Shown here in pieces: positions 1 to 39,179 of a stretch of 39,179 bases of DNA; the first letter of the stretch is position 1, and every line of letters begins with the position of its first letter. Origin of the DNA: a virus. A model generated the notes under the pieces. It did no database searches. It was not told the DNA's origin and saw only the letters and a program-made list of their open reading frames with translations. The stretch is from IMG/VR virus record IMGVR_UViG_3300047494_000192, positions 1 through 39,179 of that record, one strand, 5' to 3'. The translations under genes were made by a program, and so were the position numbers.

Positions 1-1
1 C

Positions 2-115
2 CGAGTATGGCCGCCCACCATGGCAACGGACGTTTGCGGCGAACACAAGACATCCGGATCTGACAACACTGGGTTCTGGCGGCTCAAGCGCGAAGCTGAG
101 AAGGAGGCAACCTGA
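2..115 (+). CDS. 3' end of an unidentified plus-strand gene (partial)
   Basis: An open frame runs from the left edge of the window without a stop and ends at a TGA that overlaps the ATG of the next gene (TGATG arrangement), which is typical of a translationally coupled pair. The visible 37 residues end in a charged segment (KREAEKEA) and contain a Trp-Pro-Pro near the edge and a single Cys. I do not recognise the family. Its support is the overlap with the next start and the absence of stops; the frame is too short to judge by codon use. It is probably an early or accessory phage gene, divergent in orientation from the main minus-strand operon. Confidence 0.4.
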   Translation, partial: RVWPPTMATDVCGEHKTSGSDNTGFWRLKREAEKEAT

Positions 116-363
116 TGAACAAAACCAGCGAACCACTATGGTGCATCCGCTACGTCGGGCCGGATGATCTGCATGCGGCTTCCAGCAAAGAGGCGGCCGA
201 GGCAATGGCGACAAAGCACCGTGCAGCCGTGGCCAAGCTGATTGAGAATGATCCGTCGCTCGCTGCAGACGGCATTACCGCCGAGAGCATGGATGTGGTG
301 GTAGAGCCGTGGCCCTGGAGCGCCGAGGCGCATGCAAAGGATTTGGCCGATGACGGGCGATAA
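115..363 (+). CDS. small phage-associated protein of unknown function
   Basis: This 82-aa protein starts at an ATG preceded by a strong Shine-Dalgarno (AAGGAGG, 7 nt upstream), the best ribosome site on the plus strand here. It is acidic, has no membrane segment and no signal peptide. A central Ala-rich stretch (about residues 22-46) looks helical, and the N-terminal part (WCIRYVGPDD) looks like a short beta strand, so it may be a small alpha/beta fold. Its ATG overlaps the stop of an upstream plus-strand frame, so the two form an operon. It converges on the exported beta-helix gene whose stop is at 457. No function can be assigned. Confidence 0.65.
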   Translation: MNKTSEPLWCIRYVGPDDLHAASSKEAAEAMATKHRAAVAKLIENDPSLAADGITAESMDVVVEPWPWSAEAHAKDLADDGR

Positions 364-456
364 CAAAACCACCGCCGCAATGCCTAACGCCGGGGGCGCC
401 AGGTGCTGAGCCAGGCGGCGAGCTGGACCAGGCGGAGGATGAAGATCATCGCGGCC

Positions 457-2172
457 TCAAGGGCAACTTGCCATGGAGTGCGGGCATGCTCCGGCATCCA
501 CGGACGTGGCAGGCAGGTAGGCTTTCGTGATGCCGTAGCCGATGGCGGGGCTGCCTGCCTGCAGGGCGAAGTTCGCGGCGACAGGCGGCGTTGTCTCGGT
601 TCCCGTCGTGGTCCCGCCGACGCTCACCCAAAGCGGGTTGGTGGCGCATTTGTTTGATGTGCACGAATAGACGGAGACGCCACCTGGGGCGTCCGTGCCG
701 AACATTGGGTGCTCGCCATTGTTGCCGAAGGAGCCATAGCAGCCGCTTCCCATGGTGATATTGTTCGTAAAGACGTCGGCCGGCGTGCTGGATCCGGCGG
801 GGCCGCCCAGTATGGCTGCGTTGAATTGCGCATAGGGCGCCGTGTTAAAGGCGCAGGAGCCGACAACGGCAGGGATCGCGACGGAGATATTATTGATGAA
901 GGTGTTCGATGCTCCGAGCACGGTTGCATTTCCGGAGCTGTCGATTTGGCCCCGGCCGCTGGCATTGTCGTATGGGTCCAGATAGCCGTTGTAGGCAGTG
1001 TTGTTCGCCACAATGACATTCGAAGAATTGAATATGTGGACGCTGCCGCCGCCGGAGTTGTAGGTAACGTTATTATTGATGAGCGTGGAGTATGGATAGA
1101 CCGACGATCCAGAAATGGTGCCGCCAGTATTTGCCCAGTTCAGGGTATCCATGATGATATTGTTGCCATCAGTGTCATACGCGCTGCCAGAACTGCCACA
1201 GGTGGTGATGGCATTGTTATAGAGGACGTTGAATTGGACGGCATTGTGAATGGTGGGGCCGCCGGTGCTGGCGCCGATGTTCCCATAGACAGCCGTGTTC
1301 GCGTCGTCCGCCGTGCGGGTGGGGTCGATCGGATAAAGATTTGCGAATGAGATGCCAGATCCCTGCGCGGAGCAGCCAGCATTCGAGTTGCTGGTGATCT
1401 TATTGTGCAAGACGAAGAAGTATTCACCTTCGTTCATTTGCACGCCGGATTGGCCATATCCAGAAATGACGTTGTTTGTGATCCAGACGTGATGCACCGC
1501 CGGCACATAATTGCCGGTGCCGTTGAAGAGCGCGATGCCCTGTCCGAACGTCGTCTCGGATGCAGCCGCGAGGGTGAACCCGTCAATGATGACGTAGCTG
1601 CCACCCATGGGCTGCGCGGTTTTCCAGGCGAAAGAGCCGTTATAGCCCCCGGCATTCACATCCGTGACGGTGCAAGCGTCCATGGTGGTGCACCGATAGA
1701 CGACATAGCCGGTGGAGCTCGCAAGGTTGCCGCCACGATCGATGGCAACGCCGGCGGCATAGGTGCCAGGCGCGACGTTGATGCACGTGCCGGCCGCGGC
1801 GCCGCCAGTGGCAAGGCTGTCGTTTGCGTGCTGCAAGGTGGCCCAGGGCGCTGCGCTGGTGCCGGCGGCGCTGTCGCTGCCTGTGGTGGCCACGTATTTG
1901 TTCGTTGTGCATGAATAGTAGGGCGCAGCAAACAGGGCGGCGGACGGCCCGAAGACAGGATTGACCGGGCCGCCAGTGGACAGGCCGCCGCCGGCGCAGG
2001 GCTGGGCGGCGCCAGCCGTGCCCGTGCCGCAGTAGAACTGATTCGTGGCGGGCAGTGCCGCGGCGAGGTTTCCGCCGCCCTGGTTCGGCGGCAACACCCG
2101 ATTGGCCCATGCCCCCGGGGCGCAGGCGAACGCCAGTGCGGCAGCAAGGGCCGCGATCCGAGGGGCGTTCAT
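457..2172 (-). CDS. exported right-handed beta-helix protein (tailspike or depolymerase-like)
   Basis: 571 aa. Residues 1-23 form a clear Sec signal peptide (MNAPRI n-region, Ala-rich core, AWA cleavage site before Asn24). Around residues 92-116 a segment with TGSD, AGTSAAPW and TLQHA marks the entry to a right-handed parallel beta-helix of the DUF1565/pectate-lyase-like type, followed by repeated Asn-rich rungs (ITNNVIS, VLHNKIT, VLYNN, IVANNTAYN, FINNISV). The mature part has 14 cysteines, an even and unusually high number. Such folds bind or cleave polysaccharide; no catalytic residues can be named. It is the last gene of the minus-strand operon and overlaps the stop of the preceding gene by one base. 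It lies downstream of the lysis genes, so it could be a tailspike or a secreted conversion factor. Confidence 0.75.
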   Translation of the reverse strand: MNAPRIAALAAALAFACAPGAWANRVLPPNQGGGNLAAALPATNQFYCGTGTAGAAQPCAGGGLSTGGPVNPVFGPSAALFAAPYYSCTTNKYVATTGSDSAAGTSAAPWATLQHANDSLATGGAAAGTCINVAPGTYAAGVAIDRGGNLASSTGYVVYRCTTMDACTVTDVNAGGYNGSFAWKTAQPMGGSYVIIDGFTLAAASETTFGQGIALFNGTGNYVPAVHHVWITNNVISGYGQSGVQMNEGEYFFVLHNKITSNSNAGCSAQGSGISFANLYPIDPTRTADDANTAVYGNIGASTGGPTIHNAVQFNVLYNNAITTCGSSGSAYDTDGNNIIMDTLNWANTGGTISGSSVYPYSTLINNNVTYNSGGGSVHIFNSSNVIVANNTAYNGYLDPYDNASGRGQIDSSGNATVLGASNTFINNISVAIPAVVGSCAFNTAPYAQFNAAILGGPAGSSTPADVFTNNITMGSGCYGSFGNNGEHPMFGTDAPGGVSVYSCTSNKCATNPLWVSVGGTTTGTETTPPVAANFALQAGSPAIGYGITKAYLPATSVDAGACPHSMASCP

Positions 2173-2555
2173 CAGTATTGCTCCAGCTGCGCGTAGTGCG
2201 TCTGGCCGGCGGCCTGGATGCAGTTGATGGCGTCCTGCGACACGCCAACGCCGGCGTCATCGATGCCGGCGTTGAGCGGAAAGCCGTTGGCGCCGATGAC
2301 AGCCGGGTTGGCGGCGGCGGTGCCCTTCGCACACCAGATGGTCACCGCGGCGGAGCTGCCGGAATCGATGGCAGTGTCCCGCAGCACCAGGCGCACGCGC
2401 GGATGAGCGCCAGCCGTCACAGCCGGGAAAATGTCCGTTGCGACCTGCGGCACCACCTGCGATTTGTCGACTCGCGAGCCGATGGCAGAGGTTTGCGCGA
2501 AGGCGGCGCACGGCAAAGCGATGCCCAGCGCGAGGGCGCACAGTGTCAGCTTCAT
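2172..2555 (-). CDS. small exported protein of unknown function
   Basis: 127 aa from the ATG at 2555, chosen because GGAG lies 7 nt upstream; an ATG at 2561 would sit directly on that ribosome site. Residues 1-20 are a textbook signal peptide (MKLTLCALALG, ending AFA before Gln21). The mature protein is small, mostly beta-like and has two cysteines (IWCAKG and INCIQ) that could form one disulfide. No family is recognised. It sits between the endolysin and the exported beta-helix protein, with one-base stop/start overlap to the latter, so the two are probably translated together and may act together outside the cytoplasm. Confidence 0.7.
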   Translation of the reverse strand: MKLTLCALALGIALPCAAFAQTSAIGSRVDKSQVVPQVATDIFPAVTAGAHPRVRLVLRDTAIDSGSSAAVTIWCAKGTAAANPAVIGANGFPLNAGIDDAGVGVSQDAINCIQAAGQTHYAQLEQY

Positions 2556-2569
2556 GGTCATTCTCCGGG

Positions 2570-3121
2570 TTAGACAGTGGCGGGCGGGGTGATCCACTGG
2601 CGGGCAAGGGCGGCATCGGCGAGGAGCCGGCGGCTCCAGCCGGCGTCGAATTCCGCGGCGCCATGCATGTCACGTAGGCGCGCTTCGTAGACGGCGGCGA
2701 AACTGTCCACGAAGGCGGTGGGATCCATGGCGGCGATCGCGGCCAGGGTGATGGGACCGAGGCGGCCGTCCACCTTCACGCAGGCGACGGTCTGCAGCAG
2801 ATCCACTGCGGTGCCCTGGCCGGACAGAATGCAGCACTCGAACGCCATCAGATCGATGCCGGCGGGCAGAACGTCCCCCTGCACTGGCAACCAGAACCAG
2901 GCGTGCAGGATGGTGGACAGGTCCGCCTGGGTAGCCTGGCGGAATTGCGCCACCGTGGGCCAGGGGCGCCCGTGAGCGCGCTCCCAGGCCGCATAGATGG
3001 CGAAGGTGACGGCCCAGGCCGTGGCGCCCCCGGCGTCGCCACGGGTGGTGTGGAAGGGCTGGCCGTCGTTATCCGGCTGCCAGGTGACAGCCAGACAACG
3101 ATCGAAGCCGGGGATGCTCAC
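2570..3121 (-). CDS. GH108-family endolysin (N-acetylmuramidase-like) with altered active-site motif
   Basis: 183 aa, GTG start, overlapping the preceding lipoprotein stop (GTGA). The layout matches the glycoside hydrolase 108 / PG_binding_3 endolysins: an FDR start (residues 6-8), GDAGGATAW at 28-36 where the family has DPGG.T..G, and a C-terminal predicted peptidoglycan-binding half around residues 112-150 (KVDGRLGPITLAAI). The role would be cleavage of host murein at lysis. It lacks a signal peptide, so release would depend on the holin. The family's catalytic Glu in the EGG(Y/W) motif is absent: residues 14-23 read WQPDNDGQPF. Asp17 or Asp19 might substitute, or the protein may only bind murein. 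It is preceded by a lipoprotein and holin gene, as expected for a lysis cassette. Confidence 0.7.
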   Translation of the reverse strand: MSIPGFDRCLAVTWQPDNDGQPFHTTRGDAGGATAWAVTFAIYAAWERAHGRPWPTVAQFRQATQADLSTILHAWFWLPVQGDVLPAGIDLMAFECCILSGQGTAVDLLQTVACVKVDGRLGPITLAAIAAMDPTAFVDSFAAVYEARLRDMHGAAEFDAGWSRRLLADAALARQWITPPATV

Positions 3122-3516
3122 GGCGCGGGCGCGGCCGCGGCCGGAGCGGCGGAGGTGGGCGCGCCGGCCGGGACGGCAATCGGCACGTTGGTGACAGGGG
3201 TGGCAGGCGGCGGCACGGGCGCGCCGACCTTGGCGCCGACGGCAGCAGCAGCCAGGTCACATTCATGCTGCACCATGGCGGCGCCGGCGTTCGTGGCCAG
3301 CACAGCCACCGGGGCCGCCGCGGAGCTGCCGGCTGACGCATCGATGAGGCCGACCACCACGGAGCCGTCCGCCTTTTCCAGCGTGCAGAAGAGCTGGCCG
3401 GCCGGCGATGTGAGGCCGTTGACGACAGCGCCGGAGGTGGGAGACGTGCCGGTGAAGAAACCGCATCCGCCGAGCAGGAAAACGCTGGCGGAAGCCGTGA
3501 GAGATGCAAAACGCAT
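3118..3516 (-). CDS. small lipoprotein, candidate outer-membrane spanin subunit
   Basis: 132 aa from the ATG at 3516, which has AGGAG 8 nt upstream; a longer reading from a TTG at 3564 would run through an AT-rich repeat and is rejected. The N terminus (MRFASLTASASVF) leads to a lipobox LLGGC, so Cys18 should be lipidated after signal peptidase II cleavage. The mature part is Ala/Pro-rich with a proline-rich C terminus (PVPPPATPV and later Ala-Pro repeats), a composition seen in o-spanins such as Rz1. Two further cysteines are present. It lies between holin and endolysin genes. Spanin function is inferred from position and lipobox only; no sequence family is recognised. Confidence 0.6.
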   Translation of the reverse strand: MRFASLTASASVFLLGGCGFFTGTSPTSGAVVNGLTSPAGQLFCTLEKADGSVVVGLIDASAGSSAAAPVAVLATNAGAAMVQHECDLAAAAVGAKVGAPVPPPATPVTNVPIAVPAGAPTSAAPAAAAPAP

Positions 3517-3532
3517 GTGATCTACTCCTGAT

Positions 3533-3572
3533 GAAGAAAAAAGTTTTTTGCTTCTTTTTTTCAAAAAAGAAG
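3533..3572 (-). repeat. AT-rich dispersed element, copy 1 (inverted relative to copies 2 and 3)
   Basis: A 40-bp stretch of A and T runs between the holin-like gene and the lipoprotein gene. On the minus strand it contains the 16-bp core GAAGCAAAAAACTTTT that is identical in two other intergenic gaps (16202-16232 and 29342-29371). The arms CTTCTTTTTT, AAAAAAAGAAG and a second TTTTTTCTTC can form two mutually exclusive hairpins sharing GAAG. Function unknown; an attenuator or a host-type intergenic element are both possible. Confidence 0.7.
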
Positions 3573-3587
3573 GTGACTTGCCGGCGT

Positions 3588-4025
3588 CTACTTGCCGACG
3601 GGCGGCGAGACGGGGACGGGCGCCAGCGGCGCCGGCGTGGGACCAGGTGCGGCGGCCGACGCGATATTGCTGGAGATGGACGCAAGGCCGATCTGGGCGT
3701 CCACCTTGCTGGCGATCATTTCGGGCGTGTAGCCGAGCCGCTCGGCGGCATCGCCCGCGTGATCCAGGACATACTGAACGCCCACGGCCAGGCCTGGGGC
3801 CACATTGGCGATGCGGGTGGGGACGGTGAGCGGCGGGACGCCCTTAGCCGCGGCTTCCTCGGCCTGCTGCATGGCGCCCAAGGCGTTCTTGGTGGCTTCA
3901 CTCAGCACCTGGCGGGCCGTGGCGTCCTTGATGTGCGCGGCGATCCAGGCGAGGGCCACCGGCGTGGCAATCGAGAAGATGCCGTCCACGATCACCGTGG
4001 CGACGTTTGTGAGATCGATTGTCAT
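3588..4025 (-). CDS. putative holin (LLH-type, one membrane segment)
   Basis: 145 aa with AAGG 7 nt before the ATG. Residues 9-30 (VIVDGIFSIATPVALAWIAAHI) form one membrane helix near the N terminus. It is followed by a long amphipathic helix (about 34-60) and a segment with AERLGYTPEMIASKVDAQIG (about 94-113), then a Pro/Ala-rich tail. This pattern, an N-terminal membrane anchor, amphipathic helix and conserved Tyr-rich helical end, resembles LLH-family holins. It would form lesions in the inner membrane and let the downstream GH108 endolysin through. The call is based on pattern and lysis-cassette position rather than a diagnostic motif. Confidence 0.55.
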   Translation of the reverse strand: MTIDLTNVATVIVDGIFSIATPVALAWIAAHIKDATARQVLSEATKNALGAMQQAEEAAAKGVPPLTVPTRIANVAPGLAVGVQYVLDHAGDAAERLGYTPEMIASKVDAQIGLASISSNIASAAAPGPTPAPLAPVPVSPPVGK

Positions 4026-4037
4026 GGGCAGCCTTTT

Positions 4038-4259
4038 TCAGAAAGGGATGCGAAACGTCAGCAGCACCGCGCCGCGTAGCTCGGGCCAAGGCGACGCAAA
4101 ACGCGGTGGATGCGCACGCTCCTGGTCGAAGAGCGATCGGCGGGAAAGTTCGAGGGACACGAAGGGCAGCAGCGGGACAAAGATGGCTGGTTGGGGCGGG
4201 GCTGGCTGCAGGAGCTGCGCCGTGACGGAGAGCGCGCGCATGTGCCAGAGGTGATGCAT
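4038..4259 (-). CDS. small basic protein in the lysis cassette, unknown
   Basis: 73 aa from an ATG 7 nt beyond the stop of the preceding coiled-coil gene, with AGGG as a weak ribosome site. The sequence has a moderately hydrophobic stretch (residues 14-38, Pro-rich: LLQPAPPQPAIFVPLLPFV) that could be a weak membrane segment, and a basic C-terminal half. No family is recognised. The frame fills an otherwise empty gap in a tightly packed operon, which is the main support. Small overlapping or adjacent frames after a spanin-like gene are common in lysis cassettes, but no lipobox is present. Confidence 0.4.
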   Translation of the reverse strand: MHHLWHMRALSVTAQLLQPAPPQPAIFVPLLPFVSLELSRRSLFDQERAHPPRFASPWPELRGAVLLTFRIPF

Positions 4260-4266
4260 GGCTGCC

Positions 4267-4662
4267 CTATTCGATGTCGTCTTCAAGAAACGGGATCGGG
4301 TCAACAGGCGTCATGTCGCCGAGCTTTTGGCGGAGGTTCGCCACTTCGTGCCGCAGGTGATGCGCGATGCGATCGACGCGCCGGGCGGAGGCTTCCCAGG
4401 TCATCGCCTCGGCACGAAGCCGGTCATTGTCCTCGATCAGCCGATCCCGGAAATTGCGCTCAGCGATGTCGAGATGACTGCGCTGGGAGTCGGCGTCCTT
4501 CTTTTCGGCTTTCTGGATGGGATCTGGCTCGTTTTCGCGATCGCGTTGCCATTTCACCCAAAACGCCATGGCCGCCGCGAAGGCCGAACCGATGAAGGCC
4601 GGGATGACGGTGGAAAATCCGGCGCTGGTAGGCAGGTGAGCCAGCAATGTCGGATCGGCCAT
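4267..4662 (-). CDS. membrane-anchored coiled-coil protein, candidate inner-membrane spanin
   Basis: 131 aa. Residues 16-37 form a single membrane helix (FSTVIPAFIGSAFAAAMAFWVKW), followed immediately by a long charged helix (about 38-118) rich in Arg, Glu and Asp with heptad-like spacing (RSHLDIAERNFRDRLIEDN). An N-terminal membrane helix plus coiled coil of about 80-90 residues is the architecture of Rz-type i-spanins, which bridge to an outer-membrane lipoprotein. The lipoprotein at 3118-3516 could be the partner. It starts one base after the stop of the preceding membrane protein gene. Without family recognition the spanin call stays tentative. Confidence 0.5.
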   Translation of the reverse strand: MADPTLLAHLPTSAGFSTVIPAFIGSAFAAAMAFWVKWQRDRENEPDPIQKAEKKDADSQRSHLDIAERNFRDRLIEDNDRLRAEAMTWEASARRVDRIAHHLRHEVANLRQKLGDMTPVDPIPFLEDDIE

Positions 4663-4663
4663 T

Positions 4664-5131
4664 TCACTTCTTTTCTCCGGGACGCACTATATTTTTCCAC
4701 ATGGCCATCACGTTCGTGGCCAGGCCGGCGACATAAAAGCCGACGGCGCCCGGCGGGTAATGGCCGAGCTGCAGAAAGTTCAAAACGATGCTGCCTAAAA
4801 GGAATGTGGCCCCCATAGCTGCGATGGCGCGCGCCCACCACAGGTCCGAAATAAGCGCCATGAATTGGCATAGCCCCACAACCAGGCTGAACCTTTCCCA
4901 GAACCGCTCCGGCGCCACCATCAGCAGCGGCCAGAAGTTGTGGCTGGACAGCGCGTCCGGGGACAGCGAGTTGATGGCGGACCAGGTGCACAGCGCGAAG
5001 GAGCTGAAGAACTCCGCCCACCAAAAATCCCGATGCGTGACGACGCGCAAGGTGGCCCAGACCTGCCGCAGCCAACGCGTCACCAGGTAGTCCTCTTGTA
5101 TTGGCGCAATAGAGATTGCCTTTGGTTGCAT
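4664..5131 (-). CDS. polytopic membrane protein of the lysis region
   Basis: 155 aa from the ATG at 5131, which has a perfect AGGAGG 6 nt upstream; an in-frame ATG at 5137 would abut that site and is less likely. Three to four hydrophobic helices can be seen: FFSSFALCTWSAI (about 41-55), FSLVVGLCQFMALI (about 80-95), AIAAMGATFLLGSIVLNFL (about 102-121) and AVGFYVAGLATNVMAMW (about 129-146). The N terminus is hydrophilic and the C terminus basic (KNIVRPGEKK). It heads the lysis cassette, directly after the glycine-rich fibre gene. It could be a second holin or antiholin, but no family is recognised. Confidence 0.6.
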   Translation of the reverse strand: MQPKAISIAPIQEDYLVTRWLRQVWATLRVVTHRDFWWAEFFSSFALCTWSAINSLSPDALSSHNFWPLLMVAPERFWERFSLVVGLCQFMALISDLWWARAIAAMGATFLLGSIVLNFLQLGHYPPGAVGFYVAGLATNVMAMWKNIVRPGEKK

Positions 5132-5162
5132 TCTCATCCTCCTATATTTGTTTTCGAGGGTC

Positions 5163-5186
5163 CGGAGCCGCTATGAATCGGCTCCG
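5163..5186 (-). terminator. GC-rich hairpin between fibre and lysis genes, no U-tract
   Basis: An 8-bp perfect stem (CGGAGCCG at 5163-5170 with CGGCTCCG at 5179-5186) and an 8-nt loop lie in the 77-bp gap after the glycine-rich fibre gene. No T run follows on the minus strand, so it is not a canonical intrinsic terminator. It could slow or stabilise the transcript between fibre and lysis genes. Confidence 0.35.
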
Positions 5187-5208
5187 CCCTCGCGGGGTGG
5201 GGCTCATC

Positions 5209-7644
5209 TCAGCTCGCACCGCAGATCTGGATGCCGGCCGGGCCGCCGTCACCACCTGGACCCCCGCCGGTTGAGCCGTCACCGCCACCACCGCCGCCAG
5301 CTCCGAGAGCGCCAGCTCCCCCAGCGCCGCCTACTCCAGCAGAATTATTAGCCCCGCCGGCACCACCTGAGCCTTGAAGCTGGCCCGCAACGGTGGTGCC
5401 AGCAGCCCCAGCAGCCCCAGCGGTTGTGCCACCGAGCGCATTTGTAATAATACCCGCGCGACCTCCGTTGCCTCCCGCAAGCAAGGCCTGCACGGTAGCC
5501 ATGCCAGCCCCGGAGCCAGCCCCCGATGCACCCGAGATCGACGCACCACCCAAGGCACCAGCTGCGGCGTTAACACCGGCCGCACCTGAACCCGGCGTGC
5601 TTTGAGAGGTAGGCGCTGAGTTGCCAGCGCTTATACCAACGCCGTTAAGCCCACCCAGCACAGGTGCGGTTCCCGCGGTCGTCCCCGATGAATTACCCCC
5701 GGCGCCTCCCATGCACCCGCCCGTGCCACCAGATGCGGCATTTACAGCCGTCCCGCCTACGCTCGAGGTGCCGGCAGGATATGCGATATAGCCAAATGCG
5801 GAGCTTGAGGTGCCAGCCACCCCGTTTGATGGAGGCGTGCCGTGCACGCCAGCAGTGCCAACGACCAGGGTTATAGAGCTTGGGAAATTAGCGACAGACT
5901 GCCACGGCACATCGCACCGACCACCACCGCTTGCGCCGGAACCACCAGAGTAAGCGGTGCCGGTTACCGAAGTGACGCCCGACGCTCCGGCATTTCCCGC
6001 TGAGAGGACAGTCGCGCTAAAGATCTTTGCGGTTGGGAACAATGTGGCGAGTGTCGTGGTGGTCGTGGTCGAAATCAGTGTGCAGCTTGTCGAACTTGCT
6101 GCAGCGGTCGCCGAGAGCGTGCCGCTAGAAAGCGCTAGCCCGGCGCCAGGTGTGACAGCTTGCGCAACACCTGCCGCGCCTGAACCGCCGTAAAGCTGGC
6201 CGGTGGTAGCCGAGGGCAGAGCCGCTGACACGTTGGTCTTAGTGGCGAGCGTGCCGCCCGTGCTGTCGATAGCGGTGACAGTACCGCCGCCTGAGCCAAT
6301 GGACAGCGAACTCATCACCTGGGGGTTGTAGGTCGGGTCGTTGGCGATGCGGAGTAGGCCGGGGGTAAGCGTGCCGCAAACCGACTTGGTGTATGAGGCC
6401 TCATCACCCTGGCCCTTGATGCTCAGGTATCCTGTCAGACCGCAGCCCACAGTTACTTGCGTCCCTGCGGCAGTGGCTGTGCTAAAATTGATAGCGATGT
6501 TCTTGCCGTATTGCACATTCAAGCCACCGCCGGTGCCGGCGCCCGGCATGCTGCGTGCATTGTCGAGTGTGATGTTGCTCACGGCAGAGCTGGTGCCTGC
6601 GGCAGTTATCAAGAAATTGTAGTTGCCGGCGCTCGGGCTGACCGCAAGCACATTCTGCAAGACAATGGATTGCACAAAGCCGGTGAGCGCTGTGGAGCCG
6701 ATGCGGTAGTTGCTGCCCCCGAGAGAGTTTTCAACGTTGACCGCGTCAAGCGTAATCTGACGCACAGGCGATGTAATGTTACCGTTTTCGAGGACGAAGC
6801 CCTCACCCACAGAGCTGTAAACTCGGATTTTGTGGAAGTCGTCGACGTTGCTGGCATCCTGCGTGCCGGTGGAAGAAATGTCAATCGCTGGCTTAGTCGC
6901 GGTCCCTGTGTTGTAACAGGTCAAGTCCTCGACATTGCTTTCACGCAGGAACGCATGTGTCTGGTTGAGAGTGCCGCCAGCCGACAGACAATAGCCGGGC
7001 ACGTCATAAACCGACACACGCTCTATTCGAGCGGAGTCCACATTGTCGCTCAGGACAATGGCATCCTGCCCCGTGGATGCCGTGTTGCCGGTGATGCTGA
7101 TGTCGTGGAGATTGCAACCGTTATTGTTGCCGGTGGCGCCGGCATTAATGTTCGGCAAAATTGTGGGTGTGGTGAACTGAACAGGCGTCTGAGAGCAAGA
7201 GAACAATGTGCCGGTAAAGCCTGAGCCCAGCTCCAAGAAGGAGCTGAACATGCGATTGCCTCCCAGGGAGGCCGGGACAGATGGTGCAAACTGCGTTGCA
7301 AGCGGAGTGTTTAGCGGCCAGATGCCTGACGGGATGTAGACCGGGGTAAAGCTGCCCGACGCATAATTGCTGTTGAACTTCGCAATCGCTTTGCCGAGCG
7401 CCGGGCTGTAGTCGCTACCATCCGTTACCAGATAGAACGCGCGGATGTTTAACCCACGGCTGTCCTGCGCGAAGATGTTGTTCGGCATGGGCGTGGGCGT
7501 GCCGGGCAACGTGACGGTGCCGACAGACACATCCAAGCCCGTAGGTAATTGGCCGAAGATGTAGACATACGGTGAGTCCGCGCGCGCAGAACCCGCTCCT
7601 AGAACACAAGCGAGCGCAGATGTGGCTAGAAGCGGGTGACGCAT
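5209..7644 (-). CDS. exported beta-helix tail fibre / adhesin with glycine-rich C terminus
   Basis: 811 aa. Residues 1-22 are a signal peptide (MRHPLLATSALACVLGAGSARA before Asp). A pectate-lyase-3-like entry follows (LVTDGSDYSPALGKAIAKF about 72-90, VYIPSGIWPL about 102-111), then rungs such as GCNLHDISITGNTAS and DSARIERVSVYDVPGYCLSAGG. From about residue 540 to the end the chain is extremely rich in Gly, Ala, Ser and Thr, ending in GGPAGIQICGAS. Gly-rich ends of this kind occur in phage adhesins with polyglycine helix bundles and carry receptor specificity. Ten cysteines are present in the mature part. It is likely a receptor-binding or host-surface-degrading protein; the signal peptide is very unusual for a tail fibre. 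Confidence 0.75.
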   Translation of the reverse strand: MRHPLLATSALACVLGAGSARADSPYVYIFGQLPTGLDVSVGTVTLPGTPTPMPNNIFAQDSRGLNIRAFYLVTDGSDYSPALGKAIAKFNSNYASGSFTPVYIPSGIWPLNTPLATQFAPSVPASLGGNRMFSSFLELGSGFTGTLFSCSQTPVQFTTPTILPNINAGATGNNNGCNLHDISITGNTASTGQDAIVLSDNVDSARIERVSVYDVPGYCLSAGGTLNQTHAFLRESNVEDLTCYNTGTATKPAIDISSTGTQDASNVDDFHKIRVYSSVGEGFVLENGNITSPVRQITLDAVNVENSLGGSNYRIGSTALTGFVQSIVLQNVLAVSPSAGNYNFLITAAGTSSAVSNITLDNARSMPGAGTGGGLNVQYGKNIAINFSTATAAGTQVTVGCGLTGYLSIKGQGDEASYTKSVCGTLTPGLLRIANDPTYNPQVMSSLSIGSGGGTVTAIDSTGGTLATKTNVSAALPSATTGQLYGGSGAAGVAQAVTPGAGLALSSGTLSATAAASSTSCTLISTTTTTTLATLFPTAKIFSATVLSAGNAGASGVTSVTGTAYSGGSGASGGGRCDVPWQSVANFPSSITLVVGTAGVHGTPPSNGVAGTSSSAFGYIAYPAGTSSVGGTAVNAASGGTGGCMGGAGGNSSGTTAGTAPVLGGLNGVGISAGNSAPTSQSTPGSGAAGVNAAAGALGGASISGASGAGSGAGMATVQALLAGGNGGRAGIITNALGGTTAGAAGAAGTTVAGQLQGSGGAGGANNSAGVGGAGGAGALGAGGGGGGDGSTGGGPGGDGGPAGIQICGAS

Positions 7645-7646
7645 GA

Positions 7647-8081
7647 TTACTGGGACTCCCCGACGATGGTCAGGGTCGAGCCCGTCGCGCCGATGGCGGT
7701 AAGAGCCGTGTTCGGCACGATCTGTCCGTTGTAGTTACTGACAGAGCCTGCGGTGACCAGGAATGCGCCAAGGCCGGTGCACACCGCTGTGCTAGCGTTC
7801 GCGCTAATGGTGATGGTGGCCGTCGCAAAACTCATGCACGCGTAGCCGGAACCCTGCAGCTGATATGACAGACGGTTCTTGCTGCCTGCGGCCACCACCG
7901 TCGCCGCGGTCGTGGTGATTGCGGCGTTGTAGCCGGTGACGGCGCTGTTGATGGATGTGAAGGTGGTGGCCAAGGTGGACGGAAAGGAAGCTGGGGCGGC
8001 CGGCGCCTGCGCATACGCGCTGCACGTCAGAAGCCCCAGCGCGGACGCGCAGAGCATTGTTCGGAAGAAGCTCTTCATCAT
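7647..8081 (-). CDS. small exported protein, paralogue of the following gene product
   Basis: 144 aa from the ATG at 8081, which overlaps the upstream stop (ATGA); an adjacent ATG at 8078 is equally possible. A longer reading to 8432 is antisense-like and rejected. Residues 1-24 form a signal peptide ending SAYA before Gln. The C-terminal 75 residues repeat the C-terminal domain of the 197-aa neighbour: SYQLQGSG.AC.SFAT, then two-residue-spaced beta strands, AFLVTAGS, and GSTLTIVGESQ at the end. Two cysteines (ACMSF, AVCTG) align with those of the neighbour and may form a disulfide. The shared domain looks like a small beta-sandwich. Probably a fibre-associated or receptor-binding accessory protein. 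Confidence 0.7.
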   Translation of the reverse strand: MMKSFFRTMLCASALGLLTCSAYAQAPAAPASFPSTLATTFTSINSAVTGYNAAITTTAATVVAAGSKNRLSYQLQGSGYACMSFATATITISANASTAVCTGLGAFLVTAGSVSNYNGQIVPNTALTAIGATGSTLTIVGESQ

Positions 8082-8671
8082 TGCTGTTCCCATACGAGGT
8101 TGAGGGTGGACCCACTGCTTTCCACGATGGAGAGCGCGGATGTTGGCACAAAGGGGAACGCACTGTTGTAAGTGCTCCCTGCTTGCACAAGAAAAGCCGC
8201 ATTGCCGGTGCACGTGGATGCGTTGCCGGTGCCCGCTATGGAAATCGAAACCGTGGCCCATGACACACACGCCGTGCCAGATCCTTGGACCTGGTAGCTG
8301 ACCCGGAAACGTCCTGAGTTCGCAGGCACTGCCGTGGATACAGACATGGTTGCCACAGCGTTGCCGCCGAGCGGCGTGGATTGGACATAGGAGGTGCTGC
8401 CCCCGCCGCCACTTCCGCTCGCTTGCGGACATGGCAGCGGCGAGCCTGGGCCGCAGATATTTCCAGCGCCGTCCGTGGGGACGACGCTCAGCGCGCCATG
8501 GTTGTCCGTTAGCACTTCATGCAGGAAGCCGTCCGGGCCTGTTCCCAGGTCAACCTGCGCGTTGCTGGGAATGGCATCGATGCTGGTAAAGCTAGGCGTG
8601 GCAGCAGGCGCCGCCCAGGCGAACACGGGCGCCAGGACAAGCGCCAGCGCGCCCCAAAGTGCGTGTTTCAT
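8078..8671 (-). CDS. exported protein, larger paralogue with extra N-terminal domain
   Basis: 197 aa with AGGAG well placed before the ATG. Residues 1-20 are a signal peptide (MKHALWGALALVLAPVFAWA). Residues about 25-85 form a separate small domain (IDAIPSNAQVDLG, GFLHEVLTDN, CGPGSPLPCPQ) ending in a Gly/Ser linker (ASGSGGGGSTS). The last 75 residues share a domain with the 144-aa protein encoded next: SYQVQGSGTACVSWAT, AFLVQAGS, PTSALS, GSTLNLV. Four cysteines are present. The linker suggests a two-domain adapter or adhesin attached to a larger fibre. No named family is recognised. Confidence 0.7.
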   Translation of the reverse strand: MKHALWGALALVLAPVFAWAAPAATPSFTSIDAIPSNAQVDLGTGPDGFLHEVLTDNHGALSVVPTDGAGNICGPGSPLPCPQASGSGGGGSTSYVQSTPLGGNAVATMSVSTAVPANSGRFRVSYQVQGSGTACVSWATVSISIAGTGNASTCTGNAAFLVQAGSTYNSAFPFVPTSALSIVESSGSTLNLVWEQQ

Positions 8672-8705
8672 CCGATGGCTCCTGGTCAGATCGTGAGTGG
8701 CGGGA

Positions 8706-11700
8706 TCAGCAGCCGCTGGCCCAGTAGCGGCCGGTGACGCCGAGCGTGATGGGTGCGTCGGAGGTGAGGCCGCTAAAAGGCAAAGTGTTCGCGCTGCTGG
8801 ACGCGCCGCTTTTCAGGCCGCGCAGCACCAGATAGGTGCTCGTGCCGACGCTTTCCCACTCGATTGAGGTGGCACCGCCCGGCCAGGTGAAGGCGCTGTA
8901 GTTGGTGACGGCGAGATCATCCACCGTGCCCGACTCATGCGGGCGTGGCAGGCCATTGAACTGCAGCAAACCCACGCCGTTGACGATGTGCGGTGTGGCG
9001 GTAATGAAGCCATACACAAAGACGCTGCATTTTCCATCGGCTGTGGCATCAGCCTTGAACGTCCCGGCGGCCGTGACACTGGACAGTGTCATAACGTCCG
9101 TCCCATTCGCGTCCGTCAGGGTCGGCGTCCATCCGCCGGTGGCATGCGAAATGTAGTTCAAGAGGTTCCAGCGCTGCCCGATGCGGACGAGCTGAAGCAG
9201 ACCATTTTGGCCCACTTTGATGGTGGGCATGCTGCCATCCACCATGCTGGTGCTGTGCCAGGTGGCTGGATACTGGCCGCCGATCCCGACCGCGTCCTTG
9301 ATGGTGATGATCTGCCCGTTGCAGGGCATGTCATCTTCGTAGATGTCATGTGTGGACGCGCCGTTGAACGTGATAAGCAAGTCGTTGCAACTGTCATTCA
9401 GCTTTAAGACAGCGCTTTGATCATAGATGCTGTCCACTGGCATATTGCGATTGACGGCAGTGATGTTCGTGTATGGCGCCTGCAGGTTGAAGACATAGCC
9501 CGGCAGGATCTGCGCTGTCGTGTTGCAGCCCAGCCCGATGCGACCACCGATATAATCGATGAAGGTGGTCAGGCACCCGGCCGGCACAGTGCCGAAGAGC
9601 AGGTCTGAAACCGGCATGTTGGCGGTCAGCCCAGCCGGCATGGAGTAGGCTTCGACGTAGATGACATTGCCGCCGAGCGCGGTTGCCTGGAAGGCGGTCA
9701 GCCAATTTGCCTGCTCATCGATCGGCGCGGAGGTGAAGCCGAAGCCGTCGCCGATGGCCACAGGTCCCGTTACGCTGCAGGTGGACACCAAAGTAACCGT
9801 CAACGTGCCGTCGGAGTTGGTGACGGAGCTTTGAACAGGGCAGTTGCTGAGCGATGCCGGATTATCGGTGTCGGACGCCACCATGCCCGGTATGAGAGCC
9901 CACCCCGACAGGCGGGCGATGCTCACCGTCACCGTGTGGTCGCCGGCAACCTGAGTGGCCGTGGCGGTCCCCGCCTGCGAATTGTAGAGGACGTCCGACG
10001 TCATCGTGAAATTGGCCGCGCTCTCCTGCAGCTGATAGTTCGCTGTCAGCGGGCTGATCTTGCCGTAGCCGCATACATTGCTGGTCGAGATATCGTGGTT
10101 GTCCCTGGCACGCATGCACACGGTCAGCGGCGGGCCCCCGGGATAGGTCCCCATCAAATTATGGTCGAATTCGTTGTTTTGGCCGCCGCCGTAGATGTCC
10201 CACATGATCGCGAGCAGGGGCTTTGGCAGCGGCTGCGTGGCATTCTTGGCACCGAGGCCGACGTAGTAGTTGTTGTGGTCCCCCTTGATCTCCGAAATGT
10301 TCTCGCAATGGCAGAAGTCGCCGTCGATCTGAGCCTGATTGCCGCTCATGTGCAGCCAGGGCATGTTGGTGCCAAGGCCGTTGCCGAACCTGACGAATTC
10401 GTTGGTGTTGCCGCAGCCGTTGTTGTTGATCTTGACGCCCTGCAGCCCCACGCCTGAATTCGCGTGGAAGCCCAGGCAGCCCGAGGCGCCCCCGGCGAAG
10501 AAGCTGTCCTCGATCGTGTAATCGAAGTGGCCGAGTTCGTTCGTTAGCTGGCCGCCGATCAGGGTCTGGTTTGGGGCGTAGAACACCAGGTTTTGGCTGG
10601 TGATCTCAATATCGTCGCCGGGCTGCACGGTGATCTGGCAGTCCGTGAAGATCGTGTTTCCGACAACCGAGGCGCTGGCGCAACTGTCGGGAATGCCCTG
10701 GGCAATGGACATATTCTCGCTGGCGACGGTCTGGGCGATGTTCAGCGTGTAGTGGCCGACGCCACCCGGCGTGCCATCCACCTGGGCAAGGATCCTCGTG
10801 CCGGCGGCGAGAGCGGTGCTGCCCCCCGCGGTGACCACATTGTTGAAGGTGATCGGCCATTGGCCCGGGCTTGTGACGTTCAGGACCGTGCCAGAGGCGC
10901 TTGCCGTGAAGGTGATTCCTGGATTGGTCAGGTCACCCATGGGCAGGCCAAACGTGTAATTCGTCAGCGGCCCGCTGAAGGTAATCGAGTTCGATGTCGC
11001 CGACAGGGCAATCAGGTGGCCTGCGCCGCTGCCCGGCCACATCCGCACCGTCATGTCTCTGATCTTGACATCGTTGCCGTTCGTGATCATGGCGCCTGTT
11101 GCCCAGGCATTCACGTTGGCAAGCGGCGTCGATTGGCTGGGCACATAGCCCAGGCCGATCGTCACGTTATGGATGTTGAGAGTGGGATGGGTATTATTGA
11201 AATAGGGGCGGAGGCCGATGCCACCGAAGCCTGTGCGGGCGACGGACAGATACGCCAGCTCAAGCGAGCCGGACCGGACCTGGACCGGATTTTTGCCGTA
11301 AACGATGCCGTCGGTGACCCCATACCACTGGAGGCGCGTGCACATCTCGCAATCGCCCTCAACGCGCACGCTTGCATCGTTGAGCACCCAGGCACGGTTG
11401 AAGAGGTAGGGGTTTGCGTTGCCCGGAATGTGCAGACGCACGCCGGACATGGATAGATATTGGCTGTCGAGATTTGTGCCGGCGATCGCAGCGGCCTTGT
11501 CGAAAGCGCCCTGGAAGCCGCACCAGGCCTGTTCGTCATTGACGGACGTGGCCTCCGGGCAGATTTGTTGCTGCGACGGTGACCCGAACCGGATGCCGAG
11601 TGGATTGGTGGCGTTGGCGTTTGCCACCGCACCATAGCTGGTCACATCCACGAGCTGCGCGAACCGGCCATCATCGGCCGCGGCAACATATCCGGTGATC

Positions 11701-11987
11701 TGGCCGGCGAGATAATTGCCGATCGGCAAGCTCGCGTAAGGCACGATGGTGCCGGCGGCCATCTTGCCGGTGCTGTCCATTGTCAGGAAGGCAGCGTTGG
11801 CCAGAGGCGGCACCTGGAGCGAGCTGGCGACGGGATGATCCAGCGTGGGGCTGTGCTCGCAGGACGTCCCGCCGAACATGGCCATGCCACCATTGTTAAA
11901 GGCAGTGCCGGCGCAAGGCGGCAGGGCATGGGCGCGCGGAGCCGCCGCCAGCAGAAGGACTGCAAGGGCGAAGAGACGCTTGATCAT
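8706..11987 (-). CDS. large exported tailspike-like protein with beta-helix
   Basis: 1093 aa, the largest protein in the window. Residues 1-21 are a signal peptide (MIKRLFALAVLLLAAAPRAHA). Residues about 110-130 (VDVTSYGAVANANATNP) are the usual entry of pectate-lyase-3 beta-helices, followed by long runs of Asn-rich rungs (VRVEGDCEMCTRLQWYG, LNIHNVTIGLGY, LGFHANSGVGLQGVKINNNGCGN). The C-terminal 250 residues look like a separate beta domain with typical fibre elements (GGWTPTLTDANGTDVM). The mature chain has 22 cysteines, including CEMC and CHC clusters. A role in binding or degrading host surface polysaccharide is inferred. It lies between the small exported paralogue pair and the fibre adaptor gene. 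Confidence 0.75.
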   Translation of the reverse strand: MIKRLFALAVLLLAAAPRAHALPPCAGTAFNNGGMAMFGGTSCEHSPTLDHPVASSLQVPPLANAAFLTMDSTGKMAAGTIVPYASLPIGNYLAGQITGYVAAADDGRFAQLVDVTSYGAVANANATNPLGIRFGSPSQQQICPEATSVNDEQAWCGFQGAFDKAAAIAGTNLDSQYLSMSGVRLHIPGNANPYLFNRAWVLNDASVRVEGDCEMCTRLQWYGVTDGIVYGKNPVQVRSGSLELAYLSVARTGFGGIGLRPYFNNTHPTLNIHNVTIGLGYVPSQSTPLANVNAWATGAMITNGNDVKIRDMTVRMWPGSGAGHLIALSATSNSITFSGPLTNYTFGLPMGDLTNPGITFTASASGTVLNVTSPGQWPITFNNVVTAGGSTALAAGTRILAQVDGTPGGVGHYTLNIAQTVASENMSIAQGIPDSCASASVVGNTIFTDCQITVQPGDDIEITSQNLVFYAPNQTLIGGQLTNELGHFDYTIEDSFFAGGASGCLGFHANSGVGLQGVKINNNGCGNTNEFVRFGNGLGTNMPWLHMSGNQAQIDGDFCHCENISEIKGDHNNYYVGLGAKNATQPLPKPLLAIMWDIYGGGQNNEFDHNLMGTYPGGPPLTVCMRARDNHDISTSNVCGYGKISPLTANYQLQESAANFTMTSDVLYNSQAGTATATQVAGDHTVTVSIARLSGWALIPGMVASDTDNPASLSNCPVQSSVTNSDGTLTVTLVSTCSVTGPVAIGDGFGFTSAPIDEQANWLTAFQATALGGNVIYVEAYSMPAGLTANMPVSDLLFGTVPAGCLTTFIDYIGGRIGLGCNTTAQILPGYVFNLQAPYTNITAVNRNMPVDSIYDQSAVLKLNDSCNDLLITFNGASTHDIYEDDMPCNGQIITIKDAVGIGGQYPATWHSTSMVDGSMPTIKVGQNGLLQLVRIGQRWNLLNYISHATGGWTPTLTDANGTDVMTLSSVTAAGTFKADATADGKCSVFVYGFITATPHIVNGVGLLQFNGLPRPHESGTVDDLAVTNYSAFTWPGGATSIEWESVGTSTYLVLRGLKSGASSSANTLPFSGLTSDAPITLGVTGRYWASGC

Positions 11988-11995
11988 GCGGGGGC

Positions 11996-12631
11996 CTAGC
12001 TGGTGGGCTGGGTGGTGGGGAGGAGCGAAGCGTCGGCGGCGGCGAACACGGCCTCGGCGAAGGCCTTCCGCTCCTGCATGGGCAGGCCGTTGAAGCTGGC
12101 GAAGCTGAGCGCGGCAATTTCGGATGTGGACACCTGCATCGTGCTGCCGTCCGTCATGGTGAACACAAAATGCTGGCCATCCGTGCTGAGAACGATGGAA
12201 TAGACGCCGACGCCGGTTGGACCCTCCAGCAGGATCAGATCCGTGCTGAAGCTGGCGTTGGGGCTGATCGGCCAGACACGCAGCCAGATGTTGCGCGTGA
12301 CGGTGTAGCCGCCGGCCGTTTGGAAGCTGACCGTGATGAGGTAATCCGCCAGCGGATTGGTGACCACGCCGCCGCTGATGGTCCAGCTGAGCGCGGTGGG
12401 ACCCAGCACCAGCGGCTGAAACACCAGGCCGGGGGGGGAGGAGACGATCTCCACCGTGCCGGTCTGAATGGTGTCATTGCCGATGCTGGCCAGGAACGAG
12501 GTGGCATCCAGCTGGTAGGGCAGGATGTCCGCCAGCCCCTTGTCTATCCAGCGCAATTCCTTGCGCGCGCCGGACAAGTTCGCGGGCAGCGTGACGGTGA
12601 AGCCGCCGCCGATGATCCCGGGTGTGGGCAT
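11996..12631 (-). CDS. phage fibre-tail adaptor-like protein
   Basis: 211 aa without signal peptide or membrane segment. Residues about 25-120 resemble fibre-tail adaptor proteins of tailed phages: a basic/aromatic start (KELRWIDKGLADILPYQLD), an SWTI..GVVT core and an ITVSFQTAGGYTVTRNIWLRV strand pair. The remaining part carries a short beta repeat (FVFTMTDGSTMQV) and a helical end (GLPMQERKAFAEAVFAAA). Such adaptors join fibres to the baseplate. Its position, between two exported fibre genes and just after the baseplate module, fits that role. It is the only fibre-region protein without an export signal, so it would be the cytoplasmic half of any baseplate-fibre joint. Confidence 0.55.
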   Translation of the reverse strand: MPTPGIIGGGFTVTLPANLSGARKELRWIDKGLADILPYQLDATSFLASIGNDTIQTGTVEIVSSPPGLVFQPLVLGPTALSWTISGGVVTNPLADYLITVSFQTAGGYTVTRNIWLRVWPISPNASFSTDLILLEGPTGVGVYSIVLSTDGQHFVFTMTDGSTMQVSTSEIAALSFASFNGLPMQERKAFAEAVFAAADASLLPTTQPTS

Positions 12632-12634
12632 AGG

Positions 12635-13474
12635 TCAGAACGATCCCGTGCCGACAAAGATGTAGCTGACGCGCGCGGTGATGGTCAGCGTGTTGGTGGA
12701 CACGGATGACGCGGTGGCGGTGAAGGTAAAGGTGTATGTGGTTCCAGCGGTGACAGAGACCACGATCTGATGGAACTGAGACGCGCCATAGGTGCTGTCC
12801 GTGGAACTCGGCTCCGCACCTGGTCCAGCCGATAGTTGCATGAATGTGGGGCCGCCGACCGGGTCCAGATCCTGGTTTCCGAAGCCCGACACAAGGCAGA
12901 AGCCGTTCTGCGTGGGCGTGAAGGCGGCGGTGACAGTGATGGGCACTCCGGGCGTCATTGTGACACCCTGTGCCGTGGTGGACACGTGGGCCGCGGCCTG
13001 CGGCAGGTTGAGCGTTTTGGCAAGCACCAGGTCACCCTGATCCGAGCCATCCACGGCGAGACGAAGCCGGGCGACCGCGTTGTCCCAGCCGAGATAGAGT
13101 TTGTTCGTCCCCTGCCCCAGGCCGCCGCCCTGCTGCACGGGCGTGAATGTCGGCACCAGGGCTTGCAGGCAGGCGCTGAGCTGATTGTAGGCGCTCATAT
13201 TGATGGTGGCGCTGCAGGGCGCGGCGGTGATGGCGCTGCTGAGCTCGCCGCCGACCTTATTCAGCCAGTAATCCGTCACCTGCGTGCCGTTGACGCCGCT
13301 GCCGCCTTCGTTGAACCAGCCGTTCGTGGTGGTGGGCAGAGAGACGGCGTTCGGCGAGGTGAGCGCGTCCGATCCATAGATCAGCGCACCGCCGCTTTGC
13401 GCGGCCGCCGGCGCGCCGGACAAGCCGGTGGCGGCCGCTGCCAGGAGCAGCAGGGCAAACACGCGCTTCAGCAT
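12635..13474 (-). CDS. exported tail fibre-like protein
   Basis: 279 aa. Residues 1-25 form a signal peptide (MLKRVFALLLLAAAATGLSG, ending PAAA before Gln-Ser). The mature part begins with a fibre-like segment (GWFNEGGSGVNGTQVTDYWLNKVGGEL, the DYWLN motif being typical of tail-fibre N-terminal regions) and has NKLYLGWDN..RLRLAVDGSDQGDLV (about 131-158), a motif common in phage tail fibres. The C-terminal half is an all-beta domain (VSVTAGTTYTFTFTATA, SYIFVGTGSF). It immediately follows the gp48-like baseplate gene, the usual position of the first fibre gene, so it may be the proximal fibre. Confidence 0.65.
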   Translation of the reverse strand: MLKRVFALLLLAAAATGLSGAPAAAQSGGALIYGSDALTSPNAVSLPTTTNGWFNEGGSGVNGTQVTDYWLNKVGGELSSAITAAPCSATINMSAYNQLSACLQALVPTFTPVQQGGGLGQGTNKLYLGWDNAVARLRLAVDGSDQGDLVLAKTLNLPQAAAHVSTTAQGVTMTPGVPITVTAAFTPTQNGFCLVSGFGNQDLDPVGGPTFMQLSAGPGAEPSSTDSTYGASQFHQIVVSVTAGTTYTFTFTATASSVSTNTLTITARVSYIFVGTGSF

Positions 13475-13478
13475 GATG

Positions 13479-14057
13479 TCAGCTTCCGTAAATGAAGTTC
13501 AGAATGGCGTGCGCTGGCGCGATCTGCCGCATGACGCATTCGAGCTGGGTGTTAGATTCATATTCGGTCAGGTCATCACCGGCTTCTGACTGGCCGGCGC
13601 GGAACAGGATCGGCGTGACGGCGCCGACGACGTGGATGTACCAGATGTAACTGCCCAGCGAGCCCTGGGAGACGGTGATGCGGAAGCCCAGGGCAGCTGC
13701 CACGCTAATGAAATAGGCCGCCGATTGCCCCCCCACTTCGGCGATCTTGGCCAGCAGCGCGCCGCGGCGCTGCTGCAAGGTGGCACCCAGCGGCGTGCAG
13801 CAGTCCGGCAGCCCGAAATCCGCTTCCCAGAACGGCAGGAGCTGCGTGGTGGTGCTGGGGACGATCTCCACCTCAGACAGGTTCCTGGCGCGGCCGTGGA
13901 GCTGTGAGAACGCCGTGGCACAGCCTTCCAGCACGGCGGCGAGAACCGGGCCGTTCCAGGCGTCTCCGGGCGGCAGGGCGGCCTGCAAGCTGCCGGCGAA
14001 GTCCGCCTGCTTGGCGTATGCCCAGGGGTTGCTGTGCTGGACCGGAGATAGGCTCAT
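13479..14057 (-). CDS. Mu gp48-like baseplate protein (YmfQ/DUF2313)
   Basis: 192 aa, of usual length for the YmfQ family. Diagnostic features are the SNPWAYAKQADFAGSLQAALPPGDAW start (about 10-34), EVEIVPSTTTQLLPFWEADFGLPD (about 62-85), and an Arg-rich helix followed by YFISVAAALGF (about 114-124). The protein is part of the outer baseplate wedge, next to gp47. Its ATG overlaps the stop of the gp47 gene by 4 bp, so the two are coupled. No signal peptide. Confidence 0.85.
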   Translation of the reverse strand: MSLSPVQHSNPWAYAKQADFAGSLQAALPPGDAWNGPVLAAVLEGCATAFSQLHGRARNLSEVEIVPSTTTQLLPFWEADFGLPDCCTPLGATLQQRRGALLAKIAEVGGQSAAYFISVAAALGFRITVSQGSLGSYIWYIHVVGAVTPILFRAGQSEAGDDLTEYESNTQLECVMRQIAPAHAILNFIYGS

Positions 14058-15193
14058 GGGGCGGTGACGGCGCCGAGGACAGCCAGGTGGCCGGTGGCGC
14101 TGACCACGTCCGCGCTGGGCGCAGTCAGATCAAAGCTGCCCACGCCGATGGACTGGGTGATGGCGTCACTGATGGCCTGCAGCTGGGTGGTGCCGCCGGT
14201 GCCGCCCTGGGGAATGCCGTCTCCATAGGGCGCGTTGCCAGGCGTGGTGGCGGCGAAGAGGTTGGTGAGGCTGACGGTGGCGTTGGCTAGCGCCTGGGCC
14301 TTCGTGAAACCGGCCTGGGGGACCAAGTTGGAGATGGTGACGGCAATGGCGTCCTCCGTCAGCGTAAGGGGCGCCACGCCGCCGGGGGCGATATCCGCCG
14401 GCTGATAGATGGCCATCTGGGCAGCGACGGCAGTGTTGTCGGCCGAGGTGGGCAGGATGGAGCCGCCGCCGGCCGCGCGGCCATCGAAGACGAAGGCGTA
14501 ATCCACCGTGCCGGCGCCGCGATTGGTGGGATAGACCCAGACGCGGGTGACTCCTGGCACCAGCTTCGCCCAGGCGACATAGTCCCGCTTGGCGCCACCC
14601 TGGGGCGGGAGCTGCTGACGGGCCAGGATGCGAAGCTGGTAGGCAGCGTCCGACTCCTCGTTGACACCGCCCACCAGGCCGCCGGCGGCCACCGGAACCT
14701 GCGCATTAACCCCCGCCACGCCCACGGACAGCACCAGGTTGGTTGCCGCCGCCTGGTTCGATGCGGTGCCGCCCTGCGTGCCAATAACAGCGCCGGTGGC
14801 TGTGCCGCTGCCGTTCAGCGTGACAGCGGCAGTCAGCTGATAGGTCTGCGTGCCATCCTGGGTGGCCAGCAGCGCGCCGGCAGGCACCGTGGAGGACGGC
14901 ACGCCATAGAAGGTGACGTTTCCGGCGGCGGGCGACGCAGGCTGCCGGAACACGCCCAGGGGGTTGCCCTTGGCATCCAGGTAAATGCCCTCACTGGTGG
15001 CGACGAAGAACCAGCGGGCAAAATTGTCCAGGTAGGCGTATTCGCTGGCGAGCTCGCGACCGAGCACGGCGCCGATCGCCGTGATGACGCCGATGGGCAG
15101 CGGCGCCGTGGTGCCGGGAACGGCGGCCTGGATGCCTGTGATCACCCGGCTGATGAGCACCGGCAGGCTGGGCCGCGGATAGACCGTGCTCAC
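14054..15193 (-). CDS. baseplate J-like wedge protein (Mu gp47 type)
   Basis: 379 aa from the GTG at 15193, which overlaps the gp46-like stop (GTGA) and has AGGGGG about 6 nt upstream; a longer reading to 15238 is not supported. The N terminus (STVYPRPSLPVLISRVITGIQA) and the GAVLGRELASEYAYLDNFARWFFVAT segment (about 43-70) are typical of baseplate J proteins, as are the middle NEESDAAYQLRILARQQ (about 179-195) and VTRVWVYPTNRGAGTVDYAFVFDG motifs. It builds the baseplate wedge of contractile tails. It contains no cysteine that I can see, in contrast to the exported fibre proteins. Confidence 0.9.
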   Translation of the reverse strand: MSTVYPRPSLPVLISRVITGIQAAVPGTTAPLPIGVITAIGAVLGRELASEYAYLDNFARWFFVATSEGIYLDAKGNPLGVFRQPASPAAGNVTFYGVPSSTVPAGALLATQDGTQTYQLTAAVTLNGSGTATGAVIGTQGGTASNQAAATNLVLSVGVAGVNAQVPVAAGGLVGGVNEESDAAYQLRILARQQLPPQGGAKRDYVAWAKLVPGVTRVWVYPTNRGAGTVDYAFVFDGRAAGGGSILPTSADNTAVAAQMAIYQPADIAPGGVAPLTLTEDAIAVTISNLVPQAGFTKAQALANATVSLTNLFAATTPGNAPYGDGIPQGGTGGTTQLQAISDAITQSIGVGSFDLTAPSADVVSATGHLAVLGAVTAP

Positions 15194-15690
15194 GCGGCGC
15201 CCCCTGACATGGTGATGGTGCCCAGCGTGCGATCCCACAGCAGGGCATAGGTTTCAGCCGAAGCGCCGGCCGCGCCGAAGCGGGACAGGGAGACGGTGAC
15301 GGCCAGGCCAGTATCACTGGTCCAGGTGGTGGTGACGGTGACGTCCGCCACCACCCGGTTCGTTTTCATCCAGGCGAGCGCGGCAAGGCAATCTTCCTGG
15401 ATCAGGTTCGCGGTTTGCTGCGTGGCCAGCGCGCGCCGGCGAAGCCAGAGTTTGCTGCCGGACAGGTAGGGCGTGCCATCCAGCAGCGCCGTCAGATAAG
15501 AGTCCATCCACCAGCCGCGGCGGTTCGTGGATCCGTCCGGAATGACGTCTTCCGGATCCGCCAGGCGGTCCGTTTGAAGGCTGAAAAGCACCGCGGTGGC
15601 CAGCGTGTCATCGGTGGCGAGGTCATTGGCGATGACGACCAGGTCAGTGGTGCTGCCATCCGGCGAGAGCGCCAGGGCGATATCAGTCAT
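15190..15690 (-). CDS. Mu gp46-like baseplate protein
   Basis: 166 aa. The family signature STNRRGWWMDSYL (about 54-66) corresponds to the conserved RRGWWxD of GP46 proteins. The C-terminal half has alternating beta strands (VTVTTTWTSDTGLAVTVSLSRF), as expected for this LysM-less gp25-like wedge partner. It starts one base after the stop region of the gp45-like gene and overlaps the gp47-like start, keeping the Mu order 44-45-46-47-48. It acts in baseplate assembly. Confidence 0.85.
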   Translation of the reverse strand: MTDIALALSPDGSTTDLVVIANDLATDDTLATAVLFSLQTDRLADPEDVIPDGSTNRRGWWMDSYLTALLDGTPYLSGSKLWLRRRALATQQTANLIQEDCLAALAWMKTNRVVADVTVTTTWTSDTGLAVTVSLSRFGAAGASAETYALLWDRTLGTITMSGGAA

Positions 15691-15691
15691 G

Positions 15692-16186
15692 TCAGGAGCC
15701 GCCGGTGAGGTGCGCGGCCGTCATTTGCTGGTTCGGCACGGCGGAGACGCCGCCCTGCGGATCATTATGCGTGTGCATGTTGTAGACGGGCTCAAAGGCT
15801 TCCGTGATCAGGCGTTTGAGCGCGTCCCGCGTGGGTCCCCATTTCAGAAGCGCGGAGACGAGCTCCGTGCCGCTGACACGCAGGATCACGGACTGGCCGG
15901 TGCTGGAGATGCCATATTCGCCTGTTTTCAGATCCACCACCGCATCATCGGTGTGATCCCCGGCGATGTAGACCTTATGGCTGGCCTGGCCGCTGATCTG
16001 CAGCTCCAGCACGTCCGCGCCGGCCTTTGGCAGCGCCACGTAACCAGGCGGCAGCACCAGCTCGCCCTGATCATGCACGTCATCGTCCAGAGCGGTGACC
16101 TGAAGCAGGGTGCGGCCGCTGACCTTGGACAGCGCCACCTTGCCGCGCACCACAATGCTGCGGATCTGCGCGGCGAGTGCGTGCAT
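15692..16186 (-). CDS. Mu gp45-like baseplate spike protein
   Basis: 164 aa from the ATG at 16186 with GGAAG about 7 nt upstream; a longer TTG reading would enter an AT-rich repeat. The central part is an OB-fold and beta-helix-like series (RTLLQVTALDDDVHDQGELVLPPGYVALPKAGADVLELQIS). Residues 138-140 are His-Thr-His, matching the HxH iron-binding motif at the tip of gpV/gp45 spikes, here followed by NDPQGGVSAVP. The protein trimerises into the membrane-piercing spike at the centre of the baseplate. Confidence 0.85.
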   Translation of the reverse strand: MHALAAQIRSIVVRGKVALSKVSGRTLLQVTALDDDVHDQGELVLPPGYVALPKAGADVLELQISGQASHKVYIAGDHTDDAVVDLKTGEYGISSTGQSVILRVSGTELVSALLKWGPTRDALKRLITEAFEPVYNMHTHNDPQGGVSAVPNQQMTAAHLTGGS

Positions 16187-16201
16187 GAAAACTTCCAAAC
16201 A

Positions 16202-16232
16202 TTTTTTGAAAAAAAGAAGCAAAAAACTTTTT
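16202..16232 (+). repeat. AT-rich dispersed element, copy 2
   Basis: A 31-bp A/T run fills most of the gap between the gp44-like and gp45-like genes. It carries the core GAAGCAAAAAACTTTT found also at 29342-29371 (same orientation) and 3533-3572 (opposite). In an operon where most genes overlap, these are among the few true intergenic gaps. Confidence 0.7.
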
Positions 16233-16240
16233 GCCGGTTT

Positions 16241-17374
16241 TTACGCGCCGCCGGCGCCGTCCCAGGACGCGCCACCGCCCTTGACCTTCTTGCCCTTCTT
16301 GACGTGCAGCTTTACCTGCCCGGGATCCGGGGTGAAGCCTTCCACCGGGCCCAAGCGCATTTCCGTGCGTGTGCCTTGCGCATCGATCTTGTAGGTGACT
16401 TCAGCGATCAGCAGATCCTGGTCCAGCTGCAGGAACGGCGCGGTGACGCGGACCAGGCGGTTCACATCCCAGAGCGTGCCGTCCGACTGGCGCCAGCCAT
16501 CCACGGTGACTGTGGCGACGGTGGCGCGACCAATGGCGTAATTTCGTTCCCAGTTCACGCGGCGCTGCATGCCCGCCTGGTCCAGCTGCGCTTCCGCCAT
16601 GCTGGTGTGCGGCCGGAAGCGCGGCACGCCAGCATCCGTGGCCTGCGCTTGCATGTTCGTGACCACCGGCGCGATGCCGGCCGCCGGGGCTTCATTCCAG
16701 CTATCCGCCGACGTGCTGCCCAGAGCGCGCTGGCCTTTCAGCGTGTAGATGCTGAAGCGGTGTTCCACATTCAGCTTGCAGCCGAGGCGGCGGAGGTTCT
16801 GGCCCTGGATCAGGCTGTCCGTGGTGCGCTGCGTGCCGGTGGATGTCAGCACCAGGTTGCCCATGGCATCATCCGTCAGGAGCACGCCGGCCATGCGGCC
16901 GAGGCGCTCCAGGAAGACGAAGTCCGTCTCGCAACGCTGCATGGTGGCGTCAGGAAAGATTTGGCTGCAATCGGCCTGGACAATGACGCCGATGCCATAA
17001 TTGGCGCAGATGGCGCGGGCAATTTGCGCCAGCGTGTAACCCTTGAACTGGCCGCCCTTGATGGGGCTTGTGCACTCAACCAAGTCCCCGGTCTTGCTGC
17101 CGCCGGTGATGGTGACGCGGTGCGTGCTGTGGTCCGCGTCGGCCGCGTATTCGTCCACATAGCCGGTGAGCACCGTGTCCGTGCCGATCTTCACCGCGCA
17201 GGGCGAGAACGGCGTAATCTGCCAGGGCGCGCCATTGGTTACCCAGGCGTCCGAGCAACCGATGACGAAATGGCTTTTCAGGCGATCCAGCGCGCGGGAG
17301 ACGGTCATTTCCATCCAGCCGCCGAACACGTTCCCGCCCACCACCAGAGAGATGGCGTTCGGATCCGTGGGCAT
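16241..17374 (-). CDS. Mu gp44-like baseplate hub protein (gpP)
   Basis: 377 aa. The N terminus (NAISLVVGGNVFGGWMEMTVSRALDRLKSHFVIG) and the VLTGYVDEYAADADHSTHRVTITGGSKTGDLVECT segment (about 68-104) are typical of the Mu gp44 / T4 gp27-like hub family. A KGYTLAQIARAICANYGIGV stretch and a CETDFVFLERLGRMAGVLLTDDAMG motif (about 148-170) correspond to the conserved hub domain. The C terminus is Lys-rich (KKGKKVKGGG). The protein forms the ring between spike and tube. It precedes the gp45-like gene as in Mu. Confidence 0.85.
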   Translation of the reverse strand: MPTDPNAISLVVGGNVFGGWMEMTVSRALDRLKSHFVIGCSDAWVTNGAPWQITPFSPCAVKIGTDTVLTGYVDEYAADADHSTHRVTITGGSKTGDLVECTSPIKGGQFKGYTLAQIARAICANYGIGVIVQADCSQIFPDATMQRCETDFVFLERLGRMAGVLLTDDAMGNLVLTSTGTQRTTDSLIQGQNLRRLGCKLNVEHRFSIYTLKGQRALGSTSADSWNEAPAAGIAPVVTNMQAQATDAGVPRFRPHTSMAEAQLDQAGMQRRVNWERNYAIGRATVATVTVDGWRQSDGTLWDVNRLVRVTAPFLQLDQDLLIAEVTYKIDAQGTRTEMRLGPVEGFTPDPGQVKLHVKKGKKVKGGGASWDGAGGA

Positions 17375-17385
17375 TCTTCAAACCT

Positions 17386-18666
17386 TCAGGTGAGCGCAGG
17401 CAGATAGACGCCCGCTACCGGCATGAAGGACGGGTGCACGGCATCGTTGAGGGCCACCAGAGCATCCGCCTGCGTGCCATCCTGCAGCAGGAGCTGGGCG
17501 AGGGCACAGGCGGGTTGCACGGTGACGGTAGTGTAGGCGGTGAGCGACGGCAGGGACTGGATGCGGGCGACCAGGTCCAGGACGGCCAGGCCGGAGACGG
17601 TGAGCCAGCCCTGATACAGCGCGTCTTCATCTTGCGCGGCGGCCATTGTGGCGGCGTTGGCCAGCAGGGTGACCAAGTTTGTGCGCGCGATCGCAGCAGC
17701 GTTGCTGGAGGAGAAAGTGGTGCCGGCGTAGATCTGGCCGATGGCGATGGTGGCGCAGGCCTGCACCAGCGCGGTGAGCTGGCTTTGCAACTGCATCTGC
17801 AACGGCACCTGCAAGCCGGATGGTGCAACCGTGCTTGCCACCCAGGTTGCCAGCTGCGTGACGCCCTGCGTGGGGTCCGCGGGCATGCGGGCGAGGGACT
17901 GGGTGACGCCGGTGACATCATCCGTATCCGCCACCACAGGCGGGTTGAGGACGGCCTGTGCAGCGGCCGCGAAAGCGTCCGAGATGGCGATGGTGACCGG
18001 GTCGCCGGTCAGGCCGGTAATGGCGGAGGTGACGGGCGCCGTGCCGCCATTGGTGAGGCTGAAGGTGATCGCCTGGATCTGCGTGGTAATCTGGCCTGTC
18101 ACGGAAGCCGGAAGTCCGGTGAGGCCGCCCACAAGGCTGCCGAGGTAGGACTCAGCGAAGCCCAGCAGCACGCCCGGTCGCTGCGCGATCAGGCTGCCGA
18201 TGGCATAGGCCTGGGTCAGCAGCGTGAGGGTGCTGAACAGGCCGCCAAGAAGTCCGCTGTCCGTGCTTTTGGTGATGGTGGGCGACGGCGTGAGGCCGGA
18301 CTCGATGAATTCGAGATCGAACACCGCCATGCCGCCGTGCTGAAGGCTTTCCTTGCACGTGATGGTGACGCAGTTGACGCTGACGGAGCCGAGATATGGG
18401 TGCACAAGCGTGGCCGGACCAGGCTGGCGGCAGGCGGCGCGCAAAGCATCCCGCGCATCGATGTAATCTTGGGTGCTCAGGTCCTGGATGACATAGGCTT
18501 GGATCCGCCAGCGATCCATCTTGCGGCCCAGATCTTCCGTGCTGGGCGTCTCCCGCAGCGGATATTCCCGCTCCGCCACGCGGCGGCCGCCGGTCTCGGC
18601 ATGTTCCTCCGTATAGAACGGCACGCCGCGAAAGCTGCCCGGCAGCAGGCGGTCAATCCATGCCAT
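17386..18666 (-). CDS. DNA circularization / tail protein N (Mu gp43 type)
   Basis: 426 aa. The N-terminal 120 residues match the DNA_circ_N family: SFRGVPFYTEEHAETGGRRVAEREYP (about 11-36), DLGRKMDRWRIQAYV, DALRAACRQPGPATLVHPYLGSVSV (about 72-97) and FDLEFIESG. The rest is a helical, Ala-rich region of low conservation. Mu N is a tail/baseplate component despite the historical name. The gene lies between tape measure and gp44-like hub, as in Mu. Confidence 0.85.
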   Translation of the reverse strand: MAWIDRLLPGSFRGVPFYTEEHAETGGRRVAEREYPLRETPSTEDLGRKMDRWRIQAYVIQDLSTQDYIDARDALRAACRQPGPATLVHPYLGSVSVNCVTITCKESLQHGGMAVFDLEFIESGLTPSPTITKSTDSGLLGGLFSTLTLLTQAYAIGSLIAQRPGVLLGFAESYLGSLVGGLTGLPASVTGQITTQIQAITFSLTNGGTAPVTSAITGLTGDPVTIAISDAFAAAAQAVLNPPVVADTDDVTGVTQSLARMPADPTQGVTQLATWVASTVAPSGLQVPLQMQLQSQLTALVQACATIAIGQIYAGTTFSSSNAAAIARTNLVTLLANAATMAAAQDEDALYQGWLTVSGLAVLDLVARIQSLPSLTAYTTVTVQPACALAQLLLQDGTQADALVALNDAVHPSFMPVAGVYLPALT

Positions 18667-18681
18667 CTAAGAGGGGGCCAT

Positions 18682-20535
18682 TTAGAACGGGTTCCAGTAT
18701 TCTCCGAGGTTTTTCACGTCCACTTTGCCGACGGGGCCGGATGTCATGGTGTCCACTTGGCTTTGCCCGGGCAGGCCAAGGACCTTGATGGTGATGTCCG
18801 TCTTGGCGGTTTCCTGCGCGGCACGGCCGGGGGACAGGGGTGGCGCCTGGGGCGGGGCGGCGAAGCGGAGATTGTCGTCAGATGCGGGGTTGCCGAACCA
18901 ATCGAGATGCGGAAACCAATTTTGGGCACGCTCGATGGCGCCGGGGTGCGCCTTGTCGTCCGTGATGCCCAGCCACGGCACCGGATGCGGGGTGTGTTCT
19001 GGCAGCCGCTCATATTCGGCACGGGTCATCTGGCGGGCGAAAGCCGGATTGTTTCGGATGAAGTCTTTGTCTTCTGCCCTGCCTTCCTGAGCATCATAGG
19101 CAAGGAAGCCAAGCTCCAGGATGGAGGCCAGTCCGCGACCTTTGATGGACTGACGCGTGGTTTCATCCACTGTGAGAGGCCCACCGCGTAGATTTCGGCG
19201 AGCCTGCTCCTGCACACGATCAAAGCCGGAGGCGCGGGCGCCGGCGGCGGCCTCCGCTTCGGTGACGGCCGCGCCAGGCGCGCCGCGTGCCGCGTTGGTG
19301 GCCAATGTGGCGGCGGCAAGCTCTTTCGTGCCAGCGGCCTCCGCGGCGTTACCAACGCCGACCCAGGCAGCGACCAACTGCGTGCCAAGCTTGATGATCA
19401 GCGCGCCCGTTGCCAATGACAGCTGGGCCACTTCCTTGATCGGTTCAGCAAGAAACATGACGCCTTTGAGCGCCATGGCTGCGCCGAGGAGCTCCATGAC
19501 GCGCTTCGCCCCGCCAAGGTGCTCCACCAAGTTGGACGTGTCCGTAGACACGGTCCGGATATCGTCGCCGACTTCCTTCCAGGGAATGTTTTCGAGATAG
19601 TGGCCAAACTCACGCACGCCGCCGGCGATGCTGCCGGTGATCCACTCGCGGTTGGCGAGCACGAATTCCGTGCTTTCATCGATCAGCGGCTGCAGCACGG
19701 GCGCCAACTTGCCGCCCAGCAAATCCGTGAAGCCCTGCGTGGCGGCGGTGAGCTTCTTCTGACTTTCGTTGTAGCGTTCGAGGCCCTCGCCATACGGCTC
19801 GAAATTGATGCCGAGACGCTGTGCCTCTTCCATGTTCTCATGGAGGGCGTCCCTGCCCTTCATCAGCAGCGGGATCATCTCGGCGCCAGCTTTGCCGAAC
19901 AGGGCAAAGGCCATGCGGGTGCGCATGGTGGCACTGCTGGTGTGCTGGAAGGCGGCGGCAAGCGCAGGCAGGGCGGATGCGCCGTCCTTGAACTGGCGCG
20001 GGTCCAGATGAAGATGCTTGAAGAGCGCTGCGGCGTCCTTGTTCTTGCCGCTGGCGGCTTCCGCCAGCGTCTTATTCAGCTTGGAGACGGAGTGATCCAT
20101 CCCTTCCACGCTGGTGTCCGTCAGTTTGGCGACGATCTGCAGCTGATTGAGCTTCTGCGCCGAGGTGCCGAGCTCGGCCGCCATGTGCGAGAGCTCGCCA
20201 TAACGCTCGGCCACATGCTCGGCGGTTTCGAACAGGCCGACGACGGCGCCGGCGGCGGCGAGCGCGCCAAACTGGGGGATCAGCTCGCCAATGGAGCTGC
20301 CTACCTCACCGATGCTGGCATGCAGGCCGGAGAAGTGTTCGTGGACCAGGTCCACATGCTCCGACAGCGCGGCGAACATGTGGGCGTGGGCGTGTTCGGC
20401 ATGTTCGCTGGCATGGCCGACATGTTCGATTTCATGGCCGAGGGACCTCCAGCGTTCCTTCAGCTTCTCGATGGTGCTGGAGGTGTCGTCCGAAGCCGTG
20501 ATGGCGGTGTGGAAGACGGCGTTCGGTTCGGCCAT
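18682..20535 (-). CDS. tape measure protein
   Basis: 617 aa, helical and Ala-rich throughout, located directly after the frameshifted chaperone gene. Residues 85-105 form a hydrophobic segment (ELIPQFGALAAAGAVVGLF). Conserved tape-measure features are LGTSAQKLNQLQIVAKLTDTSVEGMDHSVSKLNKTL (about 142-177), AALPALAAAF.HTSSATMRTRMAFALFGKAG (about 208-240) and a second hydrophobic patch after 370. At about 1.5 angstrom per residue the tail would be near 90 nm. Residues 34-52 carry histidines at 34, 38, 41, 45, 48 and 52, a 4-3 spacing that puts His at coiled-coil core positions. The start codon follows the preceding TAG directly. Confidence 0.85.
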   Translation of the reverse strand: MAEPNAVFHTAITASDDTSSTIEKLKERWRSLGHEIEHVGHASEHAEHAHAHMFAALSEHVDLVHEHFSGLHASIGEVGSSIGELIPQFGALAAAGAVVGLFETAEHVAERYGELSHMAAELGTSAQKLNQLQIVAKLTDTSVEGMDHSVSKLNKTLAEAASGKNKDAAALFKHLHLDPRQFKDGASALPALAAAFQHTSSATMRTRMAFALFGKAGAEMIPLLMKGRDALHENMEEAQRLGINFEPYGEGLERYNESQKKLTAATQGFTDLLGGKLAPVLQPLIDESTEFVLANREWITGSIAGGVREFGHYLENIPWKEVGDDIRTVSTDTSNLVEHLGGAKRVMELLGAAMALKGVMFLAEPIKEVAQLSLATGALIIKLGTQLVAAWVGVGNAAEAAGTKELAAATLATNAARGAPGAAVTEAEAAAGARASGFDRVQEQARRNLRGGPLTVDETTRQSIKGRGLASILELGFLAYDAQEGRAEDKDFIRNNPAFARQMTRAEYERLPEHTPHPVPWLGITDDKAHPGAIERAQNWFPHLDWFGNPASDDNLRFAAPPQAPPLSPGRAAQETAKTDITIKVLGLPGQSQVDTMTSGPVGKVDVKNLGEYWNPF

Positions 20536-20969
20536 CTAGCCCGCCTGTTCCTTGGCCACGATGCGGGCCTGTTCGTTGTAGGCATACAGCCGGGGGATCG
20601 TCAGACTGAAGATGAATCCTTGGTCGCCGCACCATTTTCCGACGGCGATGTAGAGCCGGAGGATGGCGCGCGGATCCTGAAGTGAAAAAAACTCTTCACG
20701 GCGTCCACGCCCGCATAGATGTCCACGGCCGCCAGCGCATCGATGGTGGACAGTGGGACGTTTCCGCAGCGCGAGAGCAGCGCGCGCATGGAGTCCATCT
20801 CGATCGTGTCCACCAGCCGTCCCGAGCGTGGATTGCGCTCCTGCGCGAAGGGAAAACCGCACTGCGCGATATCATTTCCCGTGGGCGGCCGGATGGTAAG
20901 GCTGGAAATGCTTTCCCCATGCGCCATCACGGGGTGTTCGAGATCGAAGGTGAAGGAGTCACGAACCAC
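20536..20969 (-). CDS. tail assembly chaperone, -1 frameshift fusion product
   Basis: If ribosomes slip by -1 on the seven-T run at codons 94-95, translation continues as SLQDPRAILRLYIAVGKWCG and on to a TAG immediately before the tape measure ATG, giving about 144 aa. The downstream part has no start of its own, is well-formed protein (Tyr/Leu/Trp-rich) and matches the usual short C-terminal extension of chaperone pairs such as lambda G/GT and Mu 41/42. The fused form would bind both tape measure and tube subunits. Phase relations were checked from coordinates; expression is inferred. Confidence 0.75.
20601..20969 (-). CDS. tail assembly chaperone, unshifted product (Mu gp41 / Phage_TAC_7 type)
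   Basis: 122 aa in the zero frame from a GTG at 20969, 4 nt after the tail-tube stop; an ATG at 20924 is an alternative, and the longer frame to 21095 overlaps the tube gene. The SISSLTIRPPTGNDI segment and the MRALLSRCGNVPLSTIDALAAVDIY segment are typical of TAC_7 chaperones located between tube and tape measure. It coats the tape measure during tail assembly. The last 27 residues after the slippery site are low-complexity, as expected for the tail of an unshifted product. Confidence 0.7.
   Translation of the reverse strand: MVRDSFTFDLEHPVMAHGESISSLTIRPPTGNDIAQCGFPFAQERNPRSGRLVDTIEMDSMRALLSRCGNVPLSTIDALAAVDIYAGVDAVKSFFHFRIRAPSSGSTSPSENGAATKDSSSV
20685..20691 (-). promoter_or_regulatory. programmed -1 ribosomal frameshift heptamer T-TTT-TTT
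   Basis: Seven consecutive T on the minus strand are read in the zero frame as ..T TTT TTT and allow both tRNAs to re-pair after a -1 shift, fitting the X-XXY-YYZ rule with all three letters T. It lies between the two chaperone frames, at the expected place before the tape measure gene. Confidence 0.8.
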
Positions 20970-20973
20970 AGGC

Positions 20974-21339
20974 TTACAGATCCACGCCGCGGAGGCCGGC
21001 GAACTTGAAAGTGGCCTCGGCCTCCTTCGCATCGATTTCCGGATCATCGTCCGTCTGCCAGGCGTTGTACAGCACGATGGTGCGGCCGTTATCAAGGGTC
21101 GCCGTCAGCGTGGAATTGCTGATGGCTTTGAGCTGGGCCACGCTGACGCTGCCATCCATGGACAACTGCGCCTCGATCATCGCTTCCGAGTATTCGGTGA
21201 CAAAACCGAGCGTGCCATTCAGGCCGTTCTTCGTCTTCCTCTTCTGGCCGCCCAGCCGATATTTGAAGCTGCCGCCGAGATTGAACTGCACGCCGTCAAT
21301 CATGAATTGGAGCGTGCCGCCGATAAACGTGTTGACCAC
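20974..21339 (-). CDS. tail tube protein (Mu gpM-like)
   Basis: 121 aa from a GTG with GGAG 8 nt upstream. The sequence shows GGTLQFMIDGVQFNLGGSFKYRLGG (about 7-31), GFVTEYSEAMIEAQLSMDGSVSVAQLKAI (about 45-73) and NGRTIVLYNAWQTDDDPEIDAKEAEATFKFAG (about 84-115), all characteristic of Mu-like tail tubes. It forms the inner tube inside the sheath. The gene follows the sheath gene by 12 bp, the normal order. Confidence 0.9.
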   Translation of the reverse strand: MVNTFIGGTLQFMIDGVQFNLGGSFKYRLGGQKRKTKNGLNGTLGFVTEYSEAMIEAQLSMDGSVSVAQLKAISNSTLTATLDNGRTIVLYNAWQTDDDPEIDAKEAEATFKFAGLRGVDL

Positions 21340-21351
21340 TGGGGTTGCTCC

Positions 21352-22869
21352 TTACTGGCCGAGGATCGCGGCGGCGGCGGCGGCGCTGTAGTTCCGAAAC
21401 TGGATGGTGGTGTTGGCCTGGATCAGGCCGAGCACGAGGAACGGCGCGAAGGTGGTGTCCAGTTCCGTGGGCACTTGGAGGTTCCGGGACACGGTGGTGG
21501 CGGCCAGCATGGCGTCCGGGTCCTCGACCAGGCCGAGGGAGACCATGTCCAGATACAGGCCATAGATGTCCGCCTTGGCCGTGGCGGGCGTCTTGAAGGG
21601 GATGTTCGGGCCGATATTGGTGCCGTTGTCCGCCAGAAGAACCCTGCCCCACTTCTGGGTCTCCATCGCGTCCAGCATCTGGGCGATGGCCATCAGCGTG
21701 TAGAGGCTGCCGGTGTCGAAATAACTCTGATCGGCCTGGCCGAACGCGTTGGTCTGATAGGTGGTGGGCGCGCGCAGCAGCACCGGCACGTTGCCGGCCG
21801 CGACGGTGGCCAGCGATATGCCGGAGCCCAGCAGCAGCTGCCACGTGGTTTTGCTGAAGGACCCGCCGGAGGCTTCCGACAGACCGGATGGCGGCGGCAG
21901 GAAGAACTGCATCTGCAAGGTCTGCACAGGCAGGTTCGGCTGGGCACGGTAACTGGGAATGGCGGTGCCCCAGTAGGCCGCGGCGGCTTCATCCGCAGGC
22001 GTGGGCGAGCCGAGCTCGTATCCGTAGACCGAGCTGTGCGGATCATTGTTCCCGGCGCTGTACGTGACGTGACCGGCCGGGGTGTCCGCGCGCGCCGTCA
22101 TGCAGTGGCCCCAGCTTTTGCGGGTGGGGGACCAGCGGCCGGTGGCGAAGTTCATCATGGCGGCGAAGGCGCCCATGGGCGTGGGCAGCGTATAGGGGTG
22201 GATCATGGCGAACATGGGCTTGTCACCCAGGATGGGCGCCACCTGCGTCATGTCCGGGTCCGTGGCGCCGCCGGCCATGCCGACAACAGCCACCGCGACG
22301 CCGGCGGGCAGCGACTGGCCGCCGACAGCGCCCTGATAATTCAGGGTGAGCGCAATGCCGTTGCCCAGCGTGCCGCCGTTCTTGGCGGTGCAGGTGACCA
22401 CGGCGGCAGCGGAGGTGGCCACCACGGCCACATCCGGATTGGCGTTGATGGCCGCGGCAAGGTTGGTGGCCATCAGCGTGGCTATTTGCCCGCTGGTGAC
22501 GCCGCTGGTGACCAGGCGGCCGCCGATATAGGCGAAGATGGTGCCATTGGCCGTGGCGGGACCGGTGATGGTGAAGGTGCCGGTGGCCTTGGTGGATCCC
22601 ACGGCGTCCGCAAAGGGCAGGCAGTAGATGGGGCCGGTGGTATCGTTGGTGAAATAGGCCTCGTAGATGCGGGCAAGGCTGCTGCCGCGGCCGAAGGCGG
22701 CGCGCGCGCCGGAGAGCGAGGTCACGGCCATGATCTGCAGCGGCTGCGCAATGACCGTCTGGCCGATCAGCAGCGTGGGCTTGACGACCTGGTTGACGCC
22801 GGCCTGGCTGTTGTCGAACGCGATCTGCGTGAGCGGGTAGAGTGTCCCCGACTGGATGCTACCGGACAT
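21352..22869 (-). CDS. contractile tail sheath protein (Mu gpL-like)
   Basis: 505 aa. The N terminus with FDNSQAGVNQVVKPTLLIGQ (about 18-37), ARAAFGRGSSLARIYEAYF (about 55-73) and the C-terminal SYFDTGSLYTLMAIAQMLDAMETQKWGRVLL and VEDPDAMLAATTVSRNLQVPTELDTTFAPFL segments are those of Mu-family tail sheaths. A Thr/Ala-rich variable domain lies around residues 95-190. The presence of this gene makes the tail contractile (myovirus morphology). A weak AAGGA precedes the start. Confidence 0.92.
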   Translation of the reverse strand: MSGSIQSGTLYPLTQIAFDNSQAGVNQVVKPTLLIGQTVIAQPLQIMAVTSLSGARAAFGRGSSLARIYEAYFTNDTTGPIYCLPFADAVGSTKATGTFTITGPATANGTIFAYIGGRLVTSGVTSGQIATLMATNLAAAINANPDVAVVATSAAAVVTCTAKNGGTLGNGIALTLNYQGAVGGQSLPAGVAVAVVGMAGGATDPDMTQVAPILGDKPMFAMIHPYTLPTPMGAFAAMMNFATGRWSPTRKSWGHCMTARADTPAGHVTYSAGNNDPHSSVYGYELGSPTPADEAAAAYWGTAIPSYRAQPNLPVQTLQMQFFLPPPSGLSEASGGSFSKTTWQLLLGSGISLATVAAGNVPVLLRAPTTYQTNAFGQADQSYFDTGSLYTLMAIAQMLDAMETQKWGRVLLADNGTNIGPNIPFKTPATAKADIYGLYLDMVSLGLVEDPDAMLAATTVSRNLQVPTELDTTFAPFLVLGLIQANTTIQFRNYSAAAAAAILGQ

Positions 22870-22913
22870 GGCGGGCGGTTTCCTTTTGGTGGGTCAGGTG
22901 GCGATCGAGGCGT

Positions 22914-23540
22914 TCAGGGTGGTGGAAGAGGCACGTCCGCGCCGAATTCCGTGGGCGCGGTCCCTGCCCCGCCGGCGCCGGGCGCGGAGCCGGCGATGAT
23001 GGTGTTGTTCGCCTGGGTGAAGGCGGTGATGGTGGGCGTGGGCACGCCAGGCGCGGCGACGCCGGCGAGCACGCTGGTGCCGCGCGGGACAAAATTCTCG
23101 AACCAGCCGGCAACGATGGTGATCATGTGTTCGATCAGGAAGCGGGCATTGTCCTGGCCGGTGTTGCGCTTTTCCTCGATGGCGGAAGCGGGGTTGCACA
23201 GCGTGGGGAATATAGGGTCACCGAAGAGCGCATCCAGCGCCTGCTGTTTCAGCGTGTCCGCCTGAAGAACTGCGTCATTCTTGTCGGCGGCCACTACGAT
23301 GCATTGCAGGTGGAGCTGGTATTGCGCGGTGAAGCCGGGCGGGCCGCCGGCGGTGGCGCGGCCGTCCCGGCGTTCCGAGCTGAAGACGTTGATGATGGGC
23401 GCGTCATCGTATGCCGCCGGGTCCAGCGGGCTGTCCTGGATGTTCTGGCCGGCCAGGGTGCCCTGACTTTTCAGCACGGCCACAGCGGACTGGCGGATGC
23501 GGGTGCCGAGTGGCAGCGTGGCGAAGACGGAGGCGCTCAT
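22914..23540 (-). CDS. tail terminator / completion protein (probable)
   Basis: 208 aa from the ATG at 23540 that overlaps the preceding stop (ATGA). The layout matches tail terminators: an N-terminal helix (TRIRQSAVAVLKSQGTL), then YDDAPIINVFSSERRDG (about 43-60), a beta pair (YQLHLQCIVVAA), a helix (LKQQALDALFGDPIF) and IEHMITIVAGWFENF near residue 150. The C-terminal 50 residues are Gly/Pro/Ala-rich, an extension not normal for the family. The position, immediately before the sheath, fits a Mu gp37- or gpU-like role of stopping tube growth. Confidence 0.55.
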   Translation of the reverse strand: MSASVFATLPLGTRIRQSAVAVLKSQGTLAGQNIQDSPLDPAAYDDAPIINVFSSERRDGRATAGGPPGFTAQYQLHLQCIVVAADKNDAVLQADTLKQQALDALFGDPIFPTLCNPASAIEEKRNTGQDNARFLIEHMITIVAGWFENFVPRGTSVLAGVAAPGVPTPTITAFTQANNTIIAGSAPGAGGAGTAPTEFGADVPLPPP

Positions 23541-23890
23541 GATGCGGGCGGCGCTTCTGGCAGATCGGCTTCCTGGTCCGAGGCCAGCATGATGTGGATG
23601 CGGGTGTGGCCGTGGCCGTCCGGCAGCACGTCCGCCGCGCGCCACAGCCGGCCGCGCACGCGGAACAGGTCATCCTGCTGCGGCTGATTGGCGCCAAACT
23701 GGCTGTCCTGGCAGCCGAGCATGGTGCGCGCGGTGACGACTTCGTCGCCGCCTTCGAATTTCGACTCCTGAAAACGGTCCGTGTAGATGGCCGTGATGGG
23801 GAATGGCGGCCCTTCGGCGGGCATGAACGTGACCGGTTCGCCGAAGGTGGCCGCGCACGGGCCCACCACCAGCGCATCGAAATCAATCAT
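23537..23890 (-). CDS. head-tail attachment protein (lambda FII-like)
   Basis: 117 aa. It starts with IDFDALVVGPCAATFGEPVTFMPAEG, the usual opening of FII-type head-tail connectors, followed by ITAIYTDRFQESKFEGGDEVVTARTMLGCQD and a DLFRVRGRLWRAADVLPDGHGHTRIHIMLAS strand series. The 4-bp overlaps with both neighbours put it in a tight cluster of connector genes between capsid and tail terminator, as expected. Family assignment rests on pattern and order. Confidence 0.55.
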   Translation of the reverse strand: MIDFDALVVGPCAATFGEPVTFMPAEGPPFPITAIYTDRFQESKFEGGDEVVTARTMLGCQDSQFGANQPQQDDLFRVRGRLWRAADVLPDGHGHTRIHIMLASDQEADLPEAPPAS

Positions 23891-24105
23891 CCGGCGGCGG
23901 CGTGCTCTTCAGCGTTTTCCTCGGCAGGCACAGGTGCCGTGGCCTGCGCTTCGGCCTCCGTGGGGACGCGGTGGGCGAGCTTGGCGCTGACCAGCTGCTT
24001 GGCCAGGTCATCATGCAGATGGACCGTGCTGCCTTTCGGGAAGGGATGCGAGCTGGTGGATGTGTAGAGATCGCAGTCCAGCTCATGCGGCTTGGGATCT
24101 GGCAT
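23887..24105 (-). CDS. small head-completion-region protein, unknown
   Basis: 72 aa, overlapping the next start by 4 bp. The chain has an N-terminal beta part, a short helix (LHDDLAKQLVSAKLAHRV, about 29-46) and an Ala/Glu-rich tail. It sits in the FI position of lambda-type genomes, between capsid and FII, but has no recognisable FI motif. Small proteins of this form (G.tv.L..d.a..Lv..gla) occur in many head modules. It may help in head maturation or join the head to the connector. Confidence 0.55.
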   Translation of the reverse strand: MPDPKPHELDCDLYTSTSSHPFPKGSTVHLHDDLAKQLVSAKLAHRVPTEAEAQATAPVPAEENAEEHAAAG

Positions 24106-24149
24106 GGGATGCTTGCCTTGGGAGAGATGCTGTGCGGGACTGCGTGGGT

Positions 24150-24168
24150 GGCCGGGTCAAGCCCGGCC
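24150..24168. repeat. GC-rich palindrome of the alphaproteobacterial GGGCTTGACCCGG type
   Basis: A 7-bp perfect stem (GGCCGGG / CCCGGCC) with a 5-nt loop lies in the 85-bp gap after the major capsid gene. On the minus strand it reads GGGCTTGACCCGG in its centre, a form I associate with dispersed intergenic palindromes of alphaproteobacterial chromosomes (memory-based, not searched). It may weaken transcription past the capsid gene. Confidence 0.5.
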
Positions 24169-24190
24169 GTGGCGGACTGCGCGGCGGCCT

Positions 24191-25252
24191 TTACGGCTCC
24201 ATGCGGCCGGTGAGGAGCATCTCCGGGCGAGTGCAGATATGGAGCGGGTAGCTCTTCACATCGTATTTCACCCAGGCCTGCTCCTCGGACGGATCGATGT
24301 TCCGGTAGACGTAGATCTTCTTGCCGCGGGTGTTGACGCTTTCGAAGCCTTCGCCCGGCGCCAGGAACAGCTTGAAGACGCCGGGGGCACGGCGGGGGAA
24401 GAACTTCACCTTGTCCGTGGGGATGGCCAGGGTGAGGTTATCATCCGAACCGCGATAGTTGTGCCAGAAGATGCCGCCGAAATAGAAGCTGGTGAATGCC
24501 TTGCCCGTGCGGACTTCCTCGGCAGCGGCCCAGTTAATATAGGTCTGAATCACGTCCGGATGGTTGACGAAGGCGTCATAGAATGCGTCTCCGCAGAGCG
24601 CGTGCACTTCTGTGATGCCTTCGATGAAGGCGCCCTTGCCGGCGCGGGCCATGAGGCGGTGTATCTGGTTGCACTGCGCCCGCACGTAGCCGGCGGCGCG
24701 ATTGGCGACATTGCCGAGATCGAAACCGATTTCCACGGGCACCGGAATGCCGAATTCGGCAAACCAATTATTGATGATGCTGCGGCCATCCACGTCCAGC
24801 AGCAGGCCTTGGATAGCGCCCAGACGGTGATATTCGTAGGTGTAGGCAATATTGTTCAGGATGCCGGTGGGGCCGGTGAGTCGCTTGGCGACCATTTCCT
24901 GCAGATCCATCAGCTGCATGCCGTCCCGCTCGCTACGGACGTTCTGCAGGCTGGATGCGTAAATGGTAGTTTCCTGAAACAAACGCGGCACCGCGAAATA
25001 CCGGGCCTGGCGCTTTTCAGGCGGGCGTTGCTTGCCTGGCGCGCCGCGCGGGCTGGTGGGGATCAGGGTCAGGATGCCGTCCTCACGATCCACCTGCACG
25101 TCGGTGGTCATGATGGGCTCTTCGTCATCGAAAATCCCGAGATCACCCAGGAAAGTGGGCAGGAACGGGATGCGATTGACCTGATCCGTAATGGTCAGGC
25201 CGGAGAACGCATCCGCCCGGAAAACGTTTGCGGTGATCATCGATGTGGACAT
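24191..25252 (-). CDS. major capsid protein (lambda gpE-like)
   Basis: 353 aa, normal length for the family. Recognisable segments are IPFLPTFLGDLGIFDDEEPIMTTDVQVDREDG (about 28-60), RPPEKRQARYFAVPRLFQETTIYASSLQNVR (about 76-106), GLLLDVDGRSIINNWFAEFGI (about 149-169), VHALCGDAFYDAFVNHPDVIQTYINW and FYFGGIFWHNYRG, followed by the FFPRRAPGVFKLFLAPGEGFESVNT domain. It builds the prohead shell around the scaffold. The neighbouring gpD-like gene completes a lambda-type head. Confidence 0.93.
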   Translation of the reverse strand: MSTSMITANVFRADAFSGLTITDQVNRIPFLPTFLGDLGIFDDEEPIMTTDVQVDREDGILTLIPTSPRGAPGKQRPPEKRQARYFAVPRLFQETTIYASSLQNVRSERDGMQLMDLQEMVAKRLTGPTGILNNIAYTYEYHRLGAIQGLLLDVDGRSIINNWFAEFGIPVPVEIGFDLGNVANRAAGYVRAQCNQIHRLMARAGKGAFIEGITEVHALCGDAFYDAFVNHPDVIQTYINWAAAEEVRTGKAFTSFYFGGIFWHNYRGSDDNLTLAIPTDKVKFFPRRAPGVFKLFLAPGEGFESVNTRGKKIYVYRNIDPSEEQAWVKYDVKSYPLHICTRPEMLLTGRMEP

Positions 25253-25319
25253 TGGGTTTCAGGCTCCAGTGCAGGTGTCAGGGGTCAGGCTCAGGCCTCA
25301 AACAGCCTGCGTGGGGTCT

Positions 25320-26273
25320 TCAGGGGCGGGCGATGATGCCAAGCTGGGCGAGCTGCGCGAGCGCGGTGGCCTGCTGCGCGGCGGTGACGCCGGGCGCCCA
25401 TTGCAGGTAAGACAGGTTCACTTCCGCGTTGCGCGTGATGGCGGCCACGCGGCGGGTTCCCAGGGCGGGAATGAACGCGAAATTGTAGATGATGCCGGCG
25501 GCGGGGGCGGCGCCGGTGAACAGCGTGACGGCGCCGTTGGCCGGGGATGGCGGATCATTGACCTGGATGGCGAAGCCGTCACCGACGGCGAAGGGTGTGC
25601 CGCCAGCGGTGATGGTGAAGCCGATCTCGTCCGAATAGGCGGTGCCCGTCTTGCCGTTGGCAAGCTGGCGGCCATCCGGCGCGGTGACGGTGTATGCCGT
25701 GGCGCTGGTGAAGGCCACCTGGTATGCGCCCATGAGGGCGCCAGGATTGCCGCCGGCGGGCTGCGCCAGGGTGACCGCGCCCACGGTGCCGTTGCCGGTG
25801 TTGCCGGCATTGGCCGCGGTGACCGCGTATCCCATGCCGGGCTGGATGGCGATGGTGAAGGTGTCATTGGCGGCGAAGGGCGTGCCGCCAGCGGTGAGCT
25901 TGAACAGGATTTCATTCACGTATGCCACGCCAACGGTGCCGGCCGGCAACACCAGGCCATCCGGTGCGGTGACGGTGAAGGCCGTGGGGCTGGTGAAGGT
26001 GATCAGGTAATTGCCCAACAGCGCAGCACGCAGGCCGTTCTGGGCAGGCTGCGGCGCGGCGCCGGTGAGCGTGCCGTTGCCGACGTTCGTGCCGGTGGTG
26101 ACCACCGGATTGCCGTAACCCTCATACGAGTAGACCGTGCCGGCCTGGATCTTCAGATCCAGCGCACCGGCAGTGTTGTCAAACAACACCACGTCCCGGC
26201 TGAGCGTGCCGGGCATCTCCGTGACGAGAAACTCGGCTGTCTTAAAGTCTTCGTAAAGCACTGGGCTGACCAT
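25320..26273 (-). CDS. head decoration protein (gpD-like) with two inserted repeats
   Basis: 317 aa, about three times the length of lambda gpD. The N terminus (VSPVLYEDFKTAEFLVTEMPGTLSRDVVLF, 2-31) and C terminus (YNFAFIPALGTRRVAAITRNAEVNLSYLQW, about 263-292) are the two halves of a decoration protein. Between them lie two copies of an approximately 75-residue unit (about 65-143 and 160-238) with matching NGT, TAPDG, GTAY, TAGGTPFA and GD.F.I motifs. Such inserted immunoglobulin-like domains project from the capsid surface and may bind carbohydrate or host surfaces. It stabilises the expanded head. Confidence 0.8.
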   Translation of the reverse strand: MVSPVLYEDFKTAEFLVTEMPGTLSRDVVLFDNTAGALDLKIQAGTVYSYEGYGNPVVTTGTNVGNGTLTGAAPQPAQNGLRAALLGNYLITFTSPTAFTVTAPDGLVLPAGTVGVAYVNEILFKLTAGGTPFAANDTFTIAIQPGMGYAVTAANAGNTGNGTVGAVTLAQPAGGNPGALMGAYQVAFTSATAYTVTAPDGRQLANGKTGTAYSDEIGFTITAGGTPFAVGDGFAIQVNDPPSPANGAVTLFTGAAPAAGIIYNFAFIPALGTRRVAAITRNAEVNLSYLQWAPGVTAAQQATALAQLAQLGIIARP

Positions 26274-26336
26274 GTGACTGTCCTTTGCTGGTGATGCCGA
26301 TGGTCAGGCCATCGAAGGCTTTGACGAGGGTGAGTT

Positions 26337-26936
26337 TTACTTGCCGGACTTGTGGGTGATGGCTACGGCGTGTTTCTTGAAGGCGCCTTCCCACCCGGCG
26401 GCCGCCTTGTCAGACGCGCTCGCGGGGGCAGCGCCGGCGCCGGGGGCCTTCAGCGCGGCCATTTCCGTGTCCAGGCGGCTACGGCTGGCGCCACCCTTCG
26501 GCAGGGTTGCCAGCAGCGCGATGGCGTCCGCGCGGGGCATGCGGGTGTTGAGCGCCAGGTGCATGGCGCTGTCCGCGCGGGTGGCCGCCGCGGGATCAGC
26601 CAGGATGGCGGCGATGCGGGCCTGTTCCCGCATGCGGGCGGCGCCGGCGGGCGTGCTGGCGCTCATTTCGCCTTCGTCGTCATCCGCGTCCGAGTCCGAG
26701 TCGGGCTCATCGCAGTCGCACTCTTCACCGTCCTCGCATTCGCACTCGCCGGCCGCGTTGATGGTGCCCTTCTTCTTTTCGGCCTTTGCGGCGTTGGCTG
26801 CGGCCAGGGAGTCAGACGGCGGCGCGGCGGCCGGCACAACGGCAGCGGCTGGCGCGGCCGGGGCGGTCGCGGCAGGGCGGAGGCCGAGGCCGATGCCCGC
26901 GAACGTGGTGGCGGCGAGCAGATTGAGGCGGGACAT
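26337..26936 (-). CDS. scaffold-like prohead protein, separate from the protease
   Basis: 199 aa. The C-terminal part (REQARIAAILADPAAATRADSAMHLALNTRMPRADAIALLATLP, about 103-146) closely resembles the C-terminal region of S49-type head proteases that doubles as scaffold in lambda (gpC/Nu3). Here it is an independent gene. Residues 64-90 form an extremely acidic stretch with Cys 65, 67, 73 and 75 among Asp/Glu. The N terminus is Ala/Pro-rich. An internal ATG at 26666 (Met91) has GAAGG upstream and could yield a short Nu3-like form. It likely shapes the prohead and is digested by the protease encoded upstream. Confidence 0.6.
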   Translation of the reverse strand: MSRLNLLAATTFAGIGLGLRPAATAPAAPAAAVVPAAAPPSDSLAAANAAKAEKKKGTINAAGECECEDGEECDCDEPDSDSDADDDEGEMSASTPAGAARMREQARIAAILADPAAATRADSAMHLALNTRMPRADAIALLATLPKGGASRSRLDTEMAALKAPGAGAAPASASDKAAAGWEGAFKKHAVAITHKSGK

Positions 26937-26978
26937 GCGGGATCTCCGAAAGGGTGGGCTGGGGTCAGGCGCTTTGGA

Positions 26979-27731
26979 TCAGGCGGGACGGTTGGGCGCG
27001 GGCTTGGGCGCGTGTTCCGGCCCGAAGGTGCGGGTGCGGCGGCCGCGCCAGTTGGCAGCCATCTCCGCCGGCTCGCTTTCCAGGTGAATGCCGACGATTT
27101 CCGGCAGCAACGCGCGCTTGGCGCGTGGCCAGTTCTGGCCGAAGGCAAAATCCCCTCGCCCAGCATCACTATGGTTGCCGTAGACCATCTGGCCGCTGAC
27201 GCGCGGGTTCCAGAGCTGGAAGAAGCCGATCGGCACGTAATCATCCGCCCGATCACCGCCGCCCATGCTGGCCACGCGGGTGCCAAGCGGAAAAGCCGTG
27301 GCCTGCACGAAGGCGTTCAGGCTGTGCTGCACTTCCGGCAGCGTGATGTAAGCAATCCAGTCCGCGAAGGACGTGCAGAGCATGCGATCGATGCCATAGA
27401 TCATGGCAGGATCGAGGTTCATTGCCTCCAGAAGCGCGCGGCTGCGCGGCGGCAGGACGATATCGGCATCGATATGCGCCACCCAGGCGTCCCGATCCAG
27501 GCGCGCCAGGCCTTGGTTGATGCCAGCGCCCTTATCGAAGGCCAGACCGTCCTTGTAGAACACGTCCGTCTTGACGCATTCGACGTGATGATGCTCGCAC
27601 AGATCAGCGGTTTTGCGATCCTTCGTATCCGTCACCACCACCAGGCGATCGAACAGCTTGGCGTTGGAGAGCAGGAACCAGGCGAGGAAGTCGCTGTAGT
27701 TCACGCAGACCGTAACGGCCTCGATCTTCAT
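26979..27731 (-). CDS. glycosyltransferase-like protein (GT-A fold) in the head module
   Basis: 250 aa from the ATG at 27731. A GTG 54 bp upstream would add a His-rich extension and has no better ribosome site. The N terminus has IEAVTVCVNYSDFLAWFLLSNAKLFDRLVVVTD, the first strand-helix of a GT-A nucleotide-binding fold, then FDKGAGINQGLARL (about 65-78) and HIDADIVLPP (87-96) with the metal-binding DxD at 88-90. It should transfer a sugar from a nucleotide sugar. The C-terminal tail is basic and Pro-rich. There is no membrane segment. Surrounded by head genes and read with them, it may modify a capsid protein or host glycan; target unknown. Confidence 0.7.
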   Translation of the reverse strand: MKIEAVTVCVNYSDFLAWFLLSNAKLFDRLVVVTDTKDRKTADLCEHHHVECVKTDVFYKDGLAFDKGAGINQGLARLDRDAWVAHIDADIVLPPRSRALLEAMNLDPAMIYGIDRMLCTSFADWIAYITLPEVQHSLNAFVQATAFPLGTRVASMGGGDRADDYVPIGFFQLWNPRVSGQMVYGNHSDAGRGDFAFGQNWPRAKRALLPEIVGIHLESEPAEMAANWRGRRTRTFGPEHAPKPAPNRPA

Positions 27732-27808
27732 CCCGCAGTCCCGCCGATGATAATGGTGATGGTGGTGGTGCGCGCCGTACGGCACCGGATCAGGACCGGT
27801 CAGCGGCC

Positions 27809-28180
27809 CTACTTCGGCAGGACGACCGGATTGGCCATCTCCGCGCCGGTGGGATTGGCGAGCGTGCGCTCCTGCCGGGCGACGACGTCATAGCCGATGG
27901 GGTCCATGTTCATGCCGGGGATGGGCGAGCCCTGCAGCGGCGCGGTTGGGGCCAAGGGCGCCTGCGTGGACGGCAGCACGGGGCGCGAGAGGTCCGCCGG
28001 GTGCGTCATGCGGGGCGCATTGGTCTGGCCGTGGCCTTCCGGGATCTGCTGCGGCTCGGTTTCGGCCGCATCATGGGCGGTGTGGTCAGCTTGGTCCGTG
28101 GGAACAAGCGCGGTGCCGGTATCCGCGGCGGCGCGAACGGTGTCAGCGCCGGAAACAGTGGCGTTTTGTTCGGTATCCAT
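27809..28180 (-). CDS. hydrophilic phage protein of unknown function
   Basis: 123 aa with AAGGA 7 nt before the ATG. It is low-complexity, rich in Thr, Ala, Pro, Gln and Asp, without membrane segment, and ends in a better ordered part (GMNMDPIGYDVVARQERTLANPTGAEMANPVVLPK, about 89-123). It looks disordered except for the end. It lies between protease and glycosyltransferase genes in the head module, so it may be a head-associated or internal protein. I cannot assign a family. Confidence 0.6.
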   Translation of the reverse strand: MDTEQNATVSGADTVRAAADTGTALVPTDQADHTAHDAAETEPQQIPEGHGQTNAPRMTHPADLSRPVLPSTQAPLAPTAPLQGSPIPGMNMDPIGYDVVARQERTLANPTGAEMANPVVLPK

Positions 28181-28237
28181 GGCTTTTTCCTTCGATTTTG
28201 GCGATTTTTTGGGGTTTTTCGCCGGTTTTGGCCCGAT

Positions 28238-29128
28238 TTAGCGTGAAATTTGCGCCAGCAGCGCGGACAGAGCCGCGTCCGGCGCCATGATGGCGTCCAC
28301 CAGGCCGAGCTGGAGGGCTTCGGCAGGCATCAGGGTGGCGGCTTCCGTGCCGCGCACGGTGCTGGCCGCCAATTTGCGGTTCATGGCGACGGTTTCGACG
28401 AAAAGCTCGCCCTGATAATCGATTTTCTGCTGGATCCGGTCCCGCACGTCCGGCGGCAGCGCCTGATAGGCATTACCGTCAGCCTTGTGCGCGCCGAATT
28501 GGATGATGCTGACCACCACGCCTTCCTTGGCGAGCGCGCCGGACAGATCCGCGTGCATGACGATGGTGCCGATGGAGCCCGTGCCGCCGCTGCGCGGCAC
28601 CGTGATGTGATCCGCCGCGCAGGCTATGGCGTAAGCCGCGCTGTATGCGCAATCATCCAGCACCGCCCAGCATGGTTTGGCACCACGGAAGGATGCGATC
28701 AGGTCCACCAGGTCAAAGCAGCCGGAACACTCGCCGCCGAAACTGTCGATCTGCAACACGATGGCGCGGACGTTCGTGTCCCCCTGGGCAGCCAGGAAGG
28801 CATTGCGGATGCCGTCATAGCCCGTCATGCCGCTGGAAGGGCGGATGGTGCCGTTCTTGTGCACCAGCGTGCCATCGATGGGGATCAGGGCGATGCCGGT
28901 ATCCTGAACCAGGTCATAGGGCGCCGGCGGGGCCGCCTGTATGAAGTCGTCGTCGTCATCGAAGAAAAACGCGGACGGCTTGTCCACACCGGGCGCCAGC
29001 ACCTGTCCCACGCCGAGGCGTGGCCCAATGGCGTTGAGGATCACCAGGCCTTTCCCCGGATGGATCATCAGCGGTTCGTTGAAAATGCGCGACGCCAGCA
29101 GCGGCAGACGATGATGCACGTGCGTCAC
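28238..29128 (-). CDS. S49-family prohead protease (lambda gpC-like)
   Basis: 296 aa, GTG start overlapping the preceding stop (GTGA). After an N-terminal region with an Asp-rich patch (57-61), the SppA/ClpP-like core shows GIALIPIDGTLV (78-89), the IVLQIDSFGGE strand (123-133), the catalytic serine Ser163 in CAYSAAYAIA, GGTGSIGTIVMHAD (181-194) and the general-base Lys215 in FGAHKADGNAYQALP. It would cut scaffold and perhaps portal during prohead maturation. Unlike lambda gpC it ends soon after the protease domain, the scaffold part being encoded separately at 26337-26936. Confidence 0.9.
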   Translation of the reverse strand: MTHVHHRLPLLASRIFNEPLMIHPGKGLVILNAIGPRLGVGQVLAPGVDKPSAFFFDDDDDFIQAAPPAPYDLVQDTGIALIPIDGTLVHKNGTIRPSSGMTGYDGIRNAFLAAQGDTNVRAIVLQIDSFGGECSGCFDLVDLIASFRGAKPCWAVLDDCAYSAAYAIACAADHITVPRSGGTGSIGTIVMHADLSGALAKEGVVVSIIQFGAHKADGNAYQALPPDVRDRIQQKIDYQGELFVETVAMNRKLAASTVRGTEAATLMPAEALQLGLVDAIMAPDAALSALLAQISR

Positions 29129-29328
29129 GCCTCGCCCGTGTCGGTAATTGCCGGCTCAGGCGGCGGCAAATATCCGATCTCGGTGACCAGTGTCTCACCA
29201 GCGCCATAGATCCTGATGAGCCGGAAAGAGCCCGCGATCTTCAGTGGCAGCACGAACTCGGCACAAAAGACCGGGCCGACCTGCGCTACTTCGCACACCA
29301 CGGGTGTAAAGGTTTTTTCCACGTCCAT
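29125..29328 (-). CDS. small protein between portal and protease, unknown
   Basis: 67 aa. It shows a hydrophobic beta pattern (FTPVVCEVAQVGPVF, LIRIYGAGETLVTEIGYLP) and two cysteines, with no membrane helix or signal. The ribosome site is weak. Its stop overlaps the protease start, so it probably serves to couple protease translation. It is preceded by the third AT-rich repeat. Unknown small genes in this position are common in head modules. Confidence 0.5.
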   Translation of the reverse strand: MDVEKTFTPVVCEVAQVGPVFCAEFVLPLKIAGSFRLIRIYGAGETLVTEIGYLPPPEPAITDTGEA

Positions 29329-29341
29329 GTGGTGAACTTTC

Positions 29342-29371
29342 TTTTTTTGAAAAAAGAAGCAAAAAACTTTT
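29342..29371 (+). repeat. AT-rich dispersed element, copy 3
   Basis: A 30-bp A/T element in the 114-bp gap after the portal gene. It contains the same 16-bp core GAAGCAAAAAACTTTT as the copy at 16202-16232, in the same orientation, and continues into a longer inverted pair (AAGCAAA with TTTGCTT, the latter near 29373-29379). Confidence 0.7.
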
Positions 29372-29442
29372 CTTTGCTTTTCTTCGTGACCTTGGTGGCT
29401 TCTTCTCTTCTTGGTGTTCTTGGTGAGAACCCCTTGCCTTGC

Positions 29443-31146
29443 CTATGCAGCCTGCGGTTTCTTGTCGTCTTCCGTTGCGTTGCTCGGCTGATACACTTCC
29501 GGCAGCTTCAACCCGCGCGCCTTGAACGCGGCCACTTCGATGGCGCGCTGATCCAGACGCTCTTCCCAGTCCTCGCCCTCGATGTCCGCGCAGGTGTCTT
29601 CCAACGTGCCGAAGCCGGCATCCAGGCCAAGTACCTCGCCCTGCCGTTCCTTGACCGGGTCCACCCAGCCACGGCCCGATCCGACCCACCGCGCTTCTGA
29701 CAGAGCCGCGCGCATGCGGGGAAATTCATCGATGGGCACGTTGCGTGGCAGCAGATCCGGCAGGAGCTGCAGCGCTTCCTCGATGAACGCGCCATAGACC
29801 GGGGTGGCGGTGTTTGCCGCGAAATCAGAGCGGCGGCGCATGACGGCGCGCCAAGCCTGCAGGATGGAGCCGCGGAAGCTGCTGTAATTGATATCCTTGA
29901 AATTGTTGTCCACTTCCGTGGCGGACTGGCCGGTGGCGGCGCTGATCATGCGCAGGCCGGCCGCCTGGAAGGCGTCGTAATCGTCCGCATGGCCGGGACC
30001 GGCGACCATGTTCATTTTCTCGCCCGGCGGCAGCACCGGCACGCGCACGCCGTTCATCATCACCGGCTGCTGGTTGAGCATGGCGCCGGCAAGGTTCTGA
30101 TAGAATTCCTCGCTGCCGGCGTCTTCGGCCGTGCTGAGCGCGTCTTGCGCGGATTGTTCATCCTGCATGGACGTCATGAAGAAACCGAGCGTGGCGCGGG
30201 CCATGGCGGCCTGCAGCGACGTGGCATCGTACCGGTTCAGCATCCGGAACCGGCCGAGGACGGCGTGCAGCACGCCCACGCCGCGATGCTGGCCGCCGCG
30301 CTCCCGATCAAACCCATGCACCAGCACCGGGCGGCCGGAGGCGGTGCGGCGCGGGATGTAATCCCAGATGGTGCTGGCCGCAGTCAGATACGGATCGTAA
30401 TCGTGGGCGCGCTGGATGTGGTAGCCGAGCGGCCGGCCGGTGCCGATATCGACTTGCACGCCACCGCGCCGATCGGCCAGGTCCGGGCCGTGGAACGGAT
30501 TGGACAGGCGGTCCGGGTCCACCACCATCAGCGTGGTGGCATAGCGCGCCAAGCCGCTGGCGCGAGCATCCAGATCCGCGCCGACGAAGATCAGGCTGTC
30601 GCCCTCCACCATCTCCGAGCGGGCGGCGAGGCGCAGCAGCTGGGTGACGGTGCCGGTTTGCGTGGCGTCCGCACTGTGCAGCGGATCGTTCGCCCAAAGA
30701 CGCCATTCCGATTTGATGGCGGAGGCGAATTCAGCGGCCCAGACGGCATCGAACTTGCTGCCGAACTGACGGGCCAGGCCGCGCCAGTTCGGGCGCGGCA
30801 TGGGGAAGAAGTGGTTGCCGATCATGGCATCCAGCAGGCGGTTGATGGCACCGCGCGCCCAGCCATCGTTGCGCACCAGGTCCCGCGCGCGGGCGGCCAT
30901 GCGGTCCCGGTCCCATTCGAGCTCGCTGTCCGGGCTGCGCAGTTGCGGCAGCCAGGCCGACATCTCCCGGGTCCAAGGCTGGGCGCTGTCGTAACTGTAG
31001 GGGTTGATATTGCCGTCCGACGCCGGCTCCAGGCTGGCGCGGATGCGGATGGCGGCGACGTCTCCGCGCGTGATGGCGCGGCCGGTGCTGGGGTTCACCA
31101 GGCCGGTTGCGGCGGCCAGGCGGGTTTGCAGGGCGGTGCTGGTCAT
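29443..31146 (-). CDS. portal protein (lambda gpB family)
   Basis: 567 aa. Typical lambda-family portal features are REMSAWLPQLRSPDSELEWDRDRMAARARDLVRNDGWARGAINRLLDAMIGN (about 60-111), MVEGDSLIFVGAD (about 178-190), VDPDRLSNPF, GRPLGYHIQRAHDYDPYL (about 234-251), LVHGFDRERGGQHRGVGVLHAVLGRFRMLNRYDATSLQAAMARATLGFFMTS, and the C-terminal EVDNNFKDINYSSFRGSILQAWRAVMRRR. It forms the dodecameric DNA gate at one capsid vertex. It overlaps the gpW stop by one base. Confidence 0.92.
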   Translation of the reverse strand: MTSTALQTRLAAATGLVNPSTGRAITRGDVAAIRIRASLEPASDGNINPYSYDSAQPWTREMSAWLPQLRSPDSELEWDRDRMAARARDLVRNDGWARGAINRLLDAMIGNHFFPMPRPNWRGLARQFGSKFDAVWAAEFASAIKSEWRLWANDPLHSADATQTGTVTQLLRLAARSEMVEGDSLIFVGADLDARASGLARYATTLMVVDPDRLSNPFHGPDLADRRGGVQVDIGTGRPLGYHIQRAHDYDPYLTAASTIWDYIPRRTASGRPVLVHGFDRERGGQHRGVGVLHAVLGRFRMLNRYDATSLQAAMARATLGFFMTSMQDEQSAQDALSTAEDAGSEEFYQNLAGAMLNQQPVMMNGVRVPVLPPGEKMNMVAGPGHADDYDAFQAAGLRMISAATGQSATEVDNNFKDINYSSFRGSILQAWRAVMRRRSDFAANTATPVYGAFIEEALQLLPDLLPRNVPIDEFPRMRAALSEARWVGSGRGWVDPVKERQGEVLGLDAGFGTLEDTCADIEGEDWEERLDQRAIEVAAFKARGLKLPEVYQPSNATEDDKKPQAA

Positions 31147-31442
31147 CAGAACCGCAGGCTAATGGCGCGGCGGCGGCCGCGCAGGCCGAGCAGGATCTGG
31201 AGCTCGCGGATGTGGTTGCGCAGCATCCCTTCATTGGTGCGGCTGTAGGTGACGGATTTCTGTCCGCTGCCCTCGCCATAGCTGACCACCACCGGCTGGC
31301 CGCCGATGGTCAGGTTCTGCAGCGCGGCCTGGGCGGCGTTCAGGTAGGCTTGCAGCGTGGCGGCCGGCAAGCCGGAGAAGGCGCTGGTGTTGATCGTGGA
31401 CGGGCCCTGCGGGTCCGGCACCAGGATCAGCGTGTCCGACAT
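31146..31442 (-). CDS. head-tail joining protein (gpW-like)
   Basis: 98 aa with GGAGG before the ATG. It has the gpW pattern: a helix around LQAYLNAAQAALQNLTIGGQPVVVSYGEGSGQKSVTYSRTNEG (28-70), where the beta hairpin lies between, and a second helix MLRNHIRELQILLGLRGRRR. The protein closes the portal after packaging or sets the terminase-portal interface. It is between large terminase and portal, the same order as lambda A-W-B. Confidence 0.8.
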   Translation of the reverse strand: MSDTLILVPDPQGPSTINTSAFSGLPAATLQAYLNAAQAALQNLTIGGQPVVVSYGEGSGQKSVTYSRTNEGMLRNHIRELQILLGLRGRRRAISLRF

Positions 31443-31466
31443 TCCTGGCCTCCCTTGGGCAATTTG

Positions 31467-33644
31467 CTATCTGAGTTGCCCCGCGATGATCTGGGCAACC
31501 GTGCGGCGGCCGGCGGCGGCGATGGCGGGTGGTGAAGGCATCCCCCGCGGCAAGCTGGCGGGCGGCGCCGCGGGGGGCTGCACACGGACCGCGGGAGGAG
31601 CGACGGCCGGTGCATTCTGTGACGCAGGGGCAGGCACGAAGACCATGGGGTTGTGGTCCCAGTCGCGCGCCCACGGCGGCGGCCGGGTCCAGTCGAAACG
31701 GGATGGGGCGAAGAGGTGCGCGGTGACGCCGGCCATCACCATGCAGTCCAGCACTTCATTGCGCGCCGAGATTTTTTCCCATTGCCCGTCCTTGCGGCGG
31801 CGTTCGGCGGTGAGCTGGTCAAAGAACGGATGCGGCGGCTTGGCGATGCCGCCCACCTGGTTGAGCAGGCCTGATGGGAAGTGGATGTATCCCGGGCCGA
31901 ATTCCGCCCGTTCGAGCTGGGCGGCAAGCACGTCCTTGTGCCAGTTCGGCGCGAAGAGGCCGACAGGCACGTCCCCCCGCGCGCCGGAGAAGCGATCGTT
32001 GCGGCCTTCCGGCAGGACGATCTGCAGGGGCCGGACGCCCTTCGCGCTGCCGCCTTTGAGGGGCAGGAGCGTCCAGGCGCGGCGGCCGCTGATGATGCCG
32101 ATGCTGCGGGTGCGGCGGGCACGGTTGGCACGGCGCCAGGCGTCGTAAGCTTGGCTGGTGACGCCGGCCTCGCCGCCGGTGTCCACACCCACGCCGCGGA
32201 CCTTCATGTGGCGGCCGGAGCCGTCCGCGAGGGGGAAGCTGGCCTCCAGAGCGGCGGTGAGCACCTGGTCCCAGGCGGCGGGGTCCGTAGCGGGCTCCAC
32301 GCCGCCGGCGATCTGGTGGGCGATGACCCAGGACTCTCGATCCACCCCGAAGCCGCGGTAGATCAGTTCGAAGCGGTTGGCCTGCACGTCTATGCCGCAG
32401 GTGATGAACCGGACACCTGACGGCACGGTGGCCAACGCGAAGTCCGGCTCGCAGCGGGCGGCCAGGGTGGCGGCGTCCACGCTGCCGATGGCGCGCAGCG
32501 GGCGGTATCCGTGGCCGAGCTGCTTGACCACCACCTGGCGGAGGGAGGCGTCGTCTCCGGTGGAGTCGCGTTCGCGTTCGGCCTTGACCAGCGCGGCGGC
32601 CAGGCCGCCGATGCCGCCGAAGACGAAGGGCGACATAATGCCGACGATCCAGAAGCCCGCGATGTCCCGCTTGACCAGGTCACCGGTGACCTCGCCGGTT
32701 TCGGCATCAATCTCCTGGCCCAGGCCCACCCACCGGCCGGTGAGGTTCATGGCGCGGCGTTCGTGGTCCGCGATGACGCAGCCGTTGTGCGGGCACACCA
32801 GGTGGGCGGTGGCGGCGATTTCGTCCAGCGGGAGCGTGGCGTCGTACTCGAGGGTGGTGGTGAAGCGCGTGCCGGGGTTGGGGCTGGAGAACATGGAGCA
32901 ATGCGGGCAGGCCCACCACCAGACGCGGCGGTCACTGTCCCGATAGAGGGACATGATGCCCTTGTTCCATTCGGCGGGCGTGTTTCCTTCTGCCTTGTCC
33001 GCGTGGCTGAGGCAGAAGAGTTTCGATTCGAGGCCGAAGGTTGAGCGACGGACATCGAGGAGCGTCTTCGGATCCGCGCCGCCGATGTCGTAGCCGTCGA
33101 ATTCGTCCGCGATGATGCGGCCGGCTTTCTTGTTGGTCAGGTTCGAGTGGGTGGCGCCGAGGAATTCCACGGACATGCCGAGGAAGGCCTTGAAGCCGAG
33201 CGAGTCGTCCGTGCGGCGCGTCCCCTGGCGGCCCTGCATGCCGGAATGGGTGGCGATCATGGGGTTGATCGTGCCCTTGACGTAGGCCTGCATGGCCGGC
33301 TCGGTCTGCATGTACCAGAGCAGGTTGGCGGGATCCGTGCAGACCAGCTTCAGGAGCCAGTTTTCGGCGATGGCGGTGCCGCCGCACTGGCCTGGCTTGG
33401 GGACGGCCACGGTGGTGTGCTCCGTGTCATCCAGCGCGTCCATGATGCCGACCAGGTAGGGCGCTTTGTCATGCATCCAGCGGCCGACATAGCCGCCGCC
33501 TTCGTTCGAGAGGAAGCGGTGCGTGGCGGCGTAGTCGGCGGTGGTGATCCGGTCCGGCGGCAGAAACGCGGCCAGGCACGACGCCACCAGCCGGCCGGCA
33601 TGCGCGTATGGCAGGCTAGAGAAGGACGGGTTCTGGGTCTCCAT
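31467..33644 (-). CDS. large terminase subunit (GpA family)
   Basis: 725 aa from the ATG at 33644 with GGAACACA upstream; the longer frame to 33836 is a Pro/Ser-rich shadow of the small terminase gene. The N-terminal ATPase has a Walker-A-like KPGQCGGTAIAENW (83-96) and Walker B RIIADEFDGYD. Two CPxxC-type clusters (CPHC and CPHNGC) suggest a zinc site. The nuclease half starts with FITCGIDVQANRFELIYRGFG and includes GVDTGGE. It cuts and pumps DNA into the prohead. GpA family implies cos-type packaging. It overlaps the small subunit gene by 29 bp. Confidence 0.93.
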   Translation of the reverse strand: METQNPSFSSLPYAHAGRLVASCLAAFLPPDRITTADYAATHRFLSNEGGGYVGRWMHDKAPYLVGIMDALDDTEHTTVAVPKPGQCGGTAIAENWLLKLVCTDPANLLWYMQTEPAMQAYVKGTINPMIATHSGMQGRQGTRRTDDSLGFKAFLGMSVEFLGATHSNLTNKKAGRIIADEFDGYDIGGADPKTLLDVRRSTFGLESKLFCLSHADKAEGNTPAEWNKGIMSLYRDSDRRVWWWACPHCSMFSSPNPGTRFTTTLEYDATLPLDEIAATAHLVCPHNGCVIADHERRAMNLTGRWVGLGQEIDAETGEVTGDLVKRDIAGFWIVGIMSPFVFGGIGGLAAALVKAERERDSTGDDASLRQVVVKQLGHGYRPLRAIGSVDAATLAARCEPDFALATVPSGVRFITCGIDVQANRFELIYRGFGVDRESWVIAHQIAGGVEPATDPAAWDQVLTAALEASFPLADGSGRHMKVRGVGVDTGGEAGVTSQAYDAWRRANRARRTRSIGIISGRRAWTLLPLKGGSAKGVRPLQIVLPEGRNDRFSGARGDVPVGLFAPNWHKDVLAAQLERAEFGPGYIHFPSGLLNQVGGIAKPPHPFFDQLTAERRRKDGQWEKISARNEVLDCMVMAGVTAHLFAPSRFDWTRPPPWARDWDHNPMVFVPAPASQNAPAVAPPAVRVQPPAAPPASLPRGMPSPPAIAAAGRRTVAQIIAGQLR

Positions 33645-34197
33645 TGTGTTCCAGGATTTTTGAGGCGCTGTCCACGGCGCGGCGCTGGGCTTCGCCGATT
33701 TTGGCTTCGACGGCGCGGGTGACGGCCTCGGGGATGTTTGCGTCGCGGAAGGCCTGGCGGATGGCGGAGGACATGTCGCGGCGGAGGGCGGCGAAGGCGG
33801 AGGTGAAGGCCTGGCGGACAGCGGCGGTTTCGACAAGGAAGCCGGCTTCGATGGCTTCGCGGCGTTCGATCTGGCGGAGCTGGGCGAGCTTGAGGCGGTC
33901 TTGCGGCTTGAGCTCGGCGGTTTCGGGCGGGTCGATATCGGGCAGCTGGTATTGCTGCATCAGCTCGTCTTTGGCCTGGCCGGCGGCGGTGCGAGTGGCA
34001 TCCAGATCGGCGAGGAAGGCGACGACGGCGGCGGGATCGAATTCGTAGGAGACGCCGTTGGTGCCGCGGCGGACGATGGGGAACGCGGCGCCGTGCTGGC
34101 GGATCATGCGATCCACCGTGTTGGTGGAGGTGCGCAGGATGGTGGCGAGATCGGCTTTGTTGACGGTGGCGGGTGCGGCGGACGGAGTGTCGGACAT
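33616..34197 (-). CDS. small terminase subunit (Nu1-like)
   Basis: 193 aa from the ATG at 34197 (GAGG upstream). Residues about 12-45 (VNKADLATILRTSTNTVDRMIRQHGAAFPIVRRG) form a winged HTH as in Nu1. A basic coiled-coil helix follows (KPQDRLKLAQLRQIERREAIEAG, about 96-118), then a long helix (about 125-190) with VEAKIGEAQRRAVDSASKILE that likely binds the large subunit. It recognises the packaging site. It is transcribed first in the packaging operon, directly after the 383-bp non-coding gap. Confidence 0.85.
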   Translation of the reverse strand: MSDTPSAAPATVNKADLATILRTSTNTVDRMIRQHGAAFPIVRRGTNGVSYEFDPAAVVAFLADLDATRTAAGQAKDELMQQYQLPDIDPPETAELKPQDRLKLAQLRQIERREAIEAGFLVETAAVRQAFTSAFAALRRDMSSAIRQAFRDANIPEAVTRAVEAKIGEAQRRAVDSASKILEHNGDPEPVLL

Positions 34198-34580
34198 GAA
34201 CCTCACCAACAACATCAAGGGCTTTTCAAAAATTCACAAAAACTGGTTTAAAGCGCGGTGCGAAATACCCGCGGTTGCCGCCTCCGGCAGGAGGGACCCG
34301 TCGCACCGGATGAGATTTCCTACGCGGCGTGAGAGTTGGACTTTCTTTCGAGCGCGGCTGGGTTTTTGCGATACGCGGGAGCGGTTGATGGGCAATGCGC
34401 GCGAGAGAGTGGGGCGTGCGGGCGACCCATTCTAGCGCTGGACGGGTGGGGAGTTTCCCGCGCGGACATGCGCTGGATGCTTGGCGTGAATGGCGACGTG
34501 CGTGGTGGCGCGTGGCGGCCGGCTGGATGGGTGAGGACGGGTGGAGAGTTTGGGGCGCGTGGGGTGGAGAAACGCGGTGG
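34198..34580 (-). other. 383-bp non-coding gap upstream of the small terminase; candidate cos/packaging region
   Basis: No convincing minus-strand gene lies here, and the plus-strand frames across it are G/Trp-rich shadows. It holds a GC-poor stretch near 34215-34260 that could be a promoter, two direct repeats (34440-34456 and 34535-34551), and GGGCGACC at about 34420-34427, which resembles the lambda cos overhang (GGGCGGCGACCT) only partly. In lambda-type phages the cos site lies just upstream of Nu1, which fits this position, but no cut site can be named. Confidence 0.35.
34440..34551. repeat. pair of 17-bp direct repeats in the gap upstream of the small terminase
   Basis: GGACGGGTGGGGAGTTT at 34440-34456 and GGACGGGTGGAGAGTTT at 34535-34551 agree at 16 of 17 positions, 95 bp apart. 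Lambda cosB contains repeated R sites bound by Nu1; these could be the counterpart. This is an inference from position. Confidence 0.45.
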
Positions 34581-35345
34581 CTATTTGGCCGTCTTCATGG
34601 CTTCGCGCAAACGCTTCATGAGGAACACGCGGAAAGTTTGCTTGGCAACCAAGGCCACGCGATCACGGAAGTGGAAGATCGGCTGGTAGGACGCTTTCGT
34701 CTCGAAGGATGTCAAACGCGTGATCTTATGGCCGGGCAGGCGCACGAAGAAACCGCCAGGGCCGCGATCGTTCGGACCTTGGCCCTTGAAGTAGGCGATG
34801 GCACCTGCTGCCTTGGCAGAGCGCCGCGCCAACGAACGGCGGCGACGATCCGCCTTTTTGTTGGCTGCTTCGGCAAGCCCCTTGCGGCCGAACGTGCCAG
34901 CAGGCTGCTTGGCGTAATCCCAGGAATACGTGGCGCCAGTGGCGGCATCGCCCAGCTTGGCAATCAGGCCGTTAGGGATATTGCCGAACTGGTTGAGCTG
35001 CAGCGCCTTGCCGGGGACGCTGAAGGGCGATCCAGGCTTGCGCGTGTTGTCAGCAGCGGTTCGCTCACCGCCCATTTCCTCGAGCAGCAGGTATTTGCCC
35101 TGGATGTCTTTGACGAACACCACCGATTCGAGATGGGATTTCGTGGCGGGCTTGGCGCCGATGGCGTTCAACGTGAACGGCGTCGGTTTATCGAAGATCG
35201 ATGGCAGATGGTCAGTGACGGCGCGCTTGGCCTCCTTGGCTGTGTCCGTCAGCGCAGCGGCAGCGGCGAATGGCAACTGCCTAACCTGGAAATCCGACAA
35301 CGCGCGTTCGGCACGCTCGAAATCGGGCTTGACGCTGAATTTCAT
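34581..35345 (-). CDS. conserved phage protein of unknown role (minor virion protein candidate)
   Basis: 254 aa. The N-terminal half (KPDFERAERALSDFQVRQLPFAAAAALTDTAKEAKRAVTDHLPSIFDKPTPFT, about 6-58) has a pattern I know from phage proteins of unknown or minor structural role, with LPFA..ALT.TA and FD.PTPFT. The middle has AFVKDIQGKYLLLEEMGGER-like sequence and the centre carries a very basic patch (KKADRRRRSLARRSAKAAG, about 166-184). No membrane segment. It sits before the packaging genes rather than among tail genes, an odd place if structural. No function assigned. Confidence 0.6.
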   Translation of the reverse strand: MKFSVKPDFERAERALSDFQVRQLPFAAAAALTDTAKEAKRAVTDHLPSIFDKPTPFTLNAIGAKPATKSHLESVVFVKDIQGKYLLLEEMGGERTAADNTRKPGSPFSVPGKALQLNQFGNIPNGLIAKLGDAATGATYSWDYAKQPAGTFGRKGLAEAANKKADRRRRSLARRSAKAAGAIAYFKGQGPNDRGPGGFFVRLPGHKITRLTSFETKASYQPIFHFRDRVALVAKQTFRVFLMKRLREAMKTAK

Positions 35346-35416
35346 GGAGTGATGCGGCTCCGGCTAAGCGCGGTAAACCACAGTGGGAAAAACATGCCTG
35401 AAAACGTGGTGAGCTG

Positions 35417-36025
35417 TCAAGCGGCTCTCACATTGCCGTGCAGCACAGTCAAAAGCGGGAGGTTGCGCAGCTTTATCCAGCCGGCGATCTCTGCATAGCG
35501 GTAAAGCGATTCGCAGACCGCGTCCTTGAGCGTGCGCTGATCGACCCGCAGACGGTCAGCAGCCTGACGCGGACCTTCATTGTCCACCACCAGCGCAAAG
35601 GTCAGCTGGCAGTAGGTCAGGCCACGCGGGCCGATGATTTTGGACTGTTCGGCGCGCCAGGGTGTGTAGCGTTCCCGGTATGCGACGCCGAGCAGGACAG
35701 GCCAGTCATTGGAACCGCCGGAGACGGCACCGTAGCGGCTTGTGCGGCAGTGCAGCTCGCATCCCACGGCCTGGAAGACGCGGGCGATCTCAGCGGCCGC
35801 CTGGAGCTGCTCCGCCCCCATCTGACCGCGATCAAACATGCGCTGTGCCACGTCGCTCGCGGCCTTGCGGATCGTCTCTGGTGTGGCGTTGGACGCCAGC
35901 TCGGCATCGCGCACGCGCTTGTCGAACTCCTGGCGTTGCGCGCGCTGTGCATCGGCAGCCTTGATGCGCGACCATTCGGACTGGTGTTCCGCAACCAACG
36001 CCGCGCCGTGTGACTGCCGTGACAT
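35417..36025 (-). CDS. putative phage regulatory protein with C-terminal helix-turn-helix
   Basis: 202 aa with a perfect AAGGAGG 6 nt upstream. The N-terminal 90 residues are charged helices (EWSRIKAADAQRAQRQEFDKRVRDAELA, then AEQLQAAAEIARVFQAVG about 77-94). The C-terminal part (GLTYCQLTFALVVDNEGPRQAADRLRVDQRTLKDAVCESLYRYAEIAGW, about 136-184) looks like a helix-turn-helix preceded by a small helix, an arrangement seen in DUF6456-like and sigma/late-activator-like phage regulators. Placed between replication genes and packaging operon, it could turn on late transcription. The TGTTAC boxes upstream may be its own or another regulator's sites. Confidence 0.45.
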   Translation of the reverse strand: MSRQSHGAALVAEHQSEWSRIKAADAQRAQRQEFDKRVRDAELASNATPETIRKAASDVAQRMFDRGQMGAEQLQAAAEIARVFQAVGCELHCRTSRYGAVSGGSNDWPVLLGVAYRERYTPWRAEQSKIIGPRGLTYCQLTFALVVDNEGPRQAADRLRVDQRTLKDAVCESLYRYAEIAGWIKLRNLPLLTVLHGNVRAA

Positions 36026-36037
36026 GCCCTGCCTCCT

Positions 36038-36274
36038 TGTTACGCCTGTTACGGAAATTGTTACTATCTAACTCTATGATATATATATATTATATTATTA
36101 CAGTAACAGTAGTAACAGGGTAACAGCCCTTTTTGCCTAAAGGAGAGTTTGGCAGAATCGGGGTGTTGAGAGACTTGCTTAGGGAAATGGGCAAAATCCT
36201 GTTACGGCTGTTACGCCGTTGATTTGACAGGTAACAATCTAAAAGTGCGATTGTTACCCGCTGTTATGTGTTAC
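36038..36274. promoter_or_regulatory. cluster of TGTTAC/GTAACA boxes around an AT-rich core; candidate origin or operator array
   Basis: TGTTAC occurs at 36038, 36047, 36059, 36200, 36209, 36252 and 36269 (plus TGTTAT at 36262); the reverse complement GTAACA occurs at 36103, 36112, 36120 and 36231. Three forward boxes and three reversed boxes face each other across a 38-bp AT-rich core (36065-36102) containing alternating AT runs. Box spacing is repeatedly 8-9 bp. The region separates the helicase gene from the regulator gene. Iterons plus an unwinding element next to primase and helicase suggest a replication origin; overlapping promoter elements also allow an operator array. Confidence 0.6.
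36089..36117 (-). promoter_or_regulatory. possible promoter of the regulator gene
   Basis: On the minus strand TATAAT lies at 36094-36089. With a 17-bp spacer the -35 position falls exactly on a TGTTAC box (36112-36117), a poor match to TTGACA. A promoter here would need an activator bound to the boxes, or the boxes may be repressor sites. Three more boxes would lie in the leader. Confidence 0.3.
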
Positions 36275-36279
36275 GCGCT

Positions 36280-38133
36280 CTAGGCGCTGGACCACTCCTC
36301 TGCCGGCGGATCAGGCGGGTCTTCGAGCTGCAGATCCACCGCGCTGACCCAGATGGCGCGGGAGCGGAAGTCGCCAAAGGCCACGACCCGATCGAAGGTT
36401 TTCGCAGACGGCATTTCGCGCAGCGCGATCTGCCACCGTGTGCCGGCCCATTCGGAATTAGTGAACAGGCCCGCGAGCTCACGGCTGCCGGTGGCGAAAA
36501 AGATGCCGGCACCGTCAGCGCAGCGGGGCGCGGGGAGAGGTTCGTCCGCACGGATGACACGTATGCCGATCCGCTGAAGGCTGTGGCGGGCGACTTCCAC
36601 GCTGATCCGCCTGTCCGCTTCCAGCGCCGGCAGGCTGGCTTTCAGACATGTGCCCATCAGGCCGGCAATGGGCTCACGGTCCGTGCTTCGATCCAGCATG
36701 ACGGCATAACTGAGAAGATACTGCGCTAGGCGGCGGGAATTGCCTTCCTGCCGCACCACGTCCGCCGTGCGCACCAGTCCGGCGAGCGCCAGGATGCCGG
36801 TGGACAGGCCGCGTGCATCGGGCAGGCCTTCATGCGTCAGGATCCACCACCCGGCCAGGATGGCGCCCATCTGGTCCATCTCACGGGGCGCGCAGCCGGC
36901 ATCCTGCAGTTCCTTGCGGAACGCAGTGATACAGGCCTGGTAACGTTCCCAGGCACCAAGCGCGCGCCCCCAGAGCTGGGCCGCCACCGTACGCATTTTG
37001 GCGATGAGCTCCTGGTGCTTGTCCTTGTAGTCCTCGCCATTGTCCGGCGGCATCATCTCGATGACGGTGATGCGGCCGAGATGCGTGTCCTTCATCGGCG
37101 GCGCGGCGGTGGCGGCCATGATGAAGCTGGCGACCATTTCGATGGTGCGCGTGCCGCCATCCGACGTGCCGCGGGATCCGCGTGTGCCGGCGCCGCCGGT
37201 GGCCGTCAGCAGCAAGTCGAGGAGCTGCTTGGCGTTGGTGTCGTCACCGGTCTTTTCGTTCTCATCCAGGAAGCACGGCATGGCGCGGCCGTTCAGGCGC
37301 CCGATGGTGCCGGCGGCGGTGGTGTCATTCAAGAACGTGTTGAGCGGGCAGCAGGCGGCCAGCACTTCCAGCAGGCTGGACTTGCCGCATCCCGCCGGCC
37401 CTACCAGAAAGCAGGCACTGCGCCATTTCGCGGCCGCGCCGAAATAGGCGGTGCCGAGCACGCCCAGGACGGCGATTGCACTGCCGGCCTCCCGGAAGCG
37501 GAACAGGTTCTGGATGTCCGTCTGCAGCTCGCACGCTATGCTCGCATCACATGCGCCCTCGGGGCGCGGGACAGCAGCCTGGGCAGCCCAGAAGGTATTG
37601 CCGGAGCGTTGGCCGGCCGGGCGCCACTCCGTGCCTATGCGCACCATGTCGCCGCAATGGACGGCCGGGAAGAATTCACTCTCGGGCCACACGCCAGGGC
37701 CACGGAAGACCAGGTGCTCGCCAATCATGCCGGCTTCAAAGGCGAGGCTGCCAAGATGGGCGGCGGCTTTGTTGAGGATGAAGTCCACCACCAGCTCATC
37801 GGTGACTTCGGTGCCGTCTTCGGCCTGTTTCTTGACCTGGACTGTTTTCGGAAATTTCCAGCGCAGCCAGCGATCGTTGTGCCCGAACAGGCTCAGCAGA
37901 TCGTGCCGGCTGCCGAGCTGGCGCGCGGTGAGGTCGCGCCGCTGGCCGGCGCGATCCAGGAAGACGTATGTGCCACCGATATGGCCCACGGGCGTGACGG
38001 GGCAGCCGGCTTCGTCGGGTGAGTGCGTGTCCGTGGGCGGGGGTCCTTTGCCACGTCCGCCCTCGATGACGGACAGCGCGCGATCGGCGCCGGCGACGGC
38101 CGCGCGGATGTTGTCCTTGCCGCGCGCGGTCAT
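36280..38133 (-). CDS. P-loop replication protein, helicase-like (phage DUF927/D5-type)
   Basis: 617 aa from the ATG at 38133, which overlaps the preceding stop (ATGA). The N-terminal 200 residues contain GGTYVFLDRAGQRRDLTARQLG and a WLRWKFPKT segment. The ATPase part has a Walker A VGPAGCGKSSLLEVLA (about 244-259), Walker B CFLDENEKTGDD (about 287-298) and a sensor-like MVASFIMAATAAPPM. This order (long N-terminal domain, then superfamily-3-like ATPase) is seen in phage and plasmid replication helicases. With the Toprim primase upstream it would unwind the origin. No zinc finger is visible. Confidence 0.75.
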   Translation of the reverse strand: MTARGKDNIRAAVAGADRALSVIEGGRGKGPPPTDTHSPDEAGCPVTPVGHIGGTYVFLDRAGQRRDLTARQLGSRHDLLSLFGHNDRWLRWKFPKTVQVKKQAEDGTEVTDELVVDFILNKAAAHLGSLAFEAGMIGEHLVFRGPGVWPESEFFPAVHCGDMVRIGTEWRPAGQRSGNTFWAAQAAVPRPEGACDASIACELQTDIQNLFRFREAGSAIAVLGVLGTAYFGAAAKWRSACFLVGPAGCGKSSLLEVLAACCPLNTFLNDTTAAGTIGRLNGRAMPCFLDENEKTGDDTNAKQLLDLLLTATGGAGTRGSRGTSDGGTRTIEMVASFIMAATAAPPMKDTHLGRITVIEMMPPDNGEDYKDKHQELIAKMRTVAAQLWGRALGAWERYQACITAFRKELQDAGCAPREMDQMGAILAGWWILTHEGLPDARGLSTGILALAGLVRTADVVRQEGNSRRLAQYLLSYAVMLDRSTDREPIAGLMGTCLKASLPALEADRRISVEVARHSLQRIGIRVIRADEPLPAPRCADGAGIFFATGSRELAGLFTNSEWAGTRWQIALREMPSAKTFDRVVAFGDFRSRAIWVSAVDLQLEDPPDPPAEEWSSA

Positions 38134-38297
38134 GCAGGGACCAGCAGCGAACGCAGGTGGGCGATAACATCGGTCACCGCTACGCGCGCGGTATCCCGGC
38201 TGATCTCGCATTCTTCGATGTTGCGCATATAGCCTTCAAGAAACACTTCGAGTGACTTCATCCTCGAAATCAAGACGTTGATCTCTGCGGACGTCAT
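38130..38297 (-). CDS. small protein between primase and helicase genes
   Basis: 55 aa from the ATG at 38297, which overlaps the primase stop (ATGA), and it overlaps the helicase start in the same way. It is a single long helix with mixed charge (EINVLISRMKSLEVFLEGYMRNIEECEISRDTA). The two 4-bp overlaps and the absence of any gap make it a real gene of the replication operon. It may be a small adaptor of the primase-helicase complex; no family is recognised. Confidence 0.6.
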   Translation of the reverse strand: MTSAEINVLISRMKSLEVFLEGYMRNIEECEISRDTARVAVTDVIAHLRSLLVPA

Positions 38298-39179
38298 CCC
38301 ACCCTCAGACAATCGTTGAAATCCTTGCCGATCGGCGCGCGGGCCAGGCGCACGTCCGCGTGGCGGGCGGTGAACCGGTTGACCACGCGCTGCAGGGCGC
38401 CGGCGGCGGCAGCGTTGCCGCCATCGTTGTCAGCCAGGATCAGCACGCGGCCCATCTGCGGCGGCAGATCCACGCTCGCCATGTTCGAGAGCGACACACC
38501 GCAGATCACGCGCAACTCCGGGCACGCCACGGCGACGGACAAGCAGGTTTCTATCCCTTCGCCGATGGCCACGGGATCGCCCTCCGGCGCGTCGCGGAGC
38601 GGCTTGTTGGAGACGCCGCGGCGCAGGCGAATGGTGCCGCCACGCATCACGCCCAGGCACTTCTTGGCAGCGCGCAAGGGCGCCTTACCCCACGCGCCAT
38701 TACGCTCCGCCAGCCAGGTGCGATGCGTGGCCACGTGGCGGCCGTCCGCATTGGTGATGGCGGCGATCAGCGCCGGCAACGGCCGGTCAAGCTCCGCGCA
38801 ATAGCAGGCTGGATGGAATCGCAGCGCGCGCGGCTGGTGGCCGAGCTGGCGAAGATCAATCTCCCGGCCGCGGAGATACAGATCCGCCGGTGTATCAGCC
38901 AGACCGGGCCGCGCTTCCAAATACAGGCGCAGTGCGGCGCGTTCGCGGTTCGCGTCATCCTCGTGCGGCGCCCGGGCGTCCAGGGGCTGGACCACGCGCG
39001 GCGGCGCCAGCGTGATGCCGTGGTTGCGGACGCCGCCCGGGAGTTCCAGGCCGACGCCGGCGGCAAGGAATCGCACGGCATCCACGAAGCTGGCCCGCTG
39101 CGTGGCCATGACGAATTCGATGGCGTCACCAGACGCGCCGCAGCCGAAGCAGTGATAACCGTTGTCATAGACAGGAAAG
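38294..39179 (-). CDS. CHC2/Toprim primase (5' end beyond the window)
   Basis: The frame is open to the right edge: upstream of the first internal Met (39109) it reads YHCFGCGASGDAIEFVM, the second half of a CHC2 zinc finger, so the true start lies outside. The 294 visible residues include a linker, then a Toprim domain with GEGIET (glutamate of the catalytic site) and VLILADNDGGNAAA (DxD-like aspartates), and a C-terminal FTARHADVRLARAPIGKDFNDCL. The enzyme makes RNA primers on phage DNA. It heads the replication operon and overlaps the next start. Confidence 0.88.
   Translation of the reverse strand, partial: FPVYDNGYHCFGCGASGDAIEFVMATQRASFVDAVRFLAAGVGLELPGGVRNHGITLAPPRVVQPLDARAPHEDDANRERAALRLYLEARPGLADTPADLYLRGREIDLRQLGHQPRALRFHPACYCAELDRPLPALIAAITNADGRHVATHRTWLAERNGAWGKAPLRAAKKCLGVMRGGTIRLRRGVSNKPLRDAPEGDPVAIGEGIETCLSVAVACPELRVICGVSLSNMASVDLPPQMGRVLILADNDGGNAAAAGALQRVVNRFTARHADVRLARAPIGKDFNDCLRVG

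Follow-up and report, generated by a model that had tools for sequence, protein, structure and literature searches.

Candidate Sec-exported tail fibres in a Mu-type phage and in other tailed phages

Tail fibres are taught as cytoplasmic products that have dedicated chaperones. In the IMG/VR phage record IMGVR_UViG_3300047494_000192, an earlier note described a block of fibre and lysis-region genes whose products seemed to begin with Sec-type signal peptides (SPs), raising the question of whether phage fibres can be exported and where exported fibres would go. The window, meaning the whole stretch of 39,179 nucleotides that was analysed, comes from a phage whose contractile tail is of the Mu type and whose host is one of the Acetobacteraceae: Pfam and PHROG matches placed homologues of gp45, gp46, gp47 and gp48 and a sheath in it, in Mu order. 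It is possibly an incomplete genome.

Signal peptides in the block behind the baseplate

All eight starts in question (13474, 11987, 8671, 8081, 7644, 3516, 2555 and 2172) are ATG, and in each of the encoded proteins a basic n-region is followed by a hydrophobic core free of charges and then by an AxA-type site or, in the protein that starts at 3516, a lipobox. Seven of the eight SPs are of the SPase I type, their AxA-type sites falling around residues 18-26 in a rule-based scorer that was controlled by shuffles and a negative set; the eighth is the lipobox. At the scorer's threshold of 3.5, all eight block genes passed, compared with 0/24 of the other tail, baseplate, head and lysis genes (Fisher p = 1e-7). 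Shuffled versions of the same proteins passed at rates of 0.3-2.7%, and false positives numbered 4/575 among upstream tail genes of related prophages, for which starts were picked blind to SPs. The earlier note had thus been right both about the eight N-termini and about their absence from the neighbouring baseplate, tail and head proteins and from the fibre adaptor. A GTG start variant of gp47 at 15193 passed a first, looser scorer and fails the stricter one behind these counts; upstream "SP" matches in gp47 genes were internal TTG or GTG starts and were discarded. As a correction, the gene ending at 7647 has its start at 8081, within a longer open reading frame.

Table 1. Features of the window, with a slash at the predicted cleavage point
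Feature	Position	Strand	SP or lipobox	Cysteines	Remarks
F1, 279-aa canonical-type short tail fibre	12635..13474	(-)	MLKRVFALLLLAAAATGLSGAPAAA/QSGG, score 5.4		directly behind Mu gp48
Gp77-like fibre-tail adaptor, 211 aa	11996..12631	(-)	none	none	Pfam PF23148 (Gp77), E=1.4e-8
Large fibre/spike, 1093 aa	8706..11987	(-)	MIKRLFALAVLLLAAAPRAHA/LPPC	22 (mature chain)	
SP protein, 197 aa	8078..8671	(-)	MKHALWGALALVLAPVFAWA/APAA		
SP protein, 144 aa	7647..8081	(-)	MMKSFFRTMLCASALGLLTCSAYA/QAPA		
Spike, 811 aa	5209..7644	(-)	MRHPLLATSALACVLGAGSARA/DSPY	10	glycine-rich C-terminus
Holin candidate	3588..4025	(-)			phrog_6918 holin, E=0.003
Lipoprotein, 132 aa, o-spanin candidate	3118..3516	(-)	lipobox LLGG/C		overlaps endolysin gene
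Endolysin, GH108 + PG_binding_3	2570..3121	(-)	none		Pfam, E=3.9e-10 and 4e-5; PHROG endolysin, 3.7e-23
SP protein, 127 aa	2172..2555	(-)	MKLTLCALALGIALPCAAFA/QTSA	2	
Right-handed beta-helix-like protein, 571 aa	457..2172	(-)	MNAPRIAALAAALAFACAPGAWA/NRVL	14	Pfam Beta_helix, E=5e-4, below Pfam cut-off
Mu gp48-like baseplate protein	13479..14057	(-)	none		Pfam, E=1.6e-26; anchor of comparison panel
Mu-type baseplate/tail module	14054..22869	(-)	none		gp47, gp46, gp45, gp44/P, N, tape measure, tube, sheath

The block is not made of fibres throughout. F1 matched PHROG tail fiber profiles (phrog_1858, E=1.2e-4), and the 1093-aa protein had no match in Pfam, PHROG or PDB; the adaptor had none in a PDB sequence search. 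SP-bearing endolysins and o-spanin lipoproteins are known phage late proteins that are exported by Sec; they are lysis proteins and not structural, and only the 132-aa lipoprotein fits this class among the window's eight. It had no family match in Pfam or PHROG, its lipobox and its position beside the endolysin fit an o-spanin, and it is an ordinary lysis-type lipoprotein and not a fibre. The 571-aa protein has a homologue at 36% identity in the relative L003, the cellular protein closest to it is a beta-helix protein that is encoded on a chromosome and bears an SP, and it looks to have been acquired from a cellular secreted protein. The earlier description of all large fibres of the block as beta-helical is supported in part: this protein had a beta-helix match, below the Pfam cut-off, and the 811- and 1093-aa proteins had none. 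AlphaFold models were too poor for a usable fold search, both for the F1 family (pLDDT 50) and for the 571-aa protein (pLDDT 29). By eye, the C-terminal part of the 197-aa protein is similar to the product of the next gene.

Recurrence in related and cultured phages

The earlier note had made the importance of the pattern depend on its repetition in relatives, and this was borne out: fibre genes that follow the baseplate genes also encode SPs in related viral contigs, in Acetobacteraceae and Burkholderiaceae prophages, in the Acetobacter podophage phiAX1 and in the Burkholderia myophages Bcep781, Bcep1, BcepNY3 and BgManors32, and L003 likewise carries SPs on its own fibres. These genes are placed directly behind gp48 or the adaptor. 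The Burkholderiaceae panel rules out that SP fibres are confined to Acetobacteraceae. In most phages that have an SP-fibre, a conventional fibre lacking an SP is encoded too; L143, a candidate for an SP-fibre as sole fibre, was rejected as such because L192, a record that carries this very fibre, encodes an SP-less one as well. By tblastn, the three window spikes (571, 811 and 1093 aa) and the adaptor had no match in a collection of cultured phages that included phiAX1; scans with the 571-aa and 197-aa proteins returned only L003, or no match.

Among the Burkholderia SP-fibres, 34/40 family members passed the scorer. Their SPs are divergent (34% identity), and conservation sets in at the cleavage site, with 77% in the mature chain (a value inflated because members were found via a motif located there). 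The fibres of this type (Bcep781 gp49, Bcep1 gp51, BcepNY3 gp50 and BgManors32 gp48; phrog_33320 and relatives) resemble those of the window in being products of tail-module fibre genes with an N-terminal Sec SP, multiple cysteines and a conserved mature start. However, none of the window proteins has their mature N-terminal motif QFxPGQxLTAAxLN, and a single SP fibre accompanied by an SP-less one in the Burkholderia phages compares with seven SP proteins and a lipoprotein in the window: the window works like this family, yet is not a member. phiAX1 (LC644973), an isolated temperate phage, shares the host family of the window and carries in its tail region an SP-fibre (26418-27383) and an SP-bearing GH66 enzyme (27387-29312), but it has a P22-like gene set in place of a Mu-type tail. 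SPs on phage fibres have not gone wholly unnoticed, since the GenBank notes of Bcep781 gp49 and Bcep1 gp51 read "possible signal peptide domain". A literature search turned up no publication dealing with SPs on the fibres of tailed phages, and nobody seems to have studied the destination of exported ones; phage DGR target proteins are stated to have no SPs (PMC6199706).

Signal peptide gain or loss and cysteine parity

F1 homologues exist with an SP (the window, L224, L225, L005 and L228) and without one (L004, L229 and L003), the latter being virion-type fibres directly behind gp48. When these were aligned (alignment A5), the initiator methionine of the SP-less proteins fell at the mature N-terminus of the SP-bearing members, so that the SP sits exactly before the ancestral start. 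L004 and L005, which differ in having an SP, are 82% identical over 71 residues from the mature N-terminus, which indicates that a virion-type fibre gained or lost its SP with the attachment end unchanged. The SP-bearing F1 proteins are the best candidates for a place in the virion. Their cysteines are not paired (counts of 3, 3, 1, 2 and 1).

Across non-redundant SP-bearing fibres, by contrast, cysteine counts were even in 45/49; even counts were rarer among SP-less fibres (22/50, p=2e-7) and among tail proteins (67/158, p=1.5e-10). The difference persisted when the other F1 members were added (p=4e-6) and when the window and L003 were left out (1e-6). These even counts argue for folding outside the cytoplasm. 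Together, the functional-looking SPs and the paired cysteines support export well: in this phage and in many phages of other bacteria, such fibres and spikes probably leave the cytoplasm and fold beyond it.

Destination of the exported proteins

We propose that the fibre and spike proteins of the block would be made as Sec precursors, that signal peptidase would remove the SP, and that the chains would fold in the periplasm, mostly forming disulfides there, with the baseplate, adaptor, tail and head being put together in the cytoplasm. The two pools could meet once the cell is opened by holin, endolysin and spanin, and mature fibres would then dock on a completed baseplate or adaptor. The sequence itself shows the SPs, their recurrence and the paired cysteines; from these we infer cleavage and periplasmic folding, and docking on the virion is the most inferential step. 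The earlier note had offered periplasmic folding with joining at lysis, or secretion: the evidence above supports its export part and does not extend to joining the virion at lysis. We favour docking over free secretion, at what we judge to be an even chance. For docking, the window's 39 kb hold an adaptor without an SP-less fibre to go with it, and SP-fibre genes lie directly behind gp48 or the adaptor; against it, the SP-bearing F1 proteins have no paired cysteines, and the 571-aa protein seems acquired from a cellular secreted protein. The more general reading, of two-compartment assembly of a dsDNA tailed phage whose receptor-binding fibres pass through Sec and periplasmic oxidation and attach only at lysis, in phages of at least two bacterial classes and with one and the same fibre able to gain or lose its SP, is tentative and falls just short of an even chance.

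If true, a widespread class of Sec-routed, cysteine-paired fibres would represent a second route of folding and assembly and would explain stable disulfide-rich spikes; it would also matter for expressing such receptor-binding proteins or depolymerases, as the mature chain and in an oxidising compartment. Even if merely secreted, the proteins would form a large class of late phage exoproteins that has been overlooked and is now annotated as tail fibres. The cultured phages Bcep781, BgManors32 and phiAX1 make the choice between virion and secretion directly testable.

The main alternative, which we regard as possible but somewhat doubtful, is that the exported proteins stay outside the virion as secreted late-phase depolymerases or adhesins whose genes evolved from fibre genes or are next to them; they might strip surface polysaccharide, help progeny release or cover the receptors on cell debris. 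Phages with an SP fibre usually have an SP-less one too, as Bcep781 does (gp31), so that these phages could adsorb without the SP-fibre and free secreted spikes are possible. The SP-bearing GH66 glycosidase of phiAX1 adjoins its SP-fibre, L003 has an SP-like SGNH-type protein, the 571-aa protein has the chromosomal relative described above, and the genes for the 571- and 127-aa proteins are located past the lysis genes. Xanthomonas phage PBR31 gp40, an SGNH esterase and thus a tail-associated-type hydrolase, shares with the window block an SP and a place in the late region, but it lies in the lysis block, and its authors suggest that it helps in lysis and do not read it as a fibre (PMC10975493). 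Secretion fits less well with the position of the SP-fibre genes, with fibre-type N-terminal domains that are intact from the cleavage site on, and with F1 homologues that differ at the N-terminal end by the SP only; it would also leave the window with an adaptor but no fibre.

It is very unlikely that the N-termini are signal-like yet unused for export, remaining uncleaved as hydrophobic tips for trimerisation or for insertion into the baseplate: the unpaired cysteines of the SP-bearing F1 proteins would suit this, but the conserved AxA/Q cleavage sites, the cysteine parity and SP-less homologues that begin exactly at the cleavage point do not. Lysogenic-conversion genes, i.e., surface or secreted proteins expressed from the prophage to the benefit of the host, as with lambda lom and bor, are similarly improbable: many relatives are prophages in bacterial genomes and the 571-aa protein is cargo-like, but the genes are on the late strand, flanked by baseplate genes and lysis genes, and SP-fibres of this kind are found in Bcep781 and Bcep1, described as obligately lytic or putatively so (PMC3765740).

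Predicted Sec signal peptides and even cysteine counts

The earlier note had read Sec-type N-termini on eight genes (starts at 13474, 11987, 8671, 8081, 7644, 3516, 2555 and 2172); all of these starts were confirmed and a rule-based scorer passed 8/8, while it passed 0 of 24 other genes in the window, in agreement with the claim that the neighbouring genes lack a signal peptide (SP). The false positives of this scorer amounted to 0.7% of 575 upstream tail genes from related prophages, and 0.3-2.7% of shuffled versions of the eight proteins passed. One of the eight genes encodes a lysis-type lipoprotein, most simply an ordinary o-spanin candidate; the other seven products are three large spikes, the short fibre F1 and three small proteins. 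The finding here is that tail fibres and spikes appear, judging from their sequences, to use the Sec route.

Features of the 39,179-base IMG/VR virus record and of compared loci
Feature	Position	Strand	Description
Head module	right end	minus	large terminase, portal, maturation protease, major head protein
Mu-type contractile tail	after head module	minus	sheath, tape measure, gp44/P, gp45, gp46, gp47, gp48
SP block	after tail module	minus	holin candidate, GH108 endolysin and lipoprotein lie within
Short fibre F1	12635-13474	minus	SP; 279 aa; directly behind gp48
Three large spikes			SP; 1093, 811 and 571 aa
Three small proteins			SP; remainder of the seven non-lipoprotein genes
Lipoprotein	3118-3516		overlaps endolysin gene
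A-rich motif	3546, 16214, 29354		three intergenic copies
L003 (relative), fibre-region genes	12548, ~14509, 15443, ~16750, 17687		five SP-like N-termini by inspection; scorer passes two (12548; 16716-17690), other three rest on inspection
L003, SGNH/GDSL-like protein	15443-16738		SP-like N-terminus; flanked by two SP-fibres
phiAX1 (L238), GH66 gene	27387-29312		annotated start 27492; upstream ATG 27387
L100 (Acetobacteraceae genome), beta-helix protein	8891-10363		chromosomal; SP
RRxFL lipoprotein, L008	17512-18120
RRxFL lipoprotein, L104	12834-13394
RRxFL lipoprotein, L106	9391-9981
RRxFL lipoprotein, L112	11915-12505
RRxFL lipoprotein, L099	12844-13521

The strongest evidence that these predicted signal peptides work is cysteine parity, which is independent of the N-terminus: proteins folding in the oxidising periplasm would be expected to have paired cysteines. 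In an author-assembled set, non-redundant at 50% identity, scored on mature chains for SP-bearing proteins and including the three large L003 proteins and L200, some with an SP by inspection only, cysteine number was even in 45/49 SP-bearing proteins vs 22/50 SP-less fibre-like proteins (p = 2e-7) and 67/158 tail or baseplate proteins (p = 1.5e-10). The SP-bearing Acetobacter proteins of L028 and L037 have no cysteine and so fall outside the test. The contrast held when four other SP-bearing F1 proteins, mostly not paired, were added (p = 4e-6) and when the window and L003 were removed (p = 1e-6); within the window alone, even numbers were found in 7/8 (lipobox cysteine not counted) vs 5/14 (p = 0.03).

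Recurrence in relatives and cultured phages

Repetition in relatives was borne out by SP-like N-termini on fibre-region genes of L003, the closest relative (gp48 63% identical), by L005 and L004, where the pattern goes on, and by a prophage panel. The panel comprised loci anchored on the baseplate gene gp48, in which the scorer flagged large downstream genes in 15/53 Acetobacteraceae and 12/31 Burkholderiaceae loci. By eye, a few of the former were not fibres and about half of the latter looked like membrane proteins or acyltransferases, so that six true SP-fibres remained in Burkholderiaceae (L141, L143, L144, L147, L148, L154); upstream positives were mostly internal starts within gp47. The SGNH/GDSL-like protein of L003 is similar in idea to gp40 of Xanthomonas phage PBR31.

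The SP behaves as an addition to the same fibre. Within the F1 family, the window, L224, L225, L005 and L228 have it; L004, L229 and L003 (the last read from the sequence) lack it, as does, more distantly, the fibre-type gene behind gp48 in phiKM1. Removal of the SP is predicted to restore the N-terminus of the SP-less fibre, because L005 (...NFANATGPAAMIYGTDAVSTPDSV) and L004 (MPAAMIFGTDAVSTPDAV) are 82% identical over 71 residues from that point. In the Burkholderia family, mean identity was 34% over the last 18 SP residues and 77% over the first 18 mature residues, the latter inflated since the collecting motif lies there.

Searching with Burkholderia fibres (tblastn) recovered Bcep781 gp49, Bcep43 gp48, Bcep1 gp51, BcepNY3 gp50 and BgManors32 gp48. 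Bcep781 gp49 begins MNMKKNKHVLFGVLLTACGLPAFA, with predicted cleavage before QFAPGQVLTAAQLN. A viral-contig scan gave 40 members of the Bcep781-type family, of which the scorer passed 34, a fraction biased upwards by a query alignment built from SP-bearing members; three identical members (MSTSNYTPGQILTAAALN) clearly lack an SP. The Bcep43 SP-fibre (L195, IMGVR_UViG_638275715_000001) lacks the MNMKKNKH n-region of Bcep781 gp49, its frame opening at a GTG inside the SP, through a sequencing error or a start change. In Acetobacter phage phiAX1, a 321-aa SP-fibre occurs together with a GH66 enzyme that also bears an SP; the annotated start of this 'cycloisomaltooligosaccharide glucanotransferase' misses the SP, which the upstream ATG clearly adds. 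The fibre genes of phiAP1 have no SP.

GenBank entries for Bcep781-group phages already mention the SP but do not discuss it: those of Bcep781 gp49 and Bcep1 gp51 read 'possible tail fiber; possible signal peptide domain'. In the open-access literature searched, outside which most subscription journals lie, we found no paper on signal peptides of tailed-phage fibres, and absence of signal peptides has been taken as support for phage origin (PMC6199706).

Possible destinations of the probably exported proteins

Whether the fibres, probably exported, dock on the virion is an even call. Consistent with docking, SP-fibre genes lie directly behind gp48 or the adaptor gene, fibre-type domains start immediately after the cleavage site, F1 homologues occur with and without an SP, and the window encodes a Gp77-like adaptor, yet no SP-less fibre was found in it. 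Attachment at lysis would be physically reasonable, because both P22 tailspikes and T4 long fibres can join completed particles in extracts. That the proteins are instead freely secreted is possible, if somewhat doubtful: an SP-less fibre usually coexists with an SP-fibre, SP-bearing glycosidases and SGNH esterases occupy similar places, and the 571-aa protein resembles (36% identity) the chromosomal L100 protein, which adjoins NRPS-like genes. A mixture of docking and free secretion within one block is quite possible.

Probable host and lysis lipoproteins

The intergenic A-rich motif (TTGAAAAAAGAAGCAAAAAACTTTT, 20-30 bases) is a dispersed repeat that serves as a host marker. Its 20-base form in the window was present in 19/120 Acetobacteraceae genomes, at up to 118 copies per genome, and in 0/142 genomes drawn from Alphaproteobacteria at large; from this distribution, a host within the Acetobacteraceae is very probable. 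The top gp48 match in bacterial genome contigs was an Acidocella MAG (42% identity). In five loci from prophages of acetic-acid bacteria, lysis-region lipoproteins may be exported folded, because a Tat-like RRxFL motif precedes the lipobox or core.

Follow-up and report, generated by a model that had tools for sequence, protein, structure and literature searches.

A conserved array of six-letter boxes beside a phage helicase gene is very probably a replication origin of the P4/PICI type

To our knowledge, the origins of most temperate phages remain unmapped. In PICI satellites, the origin consists of two sets of iterons around an AT-rich region 3′ of rep, and the cloned origin is functional (PMC6092414); that paper stated in 2018 that this organisation occurs in no other known bacterial replicon. 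The PICI Rep recognises its cognate origin via its C-terminal domain (PMC6092414, PMC7581432), the SaPI Rep uses this domain to read iterons that directly follow its gene (PMC7581432), and Cch2 of SCCmec binds iterons just downstream of its gene, at a putative origin with three iterons only (PMC7581432). Phage P4 is described as splitting the function over two sites and having direct 120-bp repeats, and its gp alpha fuses primase and helicase (PMC7145576). For the crenarchaeal plasmid pRN1, the minimal replicon is reported to need sequence downstream of the replication protein gene (PMC4234260).

The locus described here lies in a viral contig of 39,179 bases, the whole of which was analysed and is called the window below. 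Terminase (TerL), portal, major head, tape measure and baseplate genes are present on its minus strand, and because of these the source is taken to be a tailed phage, probably with a contractile tail. No integrase or repressor was seen among the proteins scanned in the window. Next to the genes for a primase and a helicase stands an array of TGTTAC boxes, which we infer, with a probability of roughly 90%, to be the phage's replication origin and to belong to the P4/PICI type. The features of the locus are as follows.

35417–36025, minus strand: P0002, HTH-like, the next gene after the array; not a general box binder (homologues in 10 of 262 loci)
36038–36064, plus strand: cluster D, three TGTTAC boxes starting at 36038, 36047 and 36059 (spacing 9 and 12), on the outer side of the AT-rich core; found at the same place in relatives, with spacing 12 then 9–11
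36065–36102, no strand: AT-rich core of 38 bp, 13% GC, presumed unwinding element; the gap is also low in GC in relatives
36103–36125, minus strand: cluster C, three inverted GTAACA boxes starting at 36103, 36112 and 36120 (spacing 9 and 8)
36126–36199, no strand: B–C spacer between the two half-origins; its longest alternating purine-pyrimidine run is 4
36200–36214, plus strand: cluster B, two boxes 9 bp apart, starting at 36200 and 36209
36231–36274, both strands: cluster A, boxes starting at 36231 (minus), 36252 (plus) and 36269 (plus), with the near-match TGTTAT at 36263
36280–38211, minus strand: helicase P0001, 643 aa, phrog_21086, presumed self-loading initiator; AAA+ domain at about residues 216–480
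36322–36765, minus strand: C-terminal domain of the helicase, residues 483–630, with a beta-hairpin at 604–623; presumed box reader from partial Mantel tests, residue covariation and the structural model
38294–39178, minus strand: primase P0003 with CHC2 zinc ribbon, DUF7146 and Toprim; replication-module partner, cut by the window end

The record ends within the primase gene (38294–39179), leaving the phage genome incomplete on that side.

Exact boxes occur 13 times in the window on either strand, where shuffling predicts 3.78 and none of 100 shuffles reaches 13; 11 of them fall within 36038–36274. The array has a cluster score (ln P) of −61, while the best 6-mer cluster over 100 dinucleotide shuffles of the window scores −19. 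Within the array's own 500-bp stretch, the top 6-mer is found 11 times, compared with at most 4 times in 30 shuffles. Successive boxes are spaced 9 and 12 bp, then, beyond the core, 9 and 8, followed by 80, 9, 22, 21 and 17 bp. The last box (36269–36274) is separated by 5 bp from the helicase stop at 36280, which places the array immediately 3′ of the helicase gene. The original prediction of 11 boxes plus one near-match, with three direct and three inverted boxes around a 38-bp AT-rich core and five more toward the helicase stop, was borne out, as were its gene positions; its spacing of 8–9 bp holds inside the inner clusters, and the outer one also has a spacing of 12.

As in PICI and SaPI elements, the array directly follows the helicase gene and its clusters surround an AT-rich core. 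Here, however, the carrier is a phage of 39 kb that encodes its terminase, portal, capsid and baseplate proteins itself, and not a satellite lacking a full set of virion genes; it has a separate Toprim primase, a phrog_21086 helicase without Pfam assignment, and four clusters in two mirrored halves. In P4 ori/crr, annotated type 1 repeats lie 9–10 bp apart, with a 43-bp gap to inverted repeats; the corresponding values in the window are 8/9, 44 and 12/9. The P4 ori1/crr word GGTGAACA fits the profile of the family, N-G-T-N-A-C, in part. Unlike the fused P4 alpha protein, primase P0003 and helicase P0001 are encoded by separate genes. The window has 11 boxes where the putative Cch2 origin has three iterons, and the likeness to pRN1, an archaeal plasmid, is one of location downstream of the replication gene. 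No Rep initiator gene, a feature of plasmid iteron origins, was found among six neighbouring proteins scanned. The origin type is therefore ordinary in principle, being that of P4 and the PICIs, but newly placed in full phages. We found no paper in the open-licence literature that places PICI-type origin organisation in full phages, and the arrays in such phages go against the statement in PMC6092414 that it is exclusive to PICIs.

The gene order primase, helicase, gap, small gene, terminase recurs in Synechococcus phage MinM1 and in Phaeobacter and Leisingera phage-plasmids, and the gaps of MinM1 and of contig L003 hold 12 TGTGAG boxes each, arranged as in the window. The 11 nearest relatives lie in genome contigs of Asaia, Swaminathania, Gluconobacter, Acetobacter, Saccharibacter and two uncultured bins, hosts that we take to be all Acetobacteraceae. 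A first search with a single helicase returned one close-relative locus, and two later single-protein scans returned one and six loci, mostly already known. Three collecting searches each contributed their 80 best relatives, out of 86, 267 and at least 509, respectively. Loci were selected solely for encoding a relative of the window's helicase, and the array finder accepted any locally clustered 6-mer. In all, 263 loci were used and 262 scored; L001, L002, L008, L208–L216 and the loci collected by DNA pattern (L089–L200) were left out of this scoring.

Array scores below −30 were reached in 201 of the 262 helicase-bearing loci, a count in which some contigs are present twice under different locus numbers, and at the best other place of the same locus in 2 of 262. 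With a threshold of −25, the corresponding numbers were 217 and 8. The 61 loci without an array at the stricter threshold include the Phaeobacter and Leisingera phage-plasmids, whose boxes are degenerate (L007 scores −16.6 and L009 has none in place). Removal of near-duplicates (85% identity) after this scoring reduced 217 arrays to 150. Of these, 57 with poor fit to the template described below were left out of the covariation, gap-GC and spacer analyses (n = 93). The median array has 11 boxes, and the boxes extend over about 250 bp. Among the 150, 73 lie within 250 bp of the helicase gene, 71 farther downstream and 6 upstream, meaning that about half (77) are not directly behind it. The 93 oriented arrays contain 58 distinct registered hexamers, with the profile N-G(0.70)-T(0.58)-N-A(0.72)-C(0.73). 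Related phages conserve the layout while each spells its own box word. The original prediction was held open to refutation by boxes not conserved in relatives that keep the flanking genes; the letters are indeed not conserved, but the layout is.

Read from the helicase, the order is cluster A, gap, cluster B (8–9 bp spacing), spacer, cluster C (8–9 bp, opposite direction), gap and cluster D (12, then 9–11 bp). The start-to-start gap between C and D peaks at 42 bp in relatives and measures 44 bp in the window. A template of B forward, C reversed and, after about 42 bp, D forward fits 93 of the 150 non-redundant arrays; when spacing and strand were shuffled within each array, 5.9 arrays fitted on average and never more than 13 (200 shuffles). 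Because the A–B gap also peaks at 42 bp, like that between C and D, the array consists of two mirrored modules; in the window, the cluster A box at 36252 stands 43 bp from cluster B. Single arrays with a C–D gap near 31–32 bp (L021 and L358) suggest that helical phase matters. Over the 93 arrays, mean GC is 0.335 in the C–D gap, 0.450 in the A–B gap, 0.614 in the B–C spacer and 0.651 in the loci overall. The C–D gap is below its locus mean in 93/93 arrays and the lowest of the gaps in 77/93.

No initiator gene had been identifiable in the original prediction. The candidate overlooked was the adjacent helicase, which we take as the initiator because the box words follow its C-terminal domain. 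Across the 93 arrays, box-word distance correlates with distance in this domain (residues 483–630) when the other domains are accounted for (partial Mantel r = 0.274, p = 0.002, the floor of 499 permutations). The N-terminal domain given the rest shows no such relation (r = 0.021, p = 0.34), and for the AAA+ domain there is no positive correlation (r = −0.157). There is a small chance that the origin is read by the primase or a host factor and the helicase is recruited afterwards: with the N-terminal and AAA domains accounted for, primase distance does follow box distance (r = 0.152, p = 0.002), but adding the C-terminal domain of the helicase removes this correlation (r = 0.041, p = 0.22 given the whole helicase, n = 83). 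With the primase added, found in 83 of the 93, the C-terminal domain keeps r = 0.257 and p = 0.002.

Residue by residue, the covariation points to the hairpin. Where the box word has G at position 2, residue 611 is lysine or arginine in 63 of 68 helicases; where it does not, the figure is 6 of 25 (Fisher 1.7e-10, first of 8200 tests). Residue and base change together on 6 tree branches (13 and 15 changes in all); this co-change ranks second of 8200 (P = 1.3e-4) and alone is not significant after correction. The hairpin 604–623 contains four of the eight residues that co-change best, namely 609, 611, 618 and 620 (hypergeometric 1.1e-4). Residue 611 is a first candidate specificity residue on this basis; the window's own helicase breaks the rule, with alanine at 611 and G in the box. 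Residue 175 (W/H), also considered, is correlated with the word too, but seems to be a marker of one clade. The boxes are presumed to be read by the C-terminal domain of the adjacent helicase, to which they would bind directly.

A smaller chance still is that P0002 or another regulator binds the array, which would then be a cooperative operator or a control region for a late promoter. It lies directly before P0002, a NusG/RfaH-like gene follows the array in two relatives, and late transcription may start nearby. The gene that follows the array nevertheless differs from one relative to the next, without relationship (P0002, HTH-like, in the window; NusG/RfaH-like genes in MinM1 and the Leisingera phage-plasmid), P0002 homologues occur in 10/262 loci against arrays in 201/262, and the box words follow the helicase C-terminal domain instead. 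Between the iteron origin and the cooperative operator that had been proposed as alternatives, these counts support the former and not the latter. The NusG/RfaH-like antiterminators next after the array (L004:6952-7581 and L009:7014-7733, in MinM1 and the Leisingera phage-plasmid) suggest that control of the late operon begins at the origin.

Very slight is the prospect that the array serves for packaging, as a pac/cos site to which the small terminase binds. The pac site of P1 also has repeated hexamers, and the array is near terminase genes in several loci; the covariation, on the other side, points to the helicase, and the P4 and PICI counterparts are origins. A terminase control, in which the seeds used located a terminase in 11 of 92 loci, counts for neither side. 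A partition centromere, with parS-like iterons of a phage-plasmid, has next to no likelihood, since the box word follows the helicase and the par genes of pP11_f are about 10 kb from its array, even though some relatives are circular phage-plasmids with ParA/ParB. These phage-plasmids were also considered as proof of plasmid replication and rejected, as pP11_f has its own ParA/ParB, another HTH gene and a degenerate array. In addition to phage genes, this 40-kb phage-plasmid of Phaeobacter gallaeciensis encodes a LuxR regulator and an acyl-homoserine-lactone synthase (L216:36445-37718).

The structure of the helicase was modelled with AlphaFold2 from 57 aligned helicases (pLDDT 87, pTM 0.79). 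Its closest full-length fold is SCCmec type IV Cch (5dgk; Foldseek E = 4.8e-9; VIA Z = 17.0 over 428 aligned residues of model 66–632, r.m.s.d. 5.6), followed by MCM helicases over the AAA+ part (Z up to 16.4) and the SaPI5 primase-helicase (Z = 14.4). In sequence, no link from P0001 to Cch was found: it matches 0 Pfam families, neither DUF927 nor HTH_56 was found among the 57 family members, and hhalign gave the family a probability of 0.5 to a DUF927 (Cch-like) protein and no confident match to a VapE-like neighbour. Searches of Pfam, NCBIfam and solved-structure sequences from the helicase returned P-loop-type matches only. Modelled alone, the C-terminal domain (pLDDT 89) closes with two helices followed by a beta-hairpin, the arrangement seen in winged helices. 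Foldseek found no match to it at E ≤ 0.001, and its best VIA matches were weak (DUF1528 and the pCW3 relaxosome protein, best Z = 4.9); the label "winged helix" is therefore taken from the helix and hairpin pattern.

The origin reading can be put as a sequence of steps. The C-terminal domain of the adjacent helicase would bind the boxes, and clusters C and D, inverted and about four helical turns apart, would act jointly with the mirrored A/B half to place helicase rings around the AT-rich core, probably as two hexamers face to face. The core would then melt, the helicase would load itself, and the phage primase would start synthesis.

The half layout with the window's word, used as a DNA pattern, matches 112 stretches in viral contigs, with almost none expected by chance (an estimate from its 24 fixed bases). 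The window's helicase family is found in 4 of these only. In 38, there is a VapE-like primase-helicase gene, mostly 53–112 bp from the array, and examination among the remaining 74 gave single cases, near the array, of DUF927 with the Cch HTH domain (L124), DUF5906 (L102, L133 and L142) and PrimPol-AAA (L106). Because of the VapE-like, DUF927 and DUF5906 neighbours and the P4 annotation, several families of self-loading helicases appear to share the origin module. L119, L135, L143 and L146 each contain two TGTTAC half-origins in opposite orientation, separated by about 90–130 bp, and both halves match the strict pattern.

Between the two halves, the B–C spacer of 83/93 arrays (for example L294, L233 and L030) holds an alternating purine-pyrimidine run of at least 12 nt, compared with 0.9% of control stretches of equal length. 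Mostly composed of CG and CA/TG steps, the run has a median of 20 over all 93 arrays and is the longest of the whole locus in 75/93. It also stands beside 38 of 109 TGTTAC pattern arrays, and is absent from the window, its close relatives L003, L010, L014, L017, L379, L384 and L385, and P4; no common element was found in the B–C spacers of the window's own clade. We guess from its sequence that the tract may form Z-DNA under supercoiling, and found no paper in the open-licence literature joining Z-DNA to such origins. The Z-DNA-prone tract is an unexplained element of most such putative origins.

Taken together, these observations can be drawn into a wider proposal that we hold only tentatively and consider somewhat doubtful as a whole: a very widespread origin class of complete phages and satellites would consist of two mirrored modules of about 42 bp, used by phrog_21086, VapE-like, DUF927/Cch and DUF5906 helicases, each reading its own six-letter word with its C-terminal beta-hairpin through a readable amino-acid code, in which Lys/Arg 611 to G2 might be the first entry, with the Z-DNA-prone tract between the halves as a supercoil-sensitive element. 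Independently of this wider proposal, an origin of the P4/PICI type in full phages would give satellites and phages a common replicon type. The layout would allow putative origins to be found from sequence, as an array near the helicase gene with its own word in each phage. The fixed geometry and drifting words make initiator–origin specificity directly testable, and a few residues of the beta-hairpin are predicted to set the box word. A relative of the helicase in L046:3473-5689 carries an N-terminal FtsK gamma winged-helix domain (residues 10–67, E = 2.2e-19), a DNA-reading domain fused to a phage helicase.
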